Below, piece after piece: positions 1 to 64,000 of a stretch of DNA of 64,000 nt. Both the position numbers and the translations under genes were made by a program. Source of the DNA: Roseobacter weihaiensis (GTDB lineage Bacteria > Pseudomonadota > Alphaproteobacteria > Rhodobacterales > Rhodobacteraceae). The notes beneath the pieces were generated by a model. The model did not search any database, was not told where the DNA came from, and was given only the letters and a program-made list of their open reading frames with translations. How positions within the stretch are numbered: the first letter of the stretch is position 1; every line of letters starts with the position of its first letter. The stretch covers positions 186,001-250,000 of the forward strand of contig NZ_JACNMO010000004.1 in NCBI RefSeq assembly GCF_020622345.1. The letters run 5' to 3'.

Positions 1-660
1 ATTCTGCTGGGCCTGACGGGCATTATTTCACTGCTGGGGCGGCAATTCCTGATTCCGGCCCTGGGCCCGGATGGTTTCTCGGCAATCGCAATTGGCGCGA
101 AATGGATTCATAACAACGTCTCCTGGGCCTTCATGCTGGCCATCGTTTTGATCTTCTTCTTCTGGGTTGTTCACAACCTGCCAGACCGCACGGATATCAA
201 CTGGCTGCTGAAGGGCGGCGGTATCTTTGGCGGCGGCCACCCCCCGGCCAAGAAATTCAACGCAGGTCAGAAATTCATCTTCTGGTCTGTCATTATCCTC
301 GGTGGATCGATCTCGGCTTCTGGTCTGTCGCTGCTCTTCCCCTTCGAGTTGCCGATGTTCGCAGCGACATTCGAGAAACTCAATCAATTCGGAATTCCGC
401 AACTTATAGGCCTGGGCGAACTCAATACCGACCTCGCACCGCACACCGAGATGCAATACGCGCAGCTCTGGCATGCGATTGTGAGCTTCGTGCTCTTTGC
501 GATTGTGATCGCTCATATCTACATCGGCTCCGTCGGGATGGAGGGGGCCTATGACGCCATGGGCAGCGGTGAAGTTGAAGAGCAGTGGGCGCGCGAGCAC
601 CACAGCCTTTGGGTGGAAGAGGTCAAAGCGAAAGAGGCGCAGGCGGGGAATTCGGCATGA
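1..660 (+). CDS. Formate dehydrogenase gamma subunit (membrane cytochrome b), 5' partial
   Basis: The frame is open from base 1, so the gene starts upstream of the window; 219 codons are visible. The product is the membrane cytochrome b that takes electrons from the formate dehydrogenase iron-sulfur subunit and passes them to quinone. Several hydrophobic segments are visible, including one at the start of the visible part, one around WSVIILGG and one around HAIVSFVLFAIVIAHIY. Histidines in HAIVSF and AHIYIGS are candidate haem ligands. The soluble tail WVEEVKAKEAQAG is typical of the family's cytoplasmic C-terminus. The stop overlaps the start of the next small gene (ATGA), so the two are translationally coupled. 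The catalytic subunits should lie just upstream. Confident family call. Confidence 0.9.
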   Translation: MLLGLTGIISLLGRQFLIPALGPDGFSAIAIGAKWIHNNVSWAFMLAIVLIFFFWVVHNLPDRTDINWLLKGGGIFGGGHPPAKKFNAGQKFIFWSVIILGGSISASGLSLLFPFELPMFAATFEKLNQFGIPQLIGLGELNTDLAPHTEMQYAQLWHAIVSFVLFAIVIAHIYIGSVGMEGAYDAMGSGEVEEQWAREHHSLWVEEVKAKEAQAGNSA

Positions 661-782
661 AGGAGATTGTTCTTGCCTTCGCCGCCATGGCCCTGATTTC
701 TGTTGGAGCAAGCTTCGCCCTGCATGAGGTTGGTTTTTCATCCGCGGAACAGACCAGTGGTAACGCTGTCCGTCTGGATTGA
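657..782 (+). CDS. 41-residue membrane or exported peptide coupled to formate dehydrogenase
   Basis: A short frame starts inside the stop of the cytochrome b gene (ATGA overlap). It encodes MKEIVLAFAAMALISVGASF followed by a short polar tail. The first 20 residues form one hydrophobic segment, either a signal peptide or a single membrane anchor. A longer in-frame start at 585 would lie wholly inside the cytochrome gene and is unlikely. I do not recognise a named family. The coupling suggests a small accessory subunit or maturation peptide of the formate dehydrogenase, but that is inference from position only. Confidence 0.6.
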   Translation: MKEIVLAFAAMALISVGASFALHEVGFSSAEQTSGNAVRLD

Positions 783-797
783 CAGAGATCGGGCAGG

Positions 798-1469
798 CTA
801 GCTTGCGATCCGGACATCCGGATCATGGGTCAACCGGTTCATCTGCTCAAAGAAACGCGCCCCCTGCGTGCCGATGTGCTGCCGCAGGATCGCCACCGTA
901 AGATTGGTGTCACCTGTGCCCAAAGCCCGCAACAGCGCCGTGTGCTCATCGGCAGAGGCAGCCATGCGGCCCCGCAACTGAAACTGGATCCGCCGGAAGG
1001 GTTTCAGACGGGCGTAGAGCGCGCGTGCCTGATCCTCCAAAAAGGTGTTTCCGCTGAGGCGGTAGAGCTGTTGGTGGAAGGCCTCGTTGTGGTGGGCGTA
1101 GCCGGCGGCATCCTCCACGGCCAGGGCTTGGGTGCAGCGCGCATTGATGTCCTTGAGCAGCCTTAGACCTTCCGGTGGCATACGCTCCGCGGCCAGTCTA
1201 CCGCAGATGCCTTCGATCTCGGCCATCGTCTCGAACATCTCGATGACGCTCGTGACGCCAGGCCGTTGCACAAACACCCCCCGACGCGGGACCTGTTCGG
1301 CCAATTTCACCGCGACCAGGCGTTGCAGCGCTTCGCGGATGGGGGTGCGCGATACCCCAAACCTGGCGGCAAGGCGGGCTTCATCCAGTCGTTGACCTTC
1401 GTGGAACTGGCCGGTGAACACCATCTCCTCGAGGACATCGGCAATACGCTCTGCTTGTCTGGTTTCCAT
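798..1469 (-). CDS. GntR-family transcriptional regulator, FCD subfamily
   Basis: A 223-residue regulator with an N-terminal winged helix (ARFGVSRTPIREALQRL, about residues 35-51, the classic GntR recognition helix) and an all-helical FCD ligand-binding domain. The FCD metal or ligand residues are suggested by HHNEAFHQQLY and by the late DEHTALL and ILRQHI motifs. FCD regulators usually sense small carboxylates. It lies 95 bp downstream of bhcR on the same strand and meets the formate dehydrogenase operon tail to tail with only 15 bp between. A role in glycolate, glyoxylate or formate metabolism is plausible from position; the ligand is unknown. Confidence 0.85.
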   Translation of the reverse strand: METRQAERIADVLEEMVFTGQFHEGQRLDEARLAARFGVSRTPIREALQRLVAVKLAEQVPRRGVFVQRPGVTSVIEMFETMAEIEGICGRLAAERMPPEGLRLLKDINARCTQALAVEDAAGYAHHNEAFHQQLYRLSGNTFLEDQARALYARLKPFRRIQFQLRGRMAASADEHTALLRALGTGDTNLTVAILRQHIGTQGARFFEQMNRLTHDPDVRIAS

Positions 1470-1564
1470 CAGATCAACCTCGTTTCTTGGCCGGGCGGGT
1501 GTTCAGCGGCCCGGCCGTTTTGATGTCGGAAAGCGGTTGAAACAGCGGCCGGTCTGCCCATCTG

Positions 1565-2425
1565 TCAAACAACCCCACCAGCGAAATCGGATGGGTCGGT
1601 CTGATCCGCTCTTGGGGGCCTGCCACCGATAAGCTGGGTAATCTCTGCAGCGGCTTCGGCAACCATCGCGCCAAGTTCGGGGACATGCAGCGCATCAAAA
1701 CGCGTATTTGGTCCCGAAATCGACACCCCGCCGCAGGCTTCCTGATGCTCGTCGTAAATTGCACTGCCAATGCAGGACATGCCGATATACCGCTCTTCGC
1801 TGTCAAAGGAATACCCGCGTACTCTGGTGCGCTGCAGATCCTCGAAAAGATCAGCGGGCGTGGTCAGCGTATTCTCTGTAAAGGCCACCAGCCCTGACGC
1901 CATCAAAAGCCGCCGCACCTCCGCTTCTTGCAGTGACGACAGTATCGCCTTGCCGATGCCTGAGGCATGCATGGACGTTCGCGTGCCACGCGCGAAAAAC
2001 GCGCGGATCGGGTTGAGCGTTTCCACCTGACCGACAAAGACAACCTCGGCCCCGTCCGGGATGGCCAGATTGGCCGTTTCACCGGTTTTCTCCATCAGCT
2101 GGCGCATGACCGGGCGGCTGACCTCCGCCAGGCTGGTCTGGTTCATGAATGCCACGCCAATGCGGTAGGCCTCAAGGCCGATGCTCCAGTCCTGCCGTTC
2201 CTCGTTGAAGGAGACGAAGCCGTGCTTTTGCAGGGTTGTCAGAATGCGATGGGTCGTTGCGGTCGGGACGCCCAAGGACAAGGAAAGGTCCGTCAATGTC
2301 GCCTGACCGCTGCGCGCGATCCCTTCCAGAACGCCCAAGGCGCGGTCCAGCGACTGCATCGTGCCGGCCGAGCTTTCCTTGAACTGCGATTTCGGACGGC
2401 CTCTTTGGCGTTTTACAGTGTTCAT
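1565..2425 (-). CDS. bhcR: BhcR, IclR-family regulator of the beta-hydroxyaspartate cycle
   Basis: A 286-residue IclR-type regulator. Residues 1-20 form a basic arm (RQRGRPKSQ). A winged helix follows (LSLSLGVPTATTHRILTTLQ), then an IclR effector domain (GKAILSSL, YSFDSEERYIGMSCIG and GGVSISGP). It is divergent from bhcA across an AT-rich intergenic region, the arrangement seen in Paracoccus denitrificans, where BhcR binds the bhc promoter and responds to glyoxylate. The name is assigned from synteny with bhcABCD plus the family; the glyoxylate response is transferred knowledge, not visible here. Confidence 0.88.
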   Translation of the reverse strand: MNTVKRQRGRPKSQFKESSAGTMQSLDRALGVLEGIARSGQATLTDLSLSLGVPTATTHRILTTLQKHGFVSFNEERQDWSIGLEAYRIGVAFMNQTSLAEVSRPVMRQLMEKTGETANLAIPDGAEVVFVGQVETLNPIRAFFARGTRTSMHASGIGKAILSSLQEAEVRRLLMASGLVAFTENTLTTPADLFEDLQRTRVRGYSFDSEERYIGMSCIGSAIYDEHQEACGGVSISGPNTRFDALHVPELGAMVAEAAAEITQLIGGRPPRADQTDPSDFAGGVV

Positions 2426-2656
2426 TCAGCCCATTTCTCCTCGGTTGGCTGTCCATTTATTGCAATCGGGAATTTTGTCCAATGTAATTGGAAATTAATT
2501 TCAAATATTTTCAAAAATATAGAATTGAAAACATAAAAATATCATAAAAACAGTGTATTGAAATTTTAATTTTTATAATGAAAATATTTTTTGAAAAAAT
2601 TGCAACCCTCCCCCAATCCCTGTAAGTTGAGCGTCAGAGATCAGGAGGAATTCGGT
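2426..2656. promoter_or_regulatory. bhcR-bhcA divergent promoter and operator region
   Basis: This 231-bp region is markedly AT-rich against GC-rich surroundings, especially 2480-2600. It holds repeated TTGAAA/TTTCAA-type words. The best dyad is the imperfect 17-mer at 2488-2504 (TTGGAAATTAATTTCAA, two mismatched pairs). A weaker one lies at 2558-2569 (TTGAAATTTTAA). These are candidate BhcR sites. A strong ribosome binding site (AGGAGG, 2643-2648) sits 8 bp before the bhcA ATG. I did not assign -35/-10 boxes. Confidence 0.55.
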
Positions 2657-3847
2657 ATGTCAGATCAAAACCCAGTCTTTATTCCCGGACCAACAAACAT
2701 CCCCGACCGTTTGAGGTCGGCCATGCAGGTCCAGACGCGTGACCATCGTGCGCCTGATTTTGTCGAGACTTTCGCCCCGGTACTGGAAGACACGAAAAAG
2801 GTCTTTGGCACCAAGGATGGGACAGTCATAACGTTTCCGGCGAGCGGTACCGGCGGGTGGGAGGCCGCTGTGTGCAACACGCTCAGCCCTGGTGACAGGG
2901 TGCTGGTGGCGCGCTATGGCACCTTCAGCCATCGTTGGATTGACCTGTGTCAGCGTCATGGTCTGGAGGTTGAGATCATCGAATGCCCCTGGGGCTCCGG
3001 AGCGCCCGCCGACAAGTTCGAGGCAGCGCTTTCTGCAGATACCACGCACAAGATCAAGGCGGTCCTGGTGACCCACAACGAGACAGCCACCGGCGTCAAA
3101 TCCGATATCGCAGAGGTCCGCGCGGCAATGAATGCGGCCAGCCACCCGGCGCTCTTGTTTGTCGATTGCGTGAGTTCTCTGGCCTCCATGCCCTTCGACA
3201 TGGACGGTTGGGGCGTGGATATTGCCGTGTCCGGGTCGCAAAAGGGGTTTATGCTGGCTACCGGCATGGCGATCCTCGGGGTCAGCCCCAAGGCACTCGC
3301 CGCGATGGAAACGGCCACGCTGCCCCGCACGTTCTTTGATTTCAAAGACATGATGGCGGCCAATGTGTCCGGGGGCTTCCCCTACACCCCGCCATTGCAA
3401 CTGATCTATGGTCTGCGCGAAAGCCTGAACATGCTGTTTGAGGAGGGGTTGGAGAATGTCTACGCCCGTCATTCCCGTCTCGCCGAGGGGGTGCGGCGCG
3501 CCGTCGATGCCTGGGGGCTGCGCCTCGTTGCGCAAAGCCCGGAGCTTTACTCCGACACGGTGAGCGCCATTTATACCCCCAAGGGACTCGACAGCAATGC
3601 GCTGACGCAGCAGGCGTTTGACCATTACGGGGTATCCTTCGGCGTCGGTCTGGGGGAGATGCACGGCAAGGCCTTCCGCATCGGTCACCTTGGCAGTCTC
3701 ACGGATGTGATGGTGCTGTCGGGTTTGGCGACGATGGAGATGGCGATGGCCGATCTGGACTACCCGGTCGAACTGGGCACGGGTGTGGCCGCCGCCCAGG
3801 AGTACTTCCGAAGGGGGCAGGGTGCCGCTATCAAGACCGCAGCATAA
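2657..3847 (+). CDS. bhcA: BhcA, L-aspartate:glyoxylate aminotransferase
   Basis: A 396-residue class V aminotransferase. In the beta-hydroxyaspartate cycle it transfers the amino group of aspartate to glyoxylate, giving glycine and oxaloacetate. The N-terminus FIPGPTNIP is the family's usual opening, and the PLP lysine is K196 in VSGSQKGF. The start at 2657 is set by AGGAGG 8 bp upstream; the longer frame from 2591 adds a non-homologous stretch from the AT-rich leader. It is the first gene of bhcABCD, and bhcB follows after 10 bp. A serine-glyoxylate aminotransferase is the nearest alternative by sequence, but the operon settles the call. Confidence 0.93.
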   Translation: MSDQNPVFIPGPTNIPDRLRSAMQVQTRDHRAPDFVETFAPVLEDTKKVFGTKDGTVITFPASGTGGWEAAVCNTLSPGDRVLVARYGTFSHRWIDLCQRHGLEVEIIECPWGSGAPADKFEAALSADTTHKIKAVLVTHNETATGVKSDIAEVRAAMNAASHPALLFVDCVSSLASMPFDMDGWGVDIAVSGSQKGFMLATGMAILGVSPKALAAMETATLPRTFFDFKDMMAANVSGGFPYTPPLQLIYGLRESLNMLFEEGLENVYARHSRLAEGVRRAVDAWGLRLVAQSPELYSDTVSAIYTPKGLDSNALTQQAFDHYGVSFGVGLGEMHGKAFRIGHLGSLTDVMVLSGLATMEMAMADLDYPVELGTGVAAAQEYFRRGQGAAIKTAA

Positions 3848-3857
3848 GGAGGCAGAG

Positions 3858-4829
3858 ATGTTGGATACCATGACCGGCCCCGATCTCACCATTGAGCATG
3901 TGCGTGCCGCGCATGCGCGGATCAAGCCCTATATTCATGAGACACCGATCCTGACGTCGGAGTATTTCAATGACCTGACGGGGGCCGAGTTGTTCTTCAA
4001 ATGCGAGAATTTCCAGAAGGCCGGGGCGTTCAAGGTGCGCGGGGCGTCAAATGCAGTCTTCGGGCTCAGCGACGAGATGGCCGCCAAGGGGGTGGCGACG
4101 CATTCTTCGGGCAACCACGCGCTGTCGCTGAGCTATGCGGCGGGGCGGCGCGGTATCCCCTGCCATGTGGTGATGCCCCGCACAGCGCCCGAGGCAAAGA
4201 AGGCGGCGGTGCGCGGCTATGGCGGCATAATCACCGAATGCGAGCCGTCGACCACGAGCCGAGAAGCCGTCTTTGCCGAGGTGCAGGCCGAAACAGGTGC
4301 GGAGTTCGTGCATCCCTACAACGATCCGCGTGTGATCTGCGGGCAGGCCACCTGTTCGCTGGAAATGTTGAGCCAGATTGAGAATATGGACGCGGTGATT
4401 GCGCCCATCGGGGGTGGCGGTATGATCTCGGGCACCTGTCTGACGCTTTCAAACCTCGCGCCACAGATGCAGATCTATGCGGCGGAACCGGATCAGGCGG
4501 ATGATGCCGCGCGCTCTTTCAGGGCGGGCCACATCATTGCCGACGACGCGCCGGTGACTGTTGCGGATGGCTTGAAGGTGCCGCTGAAAGAGAACACCTG
4601 GCACTTCGTGTCACATTTCGTGACCGATGTGCTGACCGCCTCGGAGCAGGAGATCATCGACGCGATGAAGCTGACCTGGGAGCGGATGAAGATCGTGATG
4701 GAGCCAAGCTGTGCCGTGCCGATGGCCGCCATTCTGCGCAACCCGGAGGTCTTTCGGGGCAAGCGCGTGGGGGTCGTCATCACGGGTGGCAACGTGGATT
4801 TGGATAAACTGCCCTGGACACTGGACTGA
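3858..4829 (+). CDS. bhcB: BhcB, beta-hydroxyaspartate dehydratase
   Basis: A 323-residue fold-type II PLP enzyme of the threonine dehydratase/serine racemase family. It removes water from beta-hydroxyaspartate to give iminosuccinate. The PLP lysine is K59 in GAFKVRGA, and the phosphate-binding glycine loop is IGGGGMISG. The N-terminal HETPILTSEYFN is typical of the serine racemase-like branch. The start at 3858 follows AAGGAGG (3846-3852). The gene lies between aminotransferase bhcA and aldolase bhcC in the expected order. By sequence alone it could be called a threonine dehydratase. Confidence 0.92.
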   Translation: MLDTMTGPDLTIEHVRAAHARIKPYIHETPILTSEYFNDLTGAELFFKCENFQKAGAFKVRGASNAVFGLSDEMAAKGVATHSSGNHALSLSYAAGRRGIPCHVVMPRTAPEAKKAAVRGYGGIITECEPSTTSREAVFAEVQAETGAEFVHPYNDPRVICGQATCSLEMLSQIENMDAVIAPIGGGGMISGTCLTLSNLAPQMQIYAAEPDQADDAARSFRAGHIIADDAPVTVADGLKVPLKENTWHFVSHFVTDVLTASEQEIIDAMKLTWERMKIVMEPSCAVPMAAILRNPEVFRGKRVGVVITGGNVDLDKLPWTLD

Positions 4830-4841
4830 GGAGAAACGGAC

Positions 4842-6005
4842 ATGAACAAGCAAGTAAACTTTGAAGACTATGAAGTTGGCTATGATATCCCCGCCGCGAT
4901 CGGCATGGAGGAAGCGGATATCCAGACGCCCTGCCTAGTGCTCGACCTCGATGCGCTGGAACGCAATATCAAGAAGATGGGCGACTGGGCCAAGGCGCAT
5001 GGCATGCGTCACCGGGTCCACGGCAAGATGCACAAATCCGTCGATGTGGCCCTGTTGCAGGAAAGTCTTGGCGGGTCTTGTGGGGTGTGCTGCCAGAAAG
5101 TGTCGGAGGCCGAGGTCTTTGCCCGTGGCGGTATCAAGGATGTGCTGGTCTCCAATCAGGTGCGGCAGCCGGAAAAGATCGACCGTCTGGCGCGGTTGCC
5201 CAAACTGGGGGCGCGCGCGATCTGTTGCGTGGATGACATCGAGAATGTGGCGGACCTTTCAGAGGCTGCGACACGTCACGGAACCCAGATTGAATGCCTG
5301 GTGGAGATCGACTGCGGGGCGGGTCGCTGCGGTGTGACGACCACCCCGGAAGTGGTCGAAATTGCCAAGGCCATCGACGCGGCGGAGGGTCTGAAGTTCG
5401 CCGGTATCCAGGCCTATCAGGGCGCGATGCAGCACATGGACAGCTACGCGGACCGCAAGGCCAAGATCGACATCGCGGTGGCGCAGGTCAAAGACGCCGT
5501 GGACACACTGAAAACCGAAGGTATGGAGTGCGATATCGTCGGCGGCGGCGGCACCGGATCTTATTACTTTGAGGGGAATTCAGGCGTTTACAACGAATTG
5601 CAGTGCGGCTCTTACGCTTTCATGGATGCGGATTACGGGCGCATTCTGGATGAGAACGGCAACCGGATCGATCAGGGGGAATGGGAAAACGCGCTCTTTA
5701 TTCTGACCTCGGTGATGAGCCACGCCAAGGCGGACAAAGCCATCGTCGATGCAGGCCTCAAGGCACAGTCGGTCGACAGTGGTCTGCCGGTGATCTTTGG
5801 CCGTCAGGATGTCGAATACATCAAGTGTTCGGACGAGCACGGTGTCGTGGCCGATCCGGGCGGCGTGCTCAAGGTCAATGACAAGCTCAAACTGGTGCCC
5901 GGCCACTGTGACCCGACCTGCAATGTGCATGATTGGTACGTGGGCGTACGGGACGGCAAGGTGGAAACGCTCTGGCCGGTGTCCGCGCGCGGCAAGGCGT
6001 ATTGA
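4842..6005 (+). CDS. bhcC: BhcC, beta-hydroxyaspartate aldolase
   Basis: A 387-residue fold-type III PLP enzyme of the D-threonine aldolase/alanine racemase-like group. It joins glycine and glyoxylate to make beta-hydroxyaspartate. The N-terminal TIM barrel carries the PLP lysine K62 in RVHGKMHK. The C-terminal domain has the metal-binding GHCDPTCN (HxC type). A ribosome binding site GAGGAG lies 12 bp after the bhcB stop. Length and operon position match bhcC of Paracoccus. Without the neighbours it would be annotated as a D-threonine aldolase or DSD1-family protein. Confidence 0.93.
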   Translation: MNKQVNFEDYEVGYDIPAAIGMEEADIQTPCLVLDLDALERNIKKMGDWAKAHGMRHRVHGKMHKSVDVALLQESLGGSCGVCCQKVSEAEVFARGGIKDVLVSNQVRQPEKIDRLARLPKLGARAICCVDDIENVADLSEAATRHGTQIECLVEIDCGAGRCGVTTTPEVVEIAKAIDAAEGLKFAGIQAYQGAMQHMDSYADRKAKIDIAVAQVKDAVDTLKTEGMECDIVGGGGTGSYYFEGNSGVYNELQCGSYAFMDADYGRILDENGNRIDQGEWENALFILTSVMSHAKADKAIVDAGLKAQSVDSGLPVIFGRQDVEYIKCSDEHGVVADPGGVLKVNDKLKLVPGHCDPTCNVHDWYVGVRDGKVETLWPVSARGKAY

Positions 6006-6086
6006 GCCCCCGGCGAGGGATCAAAAAAGGTGCGTCCGGACCCTCCGGGCGCGTTTCACATGCAAGGCTCAAGACAGGAAGACCCG

Positions 6087-7064
6087 ATGTCAGAAGGATT
6101 ACTGATCGTCAGCGAAGAAATATGCGCCGAAGTCGTCAGCAGCGCGGATGCATTCACCGCCGTGGAGGCGGTTTTTGGCGCGATGGCGAAGGGCGATGCC
6201 TATAATTTCCCGGTGATCAGAGAGGCGATTGGCTATGCGGATGCGCTTTATGGCTTCAAATCCGGCTTTGACAAGGCGGGCAAGACGCTGGGCGTGAAAT
6301 CCGGGGGGTATTGGCCCGGCAATATGGACAAGGGGCTGACCAACCACCAGTCCACGATTTTTCTCTTTGATCCCGATACCGGCATGTTGCAGGCGCTGGT
6401 GGGGGGCAATTACCTGACAGCGGTGCGCACGGCGGCCTCCTCCTCGGTCTCCATTGCGCATCTGGCGCGCAAGGACGCCCGGGTGCTGGGCATGGTGGGG
6501 GCCGGGCATCAGTCGACCTTCCAGTTGAGGGCCGCGGCCCGGCAGCGTGATTTTGAAAAGGTGGTGGCCTGGAACCCGCATCCCGAAATGCTGCCGCGCC
6601 TTGCCGCGGTTGCCGAAGAGCTTGGGGTGGGCTTTGAGGCGGTCAGCCCGCAGGAGCTGGGAGCACAGGCGGATGTCATCATCACCATTACTTCGGCCTT
6701 TGAACCCTTGCTGATGAAGGATTGGATCAAACCCGGCACGCATCTCGCCTGCATGGGAACCGATACCAAGGGCAAGCAAGAGGTAGATCCTGCCTTGCTG
6801 GCCAGCGCGCGGGTCTTTGCGGATGAGATCAGCCAGTCCACGACAATCGGCGAAGCCCAGCATGCTACAGAGCAGGGCCTTCTGAAGAGCACAGACATTA
6901 CGCCCATCGGGGCCGTCATCAATGGCGATCATGCCGGACGCAGCAGCCCGGAAGAGATCACCCTCTTTGACGGGACCGGTGTTGGCTTGCAGGATCTGGC
7001 GGTGGCCTCCGTGGCCGCGCGCGAAGCGGAAAAGCAGGGCAAAGCCACCCGCGTCGCCCTCTGA
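6087..7064 (+). CDS. bhcD: BhcD, iminosuccinate reductase
   Basis: A 325-residue member of the ornithine cyclodeaminase/mu-crystallin family. It reduces iminosuccinate with NADH to L-aspartate, regenerating the amino donor used by BhcA. The Rossmann motif GMVGAGHQS is near residue 140, and the family substrate lysine region GFKSGFDKAGK is near residues 55-65. The start at 6087 follows AGGAAG; an upstream in-frame start at 6030 adds a non-homologous extension. It is the last gene of the operon and is followed by a strong terminator. Confidence 0.92.
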   Translation: MSEGLLIVSEEICAEVVSSADAFTAVEAVFGAMAKGDAYNFPVIREAIGYADALYGFKSGFDKAGKTLGVKSGGYWPGNMDKGLTNHQSTIFLFDPDTGMLQALVGGNYLTAVRTAASSSVSIAHLARKDARVLGMVGAGHQSTFQLRAAARQRDFEKVVAWNPHPEMLPRLAAVAEELGVGFEAVSPQELGAQADVIITITSAFEPLLMKDWIKPGTHLACMGTDTKGKQEVDPALLASARVFADEISQSTTIGEAQHATEQGLLKSTDITPIGAVINGDHAGRSSPEEITLFDGTGVGLQDLAVASVAAREAEKQGKATRVAL

Positions 7065-7092
7065 TCCGAGGGAAAGAGGCGTTTTCCAAATG

Positions 7093-7125
7093 AACCGTCC
7101 GGGGGTCGCGTCCTGGACGGTTTTT
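7093..7125 (+). terminator. Rho-independent terminator of bhcABCD
   Basis: AACCGTCC at 7093-7100 pairs with GGACGGTT at 7115-7122, extended inward by G-T and G-C pairs, and runs into TTTTT. It lies 29 bp after the bhcD stop. Confidence 0.85.
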
Positions 7126-7286
7126 GTGTCCAAACGGCCGGTTTTTGACCGGATTTCCTTAAACTTCTCCTAAAAACACGGGATCAAGGCACGGGCCTTC
7201 CCTCTGTTGGCCATCTTTTCGACACAGCATTTGAGCCTTTTCCTTTCAAGACCCGGAGTGCGTGCAGAGGTCAGCGACCCCTCAGC

Positions 7287-8870
7287 ATGACGCGCCGCAA
7301 ACGGAATGGGATGAGTGGTCAGGCTGTGAGCAACGACGACGCAAAAGAGGGACAGGAGATCAATGCGGATGCCCTGGCGCCCGGCAGCAAGCTGTTGAGC
7401 GGTCAGTACGAGATTCTGCGCTACCTCAGCAGTGGCGGTTTTGGCATTACCTATCTTGCGCGCGACAGCCTCAATCGGACAGTGGTCATCAAGGAATGCT
7501 TTCCCGAAGCGTTCTGCAGCCGGGTCAAAAAGACCGTGCGCGCCCGGACACAGAATTACATCGATGACTTTCGCTCCATCGTGCAGCTGTTCATCCGCGA
7601 GGCGCATGCGCTGTCCAAGCTCGATCATCCCAGCGTGGTCGGGGTGCATCAGGTCTTTGAAGACAATGAGACGGCCTATATGGCGCTGGATCTGATCGAG
7701 GGCAAAGACCTGCTCGACATCATCGAAGAGGACGCATCGCAGATCGGACCCGAGGCCGTGCGTGCGCTGACCCTCAAGCTGCTGGACGCCATCGCCCATG
7801 TACATGCGCGGGACTTGCTGCACCGGGATATCTCGCCGGACAACATCCTGGTCGAGCCGTCAGGCCATCCCGTGTTGATCGATTTCGGAGCCGCCAGAGA
7901 AGAGGCGAGCCGTAAAAGCCGCATGCTCTCCGCGATGCTGGTGGTCAAGGACGGCTATTCCCCGCAGGAATTCTACGTGGCCGGCAGCCAGCAGCATCCC
8001 TGCAGTGACCTCTACGCGCTGGCGGCCACGCTGACGCATCTGATCTCGGGCACAGCGCCGCCCAACAGCCAGGCCCGGCTTGCCGCCCTCGCCAGCAACC
8101 AGCCGGATCTCTATGCGCCGCTTTTGGGGCGGTTTCCACAATATGACGGCGCGTTCCTGTCGGCGATCGACAGATGCATGAACATCGTGCCCGCAGAGCG
8201 GCTGCAGTCCGCCGAAGACTGGGCACTGATGATCGACCACAACAAGCGCCTTGAGATCGCCCGCGCGGCAGCGCAGCAGGACAAATCCATCGACCAGACG
8301 GTCATGAAGCTGGTGAAATCCGTTCAGGACAGCCCCGATGGCTCCCCGACGGATGGGCTGGGTCAACGACCCGGCCCCGCCCCTGATGCGCCCCAGTCGG
8401 CTGAGTTTTTGCCCGTGCAAGAGGCGCAAACGTCAGATGCGGACAGTCTTACGCAACAGGATGTGTTGGACGGACCGGCCCCGGCGGACAGTGACGCTTC
8501 TGACGCGCTGATCTCCCACGCGGCGGATCTGGAGGAGACAGCCCGCCCAGAGGATCGCGGCAATCAGGTGCGCCCCGAGGCACCGGCACCCGCCCCAAGC
8601 CCCTATCTGCGGGTCGCCTCAAAGGCAGTTGAGGCCGCCAAGGCGCCAAAGGCCCCGCCACCGCCCGTCATCACGCCCCGCCGCATCATGCGCTTTGCAA
8701 CCGTGCCAGTGGTTTTCTGCGCTTATTTTTTCTACGCCCAGACCTTGTTTCAATATGAAGAGGTTCAACAGGCGACCCTGCAACCCCTACTGACGTTTGG
8801 CGAGGGGTTTGGCGGCTGGAACGACAGCGGCGCCTCTCCCGTCACGGTCCGTCGAGGCATCGGCGGCTGA
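7287..8870 (+). CDS. Membrane-anchored Ser/Thr protein kinase (Hanks type)
   Basis: A 527-residue protein with a full kinase domain at about residues 40-315: glycine loop SSGGFGITY (48-56), ATP lysine K69 (VVIKE), helix-C E105, catalytic HRD at 179-181 followed by ISPDNIL, and DFG at 199-201. GGFGITY and HRDISPDN resemble the PpkA/Stk group. A long Pro/Ala/Asp-rich linker (about 335-465) leads to one membrane segment (FATVPVVFCAYFFYAQTLF, 470-488) and a short C-terminal tail, so the kinase is probably cytoplasmic and membrane-tethered. ATG 7311 is an alternative start. It is the first gene of the kinase-FHA-phosphatase-GTPase cluster; the substrate is unknown. Confidence 0.9.
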   Translation: MTRRKRNGMSGQAVSNDDAKEGQEINADALAPGSKLLSGQYEILRYLSSGGFGITYLARDSLNRTVVIKECFPEAFCSRVKKTVRARTQNYIDDFRSIVQLFIREAHALSKLDHPSVVGVHQVFEDNETAYMALDLIEGKDLLDIIEEDASQIGPEAVRALTLKLLDAIAHVHARDLLHRDISPDNILVEPSGHPVLIDFGAAREEASRKSRMLSAMLVVKDGYSPQEFYVAGSQQHPCSDLYALAATLTHLISGTAPPNSQARLAALASNQPDLYAPLLGRFPQYDGAFLSAIDRCMNIVPAERLQSAEDWALMIDHNKRLEIARAAAQQDKSIDQTVMKLVKSVQDSPDGSPTDGLGQRPGPAPDAPQSAEFLPVQEAQTSDADSLTQQDVLDGPAPADSDASDALISHAADLEETARPEDRGNQVRPEAPAPAPSPYLRVASKAVEAAKAPKAPPPPVITPRRIMRFATVPVVFCAYFFYAQTLFQYEEVQQATLQPLLTFGEGFGGWNDSGASPVTVRRGIGG

Positions 8871-8955
8871 TGAAACAGGCAATCTCTCTCCTTAGACTTC
8901 CGGAAGGGCGTGACGATGCATTCCCTTTCTTTCAAACCATAAGAAAGGCAGATCA

Positions 8956-10164
8956 ATGACACTCTTCAAAAAAGTATTCCAGAACCAGGCCCGTCCCGCG
9001 ACCGAAGAGGAGGCTCTGGAGGAAGAGGCGCTGCGCAGCAACTTTATGGATGCGCCCGACGCCTCAGGGCCTCTGGTGCTGGACCCCTTTGAGCATGCGC
9101 TCGAGCGGCGGGAGCACTCGGAGGAAGAGGTCGACCCCGGCGAAGATGACCTCCATGATGAGGATGACCTTGCGGCTCTGAAGGATGCTTTCGCCCAGGA
9201 TCCTTTTGAGGCCGAGGGTGATGTGGCCGCCATGATGCATGAGCCTGTCAACGAGGAGCTGACGTCTGACGCGTTTGACCCCGCAGATGGGCCCGGGCAA
9301 ACGGATGACGAGATCGTGGCCTGCCTTGGGCGTGCTCTCGCGGCGAAGACGCCAGAGGTGGAAGAGGAAGATCGCCCCGAGCTGACCGAGGACGCTGATC
9401 CGGGTGCAGGCGATGAGGCTGCCGCCACAGGTTCGCATGACGCTGCGGAGTTTGCCGCTGAGACATTCGCATCTGCAGAGGAAGCCGCGGAGGAAGAGGT
9501 TGCCGCAGAAGACCTGAACATCGCAGCTTTTGCCAAAGAACAGATGGCGGCCTTGGCCGACGGCCCGGCCAACGCACCGGCGGAGGTGGATGCCGAGGAG
9601 GACGCCGCGGACGAGCCGGTCCTTGATTTGTCGCGTCGTGCGGGCCTTGATGTCTTGCCAGCCCCTGCAACGGGGCGCGCAGGCCGCAGGGCAGGCCGGG
9701 TCAAGACAAGGCTTTTGGGCTTTAACCGCACGCCGACTGACGAAAACGACCCCTTTGAGCAAGCCCCCGATGCGACGGCAACGGCGCAGCGCGAAAAGTT
9801 TCCGGTGGGCTGGCTTGTCATTGTCGAAGGGCCGGGGATGGGGCATTCCTTCAGCATTTTTGCAGGCGCCTCCGTCATCGGTCGGGGCGAAGATCAGGTG
9901 ATCCGGCTTGATTTCGGAGACAACAGCATCTCGCGCAACAATCACGCGGCCATCGCCTATGACGAGGAGCAGAACAAGTTCTATATCGGCCACGGCGGCA
10001 AATCCAATATCATCCGCCGCAATGCGCGCCCCGTGCTCAGCACCGAAGAACTGCACCACGCCGATCTCATTCGCATCGGCGAGACCACCTTGCGGTTTGT
10101 GGCCCTTTGTGGGTCGGATTTTCAGTGGAACATGGCCGGGGGTCCGGATGCAGCCGGTCTTTGA
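8956..10164 (+). CDS. Acidic FHA-domain protein
   Basis: A 402-residue protein. Residues 1-280 are strongly acidic and Ala/Glu-rich with little predicted structure. A C-terminal FHA domain at about 282-384 carries the phosphothreonine-binding core: GRGED near 309 and SRNNH near 326, ending in LIRIGETTLRFV. FHA domains read phosphothreonine, so this is the natural reader for the kinase encoded 85 bp upstream, and the acidic tail may hold the phosphosites. Its stop overlaps the phosphatase start by 17 bp. No type VI secretion genes are nearby. Confidence 0.85.
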   Translation: MTLFKKVFQNQARPATEEEALEEEALRSNFMDAPDASGPLVLDPFEHALERREHSEEEVDPGEDDLHDEDDLAALKDAFAQDPFEAEGDVAAMMHEPVNEELTSDAFDPADGPGQTDDEIVACLGRALAAKTPEVEEEDRPELTEDADPGAGDEAAATGSHDAAEFAAETFASAEEAAEEEVAAEDLNIAAFAKEQMAALADGPANAPAEVDAEEDAADEPVLDLSRRAGLDVLPAPATGRAGRRAGRVKTRLLGFNRTPTDENDPFEQAPDATATAQREKFPVGWLVIVEGPGMGHSFSIFAGASVIGRGEDQVIRLDFGDNSISRNNHAAIAYDEEQNKFYIGHGGKSNIIRRNARPVLSTEELHHADLIRIGETTLRFVALCGSDFQWNMAGGPDAAGL

Positions 10165-10993
10165 ATTTGACGCAGTCTCTGCCTTGAGCAAGGGGCAGCG
10201 CGACTACCAGGAAGATGCCATCATCACCGATTTCGCCCGCGGCGCAGATGTCGGGGTGGTTGTTCTTGCGGATGGGATGGGCGGTCATGCCGCAGGCGAT
10301 GTGGCCAGCAAGATCGTGGTCACCGAGGTCTTCAGCGAGCTGATGTTTCAGCGCGGCGAGACCAGCCGTTTTGAACGGGACGTGCCGGGCACTTTGCGGG
10401 CGGCCGCGATGGCCGCCAATGCCTGCCTGAAAGGTCATGTTCAAGCCTATCCCGAGACCCACGGGATGGGGGCGACCCTGGTGGCGGCGGTTGTGGCCGA
10501 CCGGCATCTCTACTGGATATCGATCGGGGATTCGCCGCTTTTTCTGTTCCGCGCGGGCGCGCTGATCCAGTTGAACGAAGACCACTCCATGGCGCCGCAG
10601 ATCGACTTCATGGCCAAATCGGGCCTGCTGGGCAAGGAAGAGGCTGAAAAGCATCCTGATCGCAACACGCTGACATCTGTGCTGTTCGGCGAGGATGTGC
10701 CAAAGATCGACTGCCCCGACGCCCCTGTCGACTTGCAGGATGGTGATATTCTGCTGGTGGCCAGCGACGGGCTGCAGTTCCTGCGCAATGAAGAGATCGA
10801 AGCCGCCCTGCGGCGGAACAGATCCAGTCCAAGTGCTGATATTGCCGATGATCTGTTGCAGCGGGTCATGGCGCTGGATGATCCGGATCTCGACAATGTT
10901 TCCTTTTCGATCATCAAGATTCAGGACTACGACAAGGCCGATCAGGCTCGGGCGCAGTCGGCGGGGCGATCGGGTATCCGCTGTGTTGGATGA
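10148..10993 (+). CDS. PP2C-family Ser/Thr phosphatase
   Basis: A 281-residue stand-alone PP2C (PPM) phosphatase. The metal-binding motifs are RDYQED (18-23) and ADGMGGH (41-47); later motifs include GMGATLV, SIGDSPLF, a DGDILLVASDG strand and DNVSF near the end. It should reverse phosphorylation by the upstream kinase, as PppA opposes PpkA in other bacteria. The start at 10148 lies inside the end of the FHA gene, so translation is probably coupled. A longer in-frame start at 9908 lies in antisense-like sequence and is rejected. Confidence 0.9.
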   Translation: MQPVFEFDAVSALSKGQRDYQEDAIITDFARGADVGVVVLADGMGGHAAGDVASKIVVTEVFSELMFQRGETSRFERDVPGTLRAAAMAANACLKGHVQAYPETHGMGATLVAAVVADRHLYWISIGDSPLFLFRAGALIQLNEDHSMAPQIDFMAKSGLLGKEEAEKHPDRNTLTSVLFGEDVPKIDCPDAPVDLQDGDILLVASDGLQFLRNEEIEAALRRNRSSPSADIADDLLQRVMALDDPDLDNVSFSIIKIQDYDKADQARAQSAGRSGIRCVG

Positions 10994-12116
10994 TCCAGGT
11001 GCCTCCGAACTGGCCGACCGGCTGGCTGCGGCGGCAACACATGAGCGGTTGTCGCAGGCGGCCCGCGATCAGGCGCGCGGCTTGGCGGACCGGTTGGCGC
11101 AGGGGGTGAAGATTTGTCTACTGGGTCCCAAGGGGGCTGGAAAATCCGCGATATGCGATGCCATCGTCGGGCGGCGGTCGGAGATCAGGGCGCAGGAGGT
11201 CACCCGCATCTTCTCTACACACCCCGCTGGCGTTCAATCGAGCTTCGGGCCGGGCCGCAGCATCACGCTGCCACTGACGCCTGCGGTTCTGGGGGGCGTG
11301 CAACTCGTTGACGTCGCATTGCCGCAGGACCCCGCAGCATGGCCCAGGGCGATGGCCCGGATGGTCGAGGTCGCGGATATCGTCCTGTGGTGTACCGAAG
11401 GCTTTGCGCCGCCAGAGGCGACCCTCTGGGCGCAGGTGCCTGATGCCTTGAAGGACCACAGTTTTCTGGTTCTAACAAAGGCGGACCTTTTGGCCCGTCA
11501 GGGCCTGTTGGAAGCGCGCATCACCGGTCTGCAGGCCGTTGTGACAGAGGAGTTTCACAGCCTCTTCCCAACCACGACACCCCGTCTGATGTCCAGGATC
11601 GATGCGGGCACCGGTGTCAGTGAAACGGATCTCGCCGCCAGCGGCGTCAAGGCTCTGATTGAGGCCGTGGCCAACCTGGTCGCCTCCGGGCACCGGGCAG
11701 ATATGGATAGTGCAATGCTCTTTTTACAACGTCATGGGGAGGCCCTGGCGGCGGCTCCCGCCTCTGCGGATCTGGCGTCGGTTGCGGCTGATCCCGCCGC
11801 GCGCCGGCCCTATGCGACCGCCCGAGACAAAATCATGGAACGTGCGCTGGATCTGGCGGAAATGAGCTTTGACGCCTCACCCGCTGACCTGTCGGAAGTG
11901 CTGGAGCTTTGCGGCACGATTTCAGAGGATCTGGTGGATGTGATGCAACAGCAGGCAGGGGATTTTGCCGACCTCGCCCCCTGGTGTGCCGTCTGCGAGG
12001 ATGCCTCTGACAAGATCATGCTGATGACGATGGAAAATGACACCCGGTCTGCGGCGGATGCGGTGAGCATTCTTTTGCAGTTGCGCCGGGATTTCGAGTA
12101 CCTCGCAGTTCATTAA
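10983..12116 (+). CDS. P-loop GTPase-like protein lacking a canonical G3 motif
   Basis: About 377 residues if the GTG at 10983 is used; that start overlaps the phosphatase stop by 11 bp. There is no ATG between it and the P-loop, and the longer frame runs back through the phosphatase gene. The Walker A motif is GPKGAGKS (48-55) and the G4-like motif is LTKADLL (164-170). Where a G3 DxxG is expected the protein reads LVDVALPQDP, with no glycine. The C-terminal 150 residues are helical with no clear motif. This is probably a dynamin- or Era-like GTPase with altered chemistry, or a nucleotide-binding pseudoenzyme. No membrane segment is visible. Confidence 0.7.
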   Translation: MLDDPGASELADRLAAAATHERLSQAARDQARGLADRLAQGVKICLLGPKGAGKSAICDAIVGRRSEIRAQEVTRIFSTHPAGVQSSFGPGRSITLPLTPAVLGGVQLVDVALPQDPAAWPRAMARMVEVADIVLWCTEGFAPPEATLWAQVPDALKDHSFLVLTKADLLARQGLLEARITGLQAVVTEEFHSLFPTTTPRLMSRIDAGTGVSETDLAASGVKALIEAVANLVASGHRADMDSAMLFLQRHGEALAAAPASADLASVAADPAARRPYATARDKIMERALDLAEMSFDASPADLSEVLELCGTISEDLVDVMQQQAGDFADLAPWCAVCEDASDKIMLMTMENDTRSAADAVSILLQLRRDFEYLAVH

Positions 12117-12284
12117 AATTTTAACGAGGCTCAGCTTTTGCGCCAGCCTCCAGCCATAATAGAGGCACAATTCTCCCCCAGATTGCTTGCAGGCTATTGG
12201 AATTTTGGGGTGGCGAATGTTGATCTTGGCAAAGGAACGAAGCGGCAATTCCGTGCGCGCTGCTGGCGTCAGGGGGCGGGCGGC

Positions 12285-14348
12285 ATGAACGTTCTCAACC
12301 TATCGGATCCGAGGGTTTTTCAGGACGCAGAGCAGGCGGACATGCTGGGCGGCGGGCTGGAAAAACTATGCACCTTTGCAGAATCTGCCGCAGCGCTCAG
12401 GACCGCTCTGGAGACGCTGGTGTCCTTGGGCGATGAGAACACAGAGCGGCGCGCCGAGCGCATGATGCGGCAGCTTGAGACCTTTGAGCCCTCGGTCACG
12501 ATGATCGGCCAGATCAAGTCCGGCAAGACCTCCCTTGTCAATGCGCTGATCGGCGCCCCGGACCTGTTGCCGGCGGATGTGAACCCCTGGACTTCTGTTG
12601 TGACCTCCCTGCATCTGCATCCCGAAGATCCCGGTTTTGAGAACAGCGCCTCCTTTCGCTTCTTTGATGAGGACGAATGGGATCGTCTGATCTCGGGGGG
12701 CGGGCGCATTGGTGAGCTGGCCAGCCGGGCGGGGGCCGATGAGGAGCTTGAAAAGATCAAGGAGCAGGTTGCCGCGATGCGGGAGAAATCGCGCGTCCGG
12801 CTGGGGCGCAGGTTTGAGGTGATGCTGGGTCAGCAACGCGATTATGGATACTTCGATAAAGAGCTGATCGAGCGATATGTCTGCCTGGGCGAGGACCTAG
12901 ACGAAACCGAAGACGCCGCCGCGGACACCCAGGGCAGATTCGCGGACATCACCAAGTCCGCCGACATCAACATGCAACGCGCCGGGCTGCCGATGCGGCT
13001 TTGCCTGCGGGACACACCGGGCGTGAACGACACCTTCATGATGCGTGAGCAGATCACCATCCGCGCGATCCGTGACAGCCGCATCTGCGTCGTGGTGCTG
13101 TCGGCGCATCAGGCTCTGTCCTCGACTGATATGGCGCTTATCCGTCTGATCTCAAATGTTAAATCTAGGGATGTCATCATCTTTGTGAACCGCATAGATG
13201 AGCTGTCGGACCCGGCTTCCCAAATCCCGCAGATCACGCAAAGCATTTCCGAAACCCTCAAAAAGCATAAAGGTCCCGCAGAGGCGGAGGTTATCTTTGG
13301 CAGCGCGCTTTGGGCCTCATACGCCCTGCAGACGCACCTGGAAGCGTTGCCGACGTCGAGCATCCGCGCGTTGCAAAACCTGATGCAGGCAGACGCCGAG
13401 GCCCCCTCCGGGGTCGATGCGGCCACGACATGGCGGCTCTCGGGCGTGCCGGCGCTGCAGGACGCGATTGCAGAGCGCATTGTTCAGGGCAGCGGTGCGG
13501 CCACGTTGCAACGTATCGGGTCCAGTGCAAAGAACCTGGCTGCGGGTCTGGCGGCGGCAGATCGTATTGGGGCGATGGATGCCAGCCTGCGCACGACGAC
13601 CGCGCTGACCAGTGCAGAGGCGCATGAGCTGATGGACCAGCTTTGTGCCCGCCACAAAGCCGCGCTTGCCTCCGAATTCGATGCGTTGCTTGCGGCTTTT
13701 GCAGAACGGATGGAACGGGTACAGGACAGCTTTCTGGAGCGGGCAACCGCCTCGCTCGTGGAGCATCTCGACCTTTACGGCGCGCAAGGGGCCTGGAGCT
13801 ATGATCCGGCGGGGCTGCGGGTCCTGCTCAGCGCGTCCCACAAGGTTTTGGCGCGCAAGAGCCAATCCGCTTTTGAGCAGGCCACGAAAGCCGCCGCAGC
13901 TGAGATCACGGACATCTACGGCCGCGCGTTTTCCCTGGCGGCTGGAGATTTCGGGATCGCCCTGCCCCGCGCGCCACAGGTGCCGGATCCGGTTTCTCTC
14001 GGCCGCACGATTGCGCTGGACCTGACCGGGGGATGGTGGAAACGATGGTGGATGCAGCGGCGCGGGCACAAGGCCTATGCGTCAAGTTTCTATGATCTTA
14101 TCAAGTCCGAGACGACCCCCGTTATCGCGGACCTCCGGGATGATCTGGCGCAGACCGTCAGAGACAACGCCTGCGCGCGCTTTGACGCATTTCTCAAAGA
14201 GCAGCTTGCGGTCTTTGCATCGCTCGACCGCATGCAGCAGGCCAGCCCTGAAGAGCTGAGCAAATACGTCGCCAAACATACACCGCGCGACCGTCGCGTG
14301 CTGCTTGAGGAAACGCTGGCGACCCTGGAAGAGTACGCAACGTCATGA
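12285..14348 (+). CDS. Large dynamin-like GTPase
   Basis: A 687-residue protein with a complete GTPase core: P-loop GQIKSGKT (75-82), a threonine-bearing switch region PWTSVVTS, G3 DTPG (243-246) and G4 NRID (302-305). A long helical region follows, with an aromatic-basic patch GGWWKRWWMQRRGHK near 575-590 that could insert into a membrane. Size, insert between G1 and G3 and helical tail fit the bacterial dynamin-like family. The start at 12285 follows AGGGGG; the earlier in-frame start at 12138 adds a non-family stretch. A 168-bp gap precedes it, and its stop overlaps the next GTPase gene (ATGA). Confidence 0.78.
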   Translation: MNVLNLSDPRVFQDAEQADMLGGGLEKLCTFAESAAALRTALETLVSLGDENTERRAERMMRQLETFEPSVTMIGQIKSGKTSLVNALIGAPDLLPADVNPWTSVVTSLHLHPEDPGFENSASFRFFDEDEWDRLISGGGRIGELASRAGADEELEKIKEQVAAMREKSRVRLGRRFEVMLGQQRDYGYFDKELIERYVCLGEDLDETEDAAADTQGRFADITKSADINMQRAGLPMRLCLRDTPGVNDTFMMREQITIRAIRDSRICVVVLSAHQALSSTDMALIRLISNVKSRDVIIFVNRIDELSDPASQIPQITQSISETLKKHKGPAEAEVIFGSALWASYALQTHLEALPTSSIRALQNLMQADAEAPSGVDAATTWRLSGVPALQDAIAERIVQGSGAATLQRIGSSAKNLAAGLAAADRIGAMDASLRTTTALTSAEAHELMDQLCARHKAALASEFDALLAAFAERMERVQDSFLERATASLVEHLDLYGAQGAWSYDPAGLRVLLSASHKVLARKSQSAFEQATKAAAAEITDIYGRAFSLAAGDFGIALPRAPQVPDPVSLGRTIALDLTGGWWKRWWMQRRGHKAYASSFYDLIKSETTPVIADLRDDLAQTVRDNACARFDAFLKEQLAVFASLDRMQQASPEELSKYVAKHTPRDRRVLLEETLATLEEYATS

Positions 14349-15298
14349 AAGATACCGCAACAGCTACCCCGCTCGCTTTCTTGAACGAAGTCAAGGGCGC
14401 GCGCCTGCCAAGGATTGCCCTGATGGGGGAATTCAGCGCCGGAAAAAGCACCCTGGCCAATCTGATGATTGGGACCGATCCGCTGCCGGTGCAGGTGGTG
14501 GCGACGCAACTGCCACCGGTCTGGATCAGCTACGGATCGGGGCCCTCGGTCATCGTTGATCTGGAGGGGAATGAGACCCCTTGCGATCTGGATGCCTGGC
14601 AAGGATATGCGCCCGAAGACATCGCTTTCATCCGGTTTTACCGGGAAGAGGAAATCCTGAAGCGCTGCGATATCATTGACATGCCGGGCATTTCTGACCC
14701 GAATATGTCGGGCGAGGTCTGGCAGCGGATCATGCCGCTTGCGGATGGCGTGTTGTGGTGCAGCCCGTCCACACAGGCCTGGCGCCAAAGCGAGGCCGCG
14801 GTCTGGGACAGCGTCGAGGATGACGTTAAAGCCAACTCACTTTTGGTGCTGACGCGCAGCGACATGCTGTTGACCGAAAAGGACAAGGCCAAGGTGCTCA
14901 GACGTGTCACAACGCAGGCAGGCGCACTCTTTTCCGGCGTTGTGATGATGTCCCTTCTTCAGGCAGGTGCGGTTGAGGATGACGAAGCACTTTGGGAAGA
15001 AAGCGGTGCAGAGCGCTTTGTCACAGCGTTCCTGACGCTGATCGAGCGGATCAAAACCGGTCTGTCGGGGGATGAGGACCAGGACGGTTCACAGCTTGCG
15101 TCCCCGGCTGATCCTTCGGGGCATTTGCAGGCGGCTGAAACGCCCATGACGCCGGATGCGCCAATGGCGGAAGGGGCACCCGTGGTGCCGCGCAGGCCGG
15201 TTTCACCCCGCAAATCGCGCCGGGACTCTCCCCAAGCGGCCCCTGATTGCGATACCACGCAGCAGGATCCGCTGTCCTTCATGCCAAAGTTCTCCTGA
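14345..15298 (+). CDS. Small dynamin-like GTPase with disordered tail
   Basis: A 317-residue protein coupled to the large GTPase by a 4-bp ATGA overlap. The motifs are complete: P-loop GEFSAGKS (28-35), G3 DMPG (112-115) and G4 TRSD (170-173). GEFSAGKST is characteristic of bacterial dynamin-like proteins. After about residue 240 the chain is Pro/Ala/Asp/Ser-rich with a basic stretch RRPVSPRKSRR, likely disordered and a possible kinase substrate. It may form a heteromeric pair with the upstream large GTPase, as paired dynamins do elsewhere; this pairing is inferred. Confidence 0.75.
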   Translation: MKDTATATPLAFLNEVKGARLPRIALMGEFSAGKSTLANLMIGTDPLPVQVVATQLPPVWISYGSGPSVIVDLEGNETPCDLDAWQGYAPEDIAFIRFYREEEILKRCDIIDMPGISDPNMSGEVWQRIMPLADGVLWCSPSTQAWRQSEAAVWDSVEDDVKANSLLVLTRSDMLLTEKDKAKVLRRVTTQAGALFSGVVMMSLLQAGAVEDDEALWEESGAERFVTAFLTLIERIKTGLSGDEDQDGSQLASPADPSGHLQAAETPMTPDAPMAEGAPVVPRRPVSPRKSRRDSPQAAPDCDTTQQDPLSFMPKFS

Positions 15299-15380
15299 CC
15301 CGTTAACCCGAAACACATGTTCTGACGCTATGGCAGAGGTCTCTGTCAAACGAGAAGGCGCGTGGTGATATCGGAACACG

Positions 15381-15776
15381 GTGAATAGCGTGACAATTGG
15401 CGAAGAATTGGCTGCCCTGCGACACCGGTATCCGGGGTGCTTTGTTGTGGCCTTCGCCGATCTCTCTACGGGCATGGTTCTGGCCGTCAGTACGCTCGAA
15501 AAGACTGCCCAGGAAAAGCTTGATGCTCTGGGCCGGACGGCGCAGAGCTGTCTGTTGGGACAAGGGGCCTCCGCCGTCGCGCAGGTGCTTGGGGCGGGGG
15601 CAAGAAACAGCCCGACCATGGCGCTGCAGGCCGGGGCGCATGACATTCGGTGTTTTTTGCGCGCGCCTGCCCCGGCGGTGGAGGCGCTTTGTCTTGTCCT
15701 CACCCCTGAGGCCGATTTGGACCGGCTCTTGCCCGATGCGACAGAGGCTCTGCTGCGGCTCACGGTGGAGGCGTAG
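15381..15776 (+). CDS. Roadblock/LC7-like small protein
   Basis: 131 residues starting at GTG 15381 (a second GTG at 15390 is possible). The pattern is helix, the strand pair CFVVAFADLSTGMVLAV, a long helix, then two strands and a final helix (LPDATEALLRLTVE). This matches the Roadblock/LC7 fold, whose members regulate small GTPases (MglB with MglA is the bacterial example). Detection is by pattern, not a diagnostic motif. It lies 82 bp after a GTPase gene and 2 bp before the next gene. A GTPase regulator role is inferred from fold and company. Confidence 0.55.
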   Translation: MNSVTIGEELAALRHRYPGCFVVAFADLSTGMVLAVSTLEKTAQEKLDALGRTAQSCLLGQGASAVAQVLGAGARNSPTMALQAGAHDIRCFLRAPAPAVEALCLVLTPEADLDRLLPDATEALLRLTVEA

Positions 15777-15778
15777 GG

Positions 15779-16555
15779 ATGCCGCGCGGGGAAAATGATG
15801 ACACAGCACGGTTCATGCGGGCCATTGCCGGGTTTTCGGCGGCTCCTGAAACGGTGACAAGACTGGGCCGCGCGCTGGTCCAGAGCGGCGGCGCGCTTGA
15901 GGCGATGCTGGTCGAGATCAATGAGACCGTCCTGCGGCGAACCCTGACGTTTCGAACCGACGCAGGCGCGACGCTGTCTCTCGATGTTAGCGAGCGGCGC
16001 GTGCTGCGGGTCGTTGATGCGCCGGTATCAGAGGATAAACGCTGTGCTTCTGTGGTAAAACGGGTTTTGACGGCGGAGGATGCAAAGCCACTGATGCGCC
16101 TTCTGGCTGATTGTATTCCCCCGGATGACCAGGTGTATGTGGTATCCGCGCTCCCTGATGACCCTGCCACGGCTGTGTTCGAGGGGATTTCAGTCCGGGA
16201 CCTGATGGATGTGAAAGCACCCCAGGACACCGCGGCAGAGCTGCCGAAACGTCTCGCGGATATGGTGGTGCAGGGCAAAAATAACATGCGGGCGATGACC
16301 TGCTATGCGGATCGGGAGGCGCTGGTGCGGTGGGGGCAGAATGATCTCTGCGCAGCAGCGGACAGCATCCTCCCCTCGTTGCTGCCTGATCCAGGCCCGT
16401 CAGTCACGCTTTGGCACGGCGGGCTGCGCGAGGATTCTGCCCTGCTGGTGATCTCTACAGAGGGGTTTGTGATCTGCGCCTTCTGTGATGCGCAAGATGT
16501 CTCTCGCTGTTTCGGGGCGTGGCAAGCCTATATTTCGAATCCCAACCATACCTAG
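15779..16555 (+). CDS. Uncharacterised protein, last gene of the kinase-GTPase cluster
   Basis: 258 residues with no motif I recognise, no membrane segment and no signal peptide. It appears alpha/beta, and its C-terminal third (SVTLWHGGLREDSALLVIST and the following strands) could be another Roadblock-like or profilin-like fold, but this is weak. It starts 2 bp after the Roadblock-like gene, so the two are almost certainly co-expressed and may form a complex. It closes the cluster; beyond it the strand changes. Confidence 0.6.
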   Translation: MPRGENDDTARFMRAIAGFSAAPETVTRLGRALVQSGGALEAMLVEINETVLRRTLTFRTDAGATLSLDVSERRVLRVVDAPVSEDKRCASVVKRVLTAEDAKPLMRLLADCIPPDDQVYVVSALPDDPATAVFEGISVRDLMDVKAPQDTAAELPKRLADMVVQGKNNMRAMTCYADREALVRWGQNDLCAAADSILPSLLPDPGPSVTLWHGGLREDSALLVISTEGFVICAFCDAQDVSRCFGAWQAYISNPNHT

Positions 16556-16661
16556 CCCCACAAAGCTCCGCCAGACTTCAAGGAGCCAGAGCCACCGGGC
16601 TTCTTTGGATGCAAACGTCGGGCAATCCTGACCATGGTCTTCTGAGCGGGCCTTTCCGCCG

Positions 16662-17450
16662 TCACCCGGTCGGCCTTGCTTTTTCTTGACTGCCGTCGAT
16701 GAAGCCGGTCAGCGCAGGGAGAACATCCGTTGGCGTATCCTGCAATACAGTGTGCGAAGCGAAAGGCAGGTTGAGCAGTCGCGCGCCTTCGACCCGTTCG
16801 GCAAGCGCAAAGGCGTGCGCACGCGAGACGAGAATGTCCTCGTCGCCGTTAACGACCAGAAGTGGGGTGGTAATGGTGCGGACCGTATCGTTTGGGTAGG
16901 CGTCATCCCCCTTGCCAAGCCACATGGCCCTGGTCGCCTCGAACAGTCGCGCGAAATCGGGATCGGGGTTCTCAGCCTCATATCTCCTGACTTGCCGCCC
17001 GAACATCTCTCGCCACTCCTGAGCAGTGACATCCCGATAAATCTCACGGGTCGGGTTGTCGTCCGGCAACTGCCAATGCGCCCCGACGGCAACGACGAAA
17101 CGCGGCCGTGCATTATGGGAGGCCGCAAGGCGCAGGGCAACGATGCCACCATCGCTGTGGCCGATGATCCCGGCCTCGCTCAGCCCAAGCTGGTCCAGAA
17201 CTGCCGCAATGTCGTCGGCCAACTGGCGATAGGTCAGTGTGGCGTCCCCCAAGGCAGATCGGCCATGGCCGCGGCTGTCGATCGCGATCAGCCGGTAACG
17301 GGATACAAGGTACCGGGCCAGCGGCTCGAAATCGGCCCGGCTTCCCAAACCGCCATGAAGCAAGATGACGGGCGGCCCATCGCTCTTGCCCGCCTGCGAG
17401 ACAAACAGCGCAGCATCGCCGGCGGTGATGGTCTTTCCCGTGTCAAACAT
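16662..17450 (-). CDS. Alpha/beta hydrolase
   Basis: A 262-residue cytosolic alpha/beta-hydrolase fold protein. It shows the oxyanion HGG motif (LLHGGLGSRADF), the nucleophile elbow GHSDGG (Ser about residue 98), an acid residue in VNGDEDILV and the terminal histidine in FASHTVLQ. The substrate cannot be told; the cap region suggests a small ester or haloperoxidase-like enzyme. It stands alone between the GTPase cluster and glpR. The 252 bp upstream (17451-17702) hold no gene I can support. Confidence 0.85.
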   Translation of the reverse strand: MFDTGKTITAGDAALFVSQAGKSDGPPVILLHGGLGSRADFEPLARYLVSRYRLIAIDSRGHGRSALGDATLTYRQLADDIAAVLDQLGLSEAGIIGHSDGGIVALRLAASHNARPRFVVAVGAHWQLPDDNPTREIYRDVTAQEWREMFGRQVRRYEAENPDPDFARLFEATRAMWLGKGDDAYPNDTVRTITTPLLVVNGDEDILVSRAHAFALAERVEGARLLNLPFASHTVLQDTPTDVLPALTGFIDGSQEKARPTG

Positions 17451-17702
17451 GTTGCCTCCAATCGGCTCCTTTCCCCTAGGATAGAGGTGAGAGCGCGCCT
17501 GCTCGTTGATCTAAGGCAGTCTGCGACCGGACCTCAAGGGAGAGCTTGCCGGTTAATGGCGGCACTGCAGCATCCCGCGAACCTGACAGTCACAGCCGGC
17601 GGATCCCGGCACGGTTTTTGCCGGAGGCCTAAGATCTGGCAGAAAAGTCCAACCTGCCCGCCATTTGATACGACATTTCGCCACCCGGTCGGCGGGGCCT
17701 CT

Positions 17703-18464
17703 CTAGGTCGTCACAATCACGTCCGTGTTCCATTCCTGGCACAGACGCGCCAGACCGCCCGGTACCGGTGCGTCGGTAAATACCGCCGACAGTGATTTCA
17801 TCGAGGCGATCCGCGCAGGTGCCGTGCGGTTGAATTTCGAGGCATCGGCGACCAGAAATCCCTGGCGGGATTGGGTGAGAATGGTCTGGCTGACCCCCAC
17901 CTCTTCAATGTCGAAATCCAGCAGATCCCCATCGGTATCCATTGCCGAGCATCCGATGACAGCAATGTCGAATTTGAACTGCCGGATGGTGTCGATCGCG
18001 ACCGTGCCGACCAAACCGCCATCCGCGCGCCGGAGCTTGCCCCCGGTGACAATCGTCTGACCATCGGGCTTTTCAGCAAGGATGTTGGCGATGTTCATGT
18101 TGTTGGTGACCACCATCAGGTCCCTGTGGCGCAACAATTGACGCGCAACGGCTTCGGTACTTGTGCCGATGTTGAGAAACACGGAGCTGCCCTCCGGGAT
18201 ATGCCGGGCACAGGCGCGCGCGATGGCCTGTTTTGCGGTCTGGTTCAGATTGCGCCGCTCCTGGTATTCGATATTGGTCGTGCCGGACGGAAGGATCGCC
18301 CCGCCATGAACCCGTTCGAGCTTGTTTGCCTCTGCAAGCTCCGCAAGATCGCGCCGGATGGTCTGAAGCGTGACGCCAAAATGCGCGGCCAGATTTTCGA
18401 CAGTCACCTTTCCGTCCTGCCGCGCGATTTTGAGAATGTCCGGCTGCCGGAAACCTTGCGACAT
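17703..18464 (-). CDS. glpR: GlpR, DeoR-family repressor of glycerol-3-phosphate genes
   Basis: A 253-residue DeoR-type repressor. Residues 1-60 form the winged helix (VTVENLAAHFGVTLQTIRRD, then VHGGA). The C-terminal sugar-phosphate-sensing domain shows NIGTSTEAVA, VTNNMNIA and GFLVADASKF. It is divergent from glpD-glpK, so glycerol-3-phosphate is the likely inducer. The family and context call is strong. Confidence 0.88.
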   Translation of the reverse strand: MSQGFRQPDILKIARQDGKVTVENLAAHFGVTLQTIRRDLAELAEANKLERVHGGAILPSGTTNIEYQERRNLNQTAKQAIARACARHIPEGSSVFLNIGTSTEAVARQLLRHRDLMVVTNNMNIANILAEKPDGQTIVTGGKLRRADGGLVGTVAIDTIRQFKFDIAVIGCSAMDTDGDLLDFDIEEVGVSQTILTQSRQGFLVADASKFNRTAPARIASMKSLSAVFTDAPVPGGLARLCQEWNTDVIVTT

Positions 18465-18584
18465 GAGCGCCCCTCGTTATTTGTTTTATCGTCCCCGGCC
18501 ATGCAGGCCCCTGTTTTCGGGGCTGCGGGTTGCCGGTAGCATCTTCATCCCTGCGGCACGACGGCCAACCTCATCTGTCCTAAA

Positions 18585-18617
18585 CCGAAAATTTCCGAAA
18601 ATAAACGCTTGAAAGCG
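18585..18617. promoter_or_regulatory. Candidate GlpR operator in the glpR-glpD region
   Basis: Two exact copies of CCGAAAAT begin at 18585 and 18595, ten bases apart (one helical turn), as expected for a DeoR-type repressor reading short direct repeats. The dyad CGCTT-GA-AAGCG follows at 18606-18617. All lie about 50-80 bp upstream of the glpD start. Binding is inferred. Confidence 0.45.
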
Positions 18618-18667
18618 CACTTTTGCTGCGATACCGACCAAAGAGAACGAAAGTGCAGGGGGCATCC

Positions 18668-20266
18668 GTGTCGACAGAGCGTTCCGAGGTCATTGACCTT
18701 TTCATCATAGGCGGCGGCATCAATGGCTGCGGTATCGCGCGCGATGCGGCGGGGCGCGGTATGAGTGTCGCGCTGGCCGAGATGAATGACCTTGCCTCCG
18801 CGACCTCTTCCGCCTCGACCAAACTCTTCCATGGTGGCCTGCGCTATCTGGAATATTTTGAGATCAACCTGGTCAGACACGCCTTGGCAGAGCGGGAAGT
18901 GTTGCTCAAAGCCATGCCGCATATCAGCTGGCCCATGCGGTTCGTGCTGCCCTATCACCGGGACATGCGCTTTGAGGGCGATACGCCGACCTCCAAGATC
19001 CTCAACCTGGTGATGCCCTGGATGAGGGGACGCCGCCCGGCCTGGCTGATCCGCCTTGGACTGTTTCTCTATGACAATCTGGGGGGGCGAAAAATTCTGC
19101 CCGGCACCAAAACGGTTGATTTGCGCCACGGCCCGGAAGGTGCGCCGCTGGTGGATAAATTTGAAAAAGCCTTTGAATACTCGGACTGCTGGGTCGAAGA
19201 CGCGCGTCTGGTGGTGCTGAACGCACGCGATGCGCAGGCGCGCGGGGCAAAGATCATGGTGCGGACGAAAGTGACCGCCGCGGCGCGGGTCGAAGACCAC
19301 TGGGCCATAACCCTTGAGGATCAGGCCACGGGGGCTGTCAAACACGTCAAGGCGCGTATGTTGGTGAACGCGGGCGGGCCCTGGGTCGGCGATATTATTC
19401 AGCAGAAAGTGCGCATCAATTCGACCGAGGGTGTGCGTCTGGTCCGTGGCAGCCACATCGTGACACGCAAGCTCTTTGCTCATGAAAAGTGCTATTTCTT
19501 TCAAGGCACGGACGGGCGGATCATTTTCGCGATCCCCTACGAGACCGATTTCACGCTGATCGGCACAACGGATGCGGAGCATTCCGATCCAAACACAAAG
19601 CCGGAGTGCACGCCCGCCGAGCGCGACTATCTGATTGGCTTTGTGAACCAGTATCTCAAGCAGGAGATCAGTGCGGAGGATGTGGTCTGGAGCTACTCCG
19701 GCGTCCGGCCGCTTTATGATGACGGGGCCAGCAGCGCCACGGCGGCCACCCGCGACTATACGCTGAAAGTCGATAAGGCCGGCGGCGCGCCGATCCTGAA
19801 CGTCTTTGGCGGCAAGATCACCACCTACCGCAAGCTCGCCGAAGATGCGATGGCGCTGATTGTACCCTTCTTTCCCGGTACGTCCGGCCACTGGACGGCA
19901 GGGGTGGCCTTGCCGGGGGGCGATTTTGCCGTCGACGGCTACGAGACACTGGTTGCCCGGTTGCGTGAGGATTTTCCGTTTCTGTCGCATTTTTGTACCC
20001 GCAGGTTGATCCGCGCGTACGGGACAGAGGCTTGGAACATCATGGCGGGGGCGCAGGCGCCCGAGGAGATGGGGCAAAGCTTCGGTCATGGTCTGAGCGC
20101 GCGCGAGGTGCGATGGCTCATGGCGTATGAATATGCGCGCACGGCAGAGGATGTTGTCTGGCGGCGCAACAAGCTGGGGCTCAGAATGTCATCAAGGGAA
20201 GTTGACGCGCTGGACGCTTTCATGCGCGCGCATCTCACAGAAAGTCGGCCCGAAGCCGCGGAATAA
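18668..20266 (+). CDS. glpD: Glycerol-3-phosphate dehydrogenase (aerobic, FAD)
   Basis: A 532-residue flavoprotein that oxidises glycerol-3-phosphate to dihydroxyacetone phosphate and feeds electrons to quinone at the membrane. The N-terminal FAD dinucleotide motif is FIIGGGINGCGIARDAA. TKLFHGGLRYLE and the later YSGVRPLYDD and GGKITTYRKLAE are family signatures. I chose GTG 18668, preceded by AGGGGG; GTG 18653 and TTG 18623 are in-frame alternatives with weaker sites. glpK follows after 15 bp. Confidence 0.93.
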   Translation: MSTERSEVIDLFIIGGGINGCGIARDAAGRGMSVALAEMNDLASATSSASTKLFHGGLRYLEYFEINLVRHALAEREVLLKAMPHISWPMRFVLPYHRDMRFEGDTPTSKILNLVMPWMRGRRPAWLIRLGLFLYDNLGGRKILPGTKTVDLRHGPEGAPLVDKFEKAFEYSDCWVEDARLVVLNARDAQARGAKIMVRTKVTAAARVEDHWAITLEDQATGAVKHVKARMLVNAGGPWVGDIIQQKVRINSTEGVRLVRGSHIVTRKLFAHEKCYFFQGTDGRIIFAIPYETDFTLIGTTDAEHSDPNTKPECTPAERDYLIGFVNQYLKQEISAEDVVWSYSGVRPLYDDGASSATAATRDYTLKVDKAGGAPILNVFGGKITTYRKLAEDAMALIVPFFPGTSGHWTAGVALPGGDFAVDGYETLVARLREDFPFLSHFCTRRLIRAYGTEAWNIMAGAQAPEEMGQSFGHGLSAREVRWLMAYEYARTAEDVVWRRNKLGLRMSSREVDALDAFMRAHLTESRPEAAE

Positions 20267-20281
20267 CAAGGGGAGGGCAGG

Positions 20282-21769
20282 ATGACCCATATTCTGGCCA
20301 TAGATCAGGGCACGACGTCATCGCGCGCCATCGTTTTTGATGCCGATATGAAGATCACCGCGACAGCGCAGGAAGAGTTTCCGCAGCATTTCCCGCAGAG
20401 CGGTTGGGTGGAGCATGATCCCGCTGATTTATGGGCCACCACCGCCGGAACCTGCCGGGCCGCCATCGAAAAAGCGGGTCTTGGCCCGGCGGCGATCACG
20501 GCCATAGGCATTACCAACCAGCGTGAAACCGTGGTGGTCTGGGACAGAGCGACAGGCCAGCCGATCTACAACGCGATTGTCTGGCAGGATCGGCGCACGG
20601 CCGACTATTGCCGGAGCTTGCGGGAGGCCGGGCATGACAAGGTGATCTCGGCGCGCACCGGGTTGTTGGCCGACCCCTATTTCTCGGGCACCAAGCTGAA
20701 GTGGATCCTGGATAACGTCGAGGGCGCGCGGGCGCGGGCGGCCAGGGGCGAGCTGCTCTTTGGCACCGTTGACAGTTTTTTGATCTGGAAGCTGACGGGC
20801 GGTGCCGCGCATGTCACCGATGCCACGAATGCCGCCCGCACGATGCTTTATGATATCCACAAAGGACGGTGGAGCGCCACGATTTGCGCGCTCTTTGATA
20901 TCCCCCAGGACATGCTGCCCGAGGTCAAGGACTGTGCTGCCGATTTCGGCATGACGCGGGCGGATCTTTTTGGCCGCCCGGTGCCGATCCTGGGGGTTGC
21001 GGGCGATCAACAGGCCGCAACACTCGGCCAGGCCTGTTTTGAGCCGGGGATGCTGAAGTCCACCTACGGCACCGGGTGTTTTGCGCTGTTGAACACCGGC
21101 GACACGGCCGTGGCCTCCAAAAACCGGCTGCTGACCACGATTGCCTATCAGCTTGACGGCCGACCGACCTACGCCTTGGAAGGTTCCATCTTTGTTGCCG
21201 GCGCGGTGGTGCAGTGGTTGCGCGATGGCCTCAAGATCCTCCGTCATGCCTCCGAAACCCAGCCCATGGCCGAGAAAGCCGACCCTACTCAGAACGTGGT
21301 GCTGGTGCCCGCCTTTGTCGGTCTGGGAGCCCCTTATTGGAATGCTGAATGCCGCGGGGCGATCTTTGGTCTGACCCGGAATTCGGGCCCGGAAGAATTT
21401 GCCAAGGCGGCCCTGGAAAGCGTGGGCTACCAGACCCGCGACCTGCTCGAAGCGATGACCGCTGACTGGCAGGGCAGCGGGGCGCGGGCGACGCTGCGGG
21501 TTGACGGGGGGATGTCGGCCTCCGACTGGGCGATGCAGTTTCTCTCGGATATCATCGCAGCCCCTGTGGACCGTCCCGAAGTGCTTGAAACCACAGCGCT
21601 TGGGGCGGCCTGGCTGGCGGGGCAGCGCGCGGGCCTTTATCCCGATCAGGCGGGTTTTGCCAAAAGCTGGGCCTTGGAAAAGACCTTTGCGCCGCAGATG
21701 GAGGAGGCGACACGGGATATGAAGTACCGGGCCTGGAAGCGGGCCGTTGAGGCAACGCTGCTCTTCTAG
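20282..21769 (+). CDS. glpK: Glycerol kinase
   Basis: A 495-residue FGGY-family kinase that phosphorylates glycerol to glycerol-3-phosphate for GlpD. Signatures are [13 protein letters not shown] at the N-terminus, [12 protein letters not shown], the catalytic D region in [10 protein letters not shown] and [10 protein letters not shown], and the C-terminal [14 protein letters not shown]. The length matches the family. It follows glpD closely (AAGGGGAGG ribosome binding site). No glycerol facilitator or ABC transporter is nearby. Confidence 0.95.
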
Positions 21770-21900
21770 GTCGCGCGATGAATGAGCGGTGTTCTGACCT
21801 TTCAACGCAGAGCAGCAAGAGAGTGGTGGATATTCAAGGTTTACTGGCCTAGGTCTTGAGCGAGAAAAACGCCCATTGATGTTTTTTATCTTTTGTGCTT

Positions 21901-21912
21901 GTTAGCGCTAAC
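21901..21912. promoter_or_regulatory. LacI-family operator upstream of gap-edd-eda-glg
   Basis: GTTAGCGCTAAC is a perfect 12-bp palindrome with the central CG typical of LacI-family operators. It lies 55 bp before the gap start in the only sizeable gap ahead of the Entner-Doudoroff/glycogen operon. No LacI-type regulator gene is in the window, so it would act in trans. The rest of the 21770-21966 gap shows no gene. Confidence 0.6.
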
Positions 21913-21966
21913 GGCTAAAATCGATCAATTTTGGCAGAGACCCGACGGCGAATTCAGGAGAATGAT

Positions 21967-22974
21967 ATGGCCCATACAGTTGGCGTAAACGGCTTTGGCA
22001 GGATTGGACGTGGTGTCCTGCGGGCGATTGTCGAGAACAAGGTATCGGACGTTGAGGTCGTTGCCATCAACGACCTGTCCAGTCCGGAAACACTGGCCCA
22101 TCTGTTGAAATACGACAGTGTCCATGGCCGCTTTCCCGGCGAGGTAAAGGTTGAGGGTGATGCCTTGGTGGTGAATGGCCAGTCGATCCAGGTGACGGCC
22201 CTGCGCGACCCCGCCGAATTGCCTTGGGACGGTGTCGATGTCGCGATGGAATGCACCGGGTTTTTCACGCCCCGCGAAAAAGCGGCAGCCCATCTGGAAA
22301 ACGGCTCGAAACGGGTGCTGATCTCGGCGCCCGGTGCGGGGGCCGACCGGACGGTTGTCTTTGGGGTGAACGATGCGGAACTGACCAAGGATGACATCAT
22401 CATCTCGAACGCCTCCTGCACGACCAATTGCCTGGCCCCTGTGGCTGCTGTGCTGGACGATCTGGTGGGCATCAAGACTGGCTATATGACCACTATTCAC
22501 GCCTATACCGGCGATCAGCCATCGCACGATTCAGCCCACCGTGATCCTTACCGGGGCCGGGCGGCAGCGGTGTCCATAGTGCCGACCTCGACAGGGGCGG
22601 CCAAGGCCATCGCACTGGTTTTGCCGCGGTTGGAGGGTCGCCTGGAGGGCTCTGCCGTGCGGGTGCCGACGCCCAACGTGTCACTTGTGGATCTCTGCAT
22701 CCTGCCCGAGAAAGAAACGAGTGCGGCGGACATCAATGCCGCGATGAAAGCCGCGTCGGAGGGGCCGATGAAGGGGGTTCTGGCCTGTGAGACGGACCCG
22801 ATGGTCTCGATCGATTTCAACCATGATCCGCATTCCTCCTGCTTTGCGGCGGCGCAGACAAAGGTGACGCAGGATGGTATGATCCGGGTGGTCAGCTGGT
22901 ACGACAACGAATGGGGTTTTGCGAACCGTATGATCGATACCGGTCGCAAACTGGCTGTTCTGTCAAAGAGTTGA
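21967..22974 (+). CDS. gap: Type I glyceraldehyde-3-phosphate dehydrogenase
   Basis: 335 residues. The NAD-binding motif is VNGFGRIGRGVLR, the catalytic cysteine is C151 in SNASCTTNC, and the C-terminal motif is SWYDNEWGFANR. It oxidises the glyceraldehyde-3-phosphate released by the KDPG aldolase encoded two genes downstream. The start at 21967 follows CAGGAGAA; an in-frame start at 21931 lacks a site. It is the first gene after the LacI-type palindrome. Confidence 0.95.
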   Translation: MAHTVGVNGFGRIGRGVLRAIVENKVSDVEVVAINDLSSPETLAHLLKYDSVHGRFPGEVKVEGDALVVNGQSIQVTALRDPAELPWDGVDVAMECTGFFTPREKAAAHLENGSKRVLISAPGAGADRTVVFGVNDAELTKDDIIISNASCTTNCLAPVAAVLDDLVGIKTGYMTTIHAYTGDQPSHDSAHRDPYRGRAAAVSIVPTSTGAAKAIALVLPRLEGRLEGSAVRVPTPNVSLVDLCILPEKETSAADINAAMKAASEGPMKGVLACETDPMVSIDFNHDPHSSCFAAAQTKVTQDGMIRVVSWYDNEWGFANRMIDTGRKLAVLSKS

Positions 22975-23019
22975 CGCCCCAGGGGCAACATCACCACGGC
23001 AAGCGTTGGAGCAAGCAAG

Positions 23020-24825
23020 ATGGCACTCAATGACACAATCGAACGGGTCACGCAGCGCATCATCGAGCGCAGCGCGGGCCCGCGCAGCAGATATCTCGAC
23101 CGCATGACGGCGGCGCGGGTCAAGGGCCCTGCGCGCGCGCATCTCAGTTGCAGCGGCCAGGCCCATGCCTACGCCGGTGCCGGTGCCGATCAGGCAAAGC
23201 TGGCGACCGAGACGGCGGGCAACCTCGGCATCGTCACGACCTATAATGACATGCTCTCCGCGCATCAGCCTTTTGAACGGTTTCCCAATCTGATCCGCGA
23301 GGCTGCGCGCGAGGCCGGGGGCACGGCACAGGTGGCGGGCGGTGTGCCCGCGATGTGTGATGGCGTGACCCAGGGTGAGCCGGGGATGGAGCTGAGCCTT
23401 TTTTCGCGCGATGTCATCGCCATGGCCACCGGGGTGGCGATGAGCCATAATACCTTTGACGCGGCGGTGTATCTGGGCGTTTGCGACAAGATCGTGCCGG
23501 GGCTGGTGATTGCGGCGCAAACCTTTGGGCATATCCCGACAGTGTTTCTGCCCGCAGGGCCGATGACCTCGGGTCTGTCCAACGAGGAAAAAAGCCAGGT
23601 GCGCCAGAAGTTTGCCGCCGGTGAGGTGGGCCGCGACGAACTGATGGCCGCCGAGATGGCCGCTTATCATGGGCCGGGCACCTGCACCTTTTACGGCACC
23701 GCCAATACCAACCAGATGTTGATGGAGTTCATGGGGCTGCATCTGCCCGGCACCAGCTTTGTCACCCCCAACACCGGTCTGCGTGATGCGCTGACCAAGG
23801 CCGGGGCCAAGCGCGCGCTGGCGCTGTCGGATCTGGGCAATAACTACACGCCGGTCTGCGATATCCTGACCGAGAAGGCCTTTGTGAACGGCATCGTCGG
23901 TCTGAATGCCACGGGGGGCTCGACCAATCTGCTGATCCATCTGGTGGCCATGGCAAGGGCGGGGGGGATCATCCTCGACTGGCAGGATTTCTCTGACCTC
24001 TCGGATGTCACGCCGCTCCTGGCGCGGGTCTATCCCAACGGGCTCGCGGATGTGAACCATTTCCACGCGGCGGGCGGGCTGGGATACATGATCCACGAGC
24101 TGCTGGGGGCGGGGCTTTTGCATCCTGACACGCAGACCGTCGCGGGGGGCGGGTTGGCGCTTTACACGCAGGAGCCAAAGCTGAAAGGCGGCGAGGTCGT
24201 CTGGGAACCGGGCACGACGCAAAGCCTCAACACCAAAATCGTCCGCCCTGCTGCGGACCCCTTTCAGCCGACCGGCGGCCTCAAGCGCTTGAACGGTTCG
24301 GTCGGAAATGCTGTTATCAAGGTCTCTGCCGTCAAGCCGGAGCATCAGATCGTCGAAGCGCCGGTGCGCGTTTTCCACGATCAGGAGAGCGTCAAGGCGG
24401 CGTGCCGGGCGGGAGAGATCACCGCTGATACGATCGTGGTGGTCCGGTTCCAGGGGCCCAAGGCCAACGGCATGCCCGAGTTGCACAGCCTGACGCCGCC
24501 CTTGAAGAACCTGCAGGCAAGGGGGATCAACGTGGCTCTTGTCACCGATGGGCGTATGTCCGGGGCGTCGGGCTCGGTGCCTGCGGCGATCCACGTCAGC
24601 CCCGAAGCGCTGGATGGCGGGGCGATCTCAAAGCTGCGGGACGGGGACATCCTGCGGGTGGATGCGGTTGCCGGGACGCTTGATATCCTGACCGAAGGCG
24701 TGCTGGACCGGGCTCCGGCCGAGGCCGACCTCTCGGGCAATGCCTATGGGCTGGGGCGCGAGCTTTTTGCGGGCTTTCGGCGCGATGTGGGCTCCGCGGA
24801 TACGGGTGCCTGTGCACTGTTTTAA
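23020..24825 (+). CDS. edd: Phosphogluconate dehydratase
   Basis: A 601-residue member of the IlvD/Edd family, a [4Fe-4S] enzyme that converts 6-phosphogluconate to KDPG. Cluster cysteines lie in motifs such as [10 protein letters not shown] and [13 protein letters not shown]; the C-terminal swivel region has [18 protein letters not shown]. The 601 residues and RxxYLD start ([11 protein letters not shown]) separate Edd from IlvD. eda follows 15 bp later, the usual pair. Confidence 0.95.
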
Positions 24826-24840
24826 GGAAAGGACCGCTCG

Positions 24841-25482
24841 ATGACCCCCCAAGATGCCAGCAGGCGCGCGCGCGAGATTTGCAGTTTAGCGCCCATCGTG
24901 CCCGTGCTGGTGGTGCAGGATGCGACCAAGTCCCGCCCCCTGGCCGAGGCGCTGGTGGCCGGCGGCCTGCCCGCGCTGGAAGTGACCCTGCGCACCCCGG
25001 CAGCCCTCGAGGTGATCGCCGAGATGGCGCAGGTCAAGGGCGGTGTGGTGGGGGCGGGCACGCTGGTCACGCCAGACGATGTGCGTGCGGCCAAAGCCGC
25101 CGGGGCGACTTTTGGCGTCTCACCGGGCGCAACCGATGCTCTGATCGCGGCCTGCGAAGACGCAGACTTGCCGCTGTTGGCAGGGGCCGCGACCGCCTCC
25201 GAGGCGATGCAGCTCTTGGCGCGCGGCTACGACATGCTCAAATTCTTCCCCGCAGAAGCCTCTGGCGGGGCGCCCGCGTTGAAAGCCATTGGCGCCCCGT
25301 TGCCGCAGATTTCCTTCTGTCCGACGGGCGGGGTCAGCCCGGATAACGCGGCAAGCTATCTGTCGCTGCCCAATGTGCTCTGCGCGGGCGGCAGCTGGGT
25401 GGCTCCGGCTGATCTGGTGGCTCAGGGCGATTGGGCGGGCATCGAAAGCCTGGCCAAAGATGCCAGCAGGCTGGGACAGTGA
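24841..25482 (+). CDS. eda: KDPG aldolase
   Basis: A 213-residue class I aldolase that cleaves KDPG to pyruvate and glyceraldehyde-3-phosphate. The general-base glutamate sits in LEVTLRTPAAL, and the Schiff-base lysine is in LKFFPAEASGG (about residue 133). GAGTLVTPDDV and CPTGGVSPDN bind phosphate. It follows edd directly. A second, galactose-pathway aldolase of the same fold is encoded at 42428-43033. Confidence 0.95.
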   Translation: MTPQDASRRAREICSLAPIVPVLVVQDATKSRPLAEALVAGGLPALEVTLRTPAALEVIAEMAQVKGGVVGAGTLVTPDDVRAAKAAGATFGVSPGATDALIAACEDADLPLLAGAATASEAMQLLARGYDMLKFFPAEASGGAPALKAIGAPLPQISFCPTGGVSPDNAASYLSLPNVLCAGGSWVAPADLVAQGDWAGIESLAKDASRLGQ

Positions 25483-25540
25483 GTGTGGCAGGGCCCTGCG
25501 TGCGCGTCTTTCCGGGCCTGCCCGCCAAGGGAGCGAATAG

Positions 25541-26485
25541 ATGATCCTGTGTTGTGGCGAGGCTCTGATTGACATGATCCCGACCCCGGCCCTCAACGGG
25601 GCGGAGGGCTTTGTGCCGCACTCGGGCGGGGCGGTGTTCAACACGGCCATTGCTCTGGGGCGTCTGGACGTGCCCACGGGGTTCCTGACGGGTCTGTCAA
25701 CGGACCTCTTTGGGGAACAACTGGCCCGTGATCTGGCCGGAAGCCATGTGGACGCCAGCTTTGCCATCCGGTCTGACTTGCCCACGACGTTGGCCTTTGT
25801 GCGCCTGACCAACGGGCATGCCACCTACACCTTTTATGATGAAAACACCGCCGGGCGCAGCCTGACACCGGCAAACCTGCCTGACATACCTGATCAGGTC
25901 AGTGCCCTCTATCTGGGAGGCATCAGCCTGATAAGTGAGCCTTGCGCTGATTTTTATGCCGCCCTTGCCCAACAGGAAGCCACCCGCCGGGTGGTGATGA
26001 TAGATCCCAACATCCGGCCCGGCTTTATCCGGGACGAGGTACGCTATCGCGCGCGGCTGGCGAGGATGCTGCCGACCGCCGACATTCTGAAAGTATCGGA
26101 CGAAGACCTCGACTGGATCGTGCCGGACGCGGCCAACCCCGAGGACAAGGCCCGGTCCCTGATCGCCGAAGGGCCGCCGATCCTGATCCTGACACGCGGC
26201 AGTGCCGGGGCGTCTGCGTTTTTCGGGGACAGGAGCCGGGTTGATGTGCCCGCGCGCCTTGCCGCGGTCGTCGACACGGTCGGGGCCGGGGATACCTTCA
26301 ATGCAGGCGTTCTGGCCCATCTGAACAAGGCGGGGCTGCTGCACAAGGAACGCCTCGGTGATATTCACCCTGATGATCTGACCGCAGCGCTTGCTTTCGG
26401 GGCCAGGGTGGCTGCGGTAACGGTCTCGCGGGCCGGGGCCAATCCGCCCTGGGCGGCAGAGTTGGTTGAGATGTCGGCCTCTTGA
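25541..26485 (+). CDS. PfkB-family sugar kinase, probably fructokinase
   Basis: A 314-residue ribokinase-fold enzyme. It has the N-terminal CCGEALIDM, the substrate region SGGAVFNTAIALGRL and the catalytic DTVGAGDTFNAG near residue 250. CGEALID and the length match bacterial fructokinases; KDG kinases of the same family usually begin differently. It lies 58 bp after eda and 74 bp before glgP, so it is likely in the same long operon. Fructose is the most likely substrate. Confidence 0.78.
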   Translation: MILCCGEALIDMIPTPALNGAEGFVPHSGGAVFNTAIALGRLDVPTGFLTGLSTDLFGEQLARDLAGSHVDASFAIRSDLPTTLAFVRLTNGHATYTFYDENTAGRSLTPANLPDIPDQVSALYLGGISLISEPCADFYAALAQQEATRRVVMIDPNIRPGFIRDEVRYRARLARMLPTADILKVSDEDLDWIVPDAANPEDKARSLIAEGPPILILTRGSAGASAFFGDRSRVDVPARLAAVVDTVGAGDTFNAGVLAHLNKAGLLHKERLGDIHPDDLTAALAFGARVAAVTVSRAGANPPWAAELVEMSAS

Positions 26486-26559
26486 AGGTACGAAATAACC
26501 TAAGACACATTTATGGCGTATCTCGTAGCGCCGCAGCCAGAGTAGAGTAAAGAGAGATC

Positions 26560-28983
<2,424 letters not shown>

Positions 28984-28996
28984 AAAGGAGATATCT

Positions 28997-31195
28997 TTGC
29001 CCATCTGCCCCAAGGACGCTGCACGGCTGATCGCCGGTCAGCATGGCGACCCCTTCTCTGTCCTGGGCCTGCATGAGGTGGATGGCAAATGGCATATCCG
29101 CGCCTATGTGCCGGACGCGGACCGGATCGCGGCGGTGGATGCCAAGACCGGCCGTAACATTGCCAGCTTGACGGCGGTGGCAGGTGCGCCGGGGCTTTTC
29201 GAGGGCGTGGCTGCCCGGCGCAAGACCCGTTTCGCCTACCATCTGCGCGTCCAGCAGGGGTCGGCGCAGTGGAGCATGGATGACCCTTATCGCTTTGGCC
29301 CTGTCATGGGCGCGCTCGACGAGTACCTTTTGGGCGAGGGCCAGCATCGCAAGCTGTGGCGGGTGCTGGGCGCCCATGTGATGACCCATGAAGAGGTCGC
29401 GGGTACCCATTTCGCCCTTTGGGCGCCAAATGCCGCGCGCGTCTCGGTGGTGGGGGATTTCAACACCTGGGACGGGCGGCGCACCGTCATGCGGCGGCGC
29501 GGGCCCACCGGTGTGTGGGAGGTGTTTGTCCCCGGCGTCACCGAGGGTGCCGTCTACAAATACGAAATTCTCGACGCGCGTCATCGGCTGTTGCCGCATA
29601 AGGCCGACCCGGTGGGGTTCGGGGCCGAGCATCCGCCTCGCACGGGCTCGGTGGTGCGCGACCTCTCCCGATATCGCTGGCAGGACGACACCTGGATGAC
29701 CCGCCGCGCCGTCACCCAGCGGATAGATCAGCCGATCTCCATCTACGAGGTGCACCTCGGCTCCTGGCGGCGCGTGCCCAAAGAGGGCAACCGCCCGCTC
29801 AGCTACGAGGAGCTGGCGCGCGACCTGGTGGCCTATGTCAAAGACCTCGGGTTCACGCATATCGAGCTGATGCCGGTCTCGGAGTTTCCCTTTGACGGCT
29901 CCTGGGGGTATCAGCCGGTGGGGCTTTTCGCGCCGACCATTCGCCACGGTACCGCGGATGAATTTCGGGCGCTGGTCGAGGCATGCCATGCCGCTGAGAT
30001 CGGTGTGATCCTCGACTGGGTACCGGGTCATTTCCCCGAAGACCCGCATGGGCTGGGGCGGTTCGACGGCACCGCGCTTTACGAGCATGCCGACCGCAAG
30101 GAGGGGTTTCACCCGGACTGGAACACGCTGGTGTTCAACTACGGGCGGGCGGAAGTGTCGAATTACCTGACCGCCAATGCGCTTTACTGGTTGCAGGAGC
30201 ATCACGTGGACGGGCTGCGGGTCGATGCGGTGGCCTCCATGCTCTACCGGGATTATTCACGCAAGGACGGCGAGTGGGTGCCCAACAAGGACGGGGGTCG
30301 CGAGAACTACGAAGCGATTGCGTTCTTGCAACGCATGAACACCGAAGTCTACGGGGAGGTCCCCGGCATTATCACCGTGGCCGAGGAATCCACCGCCTTT
30401 CCCGGTGTGAGCGCGCCCGCGGATACCGGCGGGCTGGGCTTTGGTTTCAAGTGGAACATGGGCTGGATGAACGATACGCTCAGCTACATGGCCCAGGACC
30501 CGGTGCATCGCAAACATCACCACGCCAAGATGACCTTTGGGCTGCACTACGCCTTTTCAGAAAACTTCGTGCTGCCGCTCAGCCACGACGAGGTGGTGCA
30601 CGGCAAGGGCTCGCTGCTGGGCAAGATGCCGGGCGAGGGGGCGGATAAATTCGCCAACCTGCGGGCCTATTTCGGCTTCATGTGGGGGCATCCGGGCAAA
30701 AAGCTGCTCTTTATGGGCGGCGAGTTTGCACAGGGGGCGGAATGGAACCACGATGCAAGCCTCGACTGGCACTTGCTCGATCACCCGCTGCATGGCGGGG
30801 TGCAAAACCTGATCCGGGATCTCAACCGGCTCTACCGCGACTGTCCGGCGCTTTACGCTCGCGACACGGACCCCGGCGGCTTTGAGTGGGTGGCGCAGAA
30901 CAATGCCGACGACTCCGTGCTGGCCTGGGTCCGCTACGGTGCCGAGGGCGCGGCGCCTGTGCTGGTTGTCTCGAACTTCACGCCCGTGGCCCGTATGGAT
31001 CACCGCATTGGCGTGCCTGCACAAGGTCACTGGGTGGAACGGTTGAACACCAACGCCGACATCTACGGCGGGGACGGGCGTGGCAATCTGGGCGGCACGG
31101 ACAGTGAGGCCGTCGCCGCAGGCGGGAAATCACAGTCCGTCGCCCTGATGCTGCCGCCTTTGACGACCCTCTTTTTTGAACTGAAGAAGGACTAA
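28997..31195 (+). CDS. glgB: 1,4-alpha-glucan branching enzyme
   Basis: 732 residues from a TTG start. TTG 28997 lies 6 bp after AAGGAG (28985-28990) and gives the normal glgB N-terminus; there is no ATG in frame nearby, and the longer frame runs into glgP. Order: N1/CBM48 repeats, then the GH13 barrel with catalytic Asp in GLRVDAVASMLYRDY and Glu in TVAEESTAFPGV, and a C-terminal beta domain. It creates alpha-1,6 branches in glycogen. It starts 13 bp after glgP. Confidence 0.94.
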   Translation: MPICPKDAARLIAGQHGDPFSVLGLHEVDGKWHIRAYVPDADRIAAVDAKTGRNIASLTAVAGAPGLFEGVAARRKTRFAYHLRVQQGSAQWSMDDPYRFGPVMGALDEYLLGEGQHRKLWRVLGAHVMTHEEVAGTHFALWAPNAARVSVVGDFNTWDGRRTVMRRRGPTGVWEVFVPGVTEGAVYKYEILDARHRLLPHKADPVGFGAEHPPRTGSVVRDLSRYRWQDDTWMTRRAVTQRIDQPISIYEVHLGSWRRVPKEGNRPLSYEELARDLVAYVKDLGFTHIELMPVSEFPFDGSWGYQPVGLFAPTIRHGTADEFRALVEACHAAEIGVILDWVPGHFPEDPHGLGRFDGTALYEHADRKEGFHPDWNTLVFNYGRAEVSNYLTANALYWLQEHHVDGLRVDAVASMLYRDYSRKDGEWVPNKDGGRENYEAIAFLQRMNTEVYGEVPGIITVAEESTAFPGVSAPADTGGLGFGFKWNMGWMNDTLSYMAQDPVHRKHHHAKMTFGLHYAFSENFVLPLSHDEVVHGKGSLLGKMPGEGADKFANLRAYFGFMWGHPGKKLLFMGGEFAQGAEWNHDASLDWHLLDHPLHGGVQNLIRDLNRLYRDCPALYARDTDPGGFEWVAQNNADDSVLAWVRYGAEGAAPVLVVSNFTPVARMDHRIGVPAQGHWVERLNTNADIYGGDGRGNLGGTDSEAVAAGGKSQSVALMLPPLTTLFFELKKD

Positions 31196-31240
31196 AGAAC
31201 CGGATCACCGGATAAAAAGACGTAACGGGAGGACCATACC

Positions 31241-32500
31241 ATGAACCGAAAATCGCAAAGGCTGGCGCAACAGACCATGGCATTCGTATTGGCGGGCGGT
31301 CGCGGCAGCCGACTTTACGAGCTGACGGACAGGCGGGCCAAGCCCGCGATGTATTTTGGCGGCAAAAGCCGGATCATCGACTTTCCTCTGTCCAATGCGG
31401 TCAACTCCGGTATCCGCCGCATCGGTGTGGCCACGCAGTACAAGGCGCACTCGCTGATCCGGCACCTGCAAAGGGGGTGGAGCTTTTTTCGCGCCGAACG
31501 CAACGAGTCGCTCGATATTCTGCCGGCCTCTCAGCAGATGAACGACGAAAACTGGTACAAGGGCACGGCCGATGCGGTGGCCCAGAACAAGGATATCATC
31601 GAAGGCTACGGTCCCAAATACATCGTCATTCTGGCAGGCGATCATATCTACAAGCAGGACTATTCGCTGATGATAAAACACCACGTGGAAAGCGGGGCGG
31701 ATGTGACCGTCGGTTGCATCGAGGTGCCGCGGATGGAAGCTTGCGGCTTTGGGGTCATGGCGGTCGATACCAAAGACCGGATTCTGGAATTTGTCGAAAA
31801 GCCGCAGGATCCGCCCGCCATGCCCAACGATCCCGACCGGGCACTGGCCAGCATGGGCATTTATGTCTTTAAGACGGAATATCTCTTTAAGATCATGGCG
31901 GAATGTGCGGCCAATCCGGGGTATACCCACGATTTCGGCAGCGATGTGATCCCGCAGATCGTGCGCGAAGGCAAAGCCGTCGCCCATCCCTTCAGCCGCT
32001 CCTGCGTGCGCACCGTGAATGAAGAGGTCCCCTATTGGCGCGATGTGGGCACGGTGGATGCTTTTTGGCAGGCCAACATCGATCTCACGGATTTTCATCC
32101 CGAACTGGATCTCTATGACACCGAGTGGCCGATCTGGACCTATTCCGAACTGACGGCACCGGCCAAGTTCATTCACAACGAAGAAGGGCGGCGCGGATCC
32201 GCGGTCTCCTCGATGGTGTCGGGCGGCTGCATCGTCTCGGGCTCCAGTCTGGAGCAATGTTTGCTCTTTACCGGGGTACGCACCCATTCCTTTTCGCAGC
32301 TTCAGGGGGTTGTGGCGATGCCTTATGCCGAGATCAACCGCAATGCACGGCTGACCAATGTGGTGGTTGACCGGGGGGTGTGCATTCCGCAGGGCCTCGT
32401 GGTGGGGGAGGACGCGGCGCTGGACGCCAAGCGGTTTCGACGCACAGACAATGGGATTTGTCTGATCACGCAACCGATGATCGACAGGCTGGATCTCTGA
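31241..32500 (+). CDS. glgC: Glucose-1-phosphate adenylyltransferase
   Basis: 419 residues. It makes ADP-glucose, the committed step of glycogen synthesis. The nucleotidyltransferase motif is [19 protein letters not shown]. The substrate-site motifs are [16 protein letters not shown] and FVEKP. The C-terminal left-handed helix domain is present. It is allosterically controlled in all studied bacteria; in alphaproteobacteria fructose-6-phosphate and pyruvate are typical activators. It follows glgB after 45 bp. Confidence 0.95.
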
Positions 32501-32501
32501 C

Positions 32502-33941
32502 GTGAACGTGCTCTTTGTTGCGTCCGAATGCGCGCCCTTTGTCAAAACCGGGGGCTTGGCCGACGTGATCGGCGCTGTGCCCAAGGCATTGGCCCCGCTT
32601 GGGGTGGGGACACGCGTGATGATGCCGCTCTATCCCGCCCTGCAGAAGGCCGCCCGCGCCGGGACCTCCGTCTGGCGGGCGAAAGACCTGCACGGCGGGC
32701 ACGCGCAACTGATCTCGCTGACCCTTGAAGGCATTGATCTTTTGTTGCTGGACGCCCCGCATCTTTTCGATCGCGCGGGGAATATCTATCTTGACGCAGA
32801 CGGCAAGGATTGGGCGGACAATGCGCAGCGCTTCGGCGCGCTGGCTAGGGCGGCGGCGGATGTGGCCACGGGCGGGATCGACGGCTGGCGACCCGATGTC
32901 GTGCACGCCCATGACTGGCAGGCCGGGCTGGTGCCCGCCTATCTGCATCAGATGCAAAAGCCGGTGCCCGCTTCCGTGCTCACGATCCACAACATTGCCT
33001 TTCAGGGGCTCTTTTCTGCGGAGCTGATGAAACCACTGGGGTTGCAAGCAACGCTCTATGTCCCTGACGGGCTGGAGTATTATGGCAACATCGGGTTTTT
33101 GAAGGGTGGGATTGCCTATGCCGACAAGATCACAACTGTTAGCCCGACCTATGCGCGCGAAATCATGCAACCTGCCTTCGGGATGGGGCTGGAAGGGGTG
33201 CTGCGCGCGCGTCAAAGAGATGTCTGCGGCATTCTCAACGGCATTGACACAGAGGTCTGGAACCCAGAAAACGATGCATATCTGGCCCAAGCCTATTCAG
33301 CAAAACGTCTGAAGGCAAAAGAGAAAAACCGCCAGGCGGTTTTGCAGCGCTTTGGGCTGGAGCCTGCCAGGAATGCACCGCTCTTTTGTGTGATCAGCCG
33401 GCTTACCACGCAAAAAGGTGTTGATCTGCTGCTTGAGGTGCTGCCCGATCTGGTCGGACGTGGGGCGCGGCTGGCCGTGTTGGGGACGGGTGACCGCGAC
33501 CTGGAGGCGGAGTATATCGCTGCCGCCCACCGCTTTCCCGGTGCCGTAGGGGTGCTCATCGGCTATGACGAGCCACTGTCGCATCTGATGCAGGGCGGCA
33601 GTGACGCGATCCTGATCCCCTCGCGGTTTGAACCTTGCGGGCTCACGCAGCTTTACGGTCTGCGCTATGGCACCCTGCCGGTTGTGGCCCGGACAGGGGG
33701 CCTGGCCGATACGGTGATTGATGCCAATGAGGCCGCGATTGCGGTAAACTGTGCCACCGGCGTGCAGTTCGCGCCGGTCACGGCGCCCGCTCTGGCACAG
33801 GCCATCCACCGGACCTGCGATCTTTTCATGCAGCCGAAAATCTGGGCAGGTATGATGCGCCGGGCCATGCGTCACCCGGTGGATTGGGAAACCTCCTCTC
33901 GGGCCTATCACGCCATATACAGCGAACTGGCGAACGGTTAA
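32502..33941 (+). CDS. glgA: Glycogen synthase (ADP-glucose dependent)
   Basis: A 479-residue GT5 enzyme that extends glycogen chains from ADP-glucose. It starts at GTG 32502, one base after the glgC stop. The KTGGLADV motif near residue 15 binds ADP-glucose, the C-terminal GT-B domain carries ISRLTTQKGVD, and the acceptor/donor site is PSRFEPCGLTQLYG. The length is normal. Confidence 0.95.
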   Translation: MNVLFVASECAPFVKTGGLADVIGAVPKALAPLGVGTRVMMPLYPALQKAARAGTSVWRAKDLHGGHAQLISLTLEGIDLLLLDAPHLFDRAGNIYLDADGKDWADNAQRFGALARAAADVATGGIDGWRPDVVHAHDWQAGLVPAYLHQMQKPVPASVLTIHNIAFQGLFSAELMKPLGLQATLYVPDGLEYYGNIGFLKGGIAYADKITTVSPTYAREIMQPAFGMGLEGVLRARQRDVCGILNGIDTEVWNPENDAYLAQAYSAKRLKAKEKNRQAVLQRFGLEPARNAPLFCVISRLTTQKGVDLLLEVLPDLVGRGARLAVLGTGDRDLEAEYIAAAHRFPGAVGVLIGYDEPLSHLMQGGSDAILIPSRFEPCGLTQLYGLRYGTLPVVARTGGLADTVIDANEAAIAVNCATGVQFAPVTAPALAQAIHRTCDLFMQPKIWAGMMRRAMRHPVDWETSSRAYHAIYSELANG

Positions 33942-33949
33942 GACGGCGC

Positions 33950-36042
33950 ATGGACTATCGCGTCACAGCTGGAAGCCCGGTACGGATGGGGGCCCACCAT
34001 GATGGGGAGGGCACGAATTTCGCTGTGTTTTCCGCGCATGCCACCAAAATGGACCTGTGTCTCTTTTCCGGTGATGGGTTGACGGAGACGGCCCGGATCA
34101 GCCTGCCGGAGCGTACCGGCGATATCTGGCATGGCCATGTGGCGGGCCTGTCTCCCGGCACCGTTTATGGATACCGCGCACATGGGGCATATGATCCTGA
34201 GCGTGGGCACCGCTTTAACGCCAATAAGCTGCTTTTGGATCCCTATACGCGCCTGCTGAAGGGGCAGTTCACTGATCACCCCGCGACGCTGGGATACGAG
34301 GCGCGCGCCGCGACAGAAGACCTGTCTTTTGATCCGCGGGATTCCGCGCCCCATGTGGCCAAATCGGTGGTGCACGATCCCGCGCTCTTTCCAACCGGCG
34401 TGGCCCGACCGGGGACCGCCTGGGAGGACACGCTGATCTACGAGGCCCATGTCAAAGGGCTCACGCAGCAAAACCCCGGCATCCCCGCGCCGTTGCGGGG
34501 CACCTACGAGGGGCTGGCCACGGAGCCGATGCTGGAGCATCTTCACCGGCTGGGGGTGAGCGCGATCGAGCTGATGCCTGTGCATGCCTTTCTGGATGAC
34601 GGGTTCCTGCTCAAACGGGGCCTCACGAATTTCTGGGGGTACAATACGGTCGGCTTTTTTACGCCGGAGCCGCGCTATTTCGGGCCCCGCGGCCTTGCGG
34701 GGTTTCGCGACATGGTGCGCCGCTTTCATACCGCCGGGATCGAGGTCATCCTGGATGTGGTTTATAACCACACCGCCGAAGGCGATCAGCGCGGACCGAC
34801 CTTGAGCTTTCGGGGGTTGGACAATGCGTCTTACTACAGGCTCCTGCAAGGTAGGCCGCGCTACTATGTGAACGATACCGGCACCGGCAATACGGTGAAT
34901 GTGGCGCATCCGAATGTAATGCGTCTGGTGCTCGACAGCCTGCGGTTCTGGGTTGAGTGCATGGGGGTTGACGGCTTCCGCTTCGATCTGGCCACGACGC
35001 TCGGGCGGGAGCAGAGCGGCTTTGCGCCGGGGGGTGGTTTCTTTGATGCGCTGCGCCAGGACCCGGTGCTGGCAGGCGTGAAGCTGATTGCAGAGCCGTG
35101 GGACCTCGGTCCGGGGGGCTATCGTCTGGGAGAGTTCCCACCGGAATTTGCCGAATGGAACGACGCCTACCGCGATACGGTGCGGCGGTTCTGGAAGGGC
35201 GAGGCGCATAGTGCCCAGGAGCTTGGCGCGCGCCTTCTGGGATCGGCGGGAGAGTTCGACCGCGCCGGGCGCCGGGCGTGGTCGTCGGTGAATTTCCTGG
35301 CGGCGCACGACGGGTTCACTCTGGCGGATGTGACCGCCTATACGCAACGCCACAACGCGGCCAATCTTGAGAACAACCAGGATGGGCACCACAGCAACCA
35401 TTCCGACAACTGCGGGGTGGAAGGGCCCACGACCGATCCTGCCATTCTTGCCCGGCGGCGGCGCAGGCAGCGTAATATGCTGGCGACGCTGTTTCTGTCG
35501 CAGGGCACGCCGATGCTGCTGGCCGGGGATGAGATGGGCAATTCGCAATCCGGTAACAATAATGCCTATTGTCAGGACAGCCCCATCGCCTGGGTCGATT
35601 GGGACGCGGACCACAGCGGGTTGAAGGGGTTTGTGGCGCATCTGTCGGCCTTTCGGCGTGCACACCCGGCCCTGCGGCAATCGAGGTTCTTGCATGGCGG
35701 GGTGCGCCCTGCGGATGGGTTGCGGGATGTTGAGTGGGTGGACTTTGCCGGCACGGCGCTGAACTGGCGCGATCCAGGGTTGTCGTCACTTTGCGTGCTC
35801 TACCGCTGTTCTGCCGAGGCGCCGCTGGCGGCAGATCGGGAGGACAGCGTCTTTGTGATCTTCAACCGGGCCGCAGAGCCCGCGCCTGTGGTCCTGCCTG
35901 TGCCGCCGGAGGGGTGGAAGTGGATGGTGGGCCTCGACACCACGGCGGACATACAAGAGCCAAAGCTCATCACCGGAACCCACGTCGATGTCGAGAGCGA
36001 AGCCGTGATGGCGTTGTTTCTGGTGGATACAGGGCCCCCGTC

Positions 36043-36046
<4 letters not shown>
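33950..36046 (+). CDS. glgX: Glycogen debranching enzyme (isoamylase type)
   Basis: A 698-residue GH13 enzyme that removes alpha-1,6 branches left by GlgP. It has an N-terminal CBM48-like domain (GTNFAVFSAHA). The catalytic Asp is in GVDGFRFDLATTL, the Glu in LIAEPWDLGPGGY, and the transition-state Asp region in NFLAAHDGFTLAD. The start at 33950 lies 8 bp after the glgA stop; the longer frame from 33884 overlaps glgA. Its stop overlaps malQ (ATGA). Confidence 0.93.
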
Positions 36047-41570
<5,524 letters not shown>

Positions 41571-41574
<4 letters not shown>

Positions 41575-42431
41575 ATCAGGACCCTTGGTTCGGGCAGGCC
41601 GCGCGCGACGTCTTCGATAACGAAGGTTGCCCCCTGGCCGGGGGTGCCCGTGAGGACGTCTTCGGGCAAGCCGTCGGCGGCGGAGGTCACATAGAGGGTC
41701 GAGAGCTCCGCACCCCCGAAAGCGGGACAGGTGACCTGCTTTGCAGGCAGGGACAGCGCCCGCTGGAAAACGCCCTCACGGCTGTAGGCCGCCACCCGAG
41801 CAGCGCCCCACTGCGCGACCCACAGCGTGCCATCGGCGTCGACAACCGCCCCATCCGGGTTCAATCCCTCGGCGGCCAGATCCACAAAAACGCGAGGCTT
41901 GCCCGCGGGCCAACCGTTGCGGTCCAGCGCGACTTTCATGATGTGTTGCGTCGGGGTATCCGCGAAATAGGCCGCGGACCGGTCGGGCGCAAAGCAGATC
42001 GCGTTGGGGATGGTGATCCGGTCAAAGAGCGTGCGCAGCGCCCCCTGATGGTAGCGGTAAATCGCCCCGGCCTCCGGTGCGCCATCCCGTCCCATGGTGC
42101 CGATCCAGAAACCGCCCCAGGGGTCGGCCCGGCCATCGTTGGACCGGGTGGCGCTGTTGCTCTGTTCCAGAGGGCAGAGCCGGGCGCGCGCACCGCTCGC
42201 CAAATCAAAGCGCCACAGGCCCGTTGCCGACGCAATCAGCAGCGTGGCCTCATCAATCCACCCGGCGGCGGAGACAGGCTCCTCAAAGCGCCACTCGGAG
42301 GGGCCATCGGACCCCGCCGTCAGTAGCTTTCCTTCGGTAATATCAAACCAGAACAACTGCTTGCGTTCAGGATGCCAAAGCGGCCCTTCGCCAAGGGTGC
42401 AGGGCCGCGGATCGAAAATCTGCGCGGTCAT
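41571..42431 (-). CDS. SMP-30/gluconolactonase-family sugar lactonase
   Basis: A 286-residue six-bladed beta-propeller. It begins LGEGPLWHPER with the metal-binding Glu, and carries RSNDGRADPWGGFWIGTMG and LNPDGAVVDADGTLWVAQWG. In this operon it should open the galactonolactone made by the dehydrogenase. Arabino- or gluconolactonase are alternatives by family alone. It is coupled on both sides by 4-bp overlaps. Confidence 0.85.
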
Positions 42432-43033
42432 GCACAGGCTGCCCGGTAGGCCTTTACGATGGTGCGCGCGCGAGCGGCGACCTCCTCCGCGCTCAGGCCG
42501 GGTTTATAGAGTGCCGTGCCAAGGCCGAACCCGTCGGCGCTGGCGCTGATCCAGTCCGCGAAGTTCTCGGGCCCCGCGCCGCCCACGGCATAGACCTGCG
42601 TGCCTTCTGGCAGGATGGCCCGCATCGCCGACAGCCCCGAGGGCCCGGCCATTGTGCCGGGAAAGAGCTTTAACCCATCGGCTCCGGCTTCCAGCGCGGC
42701 AAGGGCTTCGGTGGGCGTAAAGACCCCCGGCCAGCTTTGCATCGCGCGGTTCTTGGTCGCGGCGATCACTTCCGGATTGCAGTTGGGCGAGACAATCAGC
42801 CTGCCCCCCGCATCGGCCACCGCGGCCACCTCATCGGGGCTCAGCACCGTGCCCGCGCCAATCAGCGCATCGCCGCCAAAGGCCTGCACCAGCCGCGCGA
42901 TACTGTCGAGCGGATCGGGCGAGTTCAGGGGCACCTCGATCATGGTAATGCCCGCCGCGATCAGCGCAGTGCCAATGGCGGGGGCTTCGTCGGGGGTGAT
43001 GCCCCGCAAAATCGCAATCAGGGGAAGGGTCAT
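42428..43033 (-). CDS. dgoA: 2-dehydro-3-deoxy-6-phosphogalactonate aldolase
   Basis: 201 residues, the same fold as Eda. The catalytic Glu is in MIEVPLNSP and the Schiff-base Lys in LKLFPGTMAGP; ILRGITPDEA is the family's N-terminus. It cleaves KDPGal to pyruvate and glyceraldehyde-3-phosphate. The start at 43033 overlaps the dgoK stop by 4 bp; the frame continues upstream through dgoK and those longer starts are rejected. Confidence 0.9.
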   Translation of the reverse strand: MTLPLIAILRGITPDEAPAIGTALIAAGITMIEVPLNSPDPLDSIARLVQAFGGDALIGAGTVLSPDEVAAVADAGGRLIVSPNCNPEVIAATKNRAMQSWPGVFTPTEALAALEAGADGLKLFPGTMAGPSGLSAMRAILPEGTQVYAVGGAGPENFADWISASADGFGLGTALYKPGLSAEEVAARARTIVKAYRAACA

Positions 43034-43935
43034 AACATTGCTTTCAAGGAACGATGGGCCGCAGTCAAGCCTGCGAGTGTTGCGCGTTCGGTATCGACCA
43101 GCATGGCGGACACACCTTGCGCGGAGAGGGCGGATTGATAGGCCCGCGCCTGCGTGCCCGTCCCAAGGATGGCCACCTGCTGGCCCAGCCAATAGGCCCG
43201 TGCTGCGGCCAGTTCCGCGCCGATCAGATATCCCGACAGGGCCGCGCGGGTGGCCCCTGCGCCGCGCTGGTCCAGCAGATCCCCCGCGCGCAGGGAAAAG
43301 AGACGGGCAGCAAGCCTTTCCGGTCTGCTGATCGCGTCTGAGACAGCAGCATCGAAGGCGGCAGCCTCCCATCCCGCACCCGCAACAGAGTGGCGCAACA
43401 CCGAGGCGGTGCTCAGGAGGGCAAACATCTCGCCGGTCATGAAGGTCTGAAAGCTCACGACCTCTCCGGCGCTGAGAAGCGCCCATTTCGTATGGGTGCC
43501 GGGCAGACAGAGCACGCCGTCCCAACCGGGGTTGAGCGCCAGGAAACCGGCGATCTGCGTCTCCTCGCCGCGCATCACATCGGCGGGCGCGTGCTGTGCC
43601 AGCCCCGACACGACGTAGACCTTGAGCCCACTCCGCGCGGGCGCGCGGGTCAGGCCTTCCGACAAGGGCGTGCAGGGAACGTTTCGGTAGGGCGCTTCAA
43701 CCCAGCCCTGCCGCGAGCCGACCATACCGCAGGCCACCACCGGCCCTGCGCCTTGTACCTGCCAGTCTCCGATCAGGCGGCGGAGCGCCGGCTCGAACCC
43801 GTCGCGGGTCAGCGTGGCCATCCCCTCATCGGAGCGGGCGCGCGCCAGCACCGTGGCCCCCCGCATGGCGAAGGCCCGCAGGTTGGAGATGCCCCAGTCC
43901 ACTGCAATCCAGTCAGGTGTGATCTGATCGGTCAT
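43030..43935 (-). CDS. dgoK: 2-dehydro-3-deoxygalactonokinase
   Basis: 301 residues of the DgoK family. The nucleotide-binding N-terminus is AVDWGISNLRAF, with GMVGSRQGWVEAPY, RGEETQIAGF and PGTHTKWALL. It phosphorylates KDGal before the aldolase step. It lies between the dehydrogenase and aldolase genes of the same pathway. Confidence 0.92.
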   Translation of the reverse strand: MTDQITPDWIAVDWGISNLRAFAMRGATVLARARSDEGMATLTRDGFEPALRRLIGDWQVQGAGPVVACGMVGSRQGWVEAPYRNVPCTPLSEGLTRAPARSGLKVYVVSGLAQHAPADVMRGEETQIAGFLALNPGWDGVLCLPGTHTKWALLSAGEVVSFQTFMTGEMFALLSTASVLRHSVAGAGWEAAAFDAAVSDAISRPERLAARLFSLRAGDLLDQRGAGATRAALSGYLIGAELAAARAYWLGQQVAILGTGTQARAYQSALSAQGVSAMLVDTERATLAGLTAAHRSLKAML

Positions 43936-43942
43936 GCCGCGG

Positions 43943-44713
43943 TCATCCTGTCGTCACGACACCGCCGTCAACCACCAGGCACTGCCCGGTCATCATGCGG
44001 CTGGTCTTGGAGGCCAGAAACAGGACCGCATCAACAATGTCCTGTGGTTCCAGGTGCGTTTTGAGGCATTGCCGTTCAAGATGGGCCGCCAAATCTTCCG
44101 GCGTGGCCCATTGATCGAGCTGCTTTTGTGTCAGCACCCACCCCGGTGCCAATGCGTTGACGCGGATGCCATCCGGGCCCAATTCGCGCGCAAGGCTGCG
44201 GGTCATGGCGGTGATGCCGCCGTTGGCAGCCGTATAGGCAGGGTAACCTGCGTTGCCCATCATGTAGCTGATCGAGCTGAAATTGATGATCGATCCCGTG
44301 CCGCGTTGGATCATGGCGGGGGCCACGGCCTGGGCCGCGAAGAAATAGGCCTTGAGGTTGATTTCCAGCAGCGCATCCCACTCTTCTGGCGTGGTTTCCA
44401 GCCAATTGTGCCGCGTGTCATTGGCAGCGTTGGACACCAGGGTGTCGATGGGCCCGTGGGCCGCTTCGGCGACGGCGATGGTTGCGCGCAGCTTGTCGGT
44501 GTCGGTGATGTCACCTTGTAGAAACAGCGGCGCACGACCGTGCTTTTCCGCCATTTCATCGACAAATGCACGGGCGTCAGAGCGGCCTATGAAGGCCACG
44601 TTTGCCCCCTGGGCGAGAAACCCGTCCGTGAGGTCCGCGCCGATGCCTGAGCCGCCGCCGGTGATGTAAATCGAGGCGTCCCTGAGATCGTGGAAGGTTG
44701 CGGTCGGGGTCAT
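43943..44713 (-). CDS. SDR-family dehydrogenase, probable galactose 1-dehydrogenase
   Basis: 256 residues with a classical SDR layout: TGGGSGIG (18-25), SNAAND (94-99), the serine region NFSSISY (144-150) and Tyr160. The residue four after Tyr160 is Asn164 (YTAAN), not the lysine of YxxxK; the codon reads AAC on the coding strand, so it is not an ambiguity. In context it should oxidise galactose to galactonolactone with NAD. The start at 44713 follows GGAGAG. The pathway role is inferred from the operon; the missing lysine makes activity less certain. Confidence 0.75.
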   Translation of the reverse strand: MTPTATFHDLRDASIYITGGGSGIGADLTDGFLAQGANVAFIGRSDARAFVDEMAEKHGRAPLFLQGDITDTDKLRATIAVAEAAHGPIDTLVSNAANDTRHNWLETTPEEWDALLEINLKAYFFAAQAVAPAMIQRGTGSIINFSSISYMMGNAGYPAYTAANGGITAMTRSLARELGPDGIRVNALAPGWVLTQKQLDQWATPEDLAAHLERQCLKTHLEPQDIVDAVLFLASKTSRMMTGQCLVVDGGVVTTG

Positions 44714-44786
44714 GATAAACTCTCCAAAAGAGGGGTCGATGCGCGCGTCCCTGACGCCGGCGACTTGAGATATGGTGCCGCGGGTC

Positions 44787-46871
44787 TCACAGCTTGCGTC
44801 CTTCGAGAACCCACATGGACTGCGGGAAGCTCCATGGCAGGGTGATGCCGTTGTGCATGAGGGCGGCACCGGTCAGCGTTACGGGGCCGTCTTTCAGCGC
44901 CAGCTTGCCGCGCGAGAGCTGCGTGGCCGAGGCGCGATTGCGCAGGCTGATCTCGTAGCGCGCGTCATGCTCCAGCCGGGTCAGGCGCAGGGGACGCGGG
45001 GCGATCTGCGAAGAGGTATCCGCGCGCCCGGCGAACAGGACAAAACGGCTGCCGTCGCGGGATTGTTGTTGCTCGGCAATCAGCGAGGGATCTGAGGCGT
45101 CCAGCCTTAGGATGTCTGCGGTTTCCATCCAGTCGCGGTTCTGCTTCCACCAGGTGGTAATCTCGCCCAGCACATCCGCTTCGTGCGCAGTCAATTCGCG
45201 TGGGTCCATCTCGAACCCCATGTGGCGCTGTGCGGCGACCCAGCCGCGGAATTCGATGTCGAGGACGCGGCCCGAGGTGTGGCAGCTGCGCGGGCCCACA
45301 TGGCTGCCGGTGACGGCGGCGGGCAGAAAGAGCGAGGCGTTGTGCTGCATCTTCAACCGCTCCAGCGCATCATTGCTATCGGAGAGCCAGACCCGCTGCG
45401 TGCGCCGCAGGATGCCGAAGTCAATGCGTCCGCCACCGCTGGCACAGCTTTCGATCTCCACATGGGGGAAATCAGCGCGCAGCCGGTCGATCAGCGCGTA
45501 TGACCCACGGGTCTGATCTGCGTCGGGAAGGGGCAAAACGCGGTTATGGTCCCATTTGATGTAGTCGATCGGATAGGCTGACAGCAGGGCTGAGATGCGG
45601 TCATAGAGGAACGCGCGCACCTCTGGCAGAGCCATGTTCAGTGCCTTTTGCTGGCGCCCGAGGATCTGGTCCTCCGCCCCCAGGGCCCAGTCGGGATGGG
45701 CGCGGTGGATGTTGGAGTTGGGGTTGATCATCTCCGGTTCGAACCAGATGCCGAAACTCATATCCTGCGCATGCACATAGTCGATGAGCGGGCCGAGCCC
45801 GTCGGGGTACTTGCGCGGGTCCACCTCCCAGTCGCTCAAGCTCGAGGTGTCGTCATCGCGCTGTCCGAACCAGCCGTCGTCCAGCACGAAACGCTCCGCG
45901 CCAAGGGCGGCGGCGCGCGTGGCGATGTCCTTGAGCACCGGCAGGTCATGGGCGAAGTACACCGCCTCCCAGCAGTTGTAGTGCACCGGGCGGGGGCGAC
46001 CTCTGTCCGTCCAGGTGACGATCCGGTCGCGCAGGTGACGCTGGAACGAAACCGCGCATCCATTGAGCCCGTCAGACGAATAGACCGCATAGAGTGGGGC
46101 GGTGCGGAATTCGGTGGCGGGGGCCGTTTCCATCCGCGCGGCGTGGCCGAACTGGATCTGGCGGCGGCCATCGGGCAGTTCTTCGGCGATCATCCGGTGC
46201 CCGCCGGACCAGCCGTAGTGAAAGGCGAAGGCCTCGCCGGTGGTGTTGGTGGCGCGCAGGCAGGGGATGATGAGGCCGGGGAAGTGTTCGTGCCCGGTGC
46301 GGCCCGTGCGGTTCTCGCGGTAGCGGATGCCGGGCGACCAGGCGGTGCGGTTCATCTGAAACTCGCCGCACCAACGGCCCGCAAAATCAATCATGTCCTC
46401 GGCATGCTGGGGGGCGGGCAGCACCGGGGCTGCGAGCCAGTGCAGATGCAGCGGGCGATCTGCGGTCAGCGCTGCTGTCATGGCGATGACATGGGTTTCG
46501 GGATCAAGCTCGAAAGCGGCCACATAGGTCAGCCGGTTGGCCTCATCCTTGCAGGTGACGGTCAGGCCCAGGTCGGTCTGGTTTACGTGATCGAGGTGGA
46601 ATTTCGGCAAAAGCGGCGTGCCGTCCTGATCGCGCACGATGAGCCCGGGCTGTCCTGGAAAGCTGCGCGAGGCTTCGGGGCAGAGCGAGAGATCGGGGTT
46701 CTGATCCAGCATGCCGCCGGTGACATCGAGGGTACTGACCTGTGTGAGCGCGGTCAGGTCCTCGTTCATTGGCAGGGGTGCGCCCCAATAGATCACCTGT
46801 GGACAGAGCCCACCCGTGGAGGCGAGCGCCAGGGTCTGGCGCGCGTCATCAAGCCGCCAGCACTCTGTCAC
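44787..46871 (-). CDS. Alpha-galactosidase, GH36
   Basis: 694 residues, no signal peptide. It has an N-terminal beta-supersandwich, then a barrel with the nucleophile Asp in YIKWDHNR and the acid/base Asp in VWLSDSNDALER. RFVLDDGWFG and IWFEPEMINPNS are GH36 signatures. It releases galactose from melibiose, raffinose-type sugars or galactosyl-glycerol. Its start overlaps the upstream permease gene by 4 bp, so uptake and hydrolysis are co-expressed. Confidence 0.93.
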   Translation of the reverse strand: MTECWRLDDARQTLALASTGGLCPQVIYWGAPLPMNEDLTALTQVSTLDVTGGMLDQNPDLSLCPEASRSFPGQPGLIVRDQDGTPLLPKFHLDHVNQTDLGLTVTCKDEANRLTYVAAFELDPETHVIAMTAALTADRPLHLHWLAAPVLPAPQHAEDMIDFAGRWCGEFQMNRTAWSPGIRYRENRTGRTGHEHFPGLIIPCLRATNTTGEAFAFHYGWSGGHRMIAEELPDGRRQIQFGHAARMETAPATEFRTAPLYAVYSSDGLNGCAVSFQRHLRDRIVTWTDRGRPRPVHYNCWEAVYFAHDLPVLKDIATRAAALGAERFVLDDGWFGQRDDDTSSLSDWEVDPRKYPDGLGPLIDYVHAQDMSFGIWFEPEMINPNSNIHRAHPDWALGAEDQILGRQQKALNMALPEVRAFLYDRISALLSAYPIDYIKWDHNRVLPLPDADQTRGSYALIDRLRADFPHVEIESCASGGGRIDFGILRRTQRVWLSDSNDALERLKMQHNASLFLPAAVTGSHVGPRSCHTSGRVLDIEFRGWVAAQRHMGFEMDPRELTAHEADVLGEITTWWKQNRDWMETADILRLDASDPSLIAEQQQSRDGSRFVLFAGRADTSSQIAPRPLRLTRLEHDARYEISLRNRASATQLSRGKLALKDGPVTLTGAALMHNGITLPWSFPQSMWVLEGRKL

Positions 46872-47716
46872 TTTACGGCCCCCAGCGTGAGACCGGCGAT
46901 AAAGTGCTTCTGCATCAGGAAGAACATCAGCACGGGTGGCAGGGCGGCCACGATGGAGCCCGCGCTCATCAGATGGTAGGCCGCGCGGAACTGCGCATTA
47001 AAGGACGTAATGCCGGCGGTGACCGGCTGGCTTTCCGGGCCTTGGGTCAGGACCACGGCCCAGAAATAATCGTTCCAGATGAAGGTGAAGATCAGCACCG
47101 AGAGCGCCGCAATCGCAGGCTTCATCAGCGGGATCACCACGTACCAGAATATCTTCCACTCCGCGATGCCTTCGACGCGGGCCGCCTCCACCAGCTCATA
47201 GGGCAGCGCGCGGATGAAGTTGCGCATGAAGAGCGTGCAGAACCCGGTCTGAAAGGCGATGTGAAAGAGCACCAGGCCGGTTTTGGTGTTGTAGAGCCCC
47301 ATGTCGAGCGTGAGGTCACGCACCGGCACCATCAGGATCTGGAAGGGGACGAAATTGCCCGCCACGAACATGAAGAAGATCCATATGTTGGATTTGAACT
47401 TGTAGATTCCCAGCGCAAAGCCGGCAAGGCAGGACAGGGTCACCGCCCCGATGACCGTGGGTACGGTGATCAGCACCGAATTGAGCATGTAGCGCGGCAT
47501 GTCGGAGTTGAAGAACACCTGCCCGTAATTGGCGAACATCTCGAAGGAGGATGGCACGCCCCAGTAATTGCCCTGGGTGAAATCTTCGGCTGGTTTGATC
47601 GAGAAGATGGCCACGGCGATGAGGGGCAAGAGCCACATTATGAGCGCCAGCGGCAGCAGCGACTGGTAGGTGAGCTGCCAGGAGCGGGAGGTCTTTTCAA
47701 TGGGTGTGGGGAACAT
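46868..47716 (-). CDS. Sugar ABC transporter permease (MalG type)
   Basis: A 282-residue inner-membrane permease with six predicted helices. The EAA loop EAARVEGIAEWKIFWYVVIP contacts the ATPase. It ends MQKHFIAGLTLGAVK, typical of MalG/UgpE-like subunits. It pairs with the MalF-type permease at 48083-49009, but a MmcQ/YjbR gene separates the two. Confidence 0.92.
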   Translation of the reverse strand: MFPTPIEKTSRSWQLTYQSLLPLALIMWLLPLIAVAIFSIKPAEDFTQGNYWGVPSSFEMFANYGQVFFNSDMPRYMLNSVLITVPTVIGAVTLSCLAGFALGIYKFKSNIWIFFMFVAGNFVPFQILMVPVRDLTLDMGLYNTKTGLVLFHIAFQTGFCTLFMRNFIRALPYELVEAARVEGIAEWKIFWYVVIPLMKPAIAALSVLIFTFIWNDYFWAVVLTQGPESQPVTAGITSFNAQFRAAYHLMSAGSIVAALPPVLMFFLMQKHFIAGLTLGAVK

Positions 47717-47717
47717 G

Positions 47718-48086
47718 TCAGATTTCCTCCGGCAGGGGGGGCAATGCGGCCTGCGCCTTCTTGGTCAGGCCTGCGCGGATCGTGGCATATGAGACAGCGA
47801 CCCGGTGCGCCGCCTCCTCTGCCTCCAGCGCAGGCAGGTCGAGCCGGACCCATGCGCCGCGGAAGTAGGCGGGCTTTCCCGCCGCCCCTGTCTCGATCAG
47901 CATGCGCGCCATTTCGGTGTCGGCGCAGCGCACGACCGCATGATCGTCGTTCGTCGCGCGCGTGTCCGTATGACCAAAGCAGGCGAACATCTTGCCGCCG
48001 ATCTTCCACGCGTCCAGCTCGCCGGGCCCTGAGAGGACGGCGCCGGGGTGCGCGGCACAGAGGCTGTCGAATTCCGAACGGGTCAT
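47718..48086 (-). CDS. MmcQ/YjbR-family protein between two permease genes
   Basis: 122 residues of the CyaY-like MmcQ/YjbR family. Family features are a PGA-type N-terminal region, WKIGGKMFACFG in the middle and AYFRGAWVRLDLPAL near the end. The family's biochemical role is not settled. The start at 48086 has AGGAGAAGGG before it and overlaps the MalF-type stop (ATGA); one base separates it from the next permease. It is therefore fully embedded in the sugar transport operon. Confidence 0.85.
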   Translation of the reverse strand: MTRSEFDSLCAAHPGAVLSGPGELDAWKIGGKMFACFGHTDTRATNDDHAVVRCADTEMARMLIETGAAGKPAYFRGAWVRLDLPALEAEEAAHRVAVSYATIRAGLTKKAQAALPPLPEEI

Positions 48087-49009
48087 CGGCCCTTCTCCTC
48101 TTTCCACATGGACCACAGGAAGTAGGCGATGAAGACCAGCATGATAAGGAACAGCACCACGGCGATGGCGGCCCCATATCCCATGCGGAAGCCGAACTCG
48201 GCCAACGCCTTTTCGAACATGTAAAACGACAGCACGCGCGTTTGCCCGAAGGGTCCGCCATTGGTCATGATCGAGATAAGGTCAAAGGAGCGCAGCGCGC
48301 CGATGATCGTGACCACGAAGGCGATGAAAGTGGCCGGTTTGAGCTGCGGGATGATGATGTACCACAGCATCTTCCAGCCCTTGGCCCCGTCGAGACGCCC
48401 CGCTTCGATCTGCTCGGGGTCGACGGCGTTGAGACCGGTCAGGTAGAGGATCATGCAATAGGCCGTTTGCGGCCAGAGACCGGCGGCGATAATGCCGTAG
48501 GTGGCCCATGTGGGATCGCCCAGCACGTTTACGGGCCCCAGGCCCACAAGGCCCAATATGCCGTTCAGCAGGCCCTCGTTGGGCAGGTAGAACCATGAAA
48601 ATACGAGGCCAACCACCACCTGAGAGAGGACAAAGGGAAAGAAAAACAATGATTTGTAGATGCGGATGCCGGTCACGGTCTGGTTGAGGAAAAGCGCGAT
48701 GAAAAGCCCGCCGGGAATCGCCAGCAGATAAAACAGCAGCCATTTGAGGTTGTTCCAGAGCGATACCTCAAAGGCGCGATCGTCCATCAGTTCGACATAG
48801 TTGTCAAAGCCGATGAAGCGCGCCTCGCCCAGCCCGTCCCAGGCGTAAAAGGAGATCGCAATCGACTGGTAGATCGGCCAGATCACATAGAAGACAAAGA
48901 ACAGGATCGCCGGGGCCAGAAAGAGCCAGGGTGTGACGGCGATCTCATTTCGCTTGTACCAGCCGCGGTCCTTGCGGCTTGATGTGACGGTGGGATCAAC
49001 TGTTGACAT
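48083..49009 (-). CDS. Sugar ABC transporter permease (MalF type)
   Basis: A 308-residue membrane protein with six predicted helices after a cytoplasmic start. Helix 1 is LFLAPAILFFVFYVIWPIY, and the EAA loop contains EAGRLDGAKGWKMLWYIIIP (read as IEAGRLDGAKGWK). It forms the transport channel with the MalG-type permease. It is preceded by a 136-bp gap holding a hairpin that may limit readthrough from the binding-protein gene. Confidence 0.92.
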   Translation of the reverse strand: MSTVDPTVTSSRKDRGWYKRNEIAVTPWLFLAPAILFFVFYVIWPIYQSIAISFYAWDGLGEARFIGFDNYVELMDDRAFEVSLWNNLKWLLFYLLAIPGGLFIALFLNQTVTGIRIYKSLFFFPFVLSQVVVGLVFSWFYLPNEGLLNGILGLVGLGPVNVLGDPTWATYGIIAAGLWPQTAYCMILYLTGLNAVDPEQIEAGRLDGAKGWKMLWYIIIPQLKPATFIAFVVTIIGALRSFDLISIMTNGGPFGQTRVLSFYMFEKALAEFGFRMGYGAAIAVVLFLIMLVFIAYFLWSMWKEEKGR

Positions 49010-49108
49010 CGACGCATCTCCTCAGTCGTGCGGGGGCCGCAGGCTACGATCTTGCGGCGCACGCGGCAGCCTGCATCCGTGTAGGCTGGCGACTGGGCCG
49101 GTAGGAGA

Positions 49109-49137
49109 GGGGCCGGGCGCCAACCACGCCCGACCCC
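49109..49137 (-). terminator. Hairpin between binding-protein and permease genes (partial terminator)
   Basis: GGGG-C-CGGGCG pairs with CGCCCG-A-CCCC around a 7-base loop: ten pairs and one mismatch, with no clear T-run. It lies directly downstream of the binding-protein gene on the minus strand. Such hairpins often stabilise the upstream message, so the binding protein is made in excess of the permeases. Confidence 0.45.
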
Positions 49138-49145
49138 CGCAGTGC

Positions 49146-50405
49146 TTAGTTGGCGTAGACGCGCTCGGCGACCTTATCGAGACGGTTCAGGATGTCGTCG
49201 AGGTTGTCGGGAAACACCATGAATTCCTGCAGACCCTGCATGGCTTCGGCGGCCATCTCTGCAGGGAAGTCGCGGTCAAAGAACTGCGCCACGCCACCGG
49301 GGCTGTTGGAGGAGAGCATTTCGAAACCCTCGTTGAGGAACTTGTCGTCATCCACCGAGGCGCTCGCATTGACCGGCAGCTGGCCAAGGTTGGCCCCGTT
49401 GTTGATCTCGGTCTGCACGTCTGCAGAAACCACATAGCGCAGGAATTCGCGCGCAGCTTCCTTGTTCTTGGCCCCCGAGGGGATGTGGAACGTATCCGTG
49501 GGCGCGTCTTCGGCCAATTCAACATCCGGGTTGATGGCCGGGAACTGGTAGAAATCGAGTTGATCGTCAGTCAGCCCTGCTTCGCGCAGCGGCGCCACGG
49601 CGAAGTTGCCCATCAGGTAGGCCGCAGCCTCGCCGTTAACCATGAAGGGCAGCGCTTCCTGCCAGCTGTAGTTCTGGTGGTTCTCGAGGAAGGCCCCCAT
49701 GTCAATGAGTTCGCGCCAGTTGGCAAAGGTTGCCCGCACACGATCATCGGTCCATTTCACCTCGCCCGCGGCCAGCGCCATGTGGAAGTCAAACCCATTG
49801 GTGCGCATGTTGAGGTAGTCGAACCAGCCGCCAGCCGTCCACAGGAATTTGGACCCGATGGTGTAGCACGCCCGGCCCGAATCGATGATCGCCTGGCAAT
49901 TGGATTTCATCTCCTCAAAACTCGCAGGCTCGCTCAGGCCCAGCTCTTCGTAGATGTCCTTGCGGTAGTAGATACCCCATTGGTAGTAGGTGTAGGGCAC
50001 GCCCCACTGCTTGCCGTCGATGGTCATGGCCCCCTTGGTGGAGGCTAGGTTCTCGGCAATCTCAGGCTCTGCCCAGAGGTCGGAGATATCTTCGAAAAGA
50101 CCCGCAGAGACATAAGGCGTCATGCGGTTCGCCGCGTACCATGTGGCCACATCCGGTGCATCCGCGGTCAGGAAGTTGCGGATTTGGGTCTTGTAGGCCT
50201 CGCGGTCGATCACGGTGGTCTCGATGTTCAGATCGGGGTGCAACGCACCGAAATCCGAGATCATTTTTTCCATTGTCGCGCGCGGTGCGGGGTTCGAAGT
50301 GTCGAGGAAAATCTTCAGATCGCCCGACAGCTCCGCCTGTGCAGCACCTGCAAGCATGGTTGATCCGGCCAATGCCATAAGCATTGATTTGGTGGTGAAA
50401 CGCAT
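49146..50405 (-). CDS. Sugar ABC transporter substrate-binding protein
   Basis: A 419-residue periplasmic protein. It has a Sec signal peptide (basic start, hydrophobic core, AGAAQA cleavage near residue 23) and no lipobox. DLKIFLDTSNPAPRATMEKM, DAPDVATWYAANRM and WGVPYTYYQWGIYYRKD are family 1 features. Given the two galactosidases downstream, a galactoside is the likely ligand. It is the first gene of the minus-strand operon. Confidence 0.92.
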   Translation of the reverse strand: MRFTTKSMLMALAGSTMLAGAAQAELSGDLKIFLDTSNPAPRATMEKMISDFGALHPDLNIETTVIDREAYKTQIRNFLTADAPDVATWYAANRMTPYVSAGLFEDISDLWAEPEIAENLASTKGAMTIDGKQWGVPYTYYQWGIYYRKDIYEELGLSEPASFEEMKSNCQAIIDSGRACYTIGSKFLWTAGGWFDYLNMRTNGFDFHMALAAGEVKWTDDRVRATFANWRELIDMGAFLENHQNYSWQEALPFMVNGEAAAYLMGNFAVAPLREAGLTDDQLDFYQFPAINPDVELAEDAPTDTFHIPSGAKNKEAAREFLRYVVSADVQTEINNGANLGQLPVNASASVDDDKFLNEGFEMLSSNSPGGVAQFFDRDFPAEMAAEAMQGLQEFMVFPDNLDDILNRLDKVAERVYAN

Positions 50406-50449
50406 GGTGTCCTCCCTAAGGTACGTTCGTTTCTTTCTGCACTGTATCC

Positions 50450-50488
50450 GGTTTCATTATGTGGAACCCGGTTTTATATATTGAAAAC
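50450..50488. promoter_or_regulatory. Tandem imperfect palindromes, candidate IclR operators
   Basis: GGTTTCA-TTATG-TGGAACC (50450-50468) pairs six of seven arm positions. GTTTT-ATATATTG-AAAAC (50471-50488) follows 3 bp later. They sit between the divergent binding-protein and IclR genes, where a local regulator would control both directions. The site assignment is inferred. Confidence 0.4.
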
Positions 50489-50640
50489 TACAGCGCAATC
50501 TGCCTAGACTGTCAACAGTGTTCTTCGCGGGTTGGTTGAAGTGCACGGGGCGTCGCAGGCGCAAAACGGGGTCGTCCGGGGAGGAACAAGAGACACGTTT
50601 GGCAGTATATGCGACCGAGATTTGGGAGGATCGGAACACA

Positions 50641-51432
50641 ATGTCCGGCGATGGGACGGTAGGCAAGGCACTGGATGTGCTGGATCAGGTGGCAGCCTTC
50701 GGGCGGCCTGTCCGGTTTGGTGCCTTGCTGGCGCAAAGCCACTTCCCCAAGGCAACGCTCTACCGGTTTTTGCAGACGCTGACCTCCCAAGGCATGCTGA
50801 CTTATGATCCCGAGACGCAAACCTACTCCCTGGGCGTGCGGCTGGTGCGACTCGCACATGCGGCCTGGGCGCAAAGCTCACTGGCCCCCATTGCGCGCCC
50901 GCATCTGGACCGGCTGAGCAACGATATCGAGCATACCGTGCACCTGGCGCAGCTCGACAACGCGCAGGTGCTTTACGTGGACAAGCGCAACGCCGCACAG
51001 CCGCTGGAGATGTTCAGCGATGCAGGCAAGGTGGGGCCCGCCTATTGCACCGGTGTGGGCAAGGCGATGCTGGCGTTCCTGCCGCCGGGCGAGCTTGACC
51101 GGGTCATCGGGCAACAGTCGTTTCACCGTTTCACTCCCATGACATACACATGTCGGGCAACGCTGCTGGCGGAGCTTTCGGAGATTCGTGAACGCGGCTA
51201 CGCCTTTGACCGTGAAGAGCATGAGCCCGGCATCATCTGCGTCGCGCAACCGATCCTGACGGACCGGGGGCGGGTGATGGGCGCGCTGTCGGTCACCGGC
51301 TCGACACAGACGCTCGATCTTGGGGCGTTGGAGGCTTTGGCCCCGCGCCTGGGCAAGACAGCCCGCGCCATCGCCACGGAGGCGCAGGCATGGCGGTTTC
51401 CGGATACAGATTTTCAGAGAACAGGGACGTAA
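50641..51432 (+). CDS. IclR-family regulator of the galactoside regulon
   Basis: 263 residues. The N-terminal winged helix is LAQSHFPKATLYRFLQTLTS, and the effector domain shows GKAMLAFLPP, GYAFDREEHEPGIICVAQPI and GALSVTGS. The start at 50641 is preceded by GGGAGG; the longer frame from 50518 adds an unrelated stretch. It lies divergent from the transport/catabolic operon and 3 bp before the ABC ATPase gene. The inducer is probably galactose, KDGal or a related acid. Confidence 0.87.
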   Translation: MSGDGTVGKALDVLDQVAAFGRPVRFGALLAQSHFPKATLYRFLQTLTSQGMLTYDPETQTYSLGVRLVRLAHAAWAQSSLAPIARPHLDRLSNDIEHTVHLAQLDNAQVLYVDKRNAAQPLEMFSDAGKVGPAYCTGVGKAMLAFLPPGELDRVIGQQSFHRFTPMTYTCRATLLAELSEIRERGYAFDREEHEPGIICVAQPILTDRGRVMGALSVTGSTQTLDLGALEALAPRLGKTARAIATEAQAWRFPDTDFQRTGT

Positions 51433-51435
51433 GAC

Positions 51436-52494
51436 ATGACAGGTGTGACGCTCAACCAGGCCATCAAACGCTACGGTGAAACGCAGGTGATCCATGGTGT
51501 CGATCTTCAAGTCGACGACGGCGAGTTCTGTGTCTTTGTGGGCCCGTCGGGCTGCGGCAAGTCCACGCTTTTGCGGATGATCGCGGGGCTGGAAGAGACC
51601 AGCGAAGGCAAGATCAACATCGGCGCACGGGATGTCACGCATATGGACCCCTCAGAGCGGGGCGTTGCGATGGTGTTCCAGACCTATGCGCTTTATCCGC
51701 ATATGACGGTCAAGGAGAACATGGGATTTGGCCTGAAAATGAACGGGCACCCCAAGGCAGATATCGACGCCAAGGTGAAAGCGGCCTCCGATGTGCTTAA
51801 GCTGGATGACTACCTGCACCGCAAACCTGCCGCCTTGTCGGGCGGCCAGCGTCAGCGGGTGGCCATCGGGCGGGCGATTGTACGCGGCCCGGAGGTATTT
51901 CTCTTTGATGAGCCGCTCTCCAACCTCGATGCGGAGCTGCGGGTGGAGATGCGCGTGGAGATTGCCCGTCTGCACAAGGAAATCGGGGCCACGATGATCT
52001 ATGTGACCCACGATCAGGTCGAGGCGATGACGCTGGCCGACAAGATCGTGGTGCTGCGGGCCGGACATATCGAACAGGTCGGGGCCCCGCTGGAGCTTTA
52101 CCGCAACCCGGACAACCGCTTTGTGGCTGGTTTCATCGGATCGCCCGCGATGAACTTTCTGGACGGTGTCGTCACTGAAGGTGGCATTGATGTGCCCGGC
52201 CTTGGGCGCACCATCGCGGTGGAAGCCGCTCTGCCCGCGCAGGGCACGCCTGTCACATTGGGCGTGCGCCCCGAGCATCTCGAGGTCCAGATGGGGCAGG
52301 GCGCGTTACAGGCAGAACTGTCTGAGGCTTTGGGCGGCGTTTCTTATCTGCATCTTGACACGCCGACAGGCGAGCGCCTCATCGTCGAAGAACGCGGCGA
52401 TGATCGGGCAGCAGCAGGCGATACGGTTGACGTCACTTTCGAGGCCAGACGCGCAATGGTCTTTGATCGGGAAAGTGGATCGCGCATCAGGTAA
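51436..52494 (+). CDS. Sugar ABC transporter ATPase (MalK/UgpC type)
   Basis: 352 residues. Walker A is GPSGCGKST, the signature is LSGGQRQRVAIGRA, Walker B is VFLFDEPLSN and the H-loop is YVTHDQ. A C-terminal TOBE/OB-type regulatory domain (about 240-352) places it in the MalK/UgpC/MsmX group. It energises the two permeases encoded on the opposite strand. It starts 3 bp after the IclR gene. Confidence 0.93.
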   Translation: MTGVTLNQAIKRYGETQVIHGVDLQVDDGEFCVFVGPSGCGKSTLLRMIAGLEETSEGKINIGARDVTHMDPSERGVAMVFQTYALYPHMTVKENMGFGLKMNGHPKADIDAKVKAASDVLKLDDYLHRKPAALSGGQRQRVAIGRAIVRGPEVFLFDEPLSNLDAELRVEMRVEIARLHKEIGATMIYVTHDQVEAMTLADKIVVLRAGHIEQVGAPLELYRNPDNRFVAGFIGSPAMNFLDGVVTEGGIDVPGLGRTIAVEAALPAQGTPVTLGVRPEHLEVQMGQGALQAELSEALGGVSYLHLDTPTGERLIVEERGDDRAAAGDTVDVTFEARRAMVFDRESGSRIR

Positions 52495-52661
52495 GGCCGA
52501 CCCGGAAGGCTTGATCCGAGAGGCCCGCCCTTTTTGCTCGAGGTTGCGGTGAGGTCAAATATGTTCGAAATGTGTAATCTTTGGGGCATAAATATGACCT
52601 ATCCTGGCAGTATGATTGACTTCTAGGGGTGTCGCGCTGTTGGCTTCGACGTGGCGGATTT

Positions 52662-52671
52662 AACAGTCTCT
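52662..52671. repeat. 10-bp direct repeat, copy 1 (AACAGTCTCT)
   Basis: The same ten bases recur exactly at 52783-52792, 121 bp away. Copy 1 abuts the block homologous to the IS110 leader. It could mark an element boundary or a recombination product. Confidence 0.6.
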
Positions 52672-52712
52672 AGCTGAGGTGTTTTTGATGTGGGCTGACA
52701 GCAAGTAGTCTG
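52671..52712 (+). repeat. Inverted partial copy of the IS110 leader
   Basis: Reading the plus strand, this block starts TAGCTGAGGTGTTTT and continues through GGCTGACAGC and TAGTCT. The minus strand at about 54268-54308 reads AGCTGAGGTGTTTT, GGCCGACAGC, TAGTCT. About 33 of 42 positions agree by eye, including the first 14 in a row. It appears to be the left end of a related but diverged IS110-type element facing the other way, without its transposase. Confidence 0.6.
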
Positions 52713-52782
52713 TTTACTGGGTCAAAGCATAACTCTCTCCTTCCCGCGCTTCAAGAACTGGGATTTGATCAACCCGGAGTGC

Positions 52783-52792
52783 AACAGTCTCT
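52783..52792. repeat. 10-bp direct repeat, copy 2 (AACAGTCTCT)
   Basis: Exact partner of 52662-52671. Confidence 0.6.
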
Positions 52793-53038
52793 CCGGGGTC
52801 ACGCCATTATGTCGCTGTCCCGGATCAGTCCGGGTGTGCGCTGATATTTCCTGGCTGTGCCTCAATTTGGGGAATTCGATAACGAAGGGGGCAGCTCCAA
52901 CAACCGTAGCCCAAGATCCCGATGCGTGATGTGAGCATGCATCTGTCTTAGCGTTAAAACCGGAGTCTGCGATCCCTTCGCCTCCCGGGAAGATCGTCAC
53001 CAGCGCTTTTTCGCGCCAGATAGTGAACATGTGATCCA

Positions 53039-54217
53039 TCAGGCAGTGGCTTCCCTTCTTTGCTGGGCCTTTTGCATCAGTGCCCGATGTCCGGAAACGG
53101 TGTCCGCCTTGGCCTGGAAGAAGGTGCCATCGCGCCAAATGCTGAAGAGGACGATCGCCAGCTTGCGTGCGACGGCCACCTTGGCCTTATTGAAGCCGAC
53201 CCGCTTGGAGAGTTTGATCCCCCAATCCTTGAGGCTGCTCCAGCTCTTGGTGCCAGACAACATGACTGTCGCCGCCTGCACGAGATGCGTACGGGTCATG
53301 CGATTGCCCATGCGGGATATGGACCCGGAGGTCAGGCTTTCGCCGGATTGATAGATGCGGGGCGTCAGGCCGAGATAGGCAGCAACATCATCGGCCCGCC
53401 GGAAGCGGGTCGGGTCTTCAATGGCCGTGTAGAAGGAGAGCGCCACGATCGCGCCAACGCCGGGCATGTCCATCATCCGCTGACAGGTGGGGTTTTCAGC
53501 CGCGATTTTCTCAAGTTCCTGCTCGATGCGCTTGGCTTCGTCATAGAGCGTCTCTCCGAGCCGTAGCATGGGCACGATTTGCGGTCGCAGATCGATGTTC
53601 TCGGCACTCCGGATCTGGAAGACCTGTTCCATCACACGTTCGGAGAAGGTGACAGATGTCTTGCTGCCTGGCTCGACCCGGCCGCCATGGACTTTCAGCA
53701 GACCGCGGATGACCATCTCGTTCTGCAACCGCTGCTGGACCAGACGCGAGCGCAGGATCAACTGCGCCCGGATTGCGAAGCAGGCGCTGCTCTTCACATA
53801 GACTTCGGAGATATAGTTGCGGCCGGAGCGAACGATCTCGGCGATGCCACGTGCGTCATTGGGGTCGGTCTTGTTCCGCTTGATCGACAGAATGCGATGG
53901 ACCTTCAGGGCATCCAGCATGGCCACTTGAAAGCCTTGGCGCCGCAGTCCTTTCGTGAGCCAGACGCTGATGCTGCCGGTTTCGATACCGATGCGGGTGA
54001 TGTGCGATTTGTAATTCTTCCGAAGATAGCGGCCGATTTCGGTCGGATCGCTCTTCGTCGTATTCTCGGAAATGACCTCACCGTCGCCGTCGACGACGCA
54101 GATGGCCGTGCTCTTAAGACCGACGTCCAGGCCAACGAAGAATTTGACCGATCCTGGCTCTTCTTCGGCTTTTGCCAGTGCTGCAAGTATTTCTGGGTTT
54201 TTGACTTTCTTTGCCAT
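53039..54217 (-). CDS. IS110-family transposase
   Basis: 392 residues, apparently intact. The N-terminal RuvC-like DEDD domain shows D31 (VGLDVGLKS), E79 (GIETGS) and D118/D121 (KTDPNDARG). The C-terminal Tnp domain shows MPGVGAIVALSFYTAIEDP, LGLTPR and the serine-bearing SGESLTSGSISRMGNR. IS110 enzymes recombine DNA with a catalytic serine and, where studied, a bridge RNA from the element's non-coding end. A ribosome binding site (AGGAGG) lies just before the start. Confidence 0.93.
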   Translation of the reverse strand: MAKKVKNPEILAALAKAEEEPGSVKFFVGLDVGLKSTAICVVDGDGEVISENTTKSDPTEIGRYLRKNYKSHITRIGIETGSISVWLTKGLRRQGFQVAMLDALKVHRILSIKRNKTDPNDARGIAEIVRSGRNYISEVYVKSSACFAIRAQLILRSRLVQQRLQNEMVIRGLLKVHGGRVEPGSKTSVTFSERVMEQVFQIRSAENIDLRPQIVPMLRLGETLYDEAKRIEQELEKIAAENPTCQRMMDMPGVGAIVALSFYTAIEDPTRFRRADDVAAYLGLTPRIYQSGESLTSGSISRMGNRMTRTHLVQAATVMLSGTKSWSSLKDWGIKLSKRVGFNKAKVAVARKLAIVLFSIWRDGTFFQAKADTVSGHRALMQKAQQRREATA

Positions 54218-54310
54218 TTGGTGCCTCCTGTCTCGGGGTCCGGCTCGTCATTGAACCGTGTTGGGAAAGACTATTGGCTGTCGGCCGGAAGCGAAAACAC
54301 CTCAGCTAAC
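54218..54310 (-). ncRNA. Candidate IS110 leader / bridge RNA region
   Basis: The non-coding sequence directly upstream of the transposase start is where IS110-group elements encode the bridge RNA. Here it includes the block AGCTGAGGTGTTTT...GGCCGACAGCC...TAGTCT that recurs at 52671-52712, so part of it is conserved between two elements. RNA folding was not computed; ends are approximate. Confidence 0.4.
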
Positions 54311-54849
54311 CCACACCCGGTTTTCACCCTCATCTTGGAGCAAGCGTCAAATGACCTCTTGGCATGTCGCAGCAAATCTCACGGCGTGCACCTCTTTTCG
54401 TCTGCAACCAGACGGGCCTGCGGTGTCATCTGTGCTGCCCAAAGAGCAATCTGCGCGGTCCGTAGGTTTATGTGTCTTGCCCGGATTCGCCGGGTTAAAT
54501 GTTGGGTTCTGCGGCTGCTCAGGTATCTGGCACGATGCAGGAGGAACGGTGCAAGCGGCTTATCAAAGTTTGACATGACACCGCCATCAGGTTTTGGGCA
54601 CCGCTTGGGTGCGATCCAGATGCTGACCGATCTTGACCCGATTGGTGATTTCGGAGCGCCTGACACCTTGCGCTTTGGCGGATACCGCTTCACCCGGATC
54701 ACTCAGACTTCGAATTAGCGGTTTACAGGAGTGCCCGCGTTATGCGCGACAAGCTGTCGGTTCGGCCGCAATCCAGATCTTGAAACGCAGTGATCCAAGA
54801 TGTTTTGTGTGATCTTCGAGAAAGTGTGGATATATCAACTAGAAGGAGA
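54311..54849. other. Gene-free stretch between IS110 and the zinc-locus remnants
   Basis: Short frames exist on both strands (for example 54379-54702 minus and 54588-54718 plus) but none shows a family, ribosome binding site or codon pattern I would defend. Probably insertion scar plus decayed sequence. Confidence 0.55.
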
Positions 54850-55102
54850 TTATTTTGAAAAAATATCTCCAAATAGCTGTTTTTGTAGAATCCATACAAC
54901 GCCCCTGAGTGCCTGCATGGCTTGCGTTGCGGAGAATATAACCGCTGCGACAACAACAATCTTTGGGCCGGTGGTGGTGTCGAGGCCGAAGGACAGCAGC
55001 AGACCGCCCAAGGCAGCTGCCGCACCGACAAGAGCGGCACCCCAGCGCCAGGGCCACGCCCAGCCCGACGAGCGTCGCGCGCGTCATGAAATCGTCCAGC
55101 AT
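54850..55102 (-). pseudogene. znuB: znuB remnant (zinc ABC permease, large internal deletion)
   Basis: The ATG at 55102 overlaps the znuC remnant stop, the normal znuCB coupling. It begins MLDDFMTRATLVGLGVALAL, the usual ZnuB N-terminus. After ALALG the sequence jumps, with a frame change, to GAALVGAAAALGG...GPKIVVVAAVIF, which is the family's C-terminal helix region, and stops at 54850. Roughly two thirds of the permease is missing, including most membrane helices. It cannot function. Confidence 0.8.
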
Positions 55103-55452
55103 CAGGTCGTCCCTTCGTGAGACGGGTCGCAGTCGGGGCCGTGACTGTGGCTGTGCTCGTGCCGGTAGAGCGTCAGCGCCCCTTTGGTGCCGGTGCCAAA
55201 GAGCGCGCGCTATTCCGGTGCGCTCACCACGATTTCAGGTGTGCCCTCGCAACAGATATGCCCGTTGACGGATAGCAGTCGGTCTGACGCGGCGATGACC
55301 ACATGCAGATCATGGTTCACCATCAAGATCGCGCAGCCCGTGTTTTGGCGCACCGCATCAACCTGGCGGTAGAAACTGGCCGCACCGGGGTGATCAGGCC
55401 CCTGTGTCGCCGCGTCCAGAATCAGCACCTCTGGATTTTCCGGGAGGGTCTC
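55102..55452 (-). pseudogene. znuC: znuC remnant (zinc ABC ATPase, 5' deletion and nonsense codon)
   Basis: Only the C-terminal half remains. Walker B reads NPEVLILDAATQG, with Ala in place of the catalytic Glu; the H-loop MVNHDLH and GHICCEGTPE follow. An in-frame TAG after SAPE replaces the expected Tyr codon before RALFGTG. The frame then continues through a His-rich tail (HEHSHSHGPDCDPSH) to a stop coupled to znuB. Walker A and the signature motif are absent. Upstream it is fused to the zur remnant. Confidence 0.8.
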
Positions 55453-55795
55453 GGCCACGGCATTGCACAGCCGGCAGATCAGAAAGGCCGGCGCGTGTTT
55501 CTTACCGTTATGGGTGCAGGAGATGTAGGCGTTAAGGGCTTCTATTTTGTGGGCAAATCCGGCCTTTACCAGGAAATCCAGGGCGCGGTAGGCGACGGGG
55601 GAGTGTGGGCTCAAGTCATCCTTGGCTCAGGTGCCTGAGCAGATCACAGGCCCCCAGCGCGCGATGCTGCTGCAGGAGGATCTCCAGCGCGCCACCTGAC
55701 CGGGGTGAACTTCAGGCCGGTGGCGGCACAATGCGCCTCTGCATGGCGAAGGGTGCTCTCGACGCAGGCGCTATGGTCAGGACAGGTTTTCTCAT
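55453..55795 (-). pseudogene. zur: zur remnant (zinc uptake regulator, frameshifted and truncated)
   Basis: Pieces of a Fur-family Zur protein are spread over three frames. DHSACVESTLRHAEAHCAATGLKFTPVR is read in one frame (about 55700-55780), ALEILLQQHRALGACDLLRHLS in the next, then SPVAYRALDFLVKAGFAHKI and the metal-binding CTHNGKKHAPAFLICRLCNAVAE. It then runs straight into ZnuC sequence near 55453, so the Zur C-terminus is deleted. At least two frameshifts rule out function. The coordinates of the start are approximate. Confidence 0.78.
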
Positions 55796-55809
55796 CGTCT
55801 CTATTGATG

Positions 55810-55824
55810 TGTTATAACGTGACT
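55810..55824. promoter_or_regulatory. Half-decayed Zur box between zur and znuA remnants
   Basis: TGTTATA (55810-55816) matches the left half of the alphaproteobacterial Zur motif (TGTTATA-N-TATAACA, from general knowledge). The right half reads CGTGACT, differing by three transitions and one transversion. It lies about 37 bp before the znuA start, where the shared operator is expected. Confidence 0.5.
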
Positions 55825-55860
55825 AGTGATAAGCCATATTCAGAAGAGCAAGGTGATGTG

Positions 55861-56477
55861 ATGCGACGTATCTTATATCTCGGTTTGATTTGTTTTGCAG
55901 CGACAGCACGGGCGGATGCGCCGCAGGTCGCAACGGATATCGCGCCGGTGCATGGATTGGTCAGTCAGGTCATGCAGGGGGTTCGGGGCGCCGATCTGGT
56001 GATCCCGCCGGGGGTGTCTCACCCCATGGCTACGTGATGCGGTCGTCCGAGGCGCCTGCCCTGGCGCAGGCGGGAATGCGCAGGCGGCGATCGAAGAGTC
56101 GCGCGCCGTGAAGGTTGAGATCGTCGCGCAACTGGCCCCGCTGCCGGGACACCCTTTCATCGTCTTTCACGATTCCCATCACTATTTCGAGGCGCGTTTC
56201 GGGCTCGAGGCGGTTGCGGCGGTGACCTTTGAGGATACAGGCACCGTCAGTGCCGCGCGGCTGGCGCGCGTGCGCGATATGGTGACTGACACGGGGGGCG
56301 GCCTGCGCACTGGCTGAACCCCGCACCAGTGCCGGTCTGATTGCCGTTGTTGCGGAAGGGGCGCAGCTGACCATCGAACCTGTCGATGCCATCGGTGTCG
56401 ATCTGCCTGCGGGGCCGGACTATTCCCCGTGGCTGTTGCGCCAGATCAGCGGCAGTCTGGTGCGCTGTATGAAATAG
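55861..56477 (+). pseudogene. znuA: znuA remnant (zinc-binding periplasmic protein, frameshifts and deletion)
   Basis: A signal peptide and the mature start VATDIAPVHGLVSQVM are intact. Then a frameshift at about 56020 puts PHGYVMRSSEAPALAQAG out of frame, with a stop at 56037 in the original frame. The central metal-binding section is deleted. LAPLPGHPFIVFHDSHHYFEARFG resumes near 56130, followed by another break near 56310 and a C-terminal piece (EGAQLTIEPVDAIGVDL...) ending in a stop at 56477. The gene is divergent from zur-znuC-znuB, the standard layout. Confidence 0.82.
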
Positions 56478-56493
56478 CCCCGAAAAAGAATAA

Positions 56494-56524
56494 GGCCCCG
56501 CGGGGGGGTGCGGGGCCATTTTGC
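56494..56524. terminator. Strong bidirectional terminator between znuA remnant and phoX
   Basis: GGCCCCGC (56494-56501) pairs with GCGGGGCC (56510-56517). ATTTTGC follows on the plus strand, and TTATTCTTTTT follows on the minus strand, so it can serve phoX (minus) as well as the old znuA (plus). Confidence 0.8.
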
Positions 56525-56570
56525 TGCTGAAAAGTGATTTTTAGAATATCGTCACGCTCGTCAGAGCGCT

Positions 56571-58601
56571 TTAGACTGCGATTTTGCCACCCCCCTGTTT
56601 TGTCACCACAACGACCGAGGGCCTTGGCGGCATGGCAGGGTCAAAGTCCGGCCAGCGTGTGGCAGGATCTTCGAAGGTAGAAGCGCGCTCGAACCCTTCG
56701 AAGTCGGTGGTGCCGTCGGTGCCGGGGTGCTGCACCGCGAGGAACAGGGTCTCGCCGCTGTCATGGAAGTAGGGGCCACAAAGTTCTCCGCCGACCGGAC
56801 AGCGGAAGAACAGCTTGGAATGGCCACGCAGATCGCCTTCGGTCTCCAGCGCATAGAGCCCGTCGGATTTGCCGGTCTTGCCCCAGCTCGACCCCTGATC
56901 GGTCGAGATCCACAGACGGCCGTCGGCATCGATCGCGCAGTTGTCGGGCGAGCCGAACCAGCCGCTTTCGGAGGTCTCGGGGTTCCACTGGGCGCCCACT
57001 TCTTCGATGCTCGGATCACCGCATTTCACCAGGATCGACCAGGTGCCGGTGGTGGACGCATGATCGCCGCCGTCTTCCTTGATCTCGATGATGTGACCAA
57101 AGGCGCTTTCGGGGCGGGGGTTGGCGGCGTTGACCTGATTGGCTTGACGGCGCGTGTTGTTGGTCAGCATCAGATATGCTGTCCCGTTCGGGCCGGGCTG
57201 CGCATCTTCCGGGCGGTCCATCGGGGTCGCCCCGAGCAGGTCTGCCGCGATGCGGGTGTCGATCAGCACATCTGCCTGGCTGTCAAAGCCGTTCTCCGCG
57301 TTGAGCGGCCCGTTGCCATGCACCAGAGGCAGCCACTCGACCGAGCCATCCGCGTCAAAGCGCGCGACATAGAGCGTGCCTTCGGACAGCAGCGGGCTGC
57401 CGAAGACGGCTGTCTCATCCGTGACCTTGGCGTCCGAGACATATTTGTACTGATAGTCGAACCGGTTGTCATCGCCCGAATAGATGACCAGATGCCCGCT
57501 TTTGGAGACGGTGGTCTCGGCACCCTCATGCCGGAACCGACCCAATGCGGTGTGTTTGATCGGTGTCGCATCGGGATTGCGCGGATCGACCTCGACCACC
57601 CAGCCAAAGCGGTTGGGCTCATTGGGCTCCTTGTCGATGTTGAACCGGTCGTGGTACCGGCCCCAGGCATACCATCGGCCCGGGACACCATAGCGTGTCA
57701 TCTGCGCGGCCTCGGCCTGGGCGGAGACATCGGGTTCGCCCTCGGCATCCACCACATCTGTCCAGAAGTAGCCGTGGAAATTTTCTTCGGCCATCAGGTA
57801 GGTGCCCCAAGGCGTCATGCCGCCGGCGCAGTTGTTGATGGTACCGATCACCGTCATGCCAGTGGGGTCGGCACTGGTTTTCATCCGGTCATGGCCTGCA
57901 GCCGCGCCGGAAAAGGTCATCTCGGTGTCCAGTGGCGTGATCCTTCGGTTATACGGGCTGTCGCGGACCAGCGCCCATTTACCCTCCGCATCCTGGGCAA
58001 TCTCCACGACGGTGCCGCCATGCGCGGCCATTTCGATCTCGACCAGCTCTTTGGTCATGCCGTTAAAGCCGTCCAGATCCTGACGTCCAAGGCCGGGGAA
58101 CATGACCTCTTCGTTGGTATACTCGTGGTTGACGCAAAGCAGCCCGCGCGTGCCGTCCTCGTTCAGCGCGGTAAAGCCCACATAATCGTTGTTGTAGCCA
58201 AACTGCTTGCTTTGCGCCGCGGCGGTCTGGTTCATCACGTCGAATTCCGGCGCATCGGCTGTGATCGGATCACCCCAGCGCAGCAGAACATCCGCGTTGT
58301 AGCCGTCCGCGATGTGGTGCTCTTCGTCGTTGCCCCAGGCCAGTTCATTGAAATTATAGCGGCCGGCGGTGCCAACTGCGGCAGCCTGCTTGGGCGCGAT
58401 CATCGCCGAGGTGCCAAAAAGAGCCGTGGTGGCCGTGACGCCCAGCATACCCTTGAGCATATCGCGGCGTCCGTAACGCGCGTTTATCACGTCGCCAATG
58501 GTGCGCGACAAGTTCGGGTTTGTCGGAATGTCGTCAAATGCTTCGAAAGCTTCTGCTTTATTGCCAATTGTGGGGTCATTGAGGATGTCGTCGCGGTCCA
58601 T
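56571..58601 (-). CDS. phoX: PhoX-family alkaline phosphatase, Tat-exported
   Basis: 676 residues of the PhoX/DUF839 family. The N-terminal Tat signal is GRRDMLKGMLGVTATTALFG with a cleavage site after KQAAA, about residue 75. Repeated beta-propeller motifs such as NHEYTNEEVMFPG, NNCAGGMTPWGTYLMAEENFHGY and LMLTNNTRR are typical; the conserved acids bind calcium and iron. The protein would release phosphate from organic phosphates in the periplasm. It stands alone; no Pho box was identified in the 120-bp gap upstream. Confidence 0.9.
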   Translation of the reverse strand: MDRDDILNDPTIGNKAEAFEAFDDIPTNPNLSRTIGDVINARYGRRDMLKGMLGVTATTALFGTSAMIAPKQAAAVGTAGRYNFNELAWGNDEEHHIADGYNADVLLRWGDPITADAPEFDVMNQTAAAQSKQFGYNNDYVGFTALNEDGTRGLLCVNHEYTNEEVMFPGLGRQDLDGFNGMTKELVEIEMAAHGGTVVEIAQDAEGKWALVRDSPYNRRITPLDTEMTFSGAAAGHDRMKTSADPTGMTVIGTINNCAGGMTPWGTYLMAEENFHGYFWTDVVDAEGEPDVSAQAEAAQMTRYGVPGRWYAWGRYHDRFNIDKEPNEPNRFGWVVEVDPRNPDATPIKHTALGRFRHEGAETTVSKSGHLVIYSGDDNRFDYQYKYVSDAKVTDETAVFGSPLLSEGTLYVARFDADGSVEWLPLVHGNGPLNAENGFDSQADVLIDTRIAADLLGATPMDRPEDAQPGPNGTAYLMLTNNTRRQANQVNAANPRPESAFGHIIEIKEDGGDHASTTGTWSILVKCGDPSIEEVGAQWNPETSESGWFGSPDNCAIDADGRLWISTDQGSSWGKTGKSDGLYALETEGDLRGHSKLFFRCPVGGELCGPYFHDSGETLFLAVQHPGTDGTTDFEGFERASTFEDPATRWPDFDPAMPPRPSVVVVTKQGGGKIAV

Positions 58602-58721
58602 GTCTATCTCCTGATCAGGCTGCCGGGTCAGAGCGAATCTCTGACTAAGGTGTGCCCTTCGCAGATGCCCGATCGATGTAACGGCTGGATGACGTCCGCT
58701 TCAGCAGGATGTCGCAGGCCG

Positions 58722-59933
58722 TCACGCCGCGTGAGGCAGGCTCAGTTCGGAGAGAAAACTCGGGATTTTCTTTTTGAAAGCAAAGAAACCGCGGGTTGCA
58801 TGTGGCCATGTCATCTGGTCGTAAGGCCGCATGATCTGGTGCAGTCTGATGTCGGTGGTGTTGCGTTGCAGGTCAGAAAAGACAGCCGCCACCGGCCCGG
58901 TCGGGGCGTGGCAGGTCACAATCTGTTCCACACCTTTTTTAGTGGCCCAGGCCATCACATCCTCTGCGGTGGTGACAGATGTGACCTGTGGGAACCGGTC
59001 GGCATATCGGGCGAGCACATCATCCTGTGCGGCCGCGCGAAAGCGGTGGACCTGTGGGGCCATTTGCAAGGGGCCGATGTCGGTCTGGGGGCGCAAAACA
59101 GCGCAGGCCTGCGGTGAGAGACCTTCCAGGGCGAAAGACGGGCTCAGGTCTTCTTCGTGCAGCAGAAAGCCTATGCGGGCGGTGGGGTCTGCCGTCTCGG
59201 GCACCGGCAGGGCGCCGGGGTCCGGCACGGGCAGGCCGGGCACGGGGAGCGCTTCGCTTGCCAATTGCCATTTGGGATGAAACCGGTCTTTGGTGAACTT
59301 GGCAATATTGCTGGCGCGCGCCAGATAGGTTTTGCCCGGCGTCTGTATTCCGGCCACCCACCGCCATCCCAGCGTGTTTGAGGCCGGATCGCCGTCCAGC
59401 AGGTGGCGTAAAAAGAAATCCGCCCCCAGCTCCCACGGCAATTTCAGGGTGAAAATCCAGATCGAGGCAAACCACATCCGGGCGTGGTTGTGCAGATAGC
59501 CGGTGGCAACAAGCTCCTGCGCCCAGGCGTCAAAGCAATCGATGCCGGTGGCCCCGTGACAGGCCTGCTCCCAGCGGCTGCGCAGGCCACTTTGTGTTTG
59601 CACGTCATTCCAGGCCTGCGAGAGCGCAGTCCGGTACTGGGTCCAGACCCCCGGGCGCAAGGCCAGCCAGCCCTTCCAGTAGGTGCGCCAGAAAACCTCC
59701 TGCACGAATTTCTCGGTCGACCGGGGGGAATGACGGGCCAGTACGGCTTGCAACACCTCCGCCTCGGTCAACAGCCGGCAGCGCAGGTAGGGCGACAGGC
59801 CGGAGACATGCACATGACCACCCGCCCCAAGGTCGAAATTCCGCTTTGCGGCATAGTCGCGCCCCGCGTGCGGGACAAAAGCGGCAAGGCGTTCCAGCGC
59901 GGCCGTGCGGGTGGGGATAAAACCATCTGTCAT
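58722..59933 (-). CDS. Photolyase-like FAD protein with unusual domain order
   Basis: 403 residues. Residues 30-215 match the FAD-binding domain of photolyase/cryptochrome: [49 protein letters not shown] and [19 protein letters not shown]. The usual N-terminal alpha/beta antenna domain is absent. After a Pro-rich linker (about 218-238) residues 240-403 appear alpha/beta and end [14 protein letters not shown], which could be that domain moved to the C-terminus. The start at 59933 (ATG) begins directly at the FAD domain; the longer frame has no homology. DNA repair or light sensing cannot be told apart. Confidence 0.75.
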
Positions 59934-60084
59934 GGCGGCCCAGATAGGCGGCGGCGTGCGCGGATCAATGCCCGAACCCAAAGTTATGCGCCCCCCCTTG
60001 CAGCCCCCCCGGACCAATACTAAGCTTCTGTCAACGGTTGGTGGGTATGGTCCTGCCAGCGAGGCAAATGACAGGCATCCCAAA

Positions 60085-60711
60085 ATGAACGATCCGATCG
60101 AAACATACATGAATCTTGTTCCCATGGTGGTGGAGCAAACCAGCAGGGGGGAACGCGCGTACGACATTTTTTCGCGGCTGCTGAAAGAGCGGATTATCTT
60201 TCTCAACGGCCCCGTGCATGACGGGATGTCCTCGCTCATCGTGGCGCAGCTGTTACACCTTGAGGCGGAAAACCCTTCCAAAGAAATTTCCATGTATATC
60301 AATAGCCCGGGTGGTGTTGTGACCAGCGGTCTGTCGATCTACGACACCATGCAATACATCAAGCCGAAGGTGTCCACGCTGGTGATCGGGCAGGCCGCTT
60401 CCATGGGCTCGCTGCTGCTGACGGCGGGCGAGGCCGGGATGCGGTTTTCGCTGCCCAACAGCCGCGTGATGGTGCACCAGCCCTCCGGCGGCTATCAGGG
60501 GCAGGCCACGGATATCATGATCCATGCCGCAGAGACTCAGAAGCTGAAAGACCGGTTGAACGAGATCTACGTGAAACACACCGGCCAGACCCTGAAGAAA
60601 GTGGAGGCGGCGCTGGAACGCGACAACTTCATGTCGCCCGATGAGGCCAAGGATTTTGGCCTGATCGACGAGATTGTTGAAAACCGCAGCAAGAGCGAGG
60701 ACGATGATTAA
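60085..60711 (+). CDS. clpP: ATP-dependent Clp protease proteolytic subunit
   Basis: A 208-residue serine protease that forms the ClpP double ring. The catalytic Ser is in [11 protein letters not shown] and the His in [10 protein letters not shown]. The N-terminal propeptide-like [19 protein letters not shown] is typical of alphaproteobacteria. The start at 60085 gives this N-terminus; earlier in-frame starts lie in promoter-like sequence. clpX follows after 140 bp. Confidence 0.95.
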
Positions 60712-60797
60712 CCACGTGTCAATTGCGCACAGTGAGTTTACCATTTAGCGATTGTGGAGCGGCGGGCGCTGCAATAAGCTGTTAGAAATTGGGGCAC

Positions 60798-60815
60798 ATC
60801 CCGGATCGCCGGGAT
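60798..60815 (+). other. Hairpin in the clpX leader
   Basis: ATCCCGG (60798-60804) pairs perfectly with CCGGGAT (60809-60815) over a 4-base loop, 36 bp before the clpX ATG. There is no T-run, so it is not a standard terminator. It may stabilise the clpX message or tune translation. Confidence 0.4.
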
Positions 60816-60851
60816 GCATCACGCGATACGAGAGACCGGAAAGGCTTGATA

Positions 60852-62117
60852 ATGGCAACGAACTCAAGCGGCGACAGCAAGAACACGCTCTATTGTAGCT
60901 TCTGCGGGAAAAGCCAGCATGAAGTGCGCAAGTTGATTGCAGGCCCGACCGTGTTCATCTGCGACGAATGCGTCGAGCTGTGCATGGATATCATTCGTGA
61001 AGAGACAAAGGCCTCCGGTCTCAAAGCGACCGACGGCGTGCCGACACCGAAAGACATCTGCTCGGTGCTTGATGACTATGTGATCGGGCAGGCGATGGCC
61101 AAACGGGTCTTGTCGGTGGCGGTCCACAACCACTACAAACGGCTCAATCATGCCCAAAAGGGCGGGGAGATTGAGCTGGCAAAATCCAACATTCTGCTGA
61201 TCGGTCCGACCGGCTGTGGCAAGACATTGCTGGCCCAGACGCTGGCACGCATTCTTGATGTGCCGTTTACCATGGCGGATGCGACCACGCTGACAGAGGC
61301 GGGCTATGTCGGCGAAGACGTGGAAAACATCATCCTCAAACTGCTGCAAGCCTCTGAATACAACGTCGAACGCGCGCAACGCGGCATCGTCTACATTGAT
61401 GAGGTCGACAAGATCACCCGCAAATCGGAAAACCCCTCGATCACCCGTGACGTGTCGGGCGAAGGCGTGCAGCAGGCGCTGCTGAAGCTGATGGAGGGCA
61501 CGGTGGCCTCCGTACCGCCACAGGGCGGGCGCAAGCATCCGCAGCAGGAATTCCTCCAGGTTGATACCACAAACATCCTGTTTATCTGCGGTGGCGCCTT
61601 TGCCGGGCTCGACAAGATCATCGCGGCGCGGGGCAAGGGTTCTGCGATGGGGTTCGGTGCCGATGTGCGCGACAACGACGAACGGGGCGTGGGCGAGATT
61701 TTCACCGACCTTGAGCCCGAAGACCTGCTGAAATTCGGTCTGATCCCGGAATTTGTCGGTCGCCTGCCGGTGCTGGCCACCCTCGAAGACCTGGACGAAG
61801 ACGCGCTTGTGACCATCCTCACCCAGCCCAAGAATGCGCTGGTCAAGCAGTACCAACGCCTCTTTGAGCTGGAGAACACGCAACTGACCTTTACCGATGA
61901 TGCGCTGTCAGCAATCGCCAAACGCGCCATTGAGCGTAAAACAGGTGCGCGCGGATTGCGGTCCATTTTGGAAGATATTCTGCTCAATACCATGTTCGAC
62001 CTGCCGGGTCTGGAAAGCGTGACGGAGGTGGTGGTCAACGAGGAGGCGGCTCTGTCCGATGCTGCTCCTCTCATGATCCACGCGGATGCGGAAAAAGAAC
62101 CTGCCAGCGCTGGTTAG
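60852..62117 (+). CDS. clpX: Clp protease ATP-binding subunit ClpX
   Basis: A 421-residue AAA+ unfoldase. The N-terminal zinc finger is [11 protein letters not shown]...[10 protein letters not shown]; Walker A is [12 protein letters not shown], the pore loop GYVGEDVEN, Walker [11 protein letters not shown], and sensor 2 GARGLRS. It unfolds tagged proteins for ClpP. The start at 60852 gives the standard N-terminus. Confidence 0.97.
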
Positions 62118-62140
62118 AGATAGTGGTTTGATTGCAAAAT

Positions 62141-62170
62141 AAAAAGCAGGCCGTTGCGCCTGCTTTTTTC
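62141..62170 (+). terminator. Rho-independent terminator of clpX
   Basis: AAAAAGCAGGC (62141-62151) pairs with GCCTGCTTTTTT (62158-62169) around CGTTGC; eleven pairs with a T-run. Confidence 0.9.
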
Positions 62171-62190
62171 TGTTGGGCCGGATCAAAGTT

Positions 62191-62544
62191 GTGTCAGAGG
62201 AGCTGTCGCTGCCAATCAAGCGCATTTCATCCCATGGCCCTTTTGAGACCGATGCTGGCTGGTACCGCGCGGTTATTGCCGATGGGCGGGTTCATGCCTC
62301 CGGCACCGTGTGGCAGGGTGAGACGGTTGCAGCGCAATGCACCGCTGCCCCGCGCGCCCCATCGAGACAGTGTTGACAAAGCCTGGATGCGGGTGTGCCG
62401 CAGGTCGCGGATTTTGAAGCCTGCAAACCGCCCTTGCGCCGGGCTTTCGTGGACCGTCCGACCACGGCCACGATGATCGAATGCGGCTTGATCGACCCGC
62501 GGTACCGCATCAAGATCGAAGGGGCCGCCCTTCTGCCGGAATAA
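62191..62544 (+). pseudogene. RidA (YjgF/YER057c)-family gene, frameshifted
   Basis: The first segment reads IKRISSHGPFETDAGWYRAV...VHASGT, the RidA N-terminus, then goes out of frame near 62330. ETVLTKPG appears in a second frame, and FVDRPTTATMIECGLIDPRYRIKIEGA, the RidA C-terminal signature, in a third, ending at TAA 62544. RidA proteins remove reactive enamines. At least two frameshifts and a small deletion make it non-functional. The start is approximate. Confidence 0.72.
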
Positions 62545-62625
62545 GCGCGGCAAAGCGCGCATCTATCTGGACGTTTCGACAGCAATCGGCCATATGTCAT
62601 ACATGAGTGCGACTGGAGAAAACCC

Positions 62626-63009
62626 ATGGGCCTACTGACCTCAATCTTGCGCGCCGTCACCTGGTGGAACGGGCAAACGCTCAACACACAGCTTTGGACC
62701 TGGCGCAATGGCATCAAGGTCGGCGAAGACAGCCAGGGCAATGTCTTTTACGAGACCAAGGACAAATCCCGCCGCTGGGTGATTTTCAACGGGGAGGCAG
62801 AAGCCAGCCGGGTTGATCCTGACTGGCATGGCTGGCTGCACCATACTTGGGACGCCCCACCAACCGACGCACCGTTGACGCATAAACCCTGGCAAAAGCC
62901 GCATCAGGAAAACCTGACCGGCACGGCACTCGCCTATGCGCCCAAGGGCTCCATCCGGCGCGCCGAGCCGGAACCGCGTCGCGATTATGAGGCCTGGACG
63001 CCGGAGTAG
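62626..63009 (+). CDS. NDUFA12-like complex I accessory subunit
   Basis: A 127-residue protein of the NDUFA12/B17.2 family, found in alphaproteobacterial and mitochondrial complex [28 protein letters not shown] and [15 protein letters not shown] are diagnostic. No membrane segment. GGAGAAAACCC precedes the ATG. It is followed by mlaD after 5 bp. Confidence 0.92.
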
Positions 63010-63014
63010 TAGAT

Positions 63015-63464
63015 ATGTCTGAACACACGACTGAAGTCTTGGTGGGTGCCGGAGTGCTGGCGGCGGCAATTGCCTTTGTTGTTTATGCGGGGCAGGTGTC
63101 CGGCTTTTCCGGCGGCGGGTCTGCCACCTATCCGCTGGAGGCGAGCTTCCGCAGCCTCGAAGGGGTCAGTGTCGGGACGGATGTGCGCCTCGCAGGCGTC
63201 AAGGTCGGCTCTGTGGCGGATGTGACGCTGAACGCAGAAACCTACCGCGCGGACACCACCGTTGCCCTCAACACCGGCATCGAAATTCCCGATGACAGCG
63301 CAATCATTATCTCCTCCGAAGGCCTGCTGGGCGGTAACTTTGTTGAGATTGTTCCCGGTGGATCGCCGTTTTTCTTTGAGCCAGGCGACCGGATCGAAGA
63401 CACCCAAGGGGCCGTCAGCCTTGTCTCTCTGCTGCTGAAATTCGTGAGCGGGTCGTCTGAATGA
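63015..63464 (+). CDS. mlaD: MlaD, phospholipid-transport MCE protein
   Basis: 149 residues: one N-terminal membrane helix (VLVGAGVLAAAIAFVVYAG) and one MCE domain (about 38-118; LEGVSVGTDVRLAGVKVGSV). It is the periplasmic hexameric ring of the Mla lipid system. The other mla genes are not adjacent. Its stop overlaps the next gene's start (ATGA). Confidence 0.9.
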   Translation: MSEHTTEVLVGAGVLAAAIAFVVYAGQVSGFSGGGSATYPLEASFRSLEGVSVGTDVRLAGVKVGSVADVTLNAETYRADTTVALNTGIEIPDDSAIIISSEGLLGGNFVEIVPGGSPFFFEPGDRIEDTQGAVSLVSLLLKFVSGSSE

Positions 63465-63826
63465 TCCTACGCGCCTTTCTGGTGGCACTGGCGCTTTGGG
63501 CCCCGCTGCAAGTCACCGCCCAACAGGCGGTGACCGAAGCGACCGGGGCACAGCTGCGCGGCATCGACCGGATCAGCGGTGAGGTTTTTGAGGTTATTCT
63601 GCCCTCCGGCCAGACGGCAAATCTGGAGCGGATCACGATTAAGCTGAACGCCTGCCGCTATCCTGTGGGCAACCCGGCGGGAGACGCGTTTGCGGCACTG
63701 GAGATTGCCGACAGACAGTCCGGCGCGCAGCTGTTTTCGGGATGGATGATTGCCTCTTCGCCAGCGCTTTCGGCCATGGATCACCCCCGCTACGACATCT
63801 GGGTCATGCGGTGCACCACCTCCTGA
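63461..63826 (+). CDS. DUF2155-domain exported protein
   Basis: 121 residues with a signal peptide (cleavage near VTAQQA). The DUF2155 core has IDRISGEVFEVILPSG, ACRYP and FSGWMIASSPALSAMDHPRYDIWVMRC. Function unknown. It is coupled to mlaD by 4 bp; in other Rhodobacteraceae this gene also neighbours the NDUFA12-like gene and aat. Its 3' end overlaps the convergent aat by 37 bp. Confidence 0.88.
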   Translation: MILRAFLVALALWAPLQVTAQQAVTEATGAQLRGIDRISGEVFEVILPSGQTANLERITIKLNACRYPVGNPAGDAFAALEIADRQSGAQLFSGWMIASSPALSAMDHPRYDIWVMRCTTS

Positions 63827-64000
63827 GGGGTGCGCAGCGGCGGGTTCGAAAAACTGGCAGGACGGCTGCGCGCGATCCGCAGTTCTTTGTGATAGGCCGC
63901 GCGGCTGATCTCAATCGCCCCAAGAGAAGCCAGATGATCGGTCAGAAACTGGGTATCAAACAGAATGAACCCCCCGTCGAGCAACCGGTCCACCAGACAG
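63790..64000 (-). CDS. aat: Leucyl/phenylalanyl-tRNA-protein transferase, partial (C-terminal end)
   Basis: About 70 residues of the C-terminus lie in the window; the frame is open to base 64000. CLVDRLLDGGFILFDTQFLTDHLASLGA is the diagnostic Aat motif. The enzyme adds Leu or Phe to N-terminal Arg/Lys for N-end-rule degradation, which is linked to Clp proteases. Confidence 0.9.
   Translation of the reverse strand, partial: CLVDRLLDGGFILFDTQFLTDHLASLGAIEISRAAYHKELRIARSRPASFSNPPLRTPQEVVHRMTQMS

Follow-up and report, generated by a model that had tools for sequence, protein, structure and literature searches.

A cassette of eight same-strand genes, here called A to H and ordered A-B-C-D-E-F-G-H, was found at positions 7287..16555 (+) of a 64,000-nucleotide stretch of Roseobacter weihaiensis DNA (the window). 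It joins a kinase, an FHA protein and a phosphatase to a family of dynamin-like GTPases and to predicted Roadblock proteins. The eight genes are a real co-inherited unit, which is apparently undescribed to date. We tentatively read the cassette, with a confidence that stops just short of evenly balanced, as encoding a phosphorylation-gated, Roadblock-controlled dynamin pair on the cell envelope, a dedicated membrane-remodelling machine of Rhodobacteraceae. The features are as follows.

7287..8870, + strand: A, Hanks-type Ser/Thr protein kinase, 527 aa (Pkinase, 101 bits)
8956..10164, + strand: B, FHA-domain protein with a variable N-terminal region, 402 aa (FHA, 29.1 bits)
9697..9723, + strand: motif R-x-K-T-R-L-L-G-F of B, R248 to F256, a candidate phospho-switch with invariant T251
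10148..10993, + strand: C, PP2C-type phosphatase, 281 aa (PP2C_2, 46.9 bits)
10983..12116, + strand: D, paralogue of F (the small dynamin-like GTPase) with a P-loop but lacking G3, 377 aa (hhalign to F)
12117..12284, no strand: D-E intergenic stretch, 168 bp, with a conserved block and a putative separate promoter for E to H
12285..14348, + strand: E, large dynamin-like GTPase, 687 aa (Dynamin_N, 50.2 bits)
14345..15298, + strand: F, small dynamin-like GTPase, 317 aa, overlapping E by 4 bp (Dynamin_N, 47 bits)
15390..15776, + strand: G, Roadblock/LC7 protein by predicted fold, 128 aa, GTG start at 15390
15779..16555, + strand: H, two-part protein, 258 aa, with a candidate Roadblock-type domain in its C-terminal part (151-258)

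A first-pass annotation of this DNA had singled out the eight genes and suggested that their order be searched for across genomes. The best 80 of 505 confirmed E relatives in GTDB contigs were taken as the locus set; since they are the best matches, the sample is biased to close kin. The full eight-gene order was kept in 66 of these 80 loci, and 12 of the remaining 14 were broken off by contig ends. Pairwise distance matrices of the eight proteins correlated with r values of 0.80 to 0.93 in 63 of the 66 ordered loci (L113, L140 and L141 were left out for suspected over-long frames), while the maximum was 0.21 after permutation (200 per pair). These results, together with the co-occurrence of E and B described below, speak strongly against the possibility, raised by the first-pass annotation, that the genes are not co-conserved, and confirm its set as one conserved unit of kinase-FHA-PP2C, dynamin and Roadblock genes. 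That annotation knew of no description of the combination either, and a search of the open PMC literature (subscription journals and preprints lie mostly outside it) gave no published account of this combination, in whole or in part. No universal extra neighbour gene was present across the 80 best loci. The window had no Rfam match to an RNA element, and the count of consensus promoters and terminators at 6900-16800 was not above that of shuffled sequence.

E and F belong to the bacterial dynamin-like proteins. Both exceeded the curated Dynamin_N cut-off of 27 bits (50.2 and 47.0), both carry G1, G3 and G4, and their genes are paired, with F directly after E in the 66 ordered loci. According to motif tallies, which like those of hydropathy are simple patterns, G1, DTPG[VI]ND and G4 were each found in E at 66/66 loci. 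In F, G1 was found at 65/66, the G3 pattern at 42/66 and the G4 pattern at 56/66 loci, and the window copy has all three. When the E profile was compared with solved structures, the best relatives were the Campylobacter jejuni DLP (5owv, 7.2e-14) and the Nostoc BDLP (2j68, 4.5e-12). A WW[KR].W motif, present in 46 of 66 E proteins, is merely suggestive as to membrane binding; PKFS, a short tail of F, occurred in only 9/66 loci and is not a general feature. D had been described in the first-pass annotation as a G3-less P-loop protein. The absence of G3 held (pattern in 1/66 loci), so that D lacks the full GTPase motif set, with the P-loop at 60/66 and the G4 pattern at 36/66 loci; the description changed in that D is kin of F (hhalign, 99.6%, E-value 2e-23).

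G has a Roadblock fold in the predicted model and by fold resembles MglB. No Pfam or NCBIfam family matched it at E-values up to 1, and since the assignment comes from the predicted fold, we do not claim family membership by sequence. The C-terminal half of H (151-258) probably carries a second Roadblock-type domain, again as judged from a model. Thus, the Roadblock-like label that G had already received agrees with its predicted fold, and H, formerly listed as an unknown protein, is now probably of Roadblock type as well; the regulator may therefore be a G-H pair. Sequence searches against solved structures with G and H yielded no relative and one chance-level match in all, and no kinship between G and H was detected by sequence. 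G was close behind F in 76 of the 77 loci holding both among the best 80 E loci, and dynamin genes in other layouts were also accompanied by Roadblock pairs.

The other half of the cassette encodes a potential phospho-signalling set. The HRD and DFG patterns of kinase A were found at 66/66 loci and its G-loop at 64/66; outside the kinase region, the extra regions of eight long kinases had no Pfam domain over the cut-off. B has conserved residues R310, S326, R327, H330 and N351. In its motif, R248, T251, R252, L253, G255 and F256 were invariant among 23 aligned proteins, and the pattern occurred in 61/66 loci, at a median of 33 residues ahead of the FHA start (59 measurable). C showed the patterns R..[NQ]ED and DG[MI]GG at 66/66 loci and D[ND][VI][ST] at 39/66, and scored 146.6 bits with an Stp1-type model, below the model cut-off of 230. 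A is the only PF00069 match in the genome (E-value up to 0.001) and C the only PF13672 (PP2C_2) match; therefore, the genes should be deletable one by one with little cross-talk.

We examined how the two halves are distributed among 394 Rhodobacteraceae genomes. E was present in 101 and absent from 293; both E and B were found in 81 genomes, E alone in 20, B alone in 5 and neither in 288. Taking a distance within 9 kb as adjacent, B and E were neighbours in 72 of the 394 genomes, that is, in 72 of the 81 double-positives. Among the nine others, one (G061) has a single longer cluster (L066), one (G021) carries the two genes on a shared contig at a distance of 3.1 Mb, and three draft assemblies (G243, G296 and G459) have them on different contigs; in the last four (G222, G270, G366 and G370), the separation may reflect contig breaks. 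In 54/66 loci, D and E were separated by 100 bp or more, and the 11 Roseobacter sequences compared share a conserved block in this gap; a consensus scan of the window copy found no sigma-70 site in it. Such a gap suggests two transcription units, and the halves can be rearranged or lie at separate sites, as would suit two independent modules that merely travel together, one a switch made of kinase, FHA protein and PP2C, the other a set of dynamin and Roadblock genes. We consider this quite unlikely, since E was found in 81 of 86 B-positive genomes, the co-occurrence includes genomes with separated halves, which neighbourhood alone would not give, and D, the kin of F, sits in the kinase half. 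On a plasmid of Leisingera sp. S132, the E-F-G-H genes face a D-C-B-kinase group, indicating that the two halves remain side by side even where their layout differs. An annotated plasmid copy names D, G and H just "hypothetical protein".

This patchy presence, the copies on Leisingera plasmids and one Roseobacter site at which the cassette is there or missing as a whole block among close relatives could also point to an anti-phage or conflict system, in which the kinase would sense infection and free the dynamins onto the membrane so that lysis is blocked or the cell is killed. E matched the PADLOC LeoA model (1.8e-12) and the kinase matched the PD-T4-6 and MAD6 kinase models, but these look like common-domain matches. 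The flanks gave a different picture. From 362 candidates, 72 flanking proteins were drawn, one per family having a homologue in another locus, and they contained three PADLOC families with one member each (E-values up to 1e-10); among the first 25 of 95 Pfam families of the flanks, most belong to metabolism or transport. Moreover, E had no match in 50,697 phage records, one of nine E matches in a phylum sample came from outside the family, and the eight proteins are inherited together with no evident variable toxin. A defence island was thus unsupported by flank content or phage records. The defence response that had been put forward in the first-pass annotation gained little from this check of the neighbourhood, and we judge it improbable. 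The recurrent flanking genes of the best 80 loci, named by eye, encode an ABC ATPase (24), a GAPDH-like protein (16, in 15 of these places upstream on the minus strand) and an ABC-2-type permease (11), with others at 10 or fewer. Most loci with a recurrent flank are from Yoonia-Loktanella, save for Roseobacter loci among the 24 of the ABC ATPase, and we therefore read these flanks as shared chromosomal sites.

In the membrane-remodelling reading that we favour, E and F would act on the cytoplasmic membrane as a heterotypic pair of bacterial dynamins, and the Roadblock pair of G and H would set the nucleotide state of F. D, a nucleotide-binding and probably non-switching relative of F, would couple the dynamin pair to the signalling half. 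Kinase A would phosphorylate B, with T251, just ahead of the FHA domain, as the candidate site; the FHA domain would either fold back on its own phosphothreonine or dock on phosphorylated A, D, E or F, and phosphatase C would reset the phospho-switch. We infer these protein contacts and the direction of the phospho-signal, as well as a trigger, a part played in remodelling or stress of the envelope, and an action on the membrane. To our knowledge, what turns bacterial dynamins on is for the most part an open question. With more reserve, we suggest that this may be a bacterial dynamin system under the control of signal transduction, the first of its kind, with a G-H heteropair serving as a GAP, GEF or placing factor on a dynamin-family GTPase, gated by a Ser/Thr kinase, an FHA switch and a PP2C phosphatase. 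If true, a eukaryote-like route from signal to membrane remodelling would exist inside one bacterial family, and the reach of Roadblock regulation would widen from Ras, Rag and MglA GTPases to dynamins. The compactness of the cassette and its natural presence or absence among close relatives make it tractable for gene-by-gene deletion.

The Roadblock pair could instead place the dynamins at the pole or septum in the manner of MglB and MglA, as part of a polarity, division or cell-shape system. Roseobacters display polar growth and polar attachment, which would fit this, as would the likeness of G to MglB in predicted fold. MglB acts with a partner, RomY (PMC9481161). However, the cluster has no MglA-type GTPase, and E is missing from so many family genomes (293 of 394) that a core division function does not apply; we hold this explanation to be unlikely.

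Among known systems, the threonine phosphorylation pathway of type VI secretion (T6SS), PpkA-Fha-PppA, likewise groups a kinase, an FHA protein and a PP2C phosphatase. The cassette could on this ground be a T6SS regulatory island, and TssC, the sole T6SS marker used, was found in the genome of the window on another contig (C25). TssC was present in 34/101 E-positive and 68/293 E-negative Rhodobacteraceae genomes, a weak association in a Fisher test that ignores kinship, as did all our co-occurrence tests (odds ratio 1.68, p 0.048); for B and TssC, p was 0.13. In contrast to what such an island requires, 67 of the 101 E-positive genomes had no TssC match, and E and TssC shared a contig in 6 of 34 genomes, spaced 63 kb to 1 Mb apart. 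As TssC was neither adjacent nor regularly co-occurring, we rejected this explanation as highly improbable; the first-pass annotation, which had noted that no Tss genes are present, is thereby supported in that the cassette is not a T6SS island. Like OdhI and GarA, B is an FHA protein with a conserved Thr ahead of the FHA domain, its phosphorylation being putative; OdhI is phosphorylated at Thr14 (PMC2784874). B matched the OdhI model weakly (0.001) and, in contrast to these regulators of 2-oxoglutarate metabolism, is larger, has a variable N-terminal region and lies in a dynamin operon.

An MglB-type Roadblock protein adjoins a GTPase and, in actinobacterial conservons (Cvn), a kinase (PMC4316618, PMC13343842). 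The cassette shares this arrangement, but its GTPases are dynamin relatives (E and F with Dynamin_N, D as kin of F), not MglA or Ras, and it probably has two Roadblock-type proteins. Its kinase is of the Ser/Thr Hanks type, accompanied by FHA and PP2C proteins, whereas CvnA of conservons is of the histidine kinase type. Bacterial DLPs are mostly paired in operons (PMC6104087). DLP1/DLP2 of C. jejuni and BDLP of Nostoc resemble the cassette in their Dynamin_N domains and side-by-side dynamin genes. Compared with these pairs, F is short (317 aa), and the cassette adds a G3-less relative, two Roadblock-type proteins (that of H probable) and the kinase-FHA-PP2C set.

The genes under study lie in a 5.35-Mb genome of 91 contigs, within positions 186001-250000 of its contig C46 (the window), as follows in window coordinates.

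3783-7064, just upstream of the cassette: presumably the last genes of an operon for the beta-hydroxyaspartate cycle (dehydratase, aldolase-like and iminosuccinate-reductase-like).
7287-16555, + strand: eight closely packed genes, A (kinase), B (FHA protein), C (PP2C phosphatase), D (G3-less P-loop paralogue of F), E and F (large and small dynamin-like GTPases), G (Roadblock/LC7) and H (probably with a Roadblock-type domain).

A Pfam scan of the window proteins assigned a protein kinase domain to A, FHA to B, PP2C to C and the dynamin N-terminal domain to E and F, with nothing over the cut-off for D, G and H. NCBIfam gave nothing over the cut-off for the cassette proteins, and PADLOC gave single-domain matches only. 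With PHROGs, A matched kinase families, C two families of unknown function, and F one family weakly.

The first-pass annotation had read the eight genes as one module. A search with the E protein matched 41 of 146 relatives, part of them weakly, and in forty regions around E matches the order A-B-C-D-E-F-G-H recurred in several genera. GTDB contigs were then scanned with an E alignment, and the best 80 of 505 relatives were taken as loci. These came from Roseobacter, Roseovarius, Yoonia, Jannaschia, Loktanella and other Rhodobacteraceae, part of them being placed only as Paracoccaceae, Rhodobacterales or Alphaproteobacteria. All eight genes were found on one strand and in one order at 66 of these 80 loci. 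Twelve of the remaining 14 were cut by a contig end; the two uncut exceptions were L128, where G and H were not detectable, and L156, which lacked A. Over 63 loci, pairwise distances gave matrices for the eight proteins that correlated at 0.80 to 0.93, and none of the 200 permutations per pair exceeded 0.21. The eight genes are thus a real unit, as had been proposed.

In a family sample of nearly one genome per genus, an E-family gene was present in 101 of 394 Rhodobacteraceae (E value up to 1e-30) and B in 86; 81 genomes had both, 20 E alone, 5 B alone and 288 neither. Of the 81 genomes with both, 72 had B and E at most 9 kb apart. Inspection of four among the remaining nine showed separate A-B-C or A-B-C-D groups (L209, L210 and L215) and, in G459, A-B together with G, H and a gene resembling D or F, without C at L211 and with C at L212. 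In a sample of the phylum, 9 of 398 genomes matched E at 1e-15, eight from the same family (including the window's own genome) and one from the same class. Among 72,556 plasmid records, 18 carried E relatives; the 50,697 phage records had none.

At the usual Roseobacter site, the cassette has an ornithine-cyclodeaminase-like gene upstream and glpR downstream. The same flanking genes were present without the cassette in four genomes lacking E (G003, G009, G014 and G016), and E-F alone was left of it in G010 (L045), either through decay or as a working minimal pair. Three Roseobacter genomes carried two clusters each (L041/L059, L047/L057 and L048/L056), one of the six ending at a contig end. 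A Leisingera caerulea plasmid (L197) had the eight genes in the usual order. On a plasmid of Leisingera sp. S132 (L198), E-F-G-H faced a D-C-B group, behind which came a pair of genes for substrate-binding proteins and then the kinase gene. This pair, at 16532-18876 and annotated as transporter substrate-binding proteins, sits between the kinase and FHA genes, which suggests that the kinase of this version senses a solute.

Two other settings were considered. Kinase-FHA-PP2C trios had been noted as known from type VI secretion, and TssC, the sole marker used for it, was found in 102 of the 394 family genomes, 34 of them with E (odds ratio 1.68, p 0.048, uncorrected for kinship). The two shared a contig in 6 of the 34, at least 63 kb and up to 1 Mb apart. 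On this marker, both co-occurrence and distance led us to reject a T6SS island, in agreement with the earlier reading. In the window's genome, two VipB/TssC-family matches lie side by side on contig C25 (22374-24687), which has no PF00069 or PF13672 match. A defence role had also been suggested, and the flanks did not bear out a defence island: 72 flanking proteins, each standing for one family, included three PADLOC families, one member each, and flanking Pfam families were mostly metabolic, transport or regulator families, plus MreB (among 25 of 95 listed). No flanking family exceeded 24 of the best 80 of 505 loci, and those that recur seem to reflect sites that members of a lineage have in common.

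At E values up to 0.001, A and C were the only PF00069 and PF13672 matches in the window's genome, which had one FHA match in addition to B; single-protein searches concurred. At L104, a second high-scoring PP2C gene copy lies downstream of the full cassette (16845, minus strand). Among the 66 ordered loci of the best 80 of 505, 35 kinases had a predicted C-terminal TM segment, followed by 350 to 530 further residues in some lineages and none in others; eight long kinases had no further Pfam domain over the cut-off. In B, a variable N-terminal region is joined to the FHA domain, and one invariant island, R-x-K-T-R-L-L-G-F, precedes that domain. The pattern occurred in 61 of the 66 B proteins from the same loci, its Thr a median of 33 residues (range, 31 to 48; 59 measured) before the FHA start, and T251 was identical in 23 of 23 aligned proteins. 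In OdhI of Corynebacterium, a phosphothreonine folds back on the protein's own FHA domain. T251 is a candidate site for such a switch, the analogy with OdhI, phosphorylated at Thr14 (PMC2784874, available part), being a lead.

G was close behind F at 76 of the 77 loci holding both (best 80 of 505), which points to F as the Roadblock pair's most probable partner. Roadblock and dynamin genes also recur together outside the eight-gene form. The layout phosphatase-G-H-P-loop protein-E2-F2 was found at L071, L183, L186 and L187, and in part at L185 (H undetected) and L062 (F2 without adjoining E2). The L183 phosphatase is of the DSP/PTP type (Pfam Tc-R-P / PTP-SAK), and the upstream proteins of the other five loci are its homologues, as are their P-loop proteins (ABC-like, about 400 aa) of that of L183. 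Behind this layout lie a 2Fe-2S/FAD-type protein with a globin part (Pfam) at L183 and, at L062, a 2Fe-2S/FAD-type protein (by eye) and a GFA protein. The layout E-F-G-H-E2-F2 had D in front at L065 and kinase and FHA genes behind at L066 and L199; at L173 to L177 and L180, the region seen had E-F-E-F sets and neither G nor H.

Sequence and structure models support the cassette parts and their linkage; we infer the contacts, the succession of steps and the role at the membrane. Kinase A would signal to the FHA switch B and, perhaps through D, to the dynamin pair E/F; G and H would set the nucleotide state of F, and phosphatase C would reset the path.

Bacterial dynamins occur mostly as operon pairs (PMC6104087), according to an article whose main text has neither "kinase" nor "roadblock". 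In a survey of prokaryotic Ras-like GTPases, Roadblock proteins are associated with MglA and with conservons (PMC4316618), with "dynamin" and "FHA" absent from its available part, and MglB with RomY forms a GAP complex (PMC9481161, available part). Searches of the open literature for the combination, or for parts of it, yielded no description of it, in line with the first-pass annotation. We rate the cassette as belonging among bacterial dynamin systems, and its combination as apparently new.
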